A DNA stretch of 64,000 nt, from NCBI GenBank assembly GCA_001466705.2, contig LATX02000212.1:248001-312000 (forward strand). The letters are read 5' to 3'. How positions within the stretch are numbered: the stretch's first letter is position 1; each line of letters starts with the position of its first letter. Below are positions 1 through 64,000 of this stretch, in pieces. A program made the position numbers and the translations under genes. The notes beneath the pieces were generated by a model. That model was not told the origin of the DNA. It did no database searches and saw nothing but the letters and a program-made list of their open reading frames with translations. Source of the DNA: Moniliophthora roreri. Lineage: Eukaryota > Basidiomycota > Agaricomycetes > Agaricales > Marasmiaceae.

Positions 1-299
1 CGCGAGCGAATACGTTTCAGCAAGACACACCTCCTCCGCAATTCCTGGGTCAGCACTGCCGTCGAAAGACGTTCTGATCCAATCCTTCTCATAGCGGCTA
101 ATAGATCAAATTTGTGAGAGAAGATTTTAGCGTAGAGACATGTGTTGGACGACGGCGATAAGCACGAGTACATCCTGCGACTGATGGAGAGTAGTGAGAT
201 GATGTTGGAAGGAGGTCCCAGGAAAGAGTCGACAGCAACATGGTATGCAATTTGTTCCAAGATTTCTGGAGGTATAGACTCGAGAATACTGGTAGTCAT
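1..299 (-). CDS. F-box protein, 3' part outside window
   Basis: The reverse strand reads openly from an ATG at 299 to the left edge. The product begins MTTSILESIPPEILEQIAYH, a typical F-box start (IPPEILEQIA), followed by a helical stretch with NIISLLSISRRMYSCLS and a CLYAKIF segment. F-box proteins are substrate receptors of SCF ubiquitin ligases. The pattern IPxxxLExIA, then LLxxxxxxxSxLS, then LYxxIxxxK(F/Y)D and RxxLLxRxR closely matches the gene at 4708-6674, so the two are probably paralogues. Only the first 99 codons or so are inside the window. The family is clear from the pattern; the substrate is unknown. Confidence 0.6.
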   Translation of the reverse strand, partial: MTTSILESIPPEILEQIAYHVAVDSFLGPPSNIISLLSISRRMYSCLSPSSNTCLYAKIFSHKFDLLAAMRRIGSERLSTAVLTQELRRRCVLLKRIRS

Positions 300-2887
300 A
301 GATGTGATGTGATCGTGTGAGTATGGCTTGCGTCAGCGGTAATCCAAGCCGGCCACTGCCGGTGTCTTTGCCGAATCCGGTATCTCTCTTTCCGTGTCGG
401 ACAGTGTCGCCCAAAGGTTCTAGTAGTACACGTATAAGGGCACATTTTATGGACAAAGGAGCATCAAAATATGGTAAATTCCAACTGACTCCAGGTGTTC
501 ACAGCCTCTCCAAAGAATGTACACCTTTCAAATAGAAGTATTGCTTACACATACAGTATGTACTATCTTTCAAGTTTCTAAGTTTGTCTTCATTCATAGA
601 TGACCCGTCCATGGGGCACGTCGTGAGCGCTTTATCGCTTAATCAAGACCGTTATTCATAGGCAATAAGTACCGCAAATTAGGCCGCATTAGCATCAATG
701 GCAACTTGTTGTTGGGATGAATACCCTGGCTCCTTGCCAGCTCTGGACCGTTCCTTGTCTGTCACAGGCAGTTATATGGTGACAGTGGACGACCTCTCGT
801 AAGAATTTACTACTGTATCGCTGGCACCATTCCTTCTCTCGATAACTCCGGAAACTCGCCGAATAGACCGCTTGAGTCACGGTGTTCAGCTCGAGGTCCA
901 TGTAACTTCTCTGAGGGAATCAAAATACTGCTGGTATACCAATACTTCCAAAACTGGGAATTGATCCTTATGGGAAGTCATCCAGTGCACCGCGGGGACC
1001 GGAGGACGGGGAGTGAATATGCATTTCCGCAACGCAAAATTTTAGAGAGAATCATCATTGTTGTTCGGAACCAAAAAGGCTTATCCGCCTCACCCTCAAG
1101 TAGGGTTCATCACAGAACCGGTACATACCTCAGTCAGGGCGAGGAGACGGTAGACTTGCATTTCACGTCGGCGTGTCTTCAGCGAATAAGCGGAGCTTTA
1201 CAAAAGACGCGTTTTCTGCAAAGAAGACTTGGTGGTAAGGGGACGCTAGTCCAAGACTTGCAGCGTTAGCATGCGATTGCGATGTCGGACGTCGGGGCTG
1301 GCTGCCATTCAATGTCGCGTGGCATGCTATTACCTATGAGCATGAAGGGAAGGAACTTGGAAGCCTAATCCAGGGTCCATCATCAAACGATATACGGAGA
1401 ATGATATTTCAAACGCGGAGAGTACCTATCAAAATCCATCAAAATAACTCATTCGATGAGAGAAGGCAAATGAAACTGCACGAAAGCCGAATTGGCGTGA
1501 TAGTCACTGTGGAAATCGGAATGAACGCCAAAAATCTCCAAAAACGCTCTGCGAAAATCGGGAAGGAGGATCTCGAATTTCCTGTGCTGGCCTCGGCAGA
1601 ATTCGTCAAAGCTGGAATGGTGCAAGCGAAAGACAAGGAAGGACTCTCATGATAGTGTTTTGGCCTAGATCCAACTTGCAGGGACAGCGGCCGTCTCTGT
1701 CCCAGTCTGGTAGAAGAATGACGAGCCCACGAATCAGCAGAAAGAAAAACAAAAGAGATGCCATGCGTGACTTTTGACCAGAAGTCCGAGCTGGCAATGG
1801 AATTACTAGACCTTCTTCTGGTCAGTTCTAGCCTTTCCTATGACATAGTCTTGGATAAAGAGCTGCTGGCTTTATACCGGTTAAGTGATCATTGTCCAGA
1901 ACCCTGCTTCACTGTGGTTCGGATAGAATTTTCGGACACCACGTCGGTTCAGTGGCTGAAGAGCCCGAGGTGAAAATACCCAAGTGCTGTCATGCCGTTC
2001 AGGTGATCACCTTGGTTCTGAGAAAACATGCCCACATGCAGAAGGTATCGATGTAATATTAACAGGTTGCATTCATCTTGTCTCCTTGTATCATTTGCTT
2101 TGTCCTCTCGCCGACTGGCCGTAGACTGCGTAAACGCCGATCACCTGTACCGATGTACGCACTAGTGCGTAGCCGCTATGAGTATCCGGCTCGGTTAAAT
2201 CTGCTAGGAGGTCAAGATCTTGGTTATAAGGTGGAGATTGGGTTGTTCGCAAGAGGCCCGAGACGCACCCTTCCATGAGAGATTGGAGTGTAGACACGAT
2301 GCTTGGAGCAGCATGCTTGGTACATCAATAGGCTTCAGAGCATGACCATCATTCCATTGAAAAGCCTTGCGGTACGAAATCAAGCGGCGGGATCGTCTCC
2401 ATACATTCCGGGCAACTTGATACGGTTCTGTCATTACATTTGTTCCTTCGTTTTTTTTTTTTGTTTACGTCGTCTAGAAGGCAGAAGGGCGGAAATAGAG
2501 GATGTATAGGAAGAAGGTGTCCGAAGATACCGGACTAAAGTCATCTACTGAAGTGTTTAAATCTGCAGGTATGACGGATCCGCCGATGTAACCTCTCAGT
2601 GCTTATTCAACAGCATTTCATATGACACCCAGTGAGGACCTAGACGGGTACGATTCCAGATCATGACATTTGGGGACCTGAATGAAAAAAAAAAAGTGAG
2701 ATATTGCAAGGTAAAGAGATTTCCCGATATTTCAGCTTGGAAACGTAGAAGTCGGGGATAATGTGCGCGAGCGCTCGCTGAGTGGCTGTGATTTGTTTGG
2801 CGCTCGGTTTGACCTGCCCTTAACTGGGTCGATAATCGCAAAAATTGTAACCAGTAAAACTTCATCTTCATCGATCTTACAATCATC
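300..2887. other. 2.6-kb region without a recognisable gene
   Basis: Short open frames occur on both strands (for example 961-1269 and 1401-1652), but none shows a domain, a splice-consistent chain of exons or protein-like composition. Homopolymer runs lie near 2452-2462 (T) and 2683-2693 (A). The left side should hold the promoter of the F-box gene at 1-299 and the right side the promoter of the eEF1B gene. Confidence 0.5.
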
Positions 2888-3958
2888 ATGTCTGTCGACC
2901 TTCAAAAGCTTGAGCAACACCTTGCCTCCAGGTCCTACGTTGAAGGGTGAGTTTTATCTCAGTTAAATTTGGGATGAATCCTGCTATGGTCCGTGTTTCC
3001 AAGAAGCGATTAGACACCGCTATATCAGTATGCCGATATTCACTTCACCTGGCGCTCTGATCTTACACTATCTTTTCTCTCGATTTAACTCACTGACTTC
3101 ACCTCATAGATACACTCCTTCGCAAGCCGACGTTCATGTCTTCAAGGCCATCACTAGCCCCGATGCTTCCTTACCCAATGTAAGCAGGTGGTACAAGCAT
3201 ATCGCCTCCTACACTGCGGAGCATCCTTCTCTTCCCGGATCGAGTAAGGCTGGAGAGGCATTCTTCTCTTCTGGTGCTGCTCCGGCCGCCGCCGCAGAAG
3301 AAGACGAAGACATCGATCTCTTTGGTGAAGATGAGGAAGAGGATGCTGAGGCTGAGCGTATCAAGGCGCAACGTGTTGCTGAATATAACGCGAAGAAGGC
3401 TAACAAACCCAAGACTATCGCCAAGGTACGTGCGAACGCTCTTTGCATACAACCAACCTACTGAGAACCCTTCAGTCCGTTGTTACTTTGGACGTCAAGC
3501 CCTGGGATGATGAAACCGACATGGAAGCTCTGGAGAAGTCTGTGCGCTCTATCGAGCAAGATGGCTTGGTCTGGGGTGCCAGCAAGTTGGTTCCCATTGG
3601 ATATGGTAGGTCTTTGCGCTGAACATTCTTGCCCTGATGCTGATTCAACACTTCTAGGCATTCGCAAACTTCAGGTTCGTCTTGTTTTGTATAATCCCGA
3701 GCTCACAGATCCTTATGTTAATGTACGCAACTAGATGACCCTCGTCGTTGGTAAGATCACTCCCCGATGAATTGCGTTCTTTTTTGACCTGTTTCCGGCA
3801 GAGGATGAGAAGGTTTCCTTGGACGACCTTCAGGAGAAGATTGCCGAGTTTGAGGACTACGTTCAGAGCTCAGATGTTGCTGCCATGCAAAGTTTGTGCT
3901 TCCATTACCATGCCGTTTGCCTATCACTAATTCGGGTCACTTGAATCTAGAATTGTAG
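2888..3958 (+). CDS. EFB1: Translation elongation factor eEF1B, beta subunit (eEF1A nucleotide exchange factor)
   Basis: Seven exons: 2888-2946, 3110-3425, 3476-3605, 3658-3674, 3735-3750, 3802-3891, 3951-3958. They join in one frame to a 211-residue protein, the normal size for fungal eEF1B-beta. It starts [20 protein letters not shown] and has the N-terminal [12 protein letters not shown] segment. An acidic linker containing [12 protein letters not shown] follows. The C-terminal exchange domain has [33 protein letters not shown] and [18 protein letters not shown] at the end. The exchange domain recharges eEF1A with GTP during translation elongation in the cytosol. Exons 4, 5 and 7 are tiny (17, 16 and 8 nt), but every junction has GT-AG and keeps frame. 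No frameshift is seen. Confidence 0.96.
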
Positions 3959-4707
3959 GATTTCATTCTTCGTACCTCATAGAAAGTCGCATGTGTTATA
4001 AAGTGTATGTGTGTATCGATGGAATTTGGCTATTCCAATCTTTGGAGTGTTTGAGAATTCTTGACGTGTGCTTTTTTACAGTCGATCAGGTACAGTAATT
4101 CCGTCGCCTGCGATCAACGCTGCCGAGTGATGATTTTGGATCGTTCCCGCTGTCTTGCAAGTTGTCCTGACTTGGTTCTGACCACGCGTTGCAAATGTCC
4201 TTATGATATGAACAACGTAAGTTCCACGTTGATTGAATGATTGTGCCGTCCTTGGTAAAAGATGACCGTAGGAATGGTTGATACTTCTGAATTCAAATAT
4301 GGGCGAATTGGCTGTCAATTCCAGAATCCAATAGGATCCTGCTATGGATCTGAATGACCACGGTTTCAGAACGGCTATACCCCACGAATGCGAATGGCTG
4401 TCAGGGTACAGGTGGCGGGTATCTAGCGCTGTCCCTGTTGTAACGGAATCTTCAAAACTTTTCACAAGGGGATATAGAAGGAATCTCGGAGACGGGGACC
4501 TCAGACGGACTAAACGTCTACTTCAGTCCAAGACCGGTGATGCATTGTGGCCTAAAGTTCCCGTTATACCGCTCTATCTTTCCCTAACAGGAAAGGTGAC
4601 TTATAAACGATTTTAATTGCGAAGATTGAGACCAAATTTCGCGGCTCGTGTTTGGCGCTGGTACGACTTTTAAACCGGCTCCATGAGCGGGGCTGGGCAT
4701 TCCAGGG
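3959..4707. other. Intergenic, no gene seen
   Basis: About 750 bp between the eEF1B stop and the F-box start. It should contain the eEF1B 3' UTR and the next promoter. The antisense frame at 4076-4465 has no domain and no splice continuation, and I treat it as chance. Confidence 0.45.
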
Positions 4708-6674
4708 ATGGGCTCCCTCCTTGAGCAAATCCCTAGAGATGTTCTCGAGCATATTGCCTTCCTCGTCACGACCTTCGATATCTTCGGCGTTCCCAACGAC
4801 CTCTTGCATCTATTACTCACATGCTCAACGATATACCACTCACTATCCATTTCCTCTGCACCGCACTTGTACTCTCGCATCTACCAGGCCAAATATGATA
4901 CAGGGGCATTGTATCACCGAATATCGGCCACTACCCTAACCGATTCTGCTGTGGCGACTGAATTGGTCTTGCGTAGTCGCTTGTTACGGCGTGTTCGGAA
5001 AAGGGATTTGACACAGCAGGGTCTTGGTCAAGATTTTGGCACGGCGATGCGAATGACGCTTGAGAGTGATGGGTTGAATGAAGCGCACCTTCATTCGGTT
5101 CACTTCTCACAGTATCTCTCAACCTTTGTACGCCTGGCCCTGGAACGCGATAGGGAATCACGAGGCAGTACCATTACGATGGCTTTGTGGCTTCTAGCGT
5201 TGCATCTGTCGAAGGGTATGTCTTGACTTCTCTCTCTGAACATCTATATTTGCTGAGTGGGACACCGGATGATAGCCGACATTGCGGAGCTTTCCGAGGG
5301 CCAAAGAACCCTTTTTCATCGGTTACTACGACCTCTGATATTCTCATCCTTGAATGTAAGTGCAATTCTGGCAGTTCTGCGACGTTTCGCTTCATGATCA
5401 CTTCTCACACTAAGATCACAGGGAGATGCCGTCACTGCGCCCACTGCAATTGAAACCCCGACACAGATACGCGATACCTTCAGCTTACCCTCTGACTCCA
5501 AAAGTGGCAATACAAAAGAGGTCTATTCATGTCCCGATGCGGCGTCAGCCGCGATACTTTTGACCCTCGCTCTGAATGAGACGAACGAGATTCAGGTTCC
5601 TCCCCACTTACCTGTGAATCGCGCTGCAGCTCGCTCTAGTGGGCGTTCCGGTCCAACTATGGAAGACTACCGCGTCATCGCTAGCTATAGAACTGCTCTC
5701 TTTGGAGATGATCGTCCAGCCATAAATGGTATGCTTGGGACGGGATATGATCGATCACGAAGCAGAAGACACGACCCGGATTTTCATCAGAAGGTAGTCG
5801 GCGGCCCTGCAACACTCGGGACTCACGCGTACTGTTACATTGGCCAATTTCTGGAAGGAGTGTGGGAGGGTTATTATATGGTACAAGGGTGTATCCTCTG
5901 ATGATTCTCCTTGGCACTAACTACGACGGTTACGGTATTTTTAGGTCTCTTCAATTGGCTCGTCGGACTGTTCTGGCAGCCTGAGGAAGTGTTCAGATGA
6001 TTTGCCAGATTTTCTGTGTCGGACACCTATGCAATGCTCATTAACACTCTACTTCTCTTTCGATGACCCCGCCGCTGGCACCAATACTCCGTGGTGTAAC
6101 ACCGCCACTTCTATAGAAGGGGAAGTGGACAACTGGAGCGTTCGTGCTTGCGATTTCAATGTATCCGATGTAAGTGGAAAAGGGAGAGGCGTCACACACA
6201 CCGTTCATCACCTTTCCGTTGATAGACTCGTCTCGAACTTTCTGGGGTGACGACCCCCTATGAAAGGCTCGCAAGCTCCGAGGATCTTGATAGCAAGCGA
6301 CTGTCCCAGGCCAAAGATTGTCTTATCGTTGGACAGGTATTTGGTTATTTTTCCTGTGCTTGTACTTCACTGACGACAAACAGACCCTAGAAGAGCATGA
6401 AGAAGCTTGGGGTGCCTTTACATTCGCGGGCCGAGTGAGTAAAGACGGACGCATTACTTTGAGGCGAGAACCGGTTGGTTCAAAGTTTTCATTTCGGTCA
6501 AAACAACGACTGATTTGGTTACAATCTTAGAAACACAGCTCAGAGGCAGGTCTCGGTATATGGATATTCCAAGGTCATTTGCGTTTTGGGACTGCACTGG
6601 TTGGCACCTGGAGATCTAGGGTTGCCCGGGACCTCCCCGGTGTCTGTGGGTTATTCAGCATGGGCAGGAAGTAA
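4708..6674 (+). CDS. F-box domain protein, multi-exon
   Basis: The ATG at 4708 opens MGSLLEQIPRDVLEHIAFL, an F-box motif at about residues 7-50 (continuing LLHLLLTCSTIYHSLS). Exon 1 ends at 5215 and exon 2 starts at 5276 (ADIAELSEG). Further exons read through TLALNETNEIQVPP, THAYCYIGQFLEGVWEGYY, CRTPMQCSLTLYFSFD and EEHEEAWGAFTFAGRVS, and finish GVCGLFSMGRK with TAA at 6672-6674. The middle and C-terminal parts are conserved-looking but carry no named domain I know; SCF substrate selection is the likely role. It is a likely paralogue of the partial gene at 1-299. Internal exon borders around 5900-6000 and 6530 are not fully resolved, and the last 200 bp are read from the GT-AG pattern. Confidence 0.75.
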
Positions 6675-7610
6675 TTTAACACAACAGAATTGGTAATTTA
6701 TTCTTATGGAACAAAGACTCGGATATTTGTATTAGACAGTACATTCGCCATCTTAAATTCATTATCAGGATAAATTATTATATGATCATCGTTTTCATAT
6801 CTCGAGTCTGAGTCACAAATTCAGGATCTCAGGGTAGCGTCCTCACATAGTGTTTGATGACCTTATTCAAAACAGTCGGGCGTTGAAAACGACTGGCGAC
6901 GAAGCGTGCTTTCGTATGTTCCAGCATATCTTGGATATAGAGCAAACTTCATGGCGGCTCAGGTCTGGACTCGGTCGGTATAACAGGTTGAACGGAAGAC
7001 ATCCATTCAGGAGGTCAAATGTCTTGCGAAATATGGTTTTTACAGATTTTCCGCGACTTGTCCGGTGTTCATCGAGATTTCAAGTGAATCGCAGGTCGAA
7101 AACCGAAAACGTCGGTCTCCCCCGATAGCATTCGGCGTACGCGTCGCGTCGGGGCTGACGGCTAGCATATAGATTCAAATAACTGAATTGAAGATGAGAT
7201 CATGCACTGGCCGCCGCGTCGCGCCGTTGAATGTCCGGTTCCTCTAAATCCCGGGGCCCGACTTGGTCAGAGCGTCCCGAGATGCATTTACTTGCCCATA
7301 CCGCTCACCACATACGATCCATTTATTTCCATGGCTTAGAGGAAAAAGATATCACAACGGAAATTGTAATGAGCCTTTTCATTGTAATTTCGTCAAATTA
7401 CATGTGTTAAACATGAATGTTTGAAGGGCTTCGGCACCTTCGTATCGAAAAAGAGTGAAATTAATTGTTCATTGTTAACTTCAGGTTCGGGGAAGCGAAG
7501 CCGTGACATAGTAGCATAGTCCGAGGCTCCATTGGACAACCTTTTGCAGAGGTAAACATAAGTTCATTTGCAATTGCGATTGCGAAAGGAACTTGACATA
7601 CATCTACCTC
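6675..7610. other. Intergenic, no gene seen
   Basis: About 940 bp between the convergent F-box (+) and cyanamide-hydratase-like (-) genes. The open frame at 6850-7128 has no recognisable protein features. AT-rich stretches near 6670-6800 and 7370-7480 fit 3' UTR and spacer. Confidence 0.45.
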
Positions 7611-8731
7611 TTAATCAAATGGTTTCATGATGGCATTATTCCTAACGTCAGTTGCAAATTTACTTGGAATCCCGACTTTCCAGTTTGGGACTTCGAACGT
7701 AGTTGTGTGGCACCAAGGCTTGAGAGCCTCTTCCTTCTCGATAACGCGGGCAAAATGCTCCGACCAGCCCTTCCTCGGGAACGCGGTAGTAGTTGTTTCA
7801 ATTAAACGTGGGTGAATGAGGTTTGCGCGACTAAGCAGACGTCAGCAAAAGCGTCAGACCCCCCCAAACTCGACTTACCCTCCCACGTTGTCTAGGAAAT
7901 AATTTAATCCTTAAGACTGGGGGCACGAGAACAGTGAGGTAGAGAACTCACCAAGAATGGTCGATAGCTGAAGAATTTGTCCGATCATCGTGATGTTTCC
8001 TCTACAGGAAGCAAAAATCATACGTTAACCGATGCTTTGACAGGCATTAGAAGGCGGAGAGAGGGGGCAGGTCCAGGATTGTGGATGTTTGTAAGTGAAC
8101 ACTAAAGATATATACCCTTTCACAAAGATATCTTGGTGTCGCACGATGGCATCGCAGACGCTGTCAGCTTGGTCTTCCACTCCTCCAAGGCTCAGTATAA
8201 GTTCCCGAGCAACGATAGCACCCTTGAACTCAAAGGACATCTTTGTGGTTGCCAAATACTTCTTCGCAGTTCCAATATCATGGAGTAGACATGCCAAATA
8301 ATATGTCTCGGGATCGTATGACCATGAAGGGAAATGCGTTTTGGTCAGTGCTACACCTAATCAATTCATGACCCACGGGAGCGCGTCTTATTAGCCAAGA
8401 ACAGGTTTAAATTAAGAGAAATGAATGAATGCAACATACCGTAGATATAAACTCTGTTGCTGTGATTAAACGTCTGCTCATCGAGTTCTTTCTGATCGCC
8501 GTCGGGTGTAAGACGGTCAGTAGATAGACGGACGAGGAAATGAATGCTTACCTTGACAAACGCTTTTACGTCTCTGACCAGCGGAGAGTCCGGGAGAGGA
8601 AAGTCATCGACAGTGAAAGGATCTTGCTTAGGATTTTCCCCACTCGCCGTGGGGTGATCCGCGAATAGTATGTCCGGGTCCCGGGCGACAGGCGTGAATC
8701 CGTAGAAACTGATGTTGGGATCTACTGACAT
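7611..8731 (-). CDS. HD-domain cyanamide hydratase / Ddi2-type hydrolase
   Basis: Six exons on the reverse strand (8731-8552, 8491-8440, 8356-8116, 8001-7952, 7891-7879, 7830-7611) join in frame to 251 residues, close to the length of known fungal cyanamide hydratases. The start is MSVDPNISFYGFTPV. Metal ligands of an HD fold are visible: His in FNHSNRVYIYG, the HD pair in ACLLHDIGTAKK, and His in AIVRHQDIFVKG. GGNITMIGQILQLSTI and DNVGG follow, and the protein ends AIMKPFD. The family hydrates cyanamide to urea using a bound metal ion and may act in nitrogen use or detoxification. All splice sites are GT-AG. One exon is only 13 nt. It appears intact; the substrate is inferred from family only. 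Confidence 0.9.
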
Positions 8732-10143
8732 GGAAGTGAATTTGGAAGATGGGAAGCAGAAGACACTTGCATTTCAATTTTAAGTATATCCAGTCACCAC
8801 GTGATTCTCAGGCCCGTACGTCACAGAGAGCACTGTATGACCAAGAAGCTGACAGAGAAGTAGAACTGCATGTCCGGCGCAGCACCCGATGAGAGTTGGC
8901 AGAAGCGCATGCGAACAGTAAGAACCCAATCTGAAAGGACAAAATCTGATAGCAATTTCTCCGACAATACAATTGTCAATTGCTCCGATACACTCGGTCT
9001 GTTTCCAATAGCTAGAGTCTTATTGACTGATGCGGCTGGGTACGGATATCATGTGAGACGCAGGAAAGTGAGATTCGAGCAAAATGATCCAAAAATCTGT
9101 CGTGAAGAGGAGAAATGGTAGCAACCGCTAGACTTCCATCAAGACGCAGAAACCTATGGAAACCGTACAAGTAAGATGTAGTGAATACGCGTAACACAGA
9201 AGAATCACCAAGTTACCTCAGTGAGTGCAATGCAACGCAATGGTTCCTGAGCACGGATGTAGGCTGCCTATAAACTTGACAAGTAGACACCGCAAACCAC
9301 TACATAGTACTAAGTCGTAAAAAAGTTTAGCCTTTCCCACACAAAGGCAGTAGGTTCACCTGTCCGACGCCACAAAGATCCGTTACAGAAGTAGGCACGG
9401 AAACGCGAGGAAAACCGAGTACTCCAGAAGGAAAGCCAGAACGTGACGCCGTTGTAGTTCACTCACCTCGATGAATAATAAGTGTACGATTTATAGATGA
9501 TATCGGATGCAACACCCGAGTGGGTAAAATCGTACTATAGCAGAAAGTCGACGAAATTCGGCGTTATATCAGTGATTCGACGCCCTGTCATACAACGGAA
9601 GTCCTATCTCCGAATCGTACAGCTGGCACCAGTTTGAGCCTTCCCTGAAGTTTCGAGTCAGTCGTTTGTACCCTGAAATATTGATACAGATTTCAGGCTC
9701 ACCCAGTATTTCTGTACAAGCTAGTTCTGGCCACGTAACGAGTGCTTTCTCGAGAAATACTCTCCGCTTGGGTTGACCGCGAGATGAAGTCGAAAATCGG
9801 TTTGTTCGGCCGATGCCGATAGCGCTCAGGGTCCACGTGCCAAGTCTGGGGTAGTCAAGGCACCCAGGTCCCACATACAAGCCAAGGCAGTCACAGCAAC
9901 CCTGAAAATTTACAACTTTGACCTAGCGCAATTCATACGTCAAAATTTCGAAAGCAATTGAAATAGCTTGCAAAACAGAGCACAAACAAAGTATAGGTGT
10001 TCCTCAGTTACATATATCCCTGTTAATGCCCCAATAATGCTCCCGGGGTATCTAATGATAAAACCAAAGCAAAATAATGATGATACTCATATATACGACC
10101 GTCTAGCTACCCGAACAGATGGAATACAACCATCTCCTTGTCC
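8732..10143. other. Intergenic, no gene seen
   Basis: About 1.4 kb. A + frame at 8870-9121 starts MSGAAPDESWQKRM and a - frame covers 9569-9880. Neither has a domain or convincing exon partners. The left end must hold the promoter of the cyanamide-hydratase-like gene, which reads leftwards from 8731, and the right end the 3' UTR of the next gene. Confidence 0.4.
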
Positions 10144-11145
10144 CTAGAGGGCAGAGGTAGCAACCATTGTGATGATGCTGAAGATGATGGTAACGAAGCC
10201 TTGGATCTCGACACCGAAAGCCTTGAATGATCCGTTGCTCGAACCATCCGAAAGACCACCAGCAGCCTGGACGACCCCGCTCATGAAGTTAGGACCGCAA
10301 GTCTTCTGGATTCCGGTGTACAGGTCGGCTTCGTGGCTAAGCAGCAAGCTCTTGTTCAAACCAGGAGCATACGGAACGTCTGACTGGAAGTTGATCCAGT
10401 GAGTCATGACGTTACGTGTGCAAGCTGTGCAAAGCCGGTTGTAGTCGAGGTCGGGGCTGATGAAAAGGAAAGGAAGGTTGGTGTTGGCGTAAGTGGTCAT
10501 GTTGGGCACCATGGCGTCTGCGCGCTTGGCGAGAGCGCCCGGATTGGACCAAAGGTATTGCTGTACGGTGGAAATGACAGAATTGGGGGTGACGAGGTTG
10601 GTCTTCACTCCGCTGGGCGATGTACCGTCGGTGACCAGAGAGGAAGTCTTCGTGACGCAGTACCTCCCGTTATCATCCTTCGAACAAACTGCATTCTTCA
10701 TCGGCACCATGGAGTAAAGAATTTCATATAATCTGAGGACATCCTGGTTGGTATTGGAGGTCAATTCCTCGGGACATGCGCCGTAAAAGTCAAAAACGTT
10801 CTTTCGAATGGTTTGCTCGCATACTTTGTAGTCGATACTGCAAAGCGAGTCTAGGGTTGAGGTCATACCCTGAAGGGTGGGGGTTGTGACATCACCACCT
10901 GGGCCATACGGCGCTGTAGCGTTTGTCACAGACTGTGTGCATTGCTTGAACTGCGAGTCGTTGTTGAGTGTATTGAGAAAACTCGAGCAACTCTGGCTTA
11001 TTCCCGAAGGTATGAGCGGGTTCGATGGCTGATGTAAATGAAGTCAGCATGACCAGATTTCCACAAAAAAACCAAAACTCACCGCGGCCGACTGGGCTAC
11101 TGCAGCTGAAGTCAGCAGTGATACGATAGCGAGGGAGGTGAACAT
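10144..11145 (-). CDS. Secreted, probably GPI-anchored Cys-containing protein
   Basis: Two exons (11145-11083, 11028-10144) give 315 residues. The N terminus MFTSLAIVSLLTSAAVAQSA is a clear signal peptide. The mature part has spaced cysteines (SQSCSSFLNTLN, LCSIDYKVCEQTI, FYGACPEEL, LCTACTRNV, KTCGPNF) and several N-glycosylation sequons. The C terminus has a small-residue, Ser/Gly-rich stretch (LSDGSSNGSF) before a hydrophobic tail ending MVATSAL, as expected of a GPI-attachment signal. Similar cell-surface proteins of unknown function are common in basidiomycetes. A wall or membrane-surface location is an inference. No enzyme motif is seen. Confidence 0.85.
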
Positions 11146-11579
11146 TTCGGAAGAGGACAAAGGAAGGAGAGAGGTAAAAGAGCGAAAAAGGTGGTCGACG
11201 AGTGTGGAGATGGGAAAACGTTATTCAGGCGTTTTAGGGTCCTTGTTTCCTTCCTCGAAACATGAACAAATATTTGGATTCGATCTGATTATGTAATTGA
11301 CAGATGACGTCGAACGAAAAAGTCTCAGCGCACTCGCGTTCGCTGCTAGAGGAGAATATTGTAGACTGTATCATAATACCTTTGAACTCGACGCGGTTTG
11401 CAGCTGAGGGAAGCCGCAAAGATCTGCAGGTCAGCGAGAATAATCTCAGGAAATTTTTTTGAATGTTTCATTTCTATTGTACTCCGGGCTACGGATATGA
11501 TGACAGACGAATCGATAACGACGGGTTGACGAATGTTGCGGTGAACACGAGGATCTAACCGCTCAACAAGCAATCGCAG
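11146..11579. other. Intergenic spacer
   Basis: About 430 bp upstream of the GPI-type gene (which reads leftwards) and downstream of family B copy 1. Only short unsupported frames are present. It probably contains the promoter of the gene at 10144-11145 and the 3' UTR of the next gene. Confidence 0.4.
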
Positions 11580-13721
11580 TTATTTCTTCCCGTTTTCCTC
11601 CCCTTCAGTTTGATGAGCATACTGGCCCATCAATGTCATCGCAAATGGGTTCCCTGAAACGAACAGAATCAGCATCGACGAATAGGATGTTGAGAGTGAA
11701 CCGGCTACTCACTGCTGCCCCAATGCGCTGGTGCGAAGCTTGAGGAAGAATGACTCGGAGGTAGCCCAGGCGGCACCTGGTGATCCTGTGATGGGGAGGA
11801 ACCCGTCTCTGATTGAGGTAAAGTGGGTAAATCCTTCGTACTCCCAGCATAGTTTGGTAGTACACCACCAGTCGGATGAGCTGAAAATGATGATGAGGTG
11901 GAAGACATAAGATGAGCCGGAGGCGGACCTGCAGGCGACGAGTACTGAACATTGGCGGAGTGTCCTGGTGGCGGCCCGGGTGGCGGCTGGTAAGCTTGCG
12001 ATGAGGAAGATGTTCCTGTCTCTGACTGTGGCAAAGAAGGCAAATCCTTTGCAGCTGAAACGGAACTTGAGGACCGAGTATGACCAGGAGGCGGGCCTGC
12101 AGGTGGAGAATATTGAATAATGGCAGATGAAGATGAAGCTGGCGGTGGACCGTCGGGAGGGGGATAATATGTTTGCTGAGGGTTCGGGAATGATGACGGG
12201 GACTCTTGGTACGATGGTAGACTGCTATCGCCAGCGACAGCAGGCCCAAACCCGGATACTCTGTTGAAAGTGTCTTTCCTGAACTGTGCCAAGTCTTGAC
12301 GGCATTGAGAGAGAACTTCTGCCGCCTCGACCAGATCAGGACCTATTCTCTGACACCGGGCAGTGGCAGCACGGAGTTCGCGTTTGATCTGGAGGTGATG
12401 TTCAAAGCACATTTATAAAGGAAGTAAGACCACAGACCCTATCGTGTAGATTCATCAACTCGTTCCTATTCGCTTCCATCTTTTCTGTACAATCTGAGGA
12501 AACAGATGCTCGTAAAAGGCGACGGTCGTGACTTACGGTGTGCAACAATATCGGAATAAACATTATCAAAGAATACGTCGCCGAACAAGGATCTAAAATG
12601 TAGTCGTGTAAGATTGAATCAATCTGAAGCTTGTGATACCTCACATCTCGTGTAAACGAATCGGTCCGACGGATTGTACATCAGGAGATGTTCGCTGTGC
12701 CTGGTCTACGAGCATTTGTGCTCTAGAAGCAGCTGCAGATGCCTCACCGAGTGCGCTGCGTTCCATCATATCAGCCATTCTAAGTGAGATGTGAGATTTG
12801 TGACGCGTGAGGACTGTTTGACTGCGCACCCCCCACCACCAAATACATCTGGACAGCAACGTTGAGCATTGAGACGACTGCTATACATCAGTCACAACAT
12901 ACCCCAGCTCGAATAGCCCAATGCCACCTGCATCGACTGGAGACAACTTGCCATGGCTTTATCCGCCTGTCCTAAAAGATTGACGGCTTGCGATTGGGCA
13001 TTCATATGTCCTTGTATGCGATCATAGGCTTCCTGCGCAGACATTAACTGATTCTCAAGCTGATCGTCCCTAGGAAATTCTGTTGGAAAGTATTTTTAAA
13101 CTGTACCCGCGAACAACTAAGTAACACTTGGCCTCGTACCTTGAGTTGGCCCACCAAAGATATTCTCGTATAATGTTTCCAGTTCCTGTTCAATTTGATG
13201 CAAAGCCAAAGATTTTGCCGTGAGATCATCTTTCTGGCATATGGTGAACGGCTGCAGAAAATGTGATGACGAGGAAGCACATACGACGCGTTTGCCTTCC
13301 TCGATCATATCCTCTATCATTTTCATGTTCCCCCTTTCCCTCATCTCGTTCTCAAGTGCCTCAACATACTCCCTAATTCAGATATTGTCAGCACCCAGCC
13401 ACGCAAAGAGACAACAACGACGTGCCTTTCCTCCTTTTCCTTCTTTGCTTCAAATTTTTCCTTCTTTCCCGAAATCCTTGCTGCCAGTTTCCTTGCCGTA
13501 GAGTCTCTCATCTTCTCATGATCCTTCCGTTCCTTCTTCGTGGCTTGTGAAAGCCTCTCAACGTTCTCCTTGGTCGTCCTCAATTGCTTCTCTAGATCGG
13601 TTAAATAGCTCGTTTGTTGCGTTAGGGCGGATGGTGCATATTGCAATTCTTCGAGCGATTTGATGAGTTCTGCATGATACTGGGCATTATCTCGAATGCT
13701 TTGAGAGGTAGAGATCGCCAT
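11580..13721 (-). CDS. Coiled-coil / proline-rich tail protein, family B copy 1 (B1)
   Basis: Starts MAISTSQSIRDNAQYHAELI at 13721; an in-frame ATG at 13739 is also possible, but the start at 13721 matches B2 and B3. The N-terminal 100 residues are a charged coiled coil (EKQLRTTKENVERLSQATKK, STARKLAARIS). Later exons give EYVEALENEMRERGNM, KDDLTAKSLALHQIEQELE, YENIFGGPTQG and FPRDDQLENQL. The C-terminal part is rich in Pro, Ser and Gly with repeated PPPGPPPGH and PPAGPPP units and ends QTEGEENGKK. No catalytic domain is visible; a scaffold or cytoskeleton-associated role is only a guess. The exon 1 donor is GC (see the finding at 13425). Homologues lie at 50882-52887 and 53326-54793, with the same exon phases. 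Inner exon borders between 12400 and 13100 are approximate. Confidence 0.7.
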
Positions 13722-14133
13722 GAGTGGAGAATAAGACAAAAGCTGTCAGCTGTATCATTGATGATCGTAGTTCAATTGCAAGAGGCGATGCGGTCGGCTA
13801 TACGGTCCGATTTTGCTGTCAAGTCCTTCCACGATGGCGAGCACGCGGAAATTCTGCTTTTCAAACTTGAGTAGTGACGAGGATGGCTAGGTAAGAGATT
13901 TCTACGAAGACGGTCAAAGTTTGATGCGAAAAATGCTAATAATGGATGAGCAGGAACAACCGTGGCCGCTGTTGTGGTTGAAAGCTGCCCGAATAGAATT
14001 CCACTCGCAGCCGATTTAAACCCTCCCAAGAGAATTCTGGAAAGGATCTATGGAGGACCCGATAGCATGCGCCAACAAGGTCGCTTCACGGGATGATAAG
14101 CCATAACTCTCCTTTTTACTCCCTTCTTGTCCC
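13722..14133. promoter_or_regulatory. Divergent intergenic region between B1 and permease
   Basis: 412 bp separate the ATGs of B1 (-) and the permease (+), so both promoters lie here. The stretch before the permease ATG is pyrimidine-rich (14106-14130), which is common for fungal start regions. No specific box is assigned. Confidence 0.4.
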
Positions 14134-15773
14134 ATGGGTTCATCAGCAAAGGTCGAGAAGACTCCACTAGAAGAGGCTGTCAGCGACGGGGACTGGGGAG
14201 AAACCTTTCAAGACCGTCGCGACATGCAGCGATTGGGCAAGAAGCAGGAGTTTGAACGAAACTTTGGAATCTGGAGCACATTGGGGTTCGTTTCGATTTA
14301 TATGGCGACATGGGAGTTCGTTCTAGTCTCCTTATCCGCTGGTTTCATAAACGGTGGTTTTGCAGGACTCTTCTGGACATTTATCGGAACCGTCATCTGT
14401 TACTCGTCCATCGTAGCCTCGCTCGCAGAAATGGAGAGCATAGCCCCAACATCAGGTGGTCAATACCACTGGGTGTCAGAATTCGCACCTCCGAAATACC
14501 AAAAGTTCCTCAGTTATTCTGCAGGATGGATGTCAACCCTTGGTTGGCTAGCGAGTATGGCATCGGGTACATTTGTCTGCACGACTCTGATTGAGATCTG
14601 TGCCGAGGTTGTGCTGCCCGAATTCAGTTTCACAGACTGGCAGTATACGCTCATTATGCTGGGGTTCATCGTCATTACGATTGGTTTCAACACTGTTGGC
14701 GCGAAAACACTTCCAGGTCTCGAGGCTATGTCCCTAGTCGGACATGTCCTCGGATTCTTCGTCGTTGTCATCGTTTGCTGGGTGATGTGTCGACCCTTGA
14801 ACACGGCTAGCGAGGTGTTCACCAGCTTTGTCAACAGTGGCGGGTGGAGTAATGTTGGCACGGCCTGTTTAATAAGCCAAGTGTCAGTCATGTACTGTAA
14901 TCTCGGCTCAGACAGCGTCGTCCATATCTGTGCGTGGCCCTTTACCAACCCCTTTGTCCCAAGCTTACTTAACATTAAATCGACGTTCTAGCGGAAGAGG
15001 TCGAAGACGCGTCTTTAATCGTTCCAAGAGCGATGTGGTGGTCATATGTATTCAACGTCCTACTCGGCATCATCACTCTCATCACGATGCTTTTCTGCAC
15101 TGGTTCGCTCGAAGCCACGTTAGAGGCCGACGCTCCCTACTTGAATCTTTTCATAAACACCGGATCCAGGGGTGTAGCCCTCTTCCTCACTATTGTCCTC
15201 CTTGTCCTCGTCTTTGCGGGCAATATCACGACGCTTGCCACCGTTTCGAGAGAGCTATGGGCCTTCTCTCGAGACCGTGGGTTTCCCTTCTCGAGATGGA
15301 TATCTCGCATGAATCGAACATACAACATTCCATTCAATTCTGTCTACCTTTCTTCGGTAGGCGCCGCGATTCTGTGCCTCATCAATCTCGGCTCTACACT
15401 GGCATTCAACATCATCGTTTCTCTATCTCTCCTCGCACTCCTCTCCACATACATGCTTTCCATCGGATGCCTACTTCTCCTTCGCATCAAGGGAGAGCCC
15501 CTTCCGCCAGCAAGATGGAGTTTAGGCCGCTTCGGGCTGCCTATCAATGCTTTCGCATTCCTCTATTCCGGATTTGTGATCGTATTTAGCTGTTTTCCAA
15601 CATCGGTCCCAGTAGGGTTGGAAAGTGCAAATTGGGCACCAGCGATATGGGTTGCGGTGATCGTGCTCAGCATGGCCACTTATGAGCTCCACGGGAGGGA
15701 GCATTTTACGCCGCCGGTTATTTTTGTTGAGGGTAAGAGGCTAGAAGGTGTTGGTATCCAGGCTACGGATTGA
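14134..15773 (+). CDS. APC-superfamily amino acid / choline / GABA permease
   Basis: Two exons (14134-14929, 14992-15773) encode 525 residues. The N-terminal cytosolic part is followed by about 12 hydrophobic segments. The GIWSTLGFVSIYMATWEF and ESIAPTSGGQYHWVSEFAPP regions are characteristic of the fungal permease group that includes yeast HNM1 (choline) and UGA4 (GABA). Other signatures are EEVEDASLIVPRAMWWSY, VSRELWAFSRDRGFPFS and IPFNSVYLSS. The intron has GT-AG ends, and the frame is restored as SEEVEDAS. The protein should sit in the plasma membrane or vacuole membrane and import amines or amino acids by proton symport. The substrate cannot be assigned from sequence alone. It appears complete. 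Confidence 0.93.
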
Positions 15774-16199
15774 TAGGAATGCAGCAATCACCGTCTATCG
15801 ATTTACCAACTATATCGTATATATTTGACTATGTACTTGGAACTCTGATACACGCAGATTAAGCCCAAGATCTGATCAAGGGAGCTGGATATGGGAAAGA
15901 TGGTATCAGAGTCTAAGATACAGGGTTTGTACGGGACGGGTTTAGCATGGTAGTAGGGTTCGCCTTTCAATTCTTTCTTTGTACGCGTCGAATAAATCTT
16001 CCGTACAAACCCCGTATGTACGTTAATAAATAGGTTCTACAGGTCAGCGCGAAAAATCCAAAACCCATCTTGAAAAACGGGAGCATTCATGGACGGGCCA
16101 GGAAATGGAGTAAAGCTCTAGTTCAATGGCGCCGTCGTTGTCATCTGACTGACGCACTGCTCGGCCTCTTCGGGGATTTTGATCCCCACCTCTCATGCC
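15774..16199. other. Intergenic spacer
   Basis: 426 bp between two genes on the + strand, with AT-rich segments at 15800-15840 and 16010-16035. It holds the permease 3' UTR and the promoter of the F-box/LRR gene. No gene is seen. Confidence 0.4.
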
Positions 16200-17987
16200 A
16201 TGCAATCACCAGTTTCCTACGACCTCATTCTTTACATCCTCTCCTTCCTCGCTGACAAAAGTCAAATCTTATATCGACTTGCGCTGGTCAACAGAGAATT
16301 CAATCAAGCCGCCTCTAAAATTCTTTATGCCCAAGTCATCTTATGCCCTAGTTATCACCATATCGCGCCGAATCTGAAGGATAACGGGCTACTCACAGTA
16401 TGCTTCACTTTATCATGAGCAGAAACGACGCAAATCCATCCCCCCAAGGAGCCCTCCCAATTCATCTCGGCAAAGCTACCGAGGTATTCGTCATTTGTAG
16501 AGCGTTTGCACATCGCTGGTACGTCTTCACCTTCTCTCGCACCGCCCGTTTCTGAAACTATTCCTCAGGCTTTCTTTCTACGCGGGCGCCCCCAAACAAC
16601 AAATTACACGCCGCTCTGTGCAAAGCTGTCCAGTCCTTTACCCATTTACAATCTGTTTCTTTCACACCGGTCTCGTACCATGAAGACATCTTCGTCGAGT
16701 CACTCAAGATTATTCAAAAACGATCTACCTTGGAAGAACTTACCGTCAATCGCTCGTGTTTTGATGAGCCGAATATTACTAACCCAATGTCCTCGTCAGG
16801 TTTAGCGACACTGGGAGAAGAAGACGAAGAACAAGAAGAACAAGAACGAGAACCCCCAATAACAAAAACGCAGCTCTTAGCGAGCTTCAGGAATCTCATA
16901 AAGCTGTCATTACACGATCCCACTCGTGCAATTCTCCAAGCTCTCATTCCTGGCTGGCTGGACGCGCTATCGGGTACTTTGACCGATCTGCATTTGATGG
17001 CAAGCCATTTCGTGTTTAAACTTTGCACATATCAAGATCAGGCTAAAATATCGGCAGGGAAACTGTGGCTCAATAACACCTGGCGTGTTGAGATCGGCTA
17101 TACCACACCTCGAAAGGATTTGTTCATTCAGCATCGGTCTATCCTATTCGCTTACCGATCAAGATGTCTTCAACGCCTTGTCCCAGCTCCCGAATCTAAA
17201 CACTCTTCGAATCAATTATTACTTGGTATGTGCTTCATGAATCATACTTATCGTTAGCTGATACGATCGTCTTCACGTAGCAAAATACCTCTCCACCTCG
17301 TTTCGCTCCCTTGCGCCAACTTCGGGCCCTCACTGTCTGTCATAATCGTCCAGAAACAAGGAGAGAACGAGATGGTCTATGCAAATGGATACGAAAAGCC
17401 GTCGCTACCTCACCTTTGGAAAGGCTTAGTCTAGAAGATGAATCAGAGTCTGGCAACGAAACCAGCGCCAATTTGGCTCTTGATCCTCTTATCGACCACC
17501 TAGTGGCAATTCACGCAAAGAGGCTAAAAGTACTGGATATGCGTTTGAGCTTTGTGGGCGTGGAAAAATTTAGGTTTTTGTGTTCGCAATGTACAGAGTT
17601 GGAGGAGATGTCTTTAGTTGTGGATCGGAATGCTTTGGCAAGTCATACATATGCATGTAGTCTTTTTGGATTCAACCCGCTGACTTTCAAGGATGGTCGC
17701 CTCAGCGTCTTTTCGTGGAACACGGATCTGCGATGAAAAGATTGCATACAGCTACGTTCAACGTCTGCCACAGCAGACCTACTCGGAAGGATATAGATGA
17801 CCGATTGGCGCATGAGATGGTGACAAGTGCACCAAATCTCAGGCAGTTAGTGGTTAACAAGAGGAAATGGGAGGTGAGCATGAGCACGCTATTGACTTTG
17901 ATTTGGCAGCTCTCAATACATTGGCAGGGCTCTTGGGTTTACACTGAAGGTGGTGCCGTAGAGTTTCAAGTACACAGAATAACATGA
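16200..17987 (+). CDS. F-box / leucine-rich-repeat-like protein, possibly damaged
   Basis: The ATG at 16200 gives MQSPVSYDLILYILSFLADK, an F-box, with LYRLALVNREFNQAASKILY following. Splice-consistent segments then read SQFISAKLPRYSSFVERLHI, FLSTRAPPNNKLHAAL, THLQSVSFTPVSYHEDIF, LEELTVNRSCFDEPN, NCGSITPGVLRSAIPHLERI, LSQLPNLNTLRINYYL and PLRQLRALTVCHNRPE, ending VYTEGGAVEF. The repeated LxxLxxLxL rhythm is LRR-like. Between exons 1 and 2 the continuous frame meets a TGA at 16416-16418. A 69-nt GT-AG intron starting with a weak donor inside the LCPS codons would avoid it. So either a rare splice or a nonsense mutation is present. A role as SCF substrate receptor is inferred. Confidence 0.65.
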
Positions 17988-18046
17988 TTCCAAATACAAA
18001 ATGAAGAGGCCAAGAATTTAGTTTCCAATTCATGTCTGCGAACCTC

Positions 18047-18054
18047 AGTTTCAT
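18047..18054 (+). repeat. Left 8-bp target site duplication (AGTTTCAT)
   Basis: AGTTTCAT directly abuts the left inverted repeat of the element at 18055-18378 and recurs exactly at 18379-18386. Confidence 0.85.
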
Positions 18055-18378
18055 TAGTGATGTTGCGGGCTCGGCCCGGCTCAAAGCCCCAGGCTTAGGC
18101 CTGGCTTGAGAGGGCTCAGGCTCACCAAACATTGAGCCCGAGCCTTGAGCCGCCAGAAGCCCGAGCCGTAGGCAGGGCCCGGCTTAGGCCAGGGGTTTTG
18201 GGTATCACTTGCCTATAGCCACAGGTTGCACTTTCCATCATATCGTCTAGGGCTCAAGCTCTGGGCTTAGGCTTTCAGAAATGCAAGCCCGAGCCCTGAG
18301 CCCGGTCGAAGCCCTACAGTAGGGCTCGGCTCGGCCAGGCCTGGCTTCAGGGCTTGAGCCGAGCCCCCAACATCACTA
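18055..18378. mobile_element. 324-bp hAT-type MITE (non-autonomous DNA transposon)
   Basis: The element begins TAGTGATGTTGCGGGCTCGG and its far end, read on the other strand, begins TAGTGATGTTGGGGGCTCGG, so the terminal inverted repeats match at 19 of 20 bases and continue imperfectly. The ends fit the hAT consensus (pyrimidine-A-purine-N-G) and the flanking duplication is 8 bp, the hAT size. The inside is made of many direct and inverted copies of words such as GGGCTCGG and CCCGAGCC and can fold strongly. There is no coding capacity. It must have been moved by a transposase encoded elsewhere. Confidence 0.88.
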
Positions 18379-18386
18379 AGTTTCAT
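18379..18386 (+). repeat. Right 8-bp target site duplication (AGTTTCAT)
   Basis: Exact copy of 18047-18054, directly after the right inverted repeat. Confidence 0.85.
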
Positions 18387-18512
18387 CACATCACGCTTCA
18401 ATTAACACATGTTGAAGGTGACGAGAAGACTTGACTCCAGAGCTCGGTTTTTCTCGTTTCCGTACTGTGATAAGCACAGATCGGGGCGCGTCACATAGGG
18501 AGAAATAGGAAG

Positions 18513-19344
18513 TCAAGCAACTGTAAGGCAAGTCAGATGGTCAAATAGCAAGAAATGGTCTCGACTCACCACGAGAGACGCAGAGATGATCTGCTTCTTG
18601 CTCCTCAGGCAACAGAAACCATTCCGTATAAGATGATTGGTCCTGTATCGAAAAACGAATCTTCATGTCCGGCTCCACGACTGCCATTCCGTTACAGTCT
18701 AGGTCAATGGGAGCAGGAAGTCGCCTACATTTCTGCTGAAGCATTAATTGCAGTGAATGCGAACGAGGTTTTATCTGTATAAACATGCTGTCGGTGTTGA
18801 GTATGTTTCCGAATTGATGATAGTTAAGATTAACGGTGAGATTTTTGGCACAGAGTTTCACTCGGAAGACATGATGATGGATAAAATCATCGTCGTGAGG
18901 AACCTGTACTCAGAATGATCGGCAACAACATCCACCTGCAGACGTACCAAGTTTATGAACTGAACGTATAACTCTGCTGTATATGGAGCAGCATTTTGAA
19001 GATTCCAGAACCAACTATTCTTCTCGTCCTGCAAGGCATCCACTACATCCTCCTCCACGACCGACCGTAAGTACAACGCACAATAAGACAACATCTTCGA
19101 GGCCCTTCGGGGGCCTGACCGACTTGCATTACGGAGCTCGTTTACACGCCTCTCAAGTTGATGAATTCATTACAAGAACAGCGTTACAAATAGCAATACA
19201 GAAGAAGTATGATTATAAAATGAAGTTAAAACAGCGTACCCTCTGTCCGAGATTTAGCTTTTTTTATCGTCGTGAAGAGTATCAGAGGTACTCACTGTCC
19301 AGAAATTGACCTTGCACCCGACAGTCTTTGTACCCGTATATCAT
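18513..19344 (-). CDS. Hypothetical protein
   Basis: Reverse-strand exons can be chained with GT-AG junctions: a short first exon from the ATG at 19344 (MIYGYKDCRVQGQFLD), then RRVNELRNASRSGPRRASKM and EEDVVDALQDEKNSWFWNLQ, then VPHDDDFIHHHVFRVKLCAK and LPAPIDLDCNGMAVVEPDMK. It ends HLCVSRVA with TGA at 18513-18515. I recognise no domain. Composition is protein-like and the last two long exons are convincing, but the first exon is tentative. It lies 34 bp downstream of the DUF202 gene on the same strand, so read-through or a fused transcript is possible. Confidence 0.4.
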
Positions 19345-19378
19345 ACTACGCGCCTGCCTTGACGCCCTCTTCAGTCTC

Positions 19379-20010
19379 CTACAATCGCAAGATCAACATC
19401 ACGAGTCCGACTTCTGCGCCAAACACGACCGTTGCTACAGCAAGAACCTGATACCCTGCAGTGACAAACGGACGACCAAATATCCGGCCGCTTTGACCAA
19501 CACTTTTGATTGGCTCCACGGGTATGCTGGGCTTTCCCCAAGGCCAGCGTCGACGAAGGAGAGTATGATGGGCCGGGGAAGCATCCCGAGAAGAAGCAGC
19601 ATCATCTATCCGAATGGCACTTGCGTCATCTTCGATCTGCTCATCCCGCGGGTCGGCAAAATCATGCCTAGAGTGTCTATCTCTAAAGAACGAGAGAATG
19701 AATAGCAGCAGAGCTAGGATTGCAAATAGGAGGCCGACTGGGAATAATAATCCAGTCAGCTAGTTTCCAATGTTTGATAGATACACGAAGACATACTTTT
19801 GTAAAACCGCCTATCGAATAACTTCAAAATCGTTAAACTATATCCAATATTCCCCAAGGCTGTTCTAGCGTACGCTCCGTTGAATGTCCGCTGCCTGGCA
19901 CGTAGCTCAACAAGCTCTGCATTATCGATTGGATAGAACGAGTCGGCTCGATGCCCACGGTATCGATGTGACCGTCGACGTTGTATTTGAAGTATTCCAA
20001 TCGAGTCCAT
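19379..20010 (-). CDS. DUF202-domain integral membrane protein
   Basis: Two exons (20010-19797, 19737-19379) give 190 residues. After a basic N terminus the sequence reads ELVELRARQRTFNGAYARTA, then LGNIGYSLTILKLFDRRFYK (membrane segment 1), IGLLFAILALLLFILSFF (segment 2) and, near the end, RPFVTAGYQVLAVATVV with GLVMLILRL (segment 3). The Arg-rich start before helix 1 and the three-helix layout are those of DUF202 proteins, of unknown function. An alternative acceptor would break the frame; the TTCCCAG acceptor used here gives the FYK-IGLLF join expected for the family. Divergent partner of the gene at 20115. Confidence 0.82.
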
Positions 20011-20114
20011 GGCTGTGCCCTTTCGCGAAGATACGCGAATTCGGTGGTGGTGGTGGTAGTGGAGAATCCGGATTGTGGGAACTGGTATTTCCGACTCAAC
20101 TCCTGACCACCATC
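20011..20114. promoter_or_regulatory. Short divergent promoter (DUF202 / mitochondrial TPR gene)
   Basis: Only 104 bp separate the ATG at 20010 (-) from the ATG at 20115 (+). Both genes must start from this segment or from within each other. It includes a run of GGT triplets at 20041-20060. No TATA box is seen. Confidence 0.6.
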
Positions 20115-21553
20115 ATGTTCCAGCGACAGCTGACTGCATATTGTCGCCGTAGCTTCGCGTCCGCTAGTTCGAGGGGACTCACCCGACCCGTCCTCATGAG
20201 CATCCCAAAAACTCGGACTTACGCGACCACCGCTCAATCTGCAATAGAGGACTTTTACAGGCCCAAAAAACGCAAAATTGGACCCTTCTTCATGGGTATT
20301 ATAGGCGTAGGATCTTTAATGGCAGCTTATGGAGGGTATGTCTCTCAGTCCGTCTCACAATCTCATCCAACGTACAGAAACACTGTTACAGATACGTACT
20401 CTACGAAACCCTGACCATGTGGCCTCCCGAAGTCAGAAGCGACCTCCGCAACGCTCTCGCTGCGAAATTCAAGGGTGACTTAGAGCTCAGCGAGCGATAC
20501 TTCCATAGGTAAATGCGCATATCAAGTCGTGGTCTTTAAGCTGATATTCGATAGTTTCTAGGGCATGGCTTACAATCCAAACACTTCCCATATCCTCTCT
20601 CGGCTCGCAACCGTATCTAAAACTTACTGGTGTTGCTGTCTCGCTAGCGGACGTATTGGAAGTTGCCAACAAGCCTGAACGGGCGTATGACGTTTGTGTC
20701 CAGGCCCTCGAGATTTTACGGAGTGACGATGTCAAGGGAAGATTGGAGGGGCAGGAACGGTTGAGAGGCGTGGCTATCGCTTCAAAGCTGGGTGAATTGG
20801 CGCAAGAGCTTCATAAACCATCTGAAGAAGAGGAAAAGTGGAAGGTTTGGGCTGTGGAAGAGATTCTGAGAGTTGTCAAGGCGGAGAGTAATGACGAAGG
20901 AAAAGCAGCGCAGATGAATCTTCCTATGATGGTGTTACCGAAATGGATAACCAAGGCGGATGTTGGTGCTCCTTTAGAGGCGCTTGGGGCATTTTACGGA
21001 AGAACTGGTCGTTTAGAGTGAGTATTCCTATCGCTATGAGCTTGAGTGTAACTGACGGGCTGCGCTGTAGTTATGCGATGCCACTATACCTTCAAGCTAT
21101 ATCTCTTCTAATACCTCCATCGCCTAAGAAAGCGTCCGTTGAAGAGCGGTGTCGAGGCGCTCAACTCATGGGGAATCTCTCCGAGCTCCTCATGCAGGAC
21201 AAACCATCTCCGGAACGCGTTCACCAAGCAGAGGCGTGGGCATCTCAAGCACTTGCTGTCGTTACCAAGGCTCGAGGTGAATCTGGTGGGAATAAGGTTA
21301 GCATATGCGAAATGGCGTATGCGGCGGCGCTTTTCAACGTTGCGGCGTTCAAAGAGGTGCGTTTTTTGTTGACTGTGTCCAATTATTGAGTGTCTCACAT
21401 TGAGCTATATAGATGGCAAATGACAAACAAACTGCTCGGAATTTGTACAAGGAGGGATTGACTCAGTCCCGTGCTGTTGGTATTCAGGAAGGAATTGTCG
21501 AGGCTTCGGAGGCATTAAGAAGGTTGGATTCGGAGAATACTACCACTGCCTAA
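20115..21553 (+). CDS. Mitochondrial inner-membrane TPR-like protein (possible Mgr3-type adaptor)
   Basis: Five exons (20115-20335, 20392-20508, 20562-21017, 21071-21356, 21413-21553) give 406 residues. The N terminus MFQRQLTAYCRRSFASASSR is a basic, Ser/Arg-rich mitochondrial presequence. One membrane segment follows (PFFMGIIGVGSLMAAYGGYV). The rest is helical and TPR-like: LRNALAAKFKGDLELSERYF, YDVCVQALEILRSDD, LEALGAFYGRTGRLDYAMPL, CEMAYAAALFNVAAF and KQTARNLYKEGLTQSRAVGI. The layout (presequence, single helix, TPR) resembles fungal Mgr3, which presents substrates to the i-AAA protease, but this is an inference; another mitochondrial TPR protein is possible. It appears complete. Confidence 0.85.
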
Positions 21554-21911
21554 CGTGACTTCGGCTGCCAAAGACGTTTGTGTGCATCACCGATGACTCG
21601 CCCTGGTGCAATTGTTGCGATACATTGGGCACACGACAGTAGATATCAATGCTGTGTAAAAGTTCATGCTTCTACGCAAACTTGCACTTTGTGAGCTCGA
21701 CGGAAACACCCAGACTTGCAAAGCGATCATCCGTGATCTGAGTCCAAGTTGAAATTGACGCACAGTTGGCGCCCAAAGCTTCTGGAACTAAGTACTCCGT
21801 GCCAGGAAGGCTGATTGCTCTCTCTCCCAAACCACCACCATCAACGAAATTCTCACCTCGACCCATGCTTTCTCGATAGTCAAAGTACACATTCTCGCAA
21901 TCTCAACACAA
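21554..21911. other. Intergenic spacer
   Basis: 358 bp between two + strand genes. The minus frame at 21672-21890 has no recognisable features. It contains the TPR gene 3' UTR and the promoter of the membrane protein gene. Confidence 0.4.
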
Positions 21912-23695
21912 ATGGCCTCATTCGTTGCCGCAGCCGTAGCACCTCTCTCCTCTAGATGGACTCGTAAACGAAGAACGCCATCCAGTCATCATTTTGACCC
22001 CGAACGAGGCGATGCACTTGGCCCTATTCAAACTCAAATCGGTCCAAGCTCAGGTTCAAGCAGGATGTCCGATGCCGAAAACTTTTCAACCTCACCAGTA
22101 GCCACGTTCGGGCACGGGCTTCAAAGACATACTTCCGATGTATCGGAAAGGCAGCTGAGCAGGGTATCAGAAGAAACTGCAGAGTTTGATAACGAGATGG
22201 GAGAAGGGTTCGAGAATGAAGGACGAGATGTAGAGGAAAACGACAGTGACCTGGAAGAAGAGCTGGAGGAGCAAGGACTCTATGCGGGTACGATCGCCTT
22301 CAACTTTTACTCTGCCAAAGTCTTAAAGAGGAAGTTTTCAGGCTCATACAGAAGACTGTTGGCCTTGTATGCACTCACCCCAGTCACCTTCGTGATCCTC
22401 TTCATCATTTTGGCGCTCGTTCCCGAAGTCATACGCTCATTCGAGGACAAAGAAACGCCTGTCGGAGACTATCCGTATGCGCATTATATCCCATTCCCTA
22501 TACCAGAAGTCCTCGTGGCAGGCGGCACTTGGTCACTGTGCTACTTACTCAACGACCTCGTGCTCGATCTCTCATTTTGGTTATGCAACATCACGTACAG
22601 GTTGCTCTTCTTTAGCACACATTCCACGCAATCAATACCACCGCCTATTTCAGCCATACCGTCGATTCTTCTATCACGAGCCGTCTATGCGGCTATCACC
22701 GTCTTGCTGCGCCTATTGACTATTCCGATCCTTCTTATACCCCAGTTCAGCAGCCACATCAAACCGACGTGGCATGATTTTGCGTTCAGGCGTGTCTGGT
22801 GGATTGGGTTAGGGTGGGCGGCCTTCGAGGCCATAGCGGGGATCAAGCAGGGGTATGAAGGTATAGCGCTGTACAAGGACGTCCTTGTAGACGTTTCGAT
22901 GTTGAAGAAAAAGTGGGCTATCACAGATTCATCAGGTGATGCTACGCCTAAGGTGTACGGCGCTACTAGGAATGCTTCGAGTAGCTTACCTAGAGAAGCT
23001 TCAACTACCGGAATGCATGACCAGGAGCACGGTTTCATTGATGGGTCGAGCTCAAATCTGCAGGCCCGCGGCCGGTTACCGCGTACGCCTAGTGAGGATA
23101 ATGACGATGAAAGACAGCCACTCCTCGGACGGGGGCGTACGGTCTCCGTTTCGGTAGACTCTGTGCTTCTGGGCTTGAGTGCTGAAGCTTTGCATGAGTC
23201 GGTGGAGACGGAGGTAGAGAAGGAATTGGATCAACTCGTGGCAATGAGGGCGAGGGATGATTTGGAGAGAGTGTATGGAATTCCGTTCGTTGTAAGTTGA
23301 ATGTTTGTACCACTGTCTAGTCAGATGCTGACCGTGTCGTTACTCTGCAGTATATACCAGTGTTCATATCCTGTCTCCAACGTGTCAACTCTCTCCTACT
23401 CTCCATTGGATTCATCCTCGTACTGTCGAGCACCTACATACTCTCTGTTCGGCCGCTTGTCACACCTGCTCAAGTAAATCAATCCACTCCACCGCCTGTT
23501 GGATCTCTGAACTCCGTTCCAAATTACCTCGCCATATCGCTACCCCTCGGTATCGTCCTTCAATTTTCGCTCTATCTCCTACACACCCAACTTATCCTCC
23601 CGAGAATCGGTGTACACACAGTCGTCTACATCGGCCTTTTGGTTTCGCTAGGGTTGTTTATTGCAGGGTTGGCATTGTGGGACGCGGTGGCATGA
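21912..23695 (+). CDS. Conserved-looking multi-pass membrane protein, unknown function
   Basis: Two exons (21912-23291, 23351-23695) give 574 residues. The first 135 residues are polar and acidic (ENDSDLEEELEEQGLY). Then come hydrophobic segments LLALYALTPVTFVILFIILA, VLVAGGTWSLCYLLNDLVLD, ITVLLRLLTIPILLIPQF and WWIGLGWAAFEAIAGIKQGY. A cytosolic Ser-rich loop with DDERQPLLGRGR follows, then VNSLLLSIGFILVLSSTYIL, LAISLPLGIVLQFSLYLL and VVYIGLLVSLGLFIAGLALW. The ERQPLL sequence looks like an acidic dileucine sorting signal, which would suggest endosomal or vacuolar targeting; this is inference. I do not recognise a named family. Confidence 0.85.
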
Positions 23696-25960
23696 CCATG
23701 TCATGACTTTTGGTTTGACTCAATCTAATTATATGAATCTCATTGACGTCTTTACTTGCTTTGCTGTACCAGTACTAGGGTATCAAATGGACACGGAGTT
23801 CAAGCAGAACGTGGGTATGCTGCACTGGTATACGTGCACATGTGCGAAGATCATGGTGTATGCCGATAGCGACACAACCGAGTCTATTTTCTCTCAGGGT
23901 TTCATTTATGACTGTGGTGACTGAGCCGTGGATACTACTGATAGGATCACACAATTCTCAGCTTCTCCAGAGTTGATTTCTCATCCTATCGACCTAAGCG
24001 ACTCCATTGTTTTATGTACCATCTTCTCAAGACCCGAGCTTGACTCCTTTCTGTTCACTATTCGGTCCACGTATGTCTTCTACAATACTGGAATTACTGA
24101 GCTTTCTCATCGTTTAAACAGAAACGAGTAAGTGTCAATCATCTGATTCACTGTATCATGACATGTGAACCCAATAAGTCATGAATATCAGCACCCGTCC
24201 CTGGCACTCCAATCGTCACCGTAAGTTTGCAGCCTCGAAAAGTACATATTGACAGGCTTGATGGGTACATACGGGTTTTTCAAAAGTGCCTGCGGTTAAT
24301 TGTAGATCCGATTGACTCAGTAGTGCATACGAGTTCCAGCTTCGACACGAGGGCAGTTATATTTCATTCCAGGCGAAGATTGATGCTCCGACCGCTTCCT
24401 TTGTATGCGAGATTGCACCCACTCTCAACTATCTCGAGGACTCGGAGGGGGCTGATGATCATCCGTCTGTCAGATCTCGGTCCAAGCCCGATAGGAAACA
24501 TTTTGACGAGGTTGACCGTCAACCGTCGACCACTACTTATATCATTGTTGACTAGGGTGAAAGCCCGAGGGGCAGATTCGCATCCTGAAACTCGGGCTGA
24601 AGAACCGGGCATCGAGGTGTATGACAGTTGGACCAAGAGACATGAGGTGACATTGTTCAGTCGCCCCGAGCCTCCGTGCGTCCTGACAGTTTAACTAGGC
24701 TTTTACCTCTTGTGGCTGTAGATCTCCTCTCCGGGCCATTGAGGTTACGACGAGCGGTCGGATGCTTTAGAGCTCGCTGGGGATTATCCTGAGCTCAGAA
24801 CTCGCGGCCTTCGCAGTCCCTGTTACTCCGAAAGACAGTCTTCACCGGTGAGGATAGGCGTCCGATATCCGCGTACATGGTAACAGCAAGCTCTTCTTTC
24901 GCTCACGGGTGTATTTTGAGGTTATTTACCGTCAGCTGATTCCTGCAATTTCGACGCCACTGATAATCAGGACTAACATAGAATGCCGGTGGCGTATCAC
25001 TCTGGAATTATTTGGTGGGTGGCTGAAAGCCGAGGGATACCATTAACGCCTTGCGGGACTATGGGATTGGACTACGGCGTTGTAAGACTAGTGATTACTT
25101 ATCAATCGACAATAAAGTCTCACTAGTTCATTTCGATCCGTTGACAGTGAAACAACTCACGCACTCGTGCGGCGTGAAACGTGTTTCCAGCTGGTAATGA
25201 GTGATCAGGGTCAACGAGACGAGGAACATGTAAGTACTGATTATTGATGACAGACGGAACGATTGAATGGATAATGACTGAGCGACACCGGGCGTCACCC
25301 GCTATAAGGATTCTTCCACGTCCACAACCCCTTTGGACTAGGAGTGCGGAACAGATTTCTCAAGAGCGTTCGAGCCAGATGGATCGCATATTTTGCATGT
25401 TCCGGGGTAGACGGGACAGACATTGAGCTGATGGCGGGATTGGTAGCCTTTGAAGGAACCGGGCATTCGTCCCGGAACTTCGCTAGCAGAGAAAGTAACA
25501 GGGAAGATGGAACATGGTGAGAATGATACATTGAGTCACCAAAGTCGTTGACGATGACAGATCATTTGCACTGGTTTAGTCGTGTCCGACATTCATGGAG
25601 AGGCCCACAAAGAGAGTAACAAAATGATAATATACAAGATAGGATTTGCTTCCTGTGGTAGCTAGTTAACTTAGAGACTATGAGTAGAAAGTAAAGGACA
25701 CCCTCCGAGGGTGTCTCTATCAAGGCGGCGCAACAGGGTAAATGTTGTGGGCAATTTAGGATCGGGGATGGCAAGTCCAAATTTGGCAAGTTGATACTAT
25801 TTCGAGTTCCTGACAAAAATCGCGGCATCAAGAATCTAACGCGCTGTAGGCTGTAACTGCCTTCTCGCGTGATTCGTTCATTTGTCCTTGATAATGAGTG
25901 GAGGAACGCTGATTTTCATTCCCTTCTTTTTCCACCTTGACCTCCCGCCCTCGTCCCCTC
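23696..25960. other. 2.3-kb gene-poor stretch with possible decayed coding pieces
   Basis: No intact gene could be built. On the + strand, 24400-24545 reads PTLNYLEDSEGADDHPSVRS onward and stops, and 24600-24650 reads EPGIEVYDSWTKRHE before a GT. A further open piece near 24755-24845 is acidic and ends at a GTGAGG donor. These could be exons of an unrecognised or decayed gene. A short near-perfect hairpin (GACACCCTC-C-GAGGGTGTC) lies at about 25697-25715. The right end should contain the promoter of the G-alpha gene. Confidence 0.35.
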
Positions 25961-28487
25961 ATGCGCTCCTTTGACGAGGACCCGCTCAGCCTGGCGATAG
26001 CACCGCCCCCAAATGAATCTCCGGAAGAACGTCAAGCGAGGGAGGAAGCTGAAGCGGAGGCTCAGAGAATCAGGTTCGTCGTTGCACAGGCTCGGCTGGC
26101 CATCACCGTTTCTAAATATTATCTGCAGTGACGAGATAGACGAGCAAATAAGGAGAGAGCGAGATAATGAGAGGAAGAGAAAAAAACCAGTCAAATTGCT
26201 GTTGCTAGGTATGTACTTGCATATGAGTGCATAGTGATCTAAACTGACGGTGTAAAAGGTCAAAGTGAAAGTGGAAAGACCGCAACATTGAAGAGTTAGT
26301 TCTACCTTCTACTCATCGGCCCACGTGTCCTTAACCCCATGCAGATTTCCAACTAACATACGCCCGAAATGAATGGTTACAAGAGCGCTCCGCATGGCGA
26401 ATGGTCATTTTCTTCAATCTCGTTCGGAATGTCAACGCTATAATGGATATACTATCTCGAGAAATGTCAGCAGCAGCCTTTTCACCGTCCGACTATGTTG
26501 GGAGCAGCGACGACTCGTCGGAAGACGTACCCGATGGGCGGCCCTTGTTAAAATTCAAGGAAAAACACCGACTACTAAAACTCCGGCTAGGCCCTCTTCG
26601 CCGAATACAAACAGACCTCGAATGCCGACTCGGTGCCAGCGCTGTCGAGCCTCATTCCACACCGGGAAGCACAGCCGCACCTTTTGGAGATCCTCCCGAA
26701 GATGCAAGCCAAAGACATCCCAATGAGTTTTGCATCAACTCAAGTAATGGTTGGAAAACCGCCCTGGAGAAGGTCAAAGTCACCATGCGGCCGGGACGCG
26801 CAGATATCAATTCAGGTTCTTTACGCAAGATACGGAGTGTGGACGACGAAATTTCCGAAGTTATCGCTGGATGTAGAGATGATATGAAGGCTATTTGGGA
26901 GGATCCCACCATACGAGAAATGTTAAACCGTTCCAAGTTGAGGATGGAGGATTCTCCAGGATTGTGAGTACCGCCGCAGTTCGTGATTTTGTGCTGAAAC
27001 ATACTGATTCCTGGGTTGCTCAGCTTCTTGAACGACGTCGAGCGAATTGGAGTCATTGATTATCAACCCACGGACGATGATATTATTCGGGCACGACTAA
27101 GGACTCTAGGCGTCCAAGAGTACAGGATTACCCTTGATCATGGTAGGTCATACTAATAAATCGAAAATGCAAGGCATTACTTAAGTCCTGGCCTCAGGGC
27201 GTGCCGTTGGTCAAGAGTGGAAATTATACGACGTCGGTGGCACTCGTAGCACTGTATGTTCGGATCCAGATTGTCTGTGCGGTTTCTGACACATTCATCA
27301 GCGCGCGGCTTGGTATCCGTACTTTGACGACGGTGAGATTCTATTGCCATTCCTTCAGCTAATTTAATGCTAAATCATTCGGACATAGCCCATGCCATCA
27401 TATTCCTTGCGTGAGTCTTGCAGCTTGCTTGATCGCAAAAGAATGTTCAAATCAAAACCGATCAATTTAGGCCTAGTACGTATTTCACCTCCTACACTGG
27501 TGACACGGGCTTACGTCCTATGACTAGTATCCTGTTTTAATGAAAAGCTAGCAGAAGGTGCGTCTGGTCCTGTCATTCAGCCTCCATCACAAATAAACCA
27601 TCAAATTAGATCGCAAAGTTAATCGACTAGAGGATAGCTATCTACTCTGGCGCTCCATTTGTTCGTGCAAGCTACTAGCACGAACGCAAGTCAGTCGGCC
27701 CCTCGATTTCACCGATTTGTTACTGATACTTGACTCTGAACAGTTCATCCTGTTTTTGAACAAATGTGACCTCCTTCAAGTATGTCCTCTCAGTTTCGCA
27801 GCGCCACCATGACTTACCTGGTATAGGCCAAGCTCATGCGAGGTATCCGAATCCGCGATTCTGTCCCAAGCTTCGGGGACCGTAAAAATGATGTCAATAC
27901 AGCTACAAGGTGTAAGTTGTTCAATCATTTGATATCTGTTGGTGATCATCCTCCCGAAACTGCCGACAATTCGTCATCTCTACTATCAGTTGCTGTCAAG
28001 TTTACCCCACGTTCACGGTTCCATTCATGCACGTTCTCGACATCTGGCTAACATGTTTCACGCAGATTTCCAACAGCACTTCAGGGAGATTCTGAAGCAG
28101 CATTCCCCGGTTACGCGCCCGTTCTACGTACATCTTACGTCTGTCATTGTAAGTCTTCTCCGCCGCTCTTCCTCGTTTCAAAAACAGTGCCTGACTGAAC
28201 CGTCTTCAGGATACCCGATCAACTGCTGCCACACTTGCGACAGGTATGTATGATGTCTCCACCTCTTCTCCTTCCCTGACACCGAATGGAGTCTTGGTCC
28301 AAGAGTTGTCCAGGGATGGCTTTCGGGACCCTCTACAATGGGTCCTAGATTCATCGCCACACTTGATGGTGTGATCTTCCATCTGTTCTCTCCTGCATTC
28401 TTTGCGCAGCATTCGCTGACCATCTGTCCTTTTACAGTTGAAGAATCTATTCTACGGCACAACCTGCGTCGTGCGGACCTCATGTGA
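25961..28487 (+). CDS. Atypical heterotrimeric G-protein alpha subunit
   Basis: Sixteen exons join in one frame from the ATG at 25961 to TGA at 28485-28487, giving 492 residues. The P-loop is GQSESGKT (about residues 65-72). Switch I is RARLRT (catalytic-type Arg about 307, Mg-binding Thr about 310). Switch II is DVGGTRS with Thr about 338 where the GTPase Gln normally stands. The guanine motif is LFLNKCDLL (NKxD about 403-406). The TCAT box is replaced by TSVI. The N terminus MRSFDEDPLS lacks Met-Gly, so no myristoylation is expected. The helical domain carries a long Ser/Pro/Asp-rich insertion (about residues 125-220). One exon is only 5 nt (27471-27475). It acts downstream of GPCRs at the membrane; slowed GTP hydrolysis is inferred from the Gln change. 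Confidence 0.93.
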
Positions 28488-29049
28488 TCTTTCACTCTCA
28501 TCTCTACGTATTCCTTGTATTTGAAATGACCCCTATCCATCGCCCTTTCGGACATGATTTATATCTTGCTGGCTTGGATCATTGCTACACTGCTTGCACT
28601 TGCTGTCTGCTTATCTGCCCCATAATACTGTCTATTAGCTGTATTATCACCTACACTAAGATCACATAGTCCTTACGTTGATCTACGACTCTTTACTTAT
28701 TCTATCATTATTGATTCCGTCGGTCTTTCTCTTTCCTTCTCAATTCCATTCACACATTTTGACATGTATTCTTTACTTTCACACTTGTCTGACTGGTTCA
28801 TTTTTTGTTTCTCTCATGCTATGTGTATCATGTAGCCGCAGTACAATGTTTCTTTCGACGGATTACCTTTCTGTGTCATACGTATTAATGTCAATGTCGA
28901 TCTTATTAGAGTGCGAGAAAACGATATAAGTTATCAACTCGATACATCCAACCAATCAAACAACGATAACTAGGGTAGGGTGAAAACAAAAGTGTAGGGC
29001 TTGTGTCCATCAATAAAGCAGTGGATAGCAAGTCCCATCATTCCCGATC
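28488..29049. other. Convergent 3' intergenic region
   Basis: 562 bp between the stops of the G-alpha (+) and exchanger (-) genes, AT- and pyrimidine-rich. The open frames at 28484-28669 and 28678-28929 are hydrophobic by composition (T-rich) and have no protein features. It holds both 3' UTRs. Confidence 0.5.
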
Positions 29050-31467
29050 CTATGATGGCCTGCTCTCAAACGTCGAAGGAGAATTTCTTATCAACGGACT
29101 GCCACGATTTCGACTGTCACTTCTATCTCCATTTCGTACACCATTCACAATGGCGGATAACGAGGAATGTCCACTGCCGCTGTTCTGGGCAGGACCGGAT
29201 AAATCAACCTCGTCCTGTCTTCCTCTGAGTTCGTCCTCGCTATCGGCTGGGGTGCCAAAGCCACTTCCGGGTGCGTCCTCGCCTATTCCCGGACCAGCGG
29301 CGCCAGGGCTAACACCTGAAGACGTTCTTCCCCTGCGAGCCCGTCTAGCGTGGAAGGTTCGGCTCGCGGTGGCGTTTGAGAATAAGGGAAGAAGATATCG
29401 CTCGTCCAACGCTTGGAACCATTTTCCGTCTTCGGTTAGACCAGCACCACCAGGTGACGCTGGGGCACTGGCGATGGTACCGCGCCTAGTACTATTACTA
29501 GCACCGACCGTAGGTGACCCTAGTGAATTGGTACGTGCATGTGTCGCCAACGGTAGCACTTCGGCTTCCGAATCAGAATCGGATGCAGAAGCGGCCGAGA
29601 ACGCTCCTGTAGTAGTTGCTGTCGCTTGATGATGATTATAGCTTCTCGATGCATAATGAGATCCTATTCTTGCTGCACTTCTTGCATACGCTTGCGCAGA
29701 GGCAAAGTACGAGGGCTCTTCTTCCTCAAAATATCCACCTCCATCTCGGTATCCCCAGCCCGCGTTCGAGTTCCTTCTCCGTCCTGGACGTCCAAGACCA
29801 ATAAGGTTGTTATCTTCTTCGTCGCTGTCACTCGCGCCTTCGTCCTCCACACCGGTGCGGATACCCAACACCTCCAACATCCTCGCTGTCGTACCACCAA
29901 ACATCAACACCGTCAATACGACGACGACCAAGACAGTTGTCCGCAGTGTGAGTGCATTGTCACCCTGGAACCCAGCTGCCAATGCCACACCGACAGCACC
30001 TCTCAACCCCGCCCAAAAGAGCATCATCTGATACGAATGGGGAAGTTCTTCCTGTCTTTGTCCCCGAGCATGCTTCAAGAAGAAGTTGATGAACTCTGAT
30101 AAGGGGAATACGGCCGCGTAACGCGTAAAAATGACTGCGACAGTCGTGATGGCGATAAATAGCGGTTTGACATAGTTCTTGTCACCTGTTGTTGGTGCAG
30201 AGGTGAATAATGCCAAACCAAGATAAACGAAGATAAAGTTTTCGGATAACTGGGCGAGGGTGGCGAAGATGTATTTAGTTGTCCGTTGCGTGCGTCGGGA
30301 CATGGTGTGATAAGCATAGTGTTTTAGGGTGATACCACAGAAGAGGAGGGAGACGATGCCTGACATCGTGAGGCCATTGGAGAGGAAGTAGGAGGTGTAA
30401 GCGAGAAGTGCGACGAGACAGCTCTCGATTTGGGGATATAATGAAAGGGAAGAATGTTTGAGGATAAGTGATGTCAAGAGTCCAATGACGACTCCTAACG
30501 CCATGGAGACGCTGAAAGAGAGTAAGAATATCCCAATTCCGTGGAATATGGATTGCACGTATATTTGAGAGCCGTGGAACTTGGTGAGTGTCCTGTGTGT
30601 CATTAGACAAGGACCTTCGCAAGGACACACACGTACTCACTCGTACATGACGATACTAACTGCATCGTTCAACAAGCTTTCTCCAAAAATGATGGTGTAT
30701 AGCTTAGGGTCGACCTTGTACTGATTGAAGATTGCGAGAATGGTCACTGGGTCTGTCGCGGAAAGCGTCGACCCAAAGGCCAAACATTCTATCAATGATA
30801 TTTCGAGTCCCTCTAGGCCTAGGAATTGGTAGATGTACACTAGTACACCGACACCGACGGCCGAAATAAAAGTTCCGAGAAATGCAAAAGTGAGAATCGA
30901 GCCAAAATTTCGGAAGAAGTTTTCCTGCAAAAAGATGAGATGAAATCAGACGAGGTGGCGGAGAAGATGTGTCTATACCTGCTTCAGTTCGTAGCCAGAG
31001 TTAAGGATGATGGGCGGAAGCAGGAGGTTGAAGAAGAGCGTATGTTTAAAGGTCTAGGAAAACGCGTCAGTAAGGAGTTGAATGTCGCTGGAGATGGGGA
31101 CGCGTCGACAAACGCAGCTGTTATGAATATCCTAGTCCTAAAGGACTCCGAGCGAGAAAAAGAAAGTATCATGACGGCTCACCAGCATTTCCTGAATTAC
31201 TGAACCCGGACCAGCAATCCTCACAACCAAACCAACCGCCATTCCAGCAAATATCGACACAAGAGTTTCATGAATGGCTCGTATGCGCTTGATTTGAAGG
31301 TAATAGGACGTCCAGAGACTCATAATGAGCAGAACGCACACGATCAATAGTGACCATGACGAGTAGAATTCTTCATCAACTGCGCCAACTGGAGTGGTAG
31401 GAGATGGTGAAGCTGCCGCTGTATCGAAGAGAGAAGAAGAGCCTGGTATAGGTGGAATGTCCGCCAT
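29050..31467 (-). CDS. NHX1: Endosomal/vacuolar Na+(K+)/H+ exchanger (NHX1/NHE type)
   Basis: Four exons (31467-31183, 31053-30979, 30924-30641, 30592-29050) give 728 residues. The N-terminal 75 residues precede about 12 membrane helices. Family motifs are FFNLLLPPIILNSGYELKQ (the amiloride-binding-like helix), FGSTLSATDPVTILAIFNQY, FGESLLNDAVSIVMYE (ion-binding ND pair), ENFIFVYLGLALF and FWAGLRGAVGVALAAGF. The C-terminal 230 residues are a cytosolic Ser/Gly/Asp-rich tail. NHX1 exchanges lumenal protons for Na+ or K+ in late endosomes and vacuoles, setting pH and salt tolerance. All junctions are GT-AG and in frame. Long + strand frames over the tail (29003-29629) are antisense shadows. Confidence 0.95.
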
Positions 31468-31890
31468 TTTGGTACGTCGTTGTGGACGGTCCAGGACGAT
31501 GAGCGTGTCTGGCTGACTAAGCGCAGCGGCACGACATCAGATGTGATCCTTCGGAAGGCGAGAACACCGGGAAATAGGAATTCCCGGAAATCTGCAGAAG
31601 ACTATTATGAAGTGATGCAACCCAGCGCTTAACTAGTCTTCTGGCAGGCTTCTGCTACAGTTACGGCTGCCGAGAAAGCAGGCTGCATGTCATCGTCTCC
31701 TTGGAACACGGGAATCAAGTCTGAGGCAGCACTTGTCGTGTGCTCGACCCATCCATACCGTCCATCTGCTACTTGTACAGAAGGGTAACTACTCATTATC
31801 ACGGGCCATAAAAGTTCGCTGTCCAATGTAGTCCATATTTCAAGTCCAAGTCCATGAAATGAAAAAAACATTCAAACTATTCAAACCATC
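31468..31890. other. Intergenic spacer
   Basis: 423 bp upstream of NHX1 and downstream of the GPI gene, both on the - strand. It contains the NHX1 promoter and the GPI gene 3' UTR. No gene is seen. Confidence 0.4.
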
Positions 31891-32976
31891 CTAGATCTGA
31901 AGGACTGAAGCCACCCCGCACAGTACAAGGAGCGGAAGGCTGATTGAAGCGTGCATAACAGCACCATTTCCAGCGTTTCCCTGAACACTCCCAGAACTAG
32001 AGCCAGTTCCCCCATTGTTGTCACTGCCAGCCAAGGATCCGTTTCCATCTGGATCTCCACTGGTAGTAATATTCCCAGCACGAACCTGAACAATCTTATA
32101 ATCAACTCGGCGGCCCCGTGCGCGGCATGCATTTGTATAGCCTGTTCAAATTATCAGAGAGGATCATGACAGGGAGAGCAAGAGCACACTCACCATCCAT
32201 CAATGATTGAGCTTCGAACCGCACATTACCATTCGATTGAACGTTATTCGCCACGCATGAAAGACAATCTTCATAGTGGCCTGCTGTGTCATCGCGACAT
32301 ACGCAGTCGAAATAATTTGAAGATGAGTTGCATGCCTGTACGTGCACTTGGTGAGCCGCAGAGAAAAACCAGAAGAGTCACATTCCAAAACGTACAGCAA
32401 ATCCATTGTCTTCGGATGAGTCGTAAACGATTTTACACTCATCATTGCATCGAGGCCAGTTGGAGTTGTTAATCTCTCCCCAAGGCGTCGAAGCGTTAAA
32501 CCGCAAATTCGAATCCAACGAGTCGTTCGAAGATCCGACGGTGCTGGGGTTGATTGTGTTGTAGTAGAGATGAAGTCCATTCGCGCGGCATGTCTCAGTG
32601 AAAGTGTTCATGTAGGCCTGCGCTCGCGCCTGGACACTCGGATCCCAAGTTTGGGTGTTGGCGATACAGGTGAGACAATGATCATAGTCGTTACTGACGT
32701 CTTGCGTGCATACGCAGGAGAAGTAGTTGGAGTCGTTGTTACAGGAGGTGAAACGACCTTGGGTGACATTCCGGCATTGAAATGTGCACTGGGAGAATGA
32801 ATTTACTTCCCCCCAGGGTGTCGAGGTGTTGAATCGTTGAGTAGACGCTTGACGGGAAATGAGAGGAAGAGGATCAGATAAAACTGTGAGGTGAAGTGAG
32901 ATTGATAAAGGTGAAAACAGGACGACCGCAGCGTACCTCGTTGAGCAAGCAAGAAGAAGAGAACTTTGGAGAACAT
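31891..32976 (-). CDS. GPI-anchored Cys-rich surface protein, tandem copy 1
   Basis: Four exons (32976-32937, 32883-32396, 32335-32194, 32141-31891) give 306 residues. The signal peptide starts MFSKVLFFLLAQR. The mature chain holds two similar modules, each starting RFN-STPWGE and carrying a Cys pattern of the type C-x3-C, YFxCVC, and (H/E)xCLxC(I/V)AN. The tail is Gly/Ser/Asn-rich (DPDGNGSLAGSDNNGG) and ends in a hydrophobic segment (LPLLVLCGVASVLQI), a GPI signal. It is 70-80 percent alike by eye to the next gene. A TATA-like GTATATGAAG sits about 40 bp upstream of the ATG. It is probably a cell-wall or membrane surface protein; function unknown. Confidence 0.88.
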
Positions 32977-33924
32977 GACGGTCGTAAGATGGTTTTCCAA
33001 ACGACGTCAGTTAGCCCTTCATATACTCTGAAAAGCTGTTACCCTAGCGCCACTCATGGATACTTTTGGATACTTGCGCTAAGACTGAAGATCCGCGGCC
33101 GACCGGTTTATGTACGTCTGAATTGTTTTCGCTGCTGTTGAAAGAATGCAAATCGCAGAAGGAAAAGCCTTGTTGGAGCTTGGGTACACAGGAAACCGCA
33201 GTTTGAGCGGGGTATAGGGTGGATTCATGGTTGTCTAAAGTGACGAAGGGCCGAGCTGATCCACCTCTGACTCGTGTCCAATTTCATATTCAGAATGAAG
33301 TTGTCAGAACCGGGAGCATAAACTGTCAGCTGCTGGACACGAAGATTGATGCGTTGAATTTGGAGGATGAATTACTCTACACTTACGATTTAGTACGCAT
33401 TCGTTGTCTCCACGACTGGCCATGATACGTCGTTTAACAAATCTGATCCTCCAACTTGTCGTGAGGAGTGAACACGCTCAAATGATTAGTGGTTTGTGGA
33501 GAGGTCAGTACTAGTGGGATCTTTTTCTCGCTGCGTTGGCTCGGAATCAGGTGTCATCGAGCCTGGTTCATGCAAGCATACGGAGTTCAATTTGGAGGGA
33601 CCTGTGGGATCGGAGATAAAGGGGTCAGCAAGGATCTTGCCCGAGAGTGCACTGGATGTTCACCGCCATGCACAGTTGCGAATTCAGTTATGCACGTAGC
33701 CTTCGCGGTTTGAGGCAGTTCCTGACGTGAGAAAGGATCGCGATTATGGAAGAGGACGAGAGGCCCGATGGACGGTCACGGCATAATCATTCTCCAGACA
33801 CGGGAGATTGATGCGCATGATGCATCCATACTAAGTTACGGGTCATCATATTCATATTGGCTGTCCATATCCAGTCCAAATTACTGAATACAAGTGATAT
33901 TGAATGAAAAATCTTCCAAAAATT
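32977..33924. other. Spacer between the tandem GPI genes
   Basis: 948 bp. The first 80 bp (33000-33055, with TTAGCCCTTCATATAC) match the corresponding promoter of the second copy (35025-35085). Similarity continues in patches to about 33650, showing the upstream region was duplicated with the gene. No other gene is seen. Confidence 0.55.
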
Positions 33925-35002
33925 CTAGATTTGTGGGACCAAAGCCACTCCGCACAATACGAAGAGCCAAAGGCTCATTGGAGCGCGGACAACACCAGCG
34001 TTTCCAACATTTTCAGAAGGAGTGTTACCATTGCCCGTTCCACCGCTGTTACTGTTACCAGTCGAAGATCCGTTTCCGCCTGAATTTCCACCGGTGGCAA
34101 CATTCCCAGCACGAGCCTGGACAGTCTCATAATTGACTAGGTAACCTCGTGCACGACACGCGTTCGTGAAGTCTGATCAAGTAGTCAGAAAGGATTATTG
34201 TAAGGGGAAAGTAAGAGCGAACTCACCATTCATCAATGTTTGAGCCTCGAGTCGCGCATTGTCATTGGGCTGGACGTTATTTATCGTACATGAAAGACAA
34301 TCTTCATAGTCGCCTGCTGTGTCATTGCGACATACACAGTTGAAGTAATTCGAAGATGAGCCGCATGCCTGTACATGTACTTCAGCAAAGAGGATCTAGC
34401 GGAGTCAACTCTAGAACGTACAGCAAATCCATTTTCCTTAGATGTGTCGTAGACAATTCTACAATCGTCATTGCATTGAGGCCAATTGGAGCCGTTGATC
34501 TCTCCCCAAGGTGTTGAAGCATTAAACCGTAAATTCGCATCCGACGAATTATTCGAAGATCCAACGGTATTGATATTGATAGTCTCATAGTCGAGTTGAT
34601 GTCCGTTCGCACGACACATATCGGTGAAAGCGTTCATGGAAGCCTGTGCTTGTGCCTGGACGTTAGGATTCCAGGTTTGAGTGTTGGCAATACAGGTGAG
34701 ACAGTTCTCATAGTCGTCACTGACGTCCTTCGTGCATACGCAAGAGAAGTAGTCGGAGTTGGTCGCACAGGAGATGAAAGAACCCTGGGTGAGATCCTGG
34801 CATTGGGATGTGCATTGGGGGTATGAGCTTATTTCACCCCAGGGTGTGGAGATGTTGAATCGCTGGGTAGAGGACTGGCGTGGAATGAGAGGAAGATGGT
34901 TGGATACAACTGTAGAGCGATGTGAGATTGATGAAGGCAAAGGCAGGACAACCGCAACATACCTCGTTGAGCAAGCAAGAAGAAGAGGGCTTTGGAGAGC
35001 AT
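33925..35002 (-). CDS. GPI-anchored Cys-rich surface protein, tandem copy 2
   Basis: Same four-exon structure as copy 1, from the ATG at 35002 (MLSKALFFLLAQR) to TAG at 33925-33927. The two modules are RFNISTPWGEISSYPQCTSQ and RFNASTPWGEINGSNWPQCN. YFSCVCTKDV and YFNCVCRNDT give the repeated Cys motifs, with ENCLTCIAN and EDCLSCTINN after them. The tail NSGGNGSSTGNSNSGG is longer in Asn/Gly/Ser than in copy 1, and the hydrophobic end LWLFVLCGVALVPQI is a GPI signal. Splice positions match copy 1. The pair arose by tandem duplication of a unit of about 2 kb. Surface role is inferred from the secretion signals only. Confidence 0.88.
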
Positions 35003-36042
35003 GACGGTCGTAAGATGGTTTGCAAACGATATCAGTTAGCCCTTCATATACCCCGAAGAAGCCGATTAGCCTCGGCGCCTCGACTCCGGTGAACATCCGC
35101 AGTGGTCATAATCTCACTTCTTAGTATCCGCGAGGAAGAATGTCTTGAGGCCGGCGTGTACAGGAAGCACAGGAAAGTCCTGAATTACGAATAGCAGATT
35201 CTCTACCCCGTGTCCAATTTCGCAATGAAGTCGTTAGAGCAGAAACTGAGCCGCTGACTTAGACTAGGGGAATTGAGCATTAAACTCAGAGGACGAAAAT
35301 ACTCTGCACCTACTAACGAATCGGCTCCCGCTCAAGTGGGCGGTTTTGTAGAGAGGTCAGTGGAATGATTTTCTCCTCATGTTGATCATCGAGTCCAGTT
35401 TCGGTTTCGGGTTCGTGAGACCTTGGGATTGCCCATGCAAACAAAGGGAAATTTTGTGAGTCCGCTCTGCCGTGTCCTGGTTCGATTGGAATGGGCTAGA
35501 GATAAAGTTGTCGTGATCAGTGAGGAACTCGTCTAAGAATCAGCTAGTACAAAGCAAAAGTACTCACTGCCATCCATAGCTGATATTTCATGCTGATACT
35601 GTAGGATCAATCCCATGGCTATGAATTTGGATTTGTCTTCTCGATCTGAGGCAGCTGCTGAGGCTGAGACCGAAGGAGCTCGTTCGGCTTCCTGAGTTTG
35701 CCCCAGACCGACTGGTCCCTGCGTACATGCCTTTCTTTCCGCTTGCCGAACGGGAGAGTCATATGACATTCATGGGACTCGCTGATAGGCCCGGCAACCG
35801 CCGAACTAGAGAAGAGACCCGTCGTCCAGAGTCACTACCATCATGTTCAAATCCTCTGTTGCTTCGCTGGAATAAAAGGTTAGGAAATACATAGTCATCA
35901 TGTATGACACAGGGAGCTAGGATAGCCAGAATCATAAAGGTACGGTGCTGCGTACTTATGCGAATTTGTTTAACTTTTTAGTTTTTAGCGAGCTGGAAAT
36001 GGAAACTGTGACTTGAGCTCGCACATTGCACGTAACCTAAAG
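35003..36042. other. Spacer; one possible small exon on the - strand
   Basis: It includes the duplicated promoter of GPI copy 2 (to about 35470). A - strand frame starting at 35769 (MSYDSPVRQAERKACTQGPV) runs Ala/Ser-rich to a GTGAGT donor near 35562 and could be a first exon, but I found no continuing exon. Nothing else is supported. Confidence 0.35.
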
Positions 36043-36056
36043 GGTCTCGGGGGTCC
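36043..36056 (+). promoter_or_regulatory. Shared 14-bp upstream box of family A (copy A1)
   Basis: GGTCTCGGGGGTCC, 63 bp before the A1 ATG. The same 14 bp occurs 64 bp before the A3 ATG, and a one-base variant lies 73 bp before the A4 ATG. The match with A3 extends to 17 bp (AAGGGTCTCGGGGGTCC) in otherwise different sequence. Confidence 0.65.
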
Positions 36057-36118
36057 CATCCCAGTGGATATTTTGCCACGCATTGCGGCTATTTGAAGAC
36101 GCAACTTGACCCATCATC

Positions 36119-39100
36119 ATGCGAGACGTAGAGGAAGACATTCTCAAGATCCAGAACTGGGAAAGTTACCATTGGCCACTGGCCGCTCACCATGCGCGAA
36201 ATGGAAGAAAGGAAGGGGCCTACTCAGTAGTGCTTTTGAAGCATGGAGAGATGCTTTGGATGGCAAATCGAAGAACATCAAATCCTCTGACGCGCCTCAG
36301 GTCCTAGTCTGTCTACTTCATGAGAAATATGACATGCAATCGGAGAAGTTCACGGTCGCCTCTCTCCGAGGATCTGACCGGGAACTCTTGTTACACCTGG
36401 CTTTTCTGGCGAAAGGCGATGATTTTGATTTGCATCTGGGTGAAGCCATCTACGTTGAAGAAGGCTGGCCATTAACTCGGCACCGATTCTATGGTAGCAC
36501 GGGAACGATCTTTTCTGTGACCGACGGGTTTCTTCATCGTGGAGATCAAGACGATGAGGAGGAAGAACGGGAAGGTATGGAAGATCAGGAAGATGGCGAA
36601 ATCAGCGAGGCCGAGTCGGACATTGAGATGGAGGAGGTGGACAGATCGCACTTTCTACTAGAGAAGATAACGACGTTGAATGGGGTCCCACTTACCATGG
36701 ACTGTCCCGAACTGGCCACGCTAAAGGATTGTAAAAGGGAGCTCTGGGGCTATTCCAGTGGTTCTTGCGACTATACTAGATTTGTCATCGGGGGTATTCT
36801 GAAGGAAGGTGACCCAGAGAATGACCTTGACCGCTTCCAGGCGTATAGCGATGTGAGTTCTGGTCATTTACACTTTTATCTTGTTGCTTACACCACGTCT
36901 GACAGGGTGGTTGGCTGACTCAAAGTATGTCATCTTTAGCAAGCATGGGCACCATTTCTGATTCTTGAATCATAAAGCTTGGAGGAGAAAGTCTGTGCTG
37001 ATCACACCAACAGACTCTTCCCGCACCAAGTTTACCCTTCCAACAGATACCGTTGACAAGGCCTACAGGCTTTTGGATACTTCAGACTCAACCTTGCCCA
37101 GCAAAGAAGAGTTGATCGCCTTGGACACAGCTCTTCGAAGCTTGCGCGGCTTATCGTTGATTGAAATCAGAAGTGAAATATCGGCGCGCGTAGCGAGCTG
37201 CTTGCGCGTAGTAATTGCATGGAAAAACGAAAATGTGTTTGTCCATATGCTCCGTGAATGCGGAGATCACATTATCTCTTGGATGAGCGTTCAGTATTTG
37301 GTGAAAGGTTATCGGACGTTCAGATGGCAAAGAGTCGAACATTTGTGCGTACATGTGTTCTCACCACCGTACCTCTTCGTTTTTAACTGTTTTCAAGGTA
37401 TTCCAAAGCTGTTACGAGTGATATTTCCATTCGGCTCCGCAGAGAACTCCTCGCGGAAATGCATGCTGTCGCGACAAACGCAGGAGATGCTGAAGTCATA
37501 GCCTGGTTTAATTCACAGTCTGAAGCATTCGTCGAGAATATTCATGGATTCAGGATCGAGATGGACGAAGTTGATGCTGTCATTTCGGCTGTGAAAGGGC
37601 GAAACGATCCTCTTGAGGTTATCCGCAATATGTAAGATATTTCCTCTTCTTTGAAAAGGTATTTCTTATCTGCTGTAAATTTAGATTGCTACCGAACCTC
37701 CATAAAAAGCAGCCCTCCGACATGAGAATGTGGGCAACGCTTTTTGAGAGTCTTCGTAAAGACTCGTCATTCGATCAAGGACAGCTATATCAGGTCATCA
37801 CAGATTGTATTCAACACCTCTCATCCACTTTCCAGCCTTTCAACCAGAGCGATCTGCACAGCGCCATACAACAGACCGTAGAACATGTTGCCAACTTTAT
37901 CAGTCTATGCATCGCCTATGATTCCTTCGATACGGTTCCCTTTTTCCTTCAACGGTTATGGGATTCCTCGACGAGTGCAGAGTTGGCTGTGCGCATAGGC
38001 TACTTCAATGCGCTTCTACCTCAACTCCATACATGCCTCGACAAAGATGCACCCGAGCTTAATAATTCCTTCGACGAATTCTTTGGGAAGGTCTTCGACC
38101 TTCTTCTCTTCAATCATTCTTCGGAACGTCATGGCAACCTCCAAATTGCGTCCAGATATCTCTATAATCCAGTGGGGCGATTGTCCGAATGGTGAGTTTG
38201 CTTTTCCTCATTTTGATCGCAATCGCCCACTCAGACACTCACTCTTACATAGCTTAAGCCCAGAACGCCTAGAAGAACTAGCCCGCAAGGATGATCACAC
38301 GCTCGAGGACGTAACCAAGTTTGTCCACGTCTACTGTGCTAGCGCTAATTCAGGATCGCGTGCTAGATTGCAGGATATCTTGCAGCTATGCTTGGATGCG
38401 AGGCTTGCCACGTTCAAGCCTTCTGAATCTGATGGATCCAAGGCGTTGAACTTCATCGACCTCTGCTTTGCAACCGATCTCCGTCCCACGATTTCTCGAG
38501 GATTTGAAACGTATTTGAACACATCGGGTTCCAGCCAGTCCAACTACATCCAGTCCCAATTGGTCACTATTCTCAAAGGTCTCCCAGAATTACTCAAAAG
38601 TTACGGACAACCAATGACCGATACATACCTCGACTTCGCAGTAGAGGTGGTCAAGAGATATGTGCGTCATGTACTTGGGGCGAGTCCTTGTGATGAAGTC
38701 ACGCTTCAGGACTGGAACAGCATTGGATGTGGATGTGTTGACTGCCAAATGCTGGTGTCCATGTTGCATGATCCCAAGCCCGGGGCGAAGAATAGCTTTC
38801 GTAGACGTTTCGAGGTCCGGCAGCACCTAGAGACTCAATTAACGCACATGCGATGCTGGGGAGTTTCCTTTGTGGTGGTTGGTGGGAACCCGAAAACAGG
38901 CAAGGATCCTGTCATGAGGGTGTGTGGCTTGCTTTGAACTTTCTAGCCAGAAGATTTACTGAACGTTGTGATGACAGGTCAATATCCCGCCGAAGTTGAC
39001 ACTCTTGCCAGCCTGGTTTAAGAAATTGGAAGAAGCACAGAGATTGCTTGAACTTTTCGGAGATGTTGTGCATCAAAAGCAAGCTCTGGGCGAGGACTAT

Positions 39101-39199
39101 TGGTGGATAGCTGGTATGATGACTGGGAAAAAACGTCCACCACCTCCGTCTTGCGATCCCGGGTCGTCCAAGAAAGCTCGTTTGTCCTATTCAGTTTGA
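36119..39199 (+). CDS. Large family A protein, copy A1
   Basis: Main exons: to 36852, 36906-36924, 36978-37344, 37398-37631, 37685-38191, 38253-38919, 38978-39199. The N terminus is MRDVEEDILKIQNWE (compare MSEAAQDILNIEAWGSY in A3), but joining it to the next segment (LLSSAFEAWRDALDG) needs either a 47-nt intron with a weak donor (GTTACC) or a 1-nt frameshift. Later landmarks are SLRGSDRELLLHLAFLAKG, an acidic run (DDEEEEREGMEDQEDGE), WRRKSVLITPTDSSRTKF, IGCGCVDCQMLV and HMRCWGVSFVV. The end is KKRPPPPSC then KKARLSYSV, a bipartite NLS-like tail. The order and spacing of the N-terminal part recall the region after the catalytic core in large fungal 2OG-Fe(II) oxygenase-like proteins; no HxD iron motif is present. 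Function unknown. Confidence 0.72.
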
Positions 39200-40433
39200 A
39201 GTGTGCTTTTAGATCTCCTCTTGCCCCATTTTATTAGTAGTCGAACATTGATATTTTGTTGAAACGAACCTTTGTGAAGGTTTGAACGTTATCCTTCACC
39301 GAGCGCTAGTTCGGGTACCAATGCCACGTTTTCTGCTAACAGCGATCAAAAGCGCCGACGATATCACTTAGTTGTTCAAGTCGCTCGTCAAGAGGTGTCA
39401 TTTGTTGCGCGAAATGAATATCTTAGTGCTCAGAGAGGTACACAAGGCAGCATCACAAAAAGGTATTTAAGCCTCACCAAAGATTACTCTTCCGTGCTGA
39501 GGGCCTTATCCAGATGTCGACTGATCCCCAAATCATTGGCGATACCCTGTTCTCTGGAATCCAGGATGTGGTTGCACTATTGCCACTGCTAGGCACGGAA
39601 CGTTGTGAACGGCACGTCGGATCTGCCCTCGACAAAGGGTTCCTCTATGCAGCAGCCGCCCTACTCGATATTTGGTAGCCTTGGAATGGTTAAACCGGCC
39701 TTTGGGACGCTCGATATCGTCTATAGTTAGGATCTGGGCGGGTACGGAGCAGAGGTAGAGTTGGGAAACGTTTGGAAGACCAATCTACTGATGATCTCGG
39801 TATGGTTCCTGGGATTGAATATTGAATAGTCAGGCTGGAAGGGTGTGTTGGATGGAAACGGTTCTGGGGATAAGAATGTACGAGAGAGGAAGCCCAATGT
39901 GCGTATTTGGCTTTTAAAATGCTTTCCATTATTGATTGAACACCCGCAGATGTCCCTTCCCTGGAAAATTTTACTTCTAACCTCGGCGTTAACTGTCATC
40001 GTTAGTCTGGTTCCATACACTAATCTCGTCAGGGACGACCTTATCACGGGTATTTCCAGCTCTGCGTTCTCTTGGGTCCTTCCTATGTGTGGGATCGGTT
40101 CAGTCGGCCCTACGGCTTCGAATACATCGCATTGCCAGTTCCGATGAAGATTCGCCGACAGTATAACATCAACGAGGATGAGACAGATGAAAGTGGCCGG
40201 CAGATCCATGTTTCGGAAAAACGGCTTCACAGCCGAGTCATCTCTACAGAAATAACATATCCTGTATGCAGTGCGACTATTCTCAACTCATCGAGCAAAC
40301 TCCTTTCAGATGCGGAGAAGACATCAGAACCTGGTACCTCTGCAACTATGGTTGGCAGATTGTCCAATACCCCAACACTACTTGGGTTGATCGACCTATC
40401 TGCCCGACTAAACATTGATTGAGTTTTGTTCAT
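39200..40433. other. Region with no supported gene
   Basis: 1.2 kb after A1. The + strand at 40030-40430 has an open stretch (YVWDRFSRPYGFEYIALPVP) that may belong to the doubtful gene that follows. A - strand frame at 39727-40230 overlaps it. Neither can be confirmed. Confidence 0.3.
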
Positions 40434-41339
40434 TTGCCGGACGCTCATAGGTATTGGTACGTCTCTCAAGCTTCTGCTCAAAGCTGCGTCTGACAACAGG
40501 ACAGGCTCTTACTTTCCACTCGTCACCACATCGTATGACCTTCGGTACATGGGTTTCCCAACGCCAAATCCTTTTGTTGTTCAGAACGCAGACGGTTTCC
40601 TCGCTGCAGCCACCGCGTGGACTGGACTTCAACGGCTAAAGTTGGATATTATCACTCTGTTATACGCAGTTGTGGCTGACGGTTCTTATGAAGTTGATCG
40701 AAAGCATCTCTGAACCACAATTTGATTCATGGACCTTCATGTATCGTTAAATTTCTTCTCTCGCAACGCCATGGAACCAATCATCTTCTCTTCGACACGT
40801 ACCATACTCCCTAGCATTCGCTCTATGCAGGTCGCTCTTGGCAACCTTGTCGAGAACAGGAGCGAAGGGTTCTTCCGCAGCCAGCACTTCCGTGACACTA
40901 TCCAGCGTTCCCCAATCCTTGCCGCACGGACATTCTCATTGAGCAAAACTGTCTGTATTTGGGTAACAATGCGGAATGTATGATTCTTGAGGAATGCCCT
41001 ATACGTTCAGACGCTATCTTGACATTCGAAGTGCTGCTTTGGCCTTCAATTTATGTTTCGGAAGCTCGCGTCGTCATGGAGTCGGATAGAGCACCTAAGG
41101 TATCGACACGCTGGGAGGAGGTACAGTCTACGGTTAGCGGAGTTGATACAGATAGCCTGAAGGAGATGGTTGTGCTGCCTATTATGGATATTCCTGAAGG
41201 ATCTGGGAGAATCAGGATATGGTTCAATTCCAGCCTGTTTTTCACTGATAATGTATATGTGCGTTGGCGCTCACGTATTCCTAAAGATGCAGAGTTGACG
41301 TCGGAGGGTGCCCAAATCGATACAATTCCTTCACGATAA
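40434..41339 (+). CDS. Possible multi-exon gene of unknown function
   Basis: Two long open segments look protein-like: 40434-40713 (RTGSYFPLVTTSYDLRYMGF, NPFVVQNADGFLAAATAWTG) and 40959-41339 (NNAECMILEECPIRSDAILT, PEGSGRIRIWFNSSLFFTDN, ending GAQIDTIPSR and TAA). Between them 40737-40983 reads LPSIRSMQVALGNLVENRSE. I could not fix the splice sites or the start, and I recognise no domain. It may begin further upstream (about 39949, MSLPWKILLLTSA). It could be a real gene or a decaying one. It lies directly before the 5'-truncated A2. Confidence 0.3.
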
Positions 41340-41843
41340 TAGTAGGATGTGATTGGAATTATACAAAATATGAATATTATAGGGCAGTTATGAGGAGACA
41401 TTGAAACGAGGTTCCCAGCGGCAATCGCCGACAGGAAACGTCGCAGATCAGCATGCTTTTCCTTCGATTTTCAAGTCGAATTCTGTCATCTGGGTCGTTC
41501 CCGGGATAACCACGAATTTGACTACGTTTCTAGGATTGCAGGTGTGCGTAGCTTTGGAATGTGTTCAAAATTGGTTGCTAACTGTGTCGTTGATTGAAAT
41601 GCCTTAGAAGCGGAATGCGAACAGACGTCAACGAACTGTTACCAGAGCGATATGCCCTTTTCAAGATGGGATTTTTCTAGTCCGTGGCTACGCGTGAGTC
41701 TTCTTTTTCTACTGATTCGGGAGACAACTCAATTGCTATTCTGCCCAGATTACGGAGATCAATCGCTAGTCGTGGTTTCGGGGTCCTTCAAATATTAGTA
41801 TATGTTCTGGGTTTCTTGAAGTCTCCACGTCCACGTTACTACT

Positions 41844-44054
41844 ATGTCCGTCTCAAGACTCGACCCACTTATCATGTCGCAGTGCGAAGCCCTGTCTTCT
41901 GTGACCGATGTTGGCCCTTCGCTCGAGAGTGACCGGGACAATGCAGCCAAACTTGTGGATACGCTACTTGAATGGCTGCGTAGCCATTCAGCCAGTTCGG
42001 AGTCGCTTCTAGTGGCACGTCGCATCACCTACCATACTATCGTCTGGAAGAATAAAAGGACGTTCCGTGAAGTTATCCGAGCTTGTCACCCAAATCGTAT
42101 CATCACAACCGTAGGCGTCTTTGGGCTAGAAGAGGGATACAAAAGGTTTGGTTGGAGCGAACCCATAGAGGATTTGTAAGTCAAGAAATTCTCCACTACT
42201 ATTGAACTTCGATTCAAGCCATTTCTCCTTGCAGACTCACTCAAGCAGTCTTGAACGACGTTTCGGCTGTCCGGCGAGGAGACTTGCTCAGCTACATGTT
42301 GCAAGCTGCGGCAAAACAAAAAGACGAAATTGCCATTGCGTGGTGCCTTCAGTACATCGACAGCTTCTTCGAAAACCTTCAGAAAATAGAAATCGACGAT
42401 ATCCAGACGATCACTTACCTGGTTTTTCGTTCTCGAAGAGACTGGATGCTGACTTTATGCACCTAGTGAGTACATCAGTGAGTACATGCTGTGCACAATT
42501 AAGCTCAGTTCCAAACTATCTATCCTCTGAACAGCGTGTTGCCACTTCTTTTTGCAACACAACTCGACAACATGGAGCTGTGGAGAACCTTATTTGCCAA
42601 ACTGAAGATGCAGGGAAGATTTATCCTTAGAGTCGATGATTTCTCTGCAATCACAAATTTCTGTATCCAATTCCTTGCCGATCACTGGGTTCCCTTGCAG
42701 GCCCTTCCGCTTGAGAGGATAGAAGAACCGGTGGGACGAACTGTCGATTTCATACATTTATGTCTTCAGAATAATGCCAAGCATGCGCTTGGTGCATTTT
42801 TCCAGCATTTGTGGAATCACGTCGTTGCGCATCATATTCAAGCCGACAGCGCTCAATACTACAGCCAAATCACGAAAATGGACGGGTTATCTCGCGAGTT
42901 TCCCGGACTCGAGGACATTTTGAAGCCCGTTTTTGGCCATGCATTCCAGTGCTTGCTCCGTGGCTACTTCGTGTCGCATTCGGAAAACGGTTTGATGGAA
43001 CTAGGAGAGGTTATGGATCATCTTTGTGTTGATGATTTGGTTGATTCATTGGAACAGTGGTACGTCGAACAAACGAATACCCTAGCAACTCCGCTCACTA
43101 TCTTGAACAGCATTACACCAGAGATGGCACATGGCTCAGACATGTTGGAGTACATCGCAACACTTGCCAACGATATTTGTGCCCGGATCGGAACTTACGA
43201 GGAAACAGATCGACTGCGACGGATCATTAACAAGTGCCTCAGTAACATAATCGGTGGACTTGACCTTTCTGCGCTCTCCGAAGAGGAACATCCTACATTT
43301 TCTCTCGAATCTTGTGAACTCTTTCGGTCTCTCAACCTACTTTACTTCCTTGGCCGTCATCAGCTAGCTTATCGGGTGCTTGACCGGTGCCTGAGTTGTC
43401 CCGAGATCTATCAGCCTGCGTATATATGTGGCTTGACGGCAATTCTCAAACGCCTTCCATCTTTCCTGCAAACTCACGGCTTGTCTTTGTTAGACGAGCC
43501 GTACGCCTATTTTGCTGGGGAAGTCATCAAGAAGATCATTCAGAATATCCTTGGTCCCAATCCTTGCCCCAAAATTTCACCAGCAGAATGGAAGGCGGTA
43601 GGCTGTGGCTGCAAGGACTGCGAGCAATATTTGGCCCCGTTATTTCCCCGCCAGTTAGGTGAAGAACCAAATGATCAATATAGCGTGAGGATCCGAGTGG
43701 ACTACAGGACAGAGCGTCATCTGAAGGACAGGCTACGGAAGACACGAGTGTGGGGTGTTTCTTTAAGGACAGCTATGGATGAGAATGGGCGATGTACCCT
43801 TCAGGTACAGCGGACTCATGCGACGGAAAACTTGTTGCTGACCCTGTTAATAGGTGGACAGACCGCAACACCTGAATGGCTTCGTCGTGTGGCTTACGCG
43901 CCTTACCGAAGTACAGGAACTTTTGCCGCTTTTAGGTGATGACCGTCAACAGATGAAGGTGGTCGGAAAAGAGTTTGAGTGGCTCATCCGCGGTGGAAAT
44001 TCCATTGACGAACTTGAGTACCGAAAGGTACATCGCAGGCGAAGGCGTGCGTAG
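41844..44054 (+). CDS. Family A protein lacking the N-terminal domain, copy A2
   Basis: Five exons (41844-42175, 42235-42465, 42535-43059, 43111-43804, 43854-44054) give 660 residues in one frame. The start MSVSRLDPLIMSQCEALSSV aligns with the middle of A1, A3 and A4 (their CKILSSPTSDTPIPK region). So about 260-300 N-terminal residues, including the small exon, are absent. The remaining intron positions match the other copies, including the TG|C junction before TPEMAHG. Conserved points are VGCGCKDCEQYLAPLF, KTRVWGVSLR and the basic C terminus RKVHRRRRRA. The upstream box shared by A1, A3 and A4 is not found. It may be a functional shorter paralogue or a 5'-deleted pseudogene; the preserved frame and splice sites favour the former. 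Confidence 0.75.
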
Positions 44055-44458
44055 TGGGATTTGTGTCTCCCGAGCTCTTGTCAGTCGTTCTTGTTTGTTA
44101 TACCTTTGCGATAGTCTAGTCTGTCGCCCAGATGATTTTATTGACATCGGTTGTATACATTGCAGTGGGACGGTTCACACGTCTCCAGCAGTTTCTGTAG
44201 GGTCAAAAGTGTCAGACCAATCTCCCAATGGGGAGAATTTCGGAAACTCACTTAAAACAGTTCAAACTGTTGCTTAACCCATGAATTAATGCTCCTGCGC
44301 CTCTACTGTCAATTCCGGAACATTTCCACCACTGTGATGATCCAATCGTGAGCCGGAAACGGTGATACATGGCAGAAGCGATGACAAGTGCATGCACCCG
44401 AGTAACGGTGAGGTTTGAACTCCAGAGTTCCTTCGACTACAAGGTTGGCACCAATAAT

Positions 44459-44514
44459 CGGTCACCGGTCACCGGCCAACGGTCACCGGCCAACGGTCAC
44501 CGGCCAACGGTCAC
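44459..44514 (+). repeat. Heptamer minisatellite (CGGTCAC / CGGCCAA)
   Basis: Eight 7-bp units without gaps: CGGTCAC twice, then CGGCCAA and CGGTCAC alternating three times, giving a 14-bp period. It lies 276-331 bp upstream of the A3 ATG. Confidence 0.9.
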
Positions 44515-44712
44515 GATGTCACTCGTCAAGTCGATCTGGGCGCCTGACCGAATCTGATACATCTCTACGGTCCACCATGTCCACTTTTTGACTGTCTGCT
44601 CCCTGCTCATAATAGAACTCAGAAATGTGTCTATTCATTGGCGGGTGGGGGTGGATTGGGACTTCAAAGGGAGGTCAAGATTATTCAGTGACACGGGTAG
44701 AAGAGGCTCAAG

Positions 44713-44726
44713 GGTCTCGGGGGTCC
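44713..44726 (+). promoter_or_regulatory. Shared 14-bp upstream box of family A (copy A3)
   Basis: GGTCTCGGGGGTCC, identical to the box before A1, ending 64 bp before the A3 ATG. Confidence 0.65.
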
Positions 44727-44738
44727 TAGCAGGGTCAC

Positions 44739-44747
44739 TATATAAAA
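44739..44747 (+). promoter_or_regulatory. TATA box of A3
   Basis: TATATAAAA lies 43-51 bp before the ATG at 44790 and 12 bp after the shared box, a normal spacing for a core promoter with a short 5' UTR. Confidence 0.6.
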
Positions 44748-44789
44748 CTCCAAACTCGAACACCGGTCGCCCATAAACTCCCCTTGAAA

Positions 44790-47700
44790 ATGTCGGAAGC
44801 AGCACAAGATATTCTAAATATCGAAGCCTGGGGCAGCTACAAGGTTGACGCCTCAGCGCTTCTGGAAGAAGACACGGTTGGGGTTCCTGTGGATAGTATC
44901 AAGGTTTGAACCTTACGTCTGCAAATCTTCTATGCCGCTGAGGCTGATATTGTACTACCCTTTCACAGGTCAGCCTCGCAGATGCCCTTTTGCCTAACGC
45001 TGCCTCAGGAACACCCCCGAGTCATCTAACCCAGCCGAAGAAACTCCACGCAGTTTTCAAGGGCTGGAGAGAAGCTTTGGATAACGGGAATTTAGAGGTA
45101 CCCCACCTCCTCATCAATCTCTTGGACGAGGAATATGACACGTCAGACGTTGATGTCCTCACAGCTTCTTCACTTCGAGGCGGTGACCGCTTTCTGCTGT
45201 CTTGCATCGCGCCGATGGCAAAGGCTCACGCGTTCAATCTACATCTCGGTGAAGTCAGGTATACAGAAGTGGGATGTCCTAAGATAGTGCCCCGAGATAA
45301 GGCAGAGAAGCGCGAGTTGAAAGACAACGAGATGGATGTTGATTTAGACTCGGAGAAGTCCTTCATCGAATTGGAAGAGATGGACTACAATTATGATTTG
45401 GAGGATCAAAGGTTCGAAATTGACAATATCACGGAGATGGACGGGATACCGAAGGTTATCGTGAGCCCTGGACTGGAGTCACGCAGTTACATAGCGAGGG
45501 ACAAGCGTCAGCAGTTGATAGTCAGTGGCGATATCACTGACCGAAAGGCTCAATTCGAATTCGACTTCGACGAATACATGGGGTTCGATGATGCGAGTAT
45601 CCTCTATTTTCGTTTGGTTATACCATGTCTAATTTGTGTGATAAACAGGAGGTCCCTGCACTTATCCAAAGTAAGTTCTATTTTGGTTTCTGGATTCTAA
45701 GAGCAGATAATTACTTCACTTCTGTGCAGCCTGGAGCCGTAAATGTCTTTTGATCTCTCCGGTGAACACAACTCGCATTGAGTTCCGACTTTCAGAGGAT
45801 GGCATTGACTATGCATGCAAGATCTTGTCATCCCCAACTTCGGACACTCCGATTCCGAAAGAATCTAGTTTCGCCAAAGCTGCGCTTGAGTGGCTGAGCA
45901 AGAACCCTCCGAGTTCCAGGAGCTATAGACGTCTCTCACAGTGGAAGCATCTGATAATTTCCTTGTGCACCGCTGCTATTCAATGGAAGGATAGGAAATT
46001 ATTCGTGGATGTTTTGCAGCTTTGCGGCTCAAAACGTGTTGTCACGACCATAGGCGTTGAACCACTCGTGGCTGCTTATGAGGCCCTCCCGTGGAACGAA
46101 ATCAAGGACTGGCGAGTTAAATTTACTTCTCCTCGGAGTTACTGACTGAGATCTGTTGCGAACAGGTACGATCAAGCTGCTACCAGCGATTCGTCTAATG
46201 CTTTGCGCGTCGAATTTGTGAAGAAGATTCTCGATAATGCCGCGCAAGCAAATGACAACGTTGTCACGGAATGGTGCCATTCCAAAATAGAGTCCTTTGT
46301 AGAGAATCTCGATAGTGTGGGTGTGGAAGATGTCAACGGGATCGTGTCTTGGTTGGAAACACGAGACACACCCCTCGATAGTCTACGTGACCTGTTGGTT
46401 ATCCTCTTTTCTCCGCTGGTTGTCGGGAAACTAAACCAAATTGCTTTCAGATTGATACCTCGCCTTTCCGCCCTGCAACTTGGTGACATGAAGGTGTGGA
46501 CCGCGTTATTCGGTGCGTTATATGATGGTACTAGGGTATGCTGGGACAAAGACGCGCTCTTCCTGGTCATCCAAAGTGCTATCCAGCACATGGCCGATAC
46601 ATTGGAACCAACTGCCACGCAACAGGTCCCGTCTTTCGCAGGATTATGTACCCGTTATGACAGTCTGGATGCACTAGACGCTTTCTTCCGTCGCATGTGG
46701 GATGGAGAGTCTCAAGATCCAGAAAAATATGCCCCGGCTTATTCTCTCAATGTCCTGGTTGCGGAACTCGATAGGCTCGCCAAGGTGGATTGTCGAGTGG
46801 AAACGCACCTCAAAACAACCTTTTTCGGCCATGCTTTAGAACGTCTGCTATCTACATATTCCTCGAATAACAAATATGGTATCAAGAGGGCCGCGAAGTA
46901 TTTCGATGATCCGACCGATCTTCTGGTGAAACAGTACGAAAGCGGCTCAAAAAATAAACACTGCCAGTTCTGACGACTTCTTTACCATCTAGCGTGACTC
47001 CAGAATGGCTGAAGAAACTCAGAGAATCGGACCTCGAAGATCTCGTGGACCTGATCCGTGGGTTCCTGGATCAGGCAAAAGCTTCTGATACCGAGTCGGT
47101 TGCCAAGCTTCAACGGCTTACGCATTTGTGTGTGGACGAGAGGCTGGCCAACATGGACTACTCGACCCTTAATAATCCGAACTATAATCATGGGGCCCCA
47201 GGTCGTGATCTCCCTGCTTGACTTCTGTCTAAAAAATGGGTGTTCGGGAGAAGTCTCGCGAGTTTTGGAGAAATGCCTGGAAGTCCCGGAATCTGAAAGT
47301 CGCTCCTATGGGAAGTTTGGTCTATGGATCGCCCTCCTACAATTGCCAAAGTTCCTGGAGGGCCATGCTATCAGTATTTCGTCGGCAGAACCTTCTTCTC
47401 TTTCACCATACGTTCGTTTTGCGGATGAAACTGTGAAGCGGCTTCTACGGGCAGGCTTCCTCGATCACTTTTGCGATGGTAAACCGACGTTGGCGAGATT
47501 TTGCAGTGAAGCGACGCGTAATCCGCTCGTCTCTAGGACAGTAGTTCTAGAAGTTGTGAAGGAGATCATCGGATCTACGGTCTCGGGAGTCTCTCTTACA
47601 GACTTGAAAAACGTCGGTTGTGGATGCTCTGACTGTAACCAATTGTTGGTTCCCATTTTCACCCAGAAACGGGACGTAAAAGTAGGGATCCCTTTGAAGG

Positions 47701-48053
47701 ACAGGGATGCGGTCAGGAAGCATTTCGAGGAGCGCCTCGAAAGGAAACGTGCGTGGGGTGTTACTTGGCAAGCCAGGAAGGGGAAATTACAAGTATGTTG
47801 TTATATTTTCCGCCATGCCTATGTGATCCTATTCTCGCCGCAGATTACAAAGCCAGAAAGCTTGATCGCCCTTTTGAAACAGACTCCAAATGTTAAACAG
47901 CTGATGAAGGTGATTGATGTTCTCGGCCTGCAACAAGAACTTGGTGCAGAGTATGCATGGATCACTCCCAGCACCGACACAGGTCCACAGAAGCGCGTGT
48001 TGGATTCTGACGGTGATGACGACACCGCCAATAAGAAAGCCCGTTTATCCTGA
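44790..48053 (+). CDS. Large family A protein with one frameshift and two GC-AG introns, copy A3
   Basis: Exons: 44790-44903, 44969-45592, 45649-45670, 45730-46111, 46166-46393, 46451-46933, 46993-47792, 47844-48053. The start is MSEAAQDILNIEAWGSYKVD. Landmarks are SLRGGDRFLLSCIAPMAKA, FNLHLGEVRYTE, WSRKCLLISPVNTTRIEF, VGCGCSDCNQLLVPIF, KRAWGVTWQ and KKARLS at the end. Introns after 45592 and 46111 begin GCGAGT instead of GT, while paralogues have GTGAG at the same places. In exon 7 the reading frame shifts by one base at a GGGGCCCC run (47192-47199): the upstream frame ends shortly after, while ISLLDFCLKNG and all that follows need the other frame. So this copy is a recent pseudogene, or the run is a sequence error. 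Function unknown. Confidence 0.75.
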
Positions 48054-48247
48054 ATGCTGTCTTGCTTTGATTTCTTGATCGTAATATCCTACCACCTATC
48101 TTGTACCTGAGATATCACCTGCTAATGTACTGCTATTAGCCTGAAGTCTCCCGGCATAAAGCCCTAGAAATATACATTGATTATTGCAAATTGTACGCGA
48201 GCGAGATGCAGACTGAATACACAAGCGAGAGAAGTGATAGCTCTGCG

Positions 48248-49831
48248 TTACATCACACCAAAGCCTGCCTTCAGCTCCTTCTCCAAATCCGTCATATCTA
48301 ATGCGCCGATCTCATCTGTTTTTCCTGTTGCATCGCTGCTCTTTCCTTCGTCTTTCGGTAAAGCCTTTGCCTCCTTGACACACCTCTCACACATACACTG
48401 CCCGAAACCCCATTCCTGTAACTCTTGCCGTCGAGCCACGACTCCATTGTTTGGGTTCACATAGGTCACCAAAAGCTCTTCTCCGGGCTCGATATCTCTC
48501 TTCGCGACGACCGTGATACGTGACAACGCATTCCGTTGGTCAATGTGGCGAACTGAGACATTTGGCACACAACAGTGGTTGAGGTGCGAGTGAAGAGTGT
48601 ATAGACCGCCGTGAGCTTCCAAGTCTGAGCACACGTGAGTTAGCGTCATCATTGGTTCAGGTTTAGATTTTCCACATACTGAGACTCATGCGACCTAACC
48701 CTCGTAGAAATCCGTGATAGTCAAACAGCTCTGTCTCGATATCAGCTCGAAGCGACTTCTTGTACAGTTTTGCAAGTTTCTTTTGCTCAGCCGAAGATGC
48801 CGGGTTTCGAAAAGCCTGTATGTACAGATCGTACGCTTTCTTCCATCCGGGCTGATTCTTGGCTTCTTCCTCGCTGCAATAACATCCGATTCAGTCGGCA
48901 GGTTTGAAGGCGTGCCTTCGAGTAGACGTATGAGTTGATTCTGTGGAATACTGAATCAACCCACATGTCTACCCGAAGTAAATGTTTAGAGCAAGACAAG
49001 AGCGTACCTTTGACCAAAACAGTATTTTGCTCTGTCCTCCAAACTCATCTGCGCGAGCGAACTATACACTCTCCAATCTTCCTCCAGCAGTTTCCCGCTG
49101 GCATCGAGCTGATTTGCCAGTATAAGTCTACTGGTCAACTGAGCCAGGGCATGTAAAGCCAACCATTCTGATTCCCTCGCCCACTTGAGGAGTGGTACGG
49201 AAGCCGGGTTCTGGGCCGGACATAGCAACGGGTGATGTTTTGCTGAGCGAGCTTGACAGAGACGATTGCAAAAACGAGCGGGACATTCCGAGGACCCAGA
49301 TGGGCAGTTTGTGACGAGAGAGGTGCTAATGGAAGATGTGAAGGGCGTGGTACAATAGCTACAAGCAGCCGATGATGCTTGTAAATCGTAAATCTCCCTG
49401 TATCAAACATTCATTTCTAGTGCAAAATGTGAAGAATATAAAGACTATACATACCATTCCGGAGCAACGACAAACGGATCCTCCCTCCAAATCACCTCTC
49501 CTTCTGCAATTTCCTCTTTCGCCACGAGGCCTTTTCCCTTGTTCTTGTTGAAATACTTGACTTCGACCTTTGTCGACCACTTTTGAACATCCAGGTCACG
49601 AATGACGCGTGAAGATGGGTAGGGTGTCTTTAGCACGGCTGGTTCCGTCGACAGAACAAGGCCTTCGCTCTGCAGGAATTTTCGCGTCCGTTTTTCGCTG
49701 ACGAGCCATTCTGGGTGCGTTTGAAGAAGTAAAGCGTGTATCTTTGGTATTCCAAGAGTTGGATTGGTTGATTTTAAAGACTTGAGGGCCTCTCTAAGGT
49801 CGACATCGGAGGGGGTGATGGTAGAGGTCAT
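48248..49831 (-). CDS. SET5: SET-domain lysine methyltransferase, SET5 type
   Basis: Reverse-strand exons from the ATG at 49831 (MTSTITPSDVDLREALKSLK; a second in-frame ATG lies at 49882) to TAA at 48248-48250. The SET domain opens with GKGLVAKEEIAEGEV and WREDPFVVAPEWEIYD. It is split by an inserted zinc-finger-like region (ACSYC, CPARFCNRLCQARSAKHH). It closes with SHLNHCCVPNVSV (the NHxCxPN motif), EPGEELLVTYVNP and the post-SET cysteines FGQCMCERC. This order is that of yeast Set5 and related SMYD-type enzymes, which methylate histone H4 lysines. First exon 49831-49455; second 49397-49018. Splicing around 48890-49015 is uncertain (a donor GTCAAA is possible). A short acidic/Lys tail follows the SET. 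Confidence 0.88.
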
Positions 49832-50881
49832 GATTATCGATTTGATTTCCTGTTCCAGCAGAAAAACGTATCTATCTCTCATCTATCTCTTTGGCCACCA
49901 TAACGCTCGCCGCCTTTTGACTATGGCTCCCTCGACTAGAAGAGGTCACAGAAAGACATTCTAGCGCAAGGAACGACGCTGTAGGTACGTGATAATGCGT
50001 AAAATCAAGTTGTTCAGCTAGACTAGGCCCTTGACAGTGGCCTACCTTAACATATACTTCGTTATGGGTCGCCATTGGGACCTATACATCGAGTAAGATT
50101 CTCCCGGAATCAAATTATTATGTAGGTTTGCCATATGGATGGTTTTCACGCGGATTGAAGCTAAGCACTATCGCGATGTCGAAGGTCTGGCAAGTCTGGG
50201 TAGCTGAAGAAAGTGGAGTAGGATAGGCTTAGTCCAATGACGCGAAGAAGAAAAGTCAGGAGGTAATGGTTATAGGAAAGGAGGACCGGTGAGGTACATA
50301 TACACTACGATGTGACTGGTTTAGTTCTCTTCTCTGTTACCCGCTGTTGATGCCTTTCTCAGAGATTCTAGTACACGAATTGCTTCAATTTTTCAGCTCT
50401 TACCGTGTTTACCACCAGCATCGAGCTGAATGTTCATGGAACGAAACTATTCACTACGGCATACAGATGGAAGGGTCTGTTTGCGCTGAGACAAAGGTAT
50501 CCGTTCGCACTGCGCGTCCGAGTCCTCCCTGCTCGCTTCCCCTGCTCAAAATTCCGCTCAAAAGCCCCAAGCTCCCAAGCGTGTGCCTTTATCAGGGTCA
50601 AGCTAAACTTCATCATGTTGGCTATGTCCAAAAATAGCCCCATGTTTCCCCGCTCATTATACGGCTGCTCTTAGCATTGGTGTACACAGGAGCATTGAAG
50701 GTCAAAGGACTCCTAGTAGTATATCCTATCGTATTCCAACCATGTATATACATAGAAAAGGGTAGAAGCGGTCTCCCACAGCCACATGGATTACTTCTCA
50801 TCAACCATCAGGTTAATGATGCCAACGTCAAGTGGCGGGAGTGATACCCATCTACGACCGCTACGACCTTGAGGTTCATCT
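49832..50881. other. Intergenic, no gene seen
   Basis: About 1 kb between the SET5 (-) and B2 (+) starts, so it holds two divergent promoters. Frames at 49872-50075 (-) and 50347-50674 (+) have no features and no exon partners. Confidence 0.4.
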
Positions 50882-52887
50882 ATGTCAACCCCAACGTATA
50901 AGAGAATATTTGACCACGCCGAATACCATGCGCAACTCGCCCTATCCCTCAAGGAGTTGGAAGGAGCTCCCAACGACTTGGCCCGGCAAAATAAATACCT
51001 GGAAGAATTGCTTAAACAGCTGAAGACTACTCGGGACAACGTGGAGAAGCTTACAAGTGTTACGAGAAAGGAGACAGAGGACGAGAAGAAGAGCATATCG
51101 AGAACCAAGCGATTCCTCTCCCGCAGGAATTTGAAGGAGAAAGCTAGAGCTCAGCAGGAACAGGAAGAACGGTATGTTTCATTATCCGTCTGCTGTGAAA
51201 TGGCTGTTGTGACATAGCTGACATGGCCATCACAAGAGAGCTATTGGAGGCATTGGAGACTGAGATCAGGGAACGAGACAATATGAACGCACTGCAGGTA
51301 GCCGTAGAGGAAGCTATACGTGTCGTACGTGGTTCATTCGGTAGTTATCGACCAGAATTGACCCAGTCATTATGTAGAAGGATAGCCTGACCGCAAAATG
51401 CACTGCGCTGAACGAAGTAATGGAACAACTTCGGGTACTTTATGACGAGATCTTCGGTGGGGCAACCCCTGGTGTGTCCTTGAATCAGCATTTCTCGCAA
51501 GCGGGCTTATCGTTGCATCGACAGAATTCCCCCGAAACAATGAACTTCAAAATAATGTCAAACTCGCGCAAGAAGCCTGTGATAACATTCAAGCCCTGAT
51601 ATTCAGTCATTCGCAAGCGGAGAACTGCTTAGTTCAGGCCGAAAGAAAGTTGGACGAGTGTTTGGCAAAGCTGCAAACTGCTTTGTCTGCGGCTCCTTCT
51701 AGTAAGTGGCTAATACTGTTCTGGTCGTTGTACTCTAAGTGATTCACGGATGTCCGTAGCAAATGGCGTACCATCGAGAGTGTGAGTTATCACTAATTAT
51801 GCAGGCCATCGTGCGGTACCTAATTTTTCCAGTTTCAACGAGGAAGGTCGCGAAGCACTAGAAGCTTCGTCAGTCGCGGCTTCCGAAGCCAACAAGTTTT
51901 TAGAAGAGGCCAGACTTACGTGTCCGCAGGTAGCGACTTTTGAGCCTATCCGTATAAAAGACCACCCGTAAGTTTCTGTTGGCAATCAGACCGCTGTTCT
52001 CTGACCGATTATGCACACTTTAGCTCACTCCTTGAAAATTACTTCTTCACGCGTATCTCTGCACACGGTGAGTTGACTTGCAATTTTCAGTGCCGGCATT
52101 TCAAACGCAATAGCAGAAACGATACGCAACATTAAGACCGGACTGACGGTCATGAAGAAAGATGTGAGTCTGACTCTAGTATCTATGGCGATGTGCGGAT
52201 GTTTCATGTGATTCGTAGATTCGACGGGAATATGTAGTTGCTGCCCAACGATACAATATCACCGCTTCACACGATCTCAGTGAATCTGCCGAAGTGCTCA
52301 ACCAATGTCGCGAGGAACTCTTCAAACACCGGAGGGAGATAATGGAACAAGTGCTCAATAGTCCACCCACATATAGACATCGAAGTTCATCGAGTATATC
52401 GCACCCTCTACCGCCTCTGCCAGGCCCACCAGGACCGGCGATAGTGGTTCTAGCACCTCCGTCGCTACCTACTCTACATTCGTCTGTACCCCCGCCACCG
52501 CAATTGTCGACGTCGACATCCTCATCCTCATCGTCCCTGTCGCTTTCAGCACGCATACCTCAGAACCTGGACGCTACTCCCCCATTGCCGTATCCATCAT
52601 CATCCCCGTCACTTTCAGCACGCATACCCCAGACGCTAGACACCACTCCCCCATTGCCGTACCCATCATCGCCTCCGTCATTTTCAGCACACACGCCTCA
52701 AAAATTTGACACTACACCCCCATTGCCGTATCCATCATCGTCTCCGTCACTTTTAGCACGCACGTCTCAGAATCTAGATACCAATCCCCCGTTGCCGTAT
52801 CCATCACCGCCTTTACCTAGTGCTGGGGCTCTCCATGACCCACACGACGTGCTGCCACCATCATACGCTTCGACTTGGGATCATTAA
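50882..52887 (+). CDS. Coiled-coil / proline-rich tail protein, family B copy 2 (B2)
   Basis: The start is MSTPTYKRIFDHAEYHAQLA. The N-terminal coiled coil contains KYLEELLKQLKTTRDNVEKL. Later exons give ELLEALETEIRERDNMNALQ, KDSLTAKCTALNEV, YDEIFGGATPG, FPRNNELQNNVKLAQE, EALEASSVAASEANKFLEEA, REYVVAAQRYNITASHDLSE and VLNQCREELFKHRREIMEQV. The C-terminal tail starts at SPPTYRHRSSSS and is Pro/Ser-rich with four 23-residue repeats (see the repeat at 52546). It ends PSYASTWDH. Exon phases match B1 and B3. The first-exon donor is normal (GTATGT). No catalytic domain is visible. Inner borders near 51700-52150 are approximate. Confidence 0.72.
52546..52821 (+). repeat. Four in-frame 69-bp repeats in the B2 tail
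   Basis: Copies begin at 52546, 52615, 52684 and 52753, exactly 69 bp (23 codons) apart. Each encodes a variant of SARIPQNLDATPPLPYPSSS. Copies differ at several bases, so the expansion is not very recent, and the frame is kept. Confidence 0.88.
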
Positions 52888-53325
52888 CGCGAGACGAAGC
52901 TTACACCTTTGACTGTAGGTGAAACCCGTAATCCCCCTTGCCGCTGCTTGGGAAACATCGGCGAGTACTCGGTGCGTACTTGTTGGGTCAGAAAGGCGGT
53001 GTTTAGATGGGTAGACACGAGGCATTCTTGGTATTTATTGTACATTGTATCGATAGCTGTCAGACGTGTGGAAACAATCAAATCTTATTTTATGCGCTCA
53101 TTTAACGCTCGTCTTTCTTTATCTTTGCATGAAGCTTCCCGGATGCACCTGGCAGTGGAAAGGTTCTAGAATTTGAAATTTGCCACGCGGCGGTTTGCTC
53201 AGTCGTCGACGACTTGGACTCCGGACAAGCATTATCCGGATCCGCTTGTTCTAGTGCAGCGCCCTTACGCTCATTCATATGATATCCATCTCGACCTGTC
53301 AACCTCTCTCTTCCCATCTGCTTTC

Positions 53326-54793
53326 ATGTCAGCCTCGACTGCCCAGCTGATCCTTGAAAACGCTGAATACCATTCGCGATTGACCCAATACTACGACAGC
53401 CTGCAGAATGCAATTTCGGACTTGCGGCAGCAAGTTGAACTGCTGGAAGGGCTTGAGAAGGAACTTGAGACCGTGAAGGCAAAGGTGGAGAAATTGGCTA
53501 CAAGGACGAGATTCGAGCGGAAGAATCATGAGAAGACGAGGGACTCGACGGCGAGAAGATTTGCTGCGAGTATGATGGAAAACTCCAAGGTGAAATACGA
53601 GCTGAAGAAGGAGAAAGAAGAGCGGTGCGTCCTACCGCCGCATTAGGACCTCCGTGCAAAACTCACTGGGGCATTTCAGGGAATACGTAGAGGCCTTGGA
53701 GAGGGAGGTGAAGGAGAGAGTCAACTTGGAAAGGATCGAGACTGAGATATTGAAAGCGCGCATAGCGGTGTGTTGCGCCACAGTGAACGTCTTCCAATGA
53801 CTAATATCCTTGCAGGAAGTCGAGCTGAATGAGAAAACGAATGAAATAAACAATGTTAAGAGGGAGCTGCGATCTCTCTACGAACGAATTTTCGATGGTC
53901 CAACTCCAGGTGCGTTTATGGTGGACGTCCTTTGTAGCATTCGTCTCACAAATTGCAGATTTTCCAAGAGACGACGAGCTCAAAGACGAGCTCAAATTTG
54001 CTCAAGCCACGCATCGCCAGATTCAGGGTCAGGTTGACAATCATTTGCAAGTTGCCGAGTTACTACAGCAAGCCTGGCGAGAATTGTACCACTGCTCAGA
54101 GGCATTACACACGGCTCTGGAAAATTCAACCCACAGTACGCTGCCCCTCAGAGACATCCTACCGATTCAGACTAACGAGAAACATTGTTCAGAGACTGGT
54201 GGGGGGCGGTGAGCTACTTTCCCGTGCTCATTTGCTGTCATGTTTGACACAGGAAAGGTTAACGACTGCAGAGGGTCGAAAAGCCCTCGAGAAAGCGGTA
54301 TCTAATGCCTCTGAAGCTCAGAAGCTCGTCAGTCAAGCCCAAAGTCTCTCTCCCGACGAAACTTACGTAGGAGACATACACGTTCGGAACAATTCGTAAG
54401 TCTTCTGCTCTCGTGCCTCTATGATTAAGGCTAATATTGCACTGCAGACACCTGTTTACAGAGGCAGTCGCTCTGCGTATGGATGCTTATAGTGCGTCTC
54501 TTGCCTGACTTGTTTTTCGTTGCACTTAACGTCGTTTGCACACATGTATTAGAACGTGCTAAGGCGAACAGGGAAGAGCTCCAGACTATTCAGCAGAGGG
54601 TGATCTTACTCCGTTATCTCTCGTTGACCAATACCTAATGATCTGATGTCAGGTAAAGGAGGAACGCCGTGCTGCGAATTCGCGAGCCAAGCAGGTGGCC
54701 GACGATTTGATAGAGGCAGCTGAAGTGATTTCTCAATGCCAAGAGGCTCTCATGGAGCATCGAAGGGTGACAGCTGAACGAGTGGTTGAATAG
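53326..54793 (+). CDS. Family B copy 3 (B3), tail lost by frameshift
   Basis: The start is MSASTAQLILENAEYHSRLT. Coiled coil: LEKELETVKAKVEKLATRT and STARRFAAS. Then EYVEALEREVKERVNLERIE, EVELNEKTNEINNVKRELRS, YERIFDGPTPG, FPRDDELKDELKFAQATHRQ, EGRKALEKAVSNASEAQKLV and LIEAAEVISQCQEALMEHRR. The frame stops at TAG 54791-54793. In the +1 frame the text goes on as SPPSYQRQAETSRTSVDPPP to a TAG at 54924-54926, matching the SPPTYRHRS junction of B2, so a single extra base near 54783-54787 separates the tail. The coiled-coil part is otherwise intact. It lies head to tail with B2, 440 bp apart, as a tandem duplicate. Confidence 0.72.
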
Positions 54794-54926
54794 TCCGCCG
54801 TCGTATCAACGTCAAGCCGAGACCAGCAGGACGAGCGTAGACCCACCGCCGAATCCGCAAAATCATGATCTTCCGCCGTCTTATACTGGGACTGACGCTG
54901 GGAACCCCATAGTTGCTGCCACATAG
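54794..54926 (+). pseudogene. Out-of-frame remnant of the B3 proline-rich tail
   Basis: In the frame one base ahead of B3, the sequence reads SPPSYQRQAETSRTSVDPPP and LPPSYTGTDAGNP without stops up to the TAG at 54924-54926. PPSY motifs and Pro/Ser content match the tails of B1 and B2. Confidence 0.65.
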
Positions 54927-55811
54927 GGGGCTCCGGTATCCTTGAGAGCGAGTAGCTTCCAAGTGCCCAAAAGACGCGCCGGTAGTTACCAGCATGACGA
55001 AAGAATCATCTACTGTCGATCAAGGACACGAGGTGGTACAGCTTCCTGGTAAAGTCAGGGTTCACTTGCAATTCCGCAAAACCGAATTCTATCTACGGAT
55101 CAATCATATCTTGCTGGGCATCCACCTGTAGTTCCGGATATAAAAAGCTGTCGTAAAATGGATCGGTGGCTCTGATACTTAGATAGTGTCAGGCGGCGCC
55201 AAAGGATATCCACGCCGTACTCGCCACCTTCCGTTACTTTCATTGCAGGTTAAACTGGTACACCCAGAACATGTATTTGAACATATCAGAGCGTAGCTAG
55301 GATGTCAACTGCACGAGTAAATTTTGACTGGTAGAGGACATGGTTTGGTCACGGTCCACCGACGTCCTTGATGCTGACCTTTGAGATAGGACATCTCATA
55401 CGGTGCCGCTAGAAACTCTCAGATATCATCTCCATCGTTTTTTTTTGGGTCTGCAAGCACTAGATGCTTCTTTCATTGATCGGTGTAGTGGGCGTAACTG
55501 AGCGAAGGCACGATACGCGAGTTCAACTCTCGCGCCGAACGATTATTATATATGTACTGCTCAATTATAAGTAACGCGAGTCACGAATGTGTTCAGGTTT
55601 AGCCTCAAAACTAGATAATTGTGGACATCCGTGTTGTATGTACCGTGAAGACTATGTTGAAGATGTGGGCCAAATTCCCGTAGTACTAAGCTAGTAAAAT
55701 TAGCAAGAATTCTGTATGTGGGCTGATCCAAGAAGAAAGACAGGCTCGACGAGTCACCGAAAGGCGAGTAATCAGGTTCTCCAGTTCGTTGAGCTTGTAG
55801 AAAAACTACGT
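54927..55811. other. Intergenic, convergent B3 / A4
   Basis: Contains a T run near 55439-55446 and the tRNA-like element at 55478-55541. No protein gene is seen. Confidence 0.4.
55478..55541 (+). other. tRNA-like sequence (possible tRNA relic or Pol III element)
   Basis: CGGTGTAGTGG resembles an internal A box (TGGCNNAGTGG), and GAGTTCAACTC resembles a B box. GCGAG-TTCAACT-CTCGC forms a 5-bp T-arm. The 5' GATCGG can pair with the 3' CCGAAC except for one A-A mismatch. The segment is about 8 nt too short for a full cloverleaf, and I could not fold an anticodon arm, so I do not call a functional tRNA. Confidence 0.35.
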
Positions 55812-58800
55812 TCAAGCTGTTCGGGCTCTTTTATTGGCAACATCACCATCAACATCTATTGGACGCTTCTGGCCCGCATTGGCATTTGATATAGCCTCGG
55901 TCATCCGCGCATACGCTGCGCTTAATGCTTGCGGCAAGCCAAGAGCCTCTACCATTTTCTTCGCTTCCTGGATACTTGGAAGCCATTGTTGCAGGCTTAT
56001 AAGCCCTGACGGCCTAGAAATCTAGCAGCAGACAAGACATTTCAGGTGGTGCACAAAACAGAAATTCGACCAGCATACCTGCAATTTGCCTCGCTTGAGT
56101 TGCCAAGTAACACCCCATGAACGTGTCCTCTCCAGGCGTTCTTCAAAATGCTTTTTGGCTGCATCTCTGCCCTTTACAGAGATCCCCACCTTTGGTCCCC
56201 GATTCTGAGTGAAGACAGGAACCAGGAATCGATCGCAATCAGAGCATCCACAACCAACTCCCTTCAAATCTTGAGGAGAGATTCCCAGATTCGGCCCGAT
56301 GTTTGCGATCCTATTTTGCACGGCCTGCTGCAACTCTGTCCTGGTGGTACTGGAGAATAGCGGATTGCGTGCGACTTCGCCACACAGATCTGGCGTCAAT
56401 CCTTCCGGTCGACTGAGAATCTTTTTGACTGTCTCGTCCGCAAAATGAATATACGGAGCAATACGACTAACGGATGCTTCTGCTGAAGAGATTTGGATTC
56501 CATGTCGCTCCAGAAAACTTGGCAAGGCTCGGACGGCATTGTATAAACCATGCGTTGCATACTCGGGCCTTTTAGATTCCGGTGCATTCAAGCAGTTCTC
56601 CAGAACTCGAGGAACAACATCCGGATATCCAGCCTTTATACAGAGATCAAGCAGGGCGATTACTATCGAGTTCTGGGAGGGCCTCTCCTTGGTAAGGGAA
56701 GAGTAATCCGTGCTGGCTATCCTCTCTTCCAAGCACAATCGATGAATGTTTTGAAGCTTAGCTGTCAAAACATGCCCAGAAGGTTGTGCTTGACCAATGT
56801 ATGAATGAATGAGATTCATGAGATCATTGAGCGCCAGTGAACAATACTTTGTTTTAGACGCCACCTTCACCCGTTCAGGAGTCACGCTTCATGGGAAGAA
56901 AGGTCATTATGCTTTCGGCTTTCACTGAAGCGCACGAGAGGATACGTACCATTTGAGCAAAATTTCGACGGGATCGTCCAGATACTGGGCAGCCTTTTTG
57001 AGACTAGACTTCTTGTTTGCTGAGTAGTCGGAAAGGAGATGCTCAAAAGCCTGGCCGAAAAAGACCCTTGTAAGGAACTCCTTCATCCGAGGGTCCTTCT
57101 CAGCGAGCCCGTCAAATCCAGGAATGAGAGTAGTATTGAGCTGATAGACGAAGTCGAGCCTGCTGTTTTGACGAGAGCCTTCGTCCCACATACGACGGAA
57201 GACGGAGTCTAGGGCAGCCATAACGTCGTAGCGGGCGCACAGCTCCACAAGGGAGACCACGTGGGACCCCAAGGGATCTACGGTATCCGCCATGCGTTGT
57301 AGAGTATCCTGAATAACTGAGAGTAATTCAGCTTTGTTGAAGCCGGAACCATCTGGGCCATCATGTATTCGACTAAATAATGCTGTCCACACTTTCATGT
57401 CATCAGATTGTTGAACGGAGAGACGAGGCATTAACCTATGCATCCAATAAGGCCAGAATCCCAACGGCAAACAAAGAAAGCTTACCGATCACGTAGAATA
57501 TGAACAGGATTACTCTGGGATCTCAACCAGGATACGACAGCCTCGATGTCATCAACTTCTACTTTTCCAAGATTGTCAATAAAAGTAGCTATTCTCGAGT
57601 TACCCCACGCAATGATATTATCATCGGTGGTACCTGCCAGAATCTGCTTCACCAACTCATACCGAAAGCGAATGCTCAAGTCGTTGGTCACGGCCTGATC
57701 ATACCTGCAGATTGTTGAGTACATCAACAATTACCAAGAGCTCGGCCGGGAATCTCACCAGTTATTAATTTCGCTCCACTGGAAGACTTGACAACCAGCT
57801 ACCAAAGGTTCGACCCCGACTATCGTTCCGATCATCTTCCTTTCGCCGCAAAATCGAAGGACGTCGGCGAATAACTTTTCGTCACTCCACTGAATGGCAC
57901 AATTACACAAGACACTTGTAAGGCGCTTCAACTTGAAAGTATCTCCCCAGGGCAAATTCTTGCTAAGCCATTTGATGGCTAAATTGGCAATCTCTGATTC
58001 TTGTGCAGTAGGCATAGTCGAGCGTGAAATGGATAGGAGGGTGCAAGCGTACGCGACGACTTCGGTCGATGGCGAGAATTCAACTTCATCCGTATCGTTG
58101 GGAGAGATCAATAGACATCTACTACTCCACGCTACATGAGAGTTGCCATCAATCACTGGCTCAGAGACTCAAAAACTTAAGGTCTTACTTTGATTGAGTA
58201 CATGCAATCTCTGTTCAAGTACGACAATGAGTAAACAAATCTGAATACGGCATACTATCGAAAGGAACTCACGTCGTATGGCTCAATGTAGTCGTCGAAT
58301 TCGAATCGAGGTTTGCGGTCGGTAACGTCTCCATTAATAATAAGTCGACGACGCGCATCACCTGTCCTGATCTCGTACTCCCTCAATTCAGAACTCGTCA
58401 TTTTCAAAGGAAAACCATTCATCTTTGTGACATTGTCGACAGAGAAGTCTTGGTCGTTCATGTCGAGGTCATAGTCCATCTCCTCTAGTTCGACGAAGGA
58501 CTCCTCGGAACGACTGTCATCGTCTGAATCAACATCCATCTCGTTCTCTTTGTGTTTTCGGGTGTCCGAGTTGTTTCGAGGAGCCGTTTTGGGGTAACCC
58601 GACTCCATATACTTCGCTTCACCGAAATGGAGGTTGAACCCGTACGCCTTGGCCACAGGCGCAATCCGACACAACAAGATGCGGTCTATGCCTTTTAGCA
58701 AGGACACATTGAGATCTTCGACCTCAGCATCGCCATAATCTTCATTCAATAAGCAGATGAGAAGATGGGGCACCTTTTCTTCTTTATCATCCAAAGCCCG

Positions 58801-59082
58801 CCTCCAGACCTTGAACGCTCGATGAAGCTTCTCCAGCTGAGGTAGACGGTTCGGATCCACTTCAGAATCAAGTTTGACCGAAAGAGCATCCGAAAGGCCC
58901 TCCTGTGGTACCATTATTCAACTCAGTGGCGTCAAGGAAAAAAGTCGCGTTCATACCTTGATGCCGGCCACTGAGGACCCTTCCTCGATGGTTTTGTCGC
59001 TCTCGTCCGAAATTGCGGAAGTAGCAACTTGATAGCTCTCCCAATCCTCAATACTTGAAAGCACTTGTGCCAATTCCGCCAT
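55812..59082 (-). CDS. Large family A protein, intact copy A4
   Basis: Eight exons (59082-58957, 58902-58273, 58210-58189, 58131-57759, 57704-57486, 57435-56950, 56886-56079, 56021-55812) join in one frame to 957 residues; all junctions are GT-AG. The start is MAELAQVLSSIEDWESYQVA. Landmarks: KVPHLLICLLNEDYGDAEVE, LLKGIDRILLCRIAPVAKA, FNLHFGEAKYMESGYP, an acidic stretch (DVDSDDDSRSEESF), SSRCLLISPNDTDEVEF, VGCGCSDCDRFLVPVF, RSWGVTWQ, and the tail GQKRPIDVDGD with NKRARTA, NLS-like. The CGCxDC cysteines could bind a metal. It is the reference copy of the family, and the only one here with a complete N-terminal domain, clear start and no disruption. Function unknown; the possible 2OG-oxygenase relation is unproven. 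Confidence 0.85.
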
Positions 59083-59519
59083 TGTGAAAAGAACGGTTAA
59101 GGGATAAGTTAAGAGCGATCCAAAGCGTGGCAATGAACGGAACGTTCCTGGCCCGGACCCCAGAGACCGTGCTAATAAGCGAGTCGTTTCCTCAATCCAC
59201 TCCCAACACTCAACAGCATGTCTCAGCCATTGCTTTTGATTCTGAGTAGTGCCAGAAAACCAGAAAAAGGCTGGGATGAAGCTGAAAGTCATTTGATGGT
59301 CAATGTAGATGATCATGGTTTTGAGAAAAGTTCAAATCTATGTAATAAGCGCCCAGGCCCCCCAAAAAGCATGTCCACTTCAGGGCTTTGGAATCAACAA
59401 CATCTCATATAAGGAGACAGAAACACATAGCATATGGTACCTGTATGAAGCTCCAGGAAGCCGCGAAATGAAATACTGTTATCAATAAATAGAATAGGAA
59501 AAAAACGTCCAGAGCTTCT
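59083..59519. other. Spacer between A4 and laccase
   Basis: 437 bp: the A4 promoter (shared box at 59155-59168) and the laccase 3' UTR. No gene is seen. Confidence 0.45.
59155..59168 (-). promoter_or_regulatory. Shared upstream box of family A (copy A4)
   Basis: Reverse strand GGTCTCTGGGGTCC, one base different from the boxes before A1 and A3, 73 bp before the A4 ATG. Confidence 0.6.
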
Positions 59520-62029
59520 TTAAAGATCTTCGGGAGACTGAGCGTAGTAGAGAGGGCATAGTTCGTCCCAAGCAGCTGTAAACATTGACTTCAGCATAAC
59601 ACGGAGAAGTTCAGTCATCAAGTGACTTACGAGGAGGGTGAATCGTGGCATTCCACTCGTCGGTTCTCTCAGCCATGACTGCGGCGAACCCACTTTGAAA
59701 TGTGTTAGAGAATGATCTCCATATCGTTGGTACTACTCACGTTTCGAGATGCCAGTCAATGTGGCAGTGGATGAACCAGGGTCCGGGGTTGTCAGTGACG
59801 AAGCGGATAGTCACTTCATCGCCGCCCTTTCCAGAGTTGACAACATCTCGACGAACCTATAGATGCGGAAGGTTGAGAAAAGAGATTTCGAGTATACGGA
59901 TCCATGCCTACAGGGTTATTGTAGTTGTAGGTCTTGCTACCTGCCACTCGGACGACGTCGAAGGAATGCTGGACAAAGGTCATCAATTACTAGTTCGCAA
60001 AGGCAGAAGTTGGGCCTTACACCGTGCAAATGGATAGGATGCTGAGTAATCACTCGTCAGAATCGTTAAAGCACTCAGCAGTAAACAAAGCATACCTCGA
60101 AGCCTCTCTTCCCGGCACCGGTCATGGTAATCTCAATTGTCGCATTTAGAGGGAGAGGGTAGACAGATCCCGGCGGCAGTAGCTCATTAGGAGACCTTGC
60201 GCCGCTGAGAATCTGCAATAGCACAGGGAGATCTGGGTGCACGAACGCGACGTCGTTGATCATGAAATTGTCTCCAGACTATTCGTCACAATAAGCACAA
60301 TGATAGACTCTAAGAGTGCGAATACCCACATTTGAAAAGTCAAAGTTGATAGAGTGATCTACACCACCTGGGAATGGTTGTCCAGGTGCCCCGGGATTCT
60401 CAAGAGGCTATATGATCAACTTGGTGAGTGATCAATATATGAATGAATGACGAAACCAATACGAACATGAAGGTCTTGTTCCTTGAGTGTTCTTGAAGGT
60501 TCCCAGTCCTCATCTCTCGGTTCTCGGACTGGTGCACCGACGTATCGCAGGATGGCAGAGTTGATACCCTCTTTGAAATCTTTATCACCGTCGCTGGGTA
60601 AGGCTCGAATCCCTGAAGTGGTGTTAGCAAAGGAAGACAAGATATCTTCACCACCACGTACAGTAGTTGTCAATGGGTTGGTCGGCATTAAGCTTGAGTA
60701 GCAGTCAGCATCGAACTCCTCAGAAACGGGCATTGGCATACGATGTACGAATAACGCTGTCCTACAATACAAAAAGACCGATCAGTCCGTGACTGGAAAT
60801 CTGGAAAGATGGAACTTACCAGCAAAGATACGGAACGATTCGGTTTCTACCGGCTGATGGAGGATGGAGTCGGCCTCAATGACAGTCCTGTAGCGACAAT
60901 TCAGTGACATAAGGGAAGCGATACTGCATGACCTGTACCGACATCCTGTGTCTATTGATCCAGAAATGGTAGTCGGGCTGGCAAGCGACATTAACGACGC
61001 GCATGCGATATCTGAACATGAAACTGAGCCAAAGTGAAGAAACACTAGTCGGAGGGACATACCGCTTTCCCTGCTCGACTTGGATGACCGTAAGCTCTGT
61101 ACGACCATTCTTCCTAAATCTGACCGTTGCGTCCATCAACAATTCAGCTCGCCCAGATTATGTAAGGGACTCACCGTCCAAGCCCATTGATCAAGGTGGA
61201 GTCAGGTTTACTAAGAGATTCATCAGTTGTACAATCTGGACGAGCGTAGGAATAGTGACTCACGGAGAGACCAGAGTCTTCGCTTTGGCATGATACCAAT
61301 CGGCCAAAGTAATCACAGTAGACTCTGGGAATGGGTTAGTCAGTTGTCGACATGTCAACGACATACAACGCCGTACCGTCATCTACATCGTACATATCCA
61401 GGTACGGATCATTCGGGTCGTAAATCACTAGGGCGCCACGCAAACCATCACAGTACTGAGTGGCTAAATGGTGCGGTCAGATCGAGTTCTCGATGCCCGT
61501 TTTCAGGTATTCACATAGGTGAGAGTGGTACCAGAATGTACCGGTTTGATCGCGAACGGGGAACTCGTAAAGGAAGCTGTTCCCTTTAGCAATGGGGCAT
61601 TGATTGACAAAGGCTCCTCCATCAGCCCAGTTAGTCCCCCTGTGTGAGAAGCCGTGCCAATGCTGATGTAAGTGATCAGCTTCACGTACGTCAAGAACGC
61701 GTTTTCAGCTCACGATACTGGTCGACTGCAACATGGTAGGATCATCCAAATTGTTGATGACGTTGATCTTGAGAGTGTCGCCCTGTAAACGATGGATTCA
61801 ATATACCTAGACTAGCTGTGAGACGAAGAATCGACTATACCTTGTTACCGACGATGAGAGCACCGTTCAGGGTACCGCCGGCAACGATAGCAGAGCGCGA
61901 GAACCCATCAGGACTCACGACCTTATTCGATAGGACGAGGTCACCCTCAGGACCAATCACGACCGCATGAACGCTCCCTAGGAGAACAGATGCAGTCACA
62001 AAGGAGAAAAGAGACTGAAGGCGAGCCAT
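59520..62029 (-). CDS. lcc: Laccase (multicopper oxidase), secreted
   Basis: The ATG at 62029 opens [20 protein letters not shown] with a signal peptide ending near VHA-VVIGPE. The gene has roughly ten GT-AG introns and ends QSPEDL with TAA at 59520-59522. All four copper motifs are present: L1 [16 protein letters not shown]2 [20 protein letters not shown]3 HPIHLHGHSFDVV and L4 [12 protein letters not shown]. Other landmarks are [41 protein letters not shown] and [20 protein letters not shown]. Laccases oxidise phenols while reducing oxygen to water, in lignin breakdown, pigment or fruiting-body chemistry. The residue after ETG is Phe at the axial T1 position, the type linked with higher redox potential. 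The gene appears functional. Confidence 0.95.
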
Positions 62030-62090
62030 GAGAAGAGGGAGCACTTGAGAGCGAACACTGGGAATTGAGTCATGACCGCGACAATGGTGC

Positions 62091-62100
62091 ACTTATATAC
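62091..62100 (-). promoter_or_regulatory. TATA box of the laccase gene
   Basis: Reverse strand GTATATAAGT, 62-71 bp before the laccase ATG. Confidence 0.65.
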
Positions 62101-63408
62101 GCGAAAAACTTCCAAGACATTTCTCTACGGAATGTCTTGGGCCTGCGAATGCCAATATTCGGCTTTGCGAGCATCGTATGCATCGGGATGCAACGTACCT
62201 GTAATCACGGCTGTAAATGTATGAACAATTCTTGGCGGGCGACTAGGGCGACGTGAAGTGATGATACCTTGGAATTTCAATACGATGAAGATAGTAACTT
62301 GAAGGTCTACTTGGTCCTTTTGGACTTGTGAGCGAGTCTAGCACTCTACGACTTCAAAACCACACCGACTCCACAGAACAGACGTCGAAGCCTTGCTTCT
62401 TTGCTGATAGACTTCCACGGAGACCGTATACAGTCGTAATATGCCATACCTGGATAAATATCCATCAGTATGTTCGGTAGTGATGCAACGTCTGAGACAT
62501 TTACCGGTTATCACTTCGTCCTTGTTATCCGGACGAGGTTCACGAAACTGAGCGGGAAAGGCTGTAGCTTGTCAATCTGAATGTGCAGTGCCCATATAGG
62601 ACTGACAACGGCCGTCATAAGAAAGGATTCATTAAGAGCCAGATAAAGTCACATCTTCGTCTGTACAGGAAATACAGCTGAGTGGGTGTAACGAACGACA
62701 GAATAGCACACGTTACCTCTTCTGTCGAGCCCCTTTCACAATTATGATCTTCATCCAGGCCGAGTGATACCGGTGACAGCGAATGAACGGTTTCTTCAGG
62801 CACTTTGCATTACCGGGGTCGCTGATTCACCGCAACGAGCATTTTATTGGTACGTCAAAGAACAACGCAGGCGAGACAGATCCATGATGTTCCTGACGAC
62901 AATTGAAATCCTGGGGACCGATTCCAGTACAAATGGCGAAAAGTTTTTTCGACCGTATTCCGATTCTTGGTTCTATTCTCTAGAACATCGACGTCGAGAC
63001 GTTGTGGAGACGTCAACCCTGGTGCAATCGTGTACGTCAAGCCGCGAAGACGTGGGAACGGAAAAGATTCATTCTTCAAGAACGATACCTCCTGCGACAG
63101 TGGATCGGTGGATGAGGTCGGAGAAGCGTTACGAGGAAAACCGTGACGCGGTCGAGATGGCTTGCGGAACTGATCGTGAGAACGGGGACTTAGGACATTT
63201 TCAAGTCTACAGGTGAACTTAGAGTGGATTCGACAGCGAATATACTGATAAGTAACAATGGTAAAACTACAACAGAGGCATGTACGTACTAAAAATTCAA
63301 AATACATGGAGGAAAGGAAATAACGAAAACGACCATCGAAGAGACCAAAAGCTACAACCCAGATACTATATGTTATGTTCTCCCGAGAAGAGAATGACTA
63401 CAAAGAGT
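62101..63408. other. Intergenic, no gene seen
   Basis: 1.3 kb between the laccase start and the 3' end of the CBF1-like gene, both on the - strand, so it carries the laccase upstream region and the bHLH 3' UTR. Overlapping frames at 62764-63216 (+) and 62855-63307 (-) have no domain. Confidence 0.4.
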
Positions 63409-64000
63409 CTACTCAGTCCTCTGCTTCTTGCCATCTTCCTCCTTGCCCTGCTCGTTATCCTCATGTGGCCTCTTCGTTCCATTTGCCTTATTCTCCGCAG
63501 CAGGAGCTGGAGGCGGACCACTAGCACCACTCTTGAATTGTTCCAGCTCAGCCTCAGCCCTTTGTCGCAGGTTGCGCTCTTCTGTCCACATATTCCTAAC
63601 TTCTTCCAGCTGGGCTTGCAAATCACCCATCGCTTGGTCCATCAATAGCTTCTCCAACGTCCACTTTTCGATGTTTCGTGCTTCGTTCTCCTTTAAGTGG
63701 TGGATGTACTGGACTGCACGTGAGAGAATGGCACCCTTGGATTTCTCGCCTGAGCCATTAGGAACGATGCGACCGAGTTCGTTGATGCCTTCATTGATGT
63801 TGCTTCGCCGACGGCGCTCGACTTCTTTCTGTTGAATAAAAATGAGCATGGGAGAGAACATGGGTAGAGTCATGACTTACGTGATTATCTTTCCTCTGTC
63901 TCGTCCACTCATCGCTTCCCATTTGTGGGTTGTTTCTCCGTCTGCCGGTAGCCGCAGGAGCGGGTGTTGTCGTAGGCGAGTCCTTTTCTTTGCTATCAGA
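63409..64000 (-). CDS. CBF1: bHLH-leucine-zipper transcription factor, CBF1-like, 5' part outside window
   Basis: Two exons are visible: from the right edge to 63881, and 63828-63409 (stop TAG 63409-63411). The first ends RRNNPQMGSDEWTRQRKDNH. The second begins KEVERRRRSNINEGINEL, the basic region and helix 1 with the His-Glu-Arg residues that read E-box CACGTG. It continues KSKGAILSRAVQYIHHLKE (helix 2) and NIEKWTLEKLL leading into a leucine-zipper coiled coil. The C terminus is Lys/Glu-rich (EDGKKQRTE). The NIEKWTLEKLL stretch is typical of the Cbf1 group, which controls sulphur amino acid genes and centromere function in yeast. The N-terminal region is missing from the window. Confidence 0.9.

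What the first reader, a model, noticed from the sequence alone, without database searches (positions are those of the whole stretch)
36119..59082. Four-copy array of a large uncharacterised protein family with a CGCxDC motif and NLS-like tail
A1, A2, A3 (+) and A4 (-) share ordered landmarks: a DIL/WES-type start, S/L-L-(R/K)G-x-DR, an acidic run, a (W)xRK/RCLLISP-like strand, GCGCxDC, WGV and a basic C terminus (KKAR, NKRAR or RRRRR). The paired cysteines (CxCxxC) suggest a metal site, and the tail suggests a nuclear location. The copies differ in integrity, suggesting rapid turnover. The N-terminal part may derive from large fungal 2OG-Fe(II) oxygenase-like proteins, with the catalytic core lost.
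Basis: partly seen in the sequence, partly recalled or inferred. Interest (0 to 1): 0.75.

Follow-up and report, generated by a model that had tools for sequence, protein, structure and literature searches.

The report
Headless oxygenase-derived nuclear proteins, clustered
A mushroom-forming fungus carries a cluster of four related genes whose proteins descend from a large oxygen-using enzyme but have lost the catalytic part, keeping only the parts likely to bind partners in the nucleus; their exact job is unknown.

The parts
36119..39199 (+). copy 1 (A1): start exon 36119-36164 (uncertain), body exons 36211-36852, 36906-36924 (mini-exon; the copy-4-guided model differs here), 36978-37344, 37398-37631, 37685-38191, 38253-38919, 38978-39199; GCGCVDC at 38725-38745
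   Evidence: N-terminal junction not settled
41844..44054 (+). copy 2 (A2), lacks the N-terminal exons; exons 41844-42175, 42235-42465, 42535-43059, 43111-43804, 43854-44054; start not settled; GCGCKDC at 43601-43621; tail RRRRR
44790..48053 (+). copy 3 (A3), annotated '2og-fe oxygenase' (P0002, P0003) though it has no oxygenase domain; exons 44790-44903, 44969-45596, 45730-46111, 46166-46393, 46451-46933, 46993-47204, 47251-47792, 47844-48053; one frame break near 47205-47250; GCGCSDC at 47616-47636
55812..59082 (-). copy 4 (A4), model of 959 aa; exons 59082-58957, 58902-58273, 58159-57759, 57704-57486, 57435-56950, 56886-56079, 56021-55812; the 113-base second intron with a GAG acceptor is the least sure junction; GCGCSDC at 56255-56235
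   Evidence: orthologue P0001 in M. perniciosa, 77% identical over 65% of the query
58903..58956 (-). 54-base intron of copy 4 at the place near which relatives carry the jelly-roll domain of about 190 residues (copy 3: 65 bases, 44904-44968)

Best explanation
The array is a local, lineage-specific expansion of a mushroom protein family that descends from a large nuclear 2OG-Fe(II) oxygenase. Supported by sequence and models: relatives lost the iron and 2-oxoglutarate ligands while keeping the fold; in the lineage of the window copies the whole catalytic jelly-roll is gone, and was so before M. roreri and M. perniciosa separated; the remaining alpha/beta domain, alpha-solenoid, Cys3(His) segment and bipartite nuclear signal were kept, with signs of purifying selection. 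Inferred: the products are non-catalytic nuclear scaffolds that use the solenoid and the C-terminal domain to bind the partner or substrate that the ancestral oxygenase recognised, acting as adaptors or as competitors of the intact-looking paralogue on C89.
Confidence: 0.6

Rival explanations
1. The copies are decaying relics with no present function: a dead oxygenase was duplicated and is falling apart.
For: Copy 2 lacks the N-terminal part, copy 3 has a frame break, the start of copy 1 is poorly joined; C1 has a TAA in its dead domain; a degenerate partial copy lies beside the intact-looking paralogue on C89 (L053).
Against: Long open exons in copies 1 and 2 in spite of 26-31% identity to the others; copies 3-4 dN/dS about 0.23; copy 4 is preserved in M. 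perniciosa at 77% identity over 65% of its length; nuclear signal and Cys3...His segment are kept.
Confidence: 0.2
2. The family is a conflict or self-recognition system: clusters of diverged, lineage-specific nuclear scaffolds that turn over fast because they meet a changing partner (mobile elements, viruses or incompatible nuclei).
For: Members seem clustered in three genera: four here; P0005 and P0006 share a contig length of 160,593 and near locus numbers in Paramarasmius; P0007, P0009 and P0010 share a contig length of 121,521 in Hymenopellis. Long branches.
Against: No toxin, nuclease or immune domain among the 20 unspliced ORFs of this window that were scanned against Pfam; purifying rather than diversifying selection between copies 3 and 4.
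Confidence: 0.12
3. The proteins are enzymes after all, using the Cys3(His) site or the alpha/beta domain for a different reaction.
For: The alpha/beta domain and the C-terminal segment are well kept, and neither was assigned a fold.
Against: None of 17 family proteins scanned reaches a Pfam cut-off; closely spaced cysteines look structural (inference).
Confidence: 0.05

Closest known systems
2OG-Fe(II) oxygenase superfamily (PF13640; prolyl 4-hydroxylase and PHD2 type)
   Different: Window copies have no jelly-roll; C1, P0009 and 10 other relatives have lost one or more of the four residues
Vaccinia C16 N-terminal domain (8ag3)
   Different: A works-like comparison with P0009 only; no descent implied, and the window copies lack the domain
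Public M. roreri entries named '2og-fe oxygenase' (P0002, P0003, P0004)
   Same: They are copy 3 (P0002, P0003) and the fifth copy (P0004)
   Different: P0002 and P0003 have no oxygenase domain and P0004 starts inside a dead one

Membership tests
2OG-Fe(II) oxygenase (catalytic) | double-stranded beta-helix (jelly-roll) domain | tested here: not met
   No room for it in copies 3 and 4 (65- and 54-base introns at the place); not found in copies 1 and 2
2OG-Fe(II) oxygenase (catalytic) | Fe(II) triad H-x-D...H and 2OG-binding Arg | tested here: not met
   Absent with the domain; in the fifth copy C1 the four places read N, A, Q, V
2OG-Fe(II) oxygenase (catalytic) | Pfam PF13640 match | tested here: not met
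   No family at E <= 10 for copy 4, P0004 or the two C1 pieces; P0001-P0003 have only unrelated rows below cut-off
Large mushroom family of P0016 and P0009 (unnamed) | N-terminal segment PNPCL...GLPL plus jelly-roll | tested here: not met
   Absent from window copies; present in the fifth copy C1
Large mushroom family of P0016 and P0009 (unnamed) | alpha/beta domain and helical solenoid | tested here: met
   Copies 1, 3 and 4 have both, copy 2 the solenoid only (structure modelled for copy 3 and P0009 only)
Large mushroom family of P0016 and P0009 (unnamed) | C-terminal C-x(1-3)-C-x2-C ... H segment | tested here: met
   4 of 4 window copies; pattern in 15 of 18 rows, His in 14 of those 15; C89 deviates
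Large mushroom family of P0016 and P0009 (unnamed) | bipartite nuclear signal at the C terminus | tested here: met
   Copies 1, 3 and 4 (copy 2 has RRRRR instead); 12 of 16 rows
Zinc-binding protein | bound metal | not testable with these tools
   Only the spacing of Cys and His is seen

The most novel reading that the evidence does not exclude
The array shows a natural way of turning an oxygenase into a family of regulators: the catalytic head is excised and the substrate-binding body, with its own nuclear signal, is multiplied and diversified to compete with or retarget the intact paralogue still encoded on contig C89.
Probability: 0.25. Interest if true: 0.65.

Novelty: new variant of a known kind. 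Interest (0 to 1): 0.47.

Why it matters
Pseudo-enzymes usually keep their dead domain (general knowledge, recalled). Here one genome holds three stages: an intact-looking oxygenase (C89), a dead one that keeps the sequence of the domain (C1), and bodies without the domain (this array), apparently kept by selection. That separates catalysis from binding and makes the function of a large undescribed fungal oxygenase family testable through its non-catalytic part. It also shows that the database name '2og-fe oxygenase' should not be used for these proteins.

Tried and rejected
GCGCxDC matches on other contigs (L001-L004) were read and taken as chance. The PF13640 search of the own genome found four loci; those on C104 and C88 share near-identical stretches and carry a more distant oxygenase (P0016 hits them at E 2.9e-4), the ones on C12 and C150 were read and set aside. 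Sequence searches of solved structures found nothing for alignment A1 or P0007. An extra mini-exon between exons 2 and 3 of copy 4 was dropped, because it leads into a stop. A SUMO-binding reading of the N-terminal VLDI/VIDL motif is weak: 7 of 16 rows, shuffled mean 1.8, maximum 5; the motif name is recalled. Papers: I saw search listings with starts of abstracts (one search returned none), passages of PMC10468315 and of PMC9674614. No paper on this family was noticed in the rows listed; the lists are capped and the library is partial.

Full report
What is there. The window is C111:248001-312000 of a 59.4-Mb assembly. P0003, a public M. roreri protein, comes from a contig of 409,886 bases, the length of C111, so I take the genome to be Moniliophthora roreri; published assemblies of that species average 57.89 Mb (passage of PMC10468315). 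The six-frame reading and splice models guided by homology give four paralogues: copy 1 at 36119-39199 (+), copy 2 at 41844-44054 (+), copy 3 at 44790-48053 (+), copy 4 at 59082-55812 (-). A search of the whole genome with copy 4 gave 24 matches: 18 in this array, 5 in a fifth copy on C1 (2844238-2846849, -) and one weak match on C73.

Shared anatomy. All four window copies have GCGCxDC, WGV and a basic tail; C1 has GCGCHNC, WGG and KKAR. Copies 1, 3, 4 and C1 also share the alpha/beta part with LxGxDR, an acidic run and the LLI(S/T)P strand; copy 2 does not. Four introns fall at matching places in 5 of 5 copies. The four copies are 26-48% identical to one another, and 28-35% to C1.

Relatives. 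Three protein searches, two of them capped at about 8,000 scored candidates, gave 16 distinct proteins, three of them M. roreri's own. Equal contig lengths suggest clusters in Paramarasmius palmivorus (P0005, P0006) and in Hymenopellis radicata (P0007, P0009, P0010). Full-length relatives have an N-terminal PNPCL...GLPL segment and a jelly-roll domain that the window copies lack. P0016 of Mycena amicta has the domain intact and matches PF13640 below the cut-off (E 1.2e-4); none of the 17 family proteins scanned reaches a Pfam cut-off. P0016 and P0009 align over nearly the whole chain (E 3e-56), so head and body belong to one family. P0013 of Mycena finds the array in the genome directly (6 of its 13 matches, best E 1.2e-12); P0016 does not at E <= 0.01.

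Loss of the domain. In copies 4 and 3 exon 1 is followed by an intron of 54 and 65 bases and then by the body; the M. perniciosa orthologue P0001 has the same architecture. In the tree of 18 proteins the window copies and P0001 form one clade (100/100), P0001 is sister to copy 4 (100/100), and C1 is sister to Paramarasmius P0005 (100/99). The simplest reading is one loss in the ancestor of this clade, before the two Moniliophthora species separated. Copy 2 is too short to say whether it ever had the domain. The root is a midpoint, and copy 2 and P0016 have long branches.

Still used? Copies 3 and 4 differ by dN 0.41 and dS 1.81; the other nine of ten pairs, C1 included, have saturated pS (0.757-0.829) with pN 0.445-0.515. 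The models hold 847, 603, 930 and 959 codons; they contain no stops by construction, so what counts is that the needed introns are few and mostly at shared places, and that single open frames are long (309 aa in copy 1, 467 aa in copy 2). I read this as purifying selection on the body over most of its history. Against it stand the frame break of copy 3, the truncation of copy 2 and the doubtful start of copy 1.

How it may work. The copy 3 model (mean pLDDT 67.4) shows a small alpha/beta domain, a run of helices and a small C-terminal alpha/beta domain; the P0009 model (79.7) shows the same after its dead head. The pattern C-x(1-3)-C-x2-C lies near the C terminus in 15 of 18 rows, with a later His in 14 of those 15. 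A bipartite nuclear signal ends 12 of 16 proteins (shuffled mean 0.04; P0001 and P0008 were dropped as C-terminally incomplete, and the typed C73 and C89 tails, which have no match, were not counted). I infer a nuclear, non-catalytic binding scaffold. A precedent for a dead PHD2-like fold is vaccinia C16, whose key cofactor residues are not conserved and whose N-terminal domain is reported to bind PHD2 (passages of PMC9674614); that is a comparison of kind, not of descent, and the window copies have lost even the fold.

Verdict. The metal site and the nuclear location remain predictions. The finding is a new variant of a known kind: a pseudo-enzyme lineage that went on to discard its dead domain.

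Noticed in passing
G000:C89:520276-523700 (L043-L045): Full-length paralogue with intact H-V-D...H...R and a tail KRKIMEVIDLT; a degenerate partial copy lies at C89:517948-518264 (L053, L058).
   Followed up: partly
G000:C75, C96 (two places), C125, C144, C100 (L049-L052, L054, L057, L061): Further relatives of the oxygenase domain in the same genome found with P0016; those on C75 and C96 keep an H-x-D...H...R pattern by eye, C144 and C100 look incomplete.
   Followed up: partly
G000:C73:560959-561141 (L032, L034): Weak relative of the family, apparently two partial copies, with a basic tail followed by EVIDLTLDSDSE.
   Followed up: partly
G000:C104 (L039) and G000:C88 (L040): A more distant 2OG oxygenase gene lies in a stretch of 1946 bases that is 99.3% identical on two contigs.
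   Followed up: no
window 48248-49882 (-): ORFs between copies 3 and 4 look like a SET-domain protein (recognised from recall; no family search run).
   Followed up: no
window 52459-52803 (+): Four overlapping matches in a 69-base register within an ORF rich in Pro and Ser.
   Followed up: no
window 32172-34709: Direct duplication, two stretches 79% and 82% identical, about 2.03 kb apart.
   Followed up: no
window 14134-15773 (+), 29053-30630 (-), 63412-63873 (-): Neighbouring genes: amino acid permease (PF13520), Na/H exchanger (PF00999), helix-loop-helix protein (PF00010).
   Followed up: no
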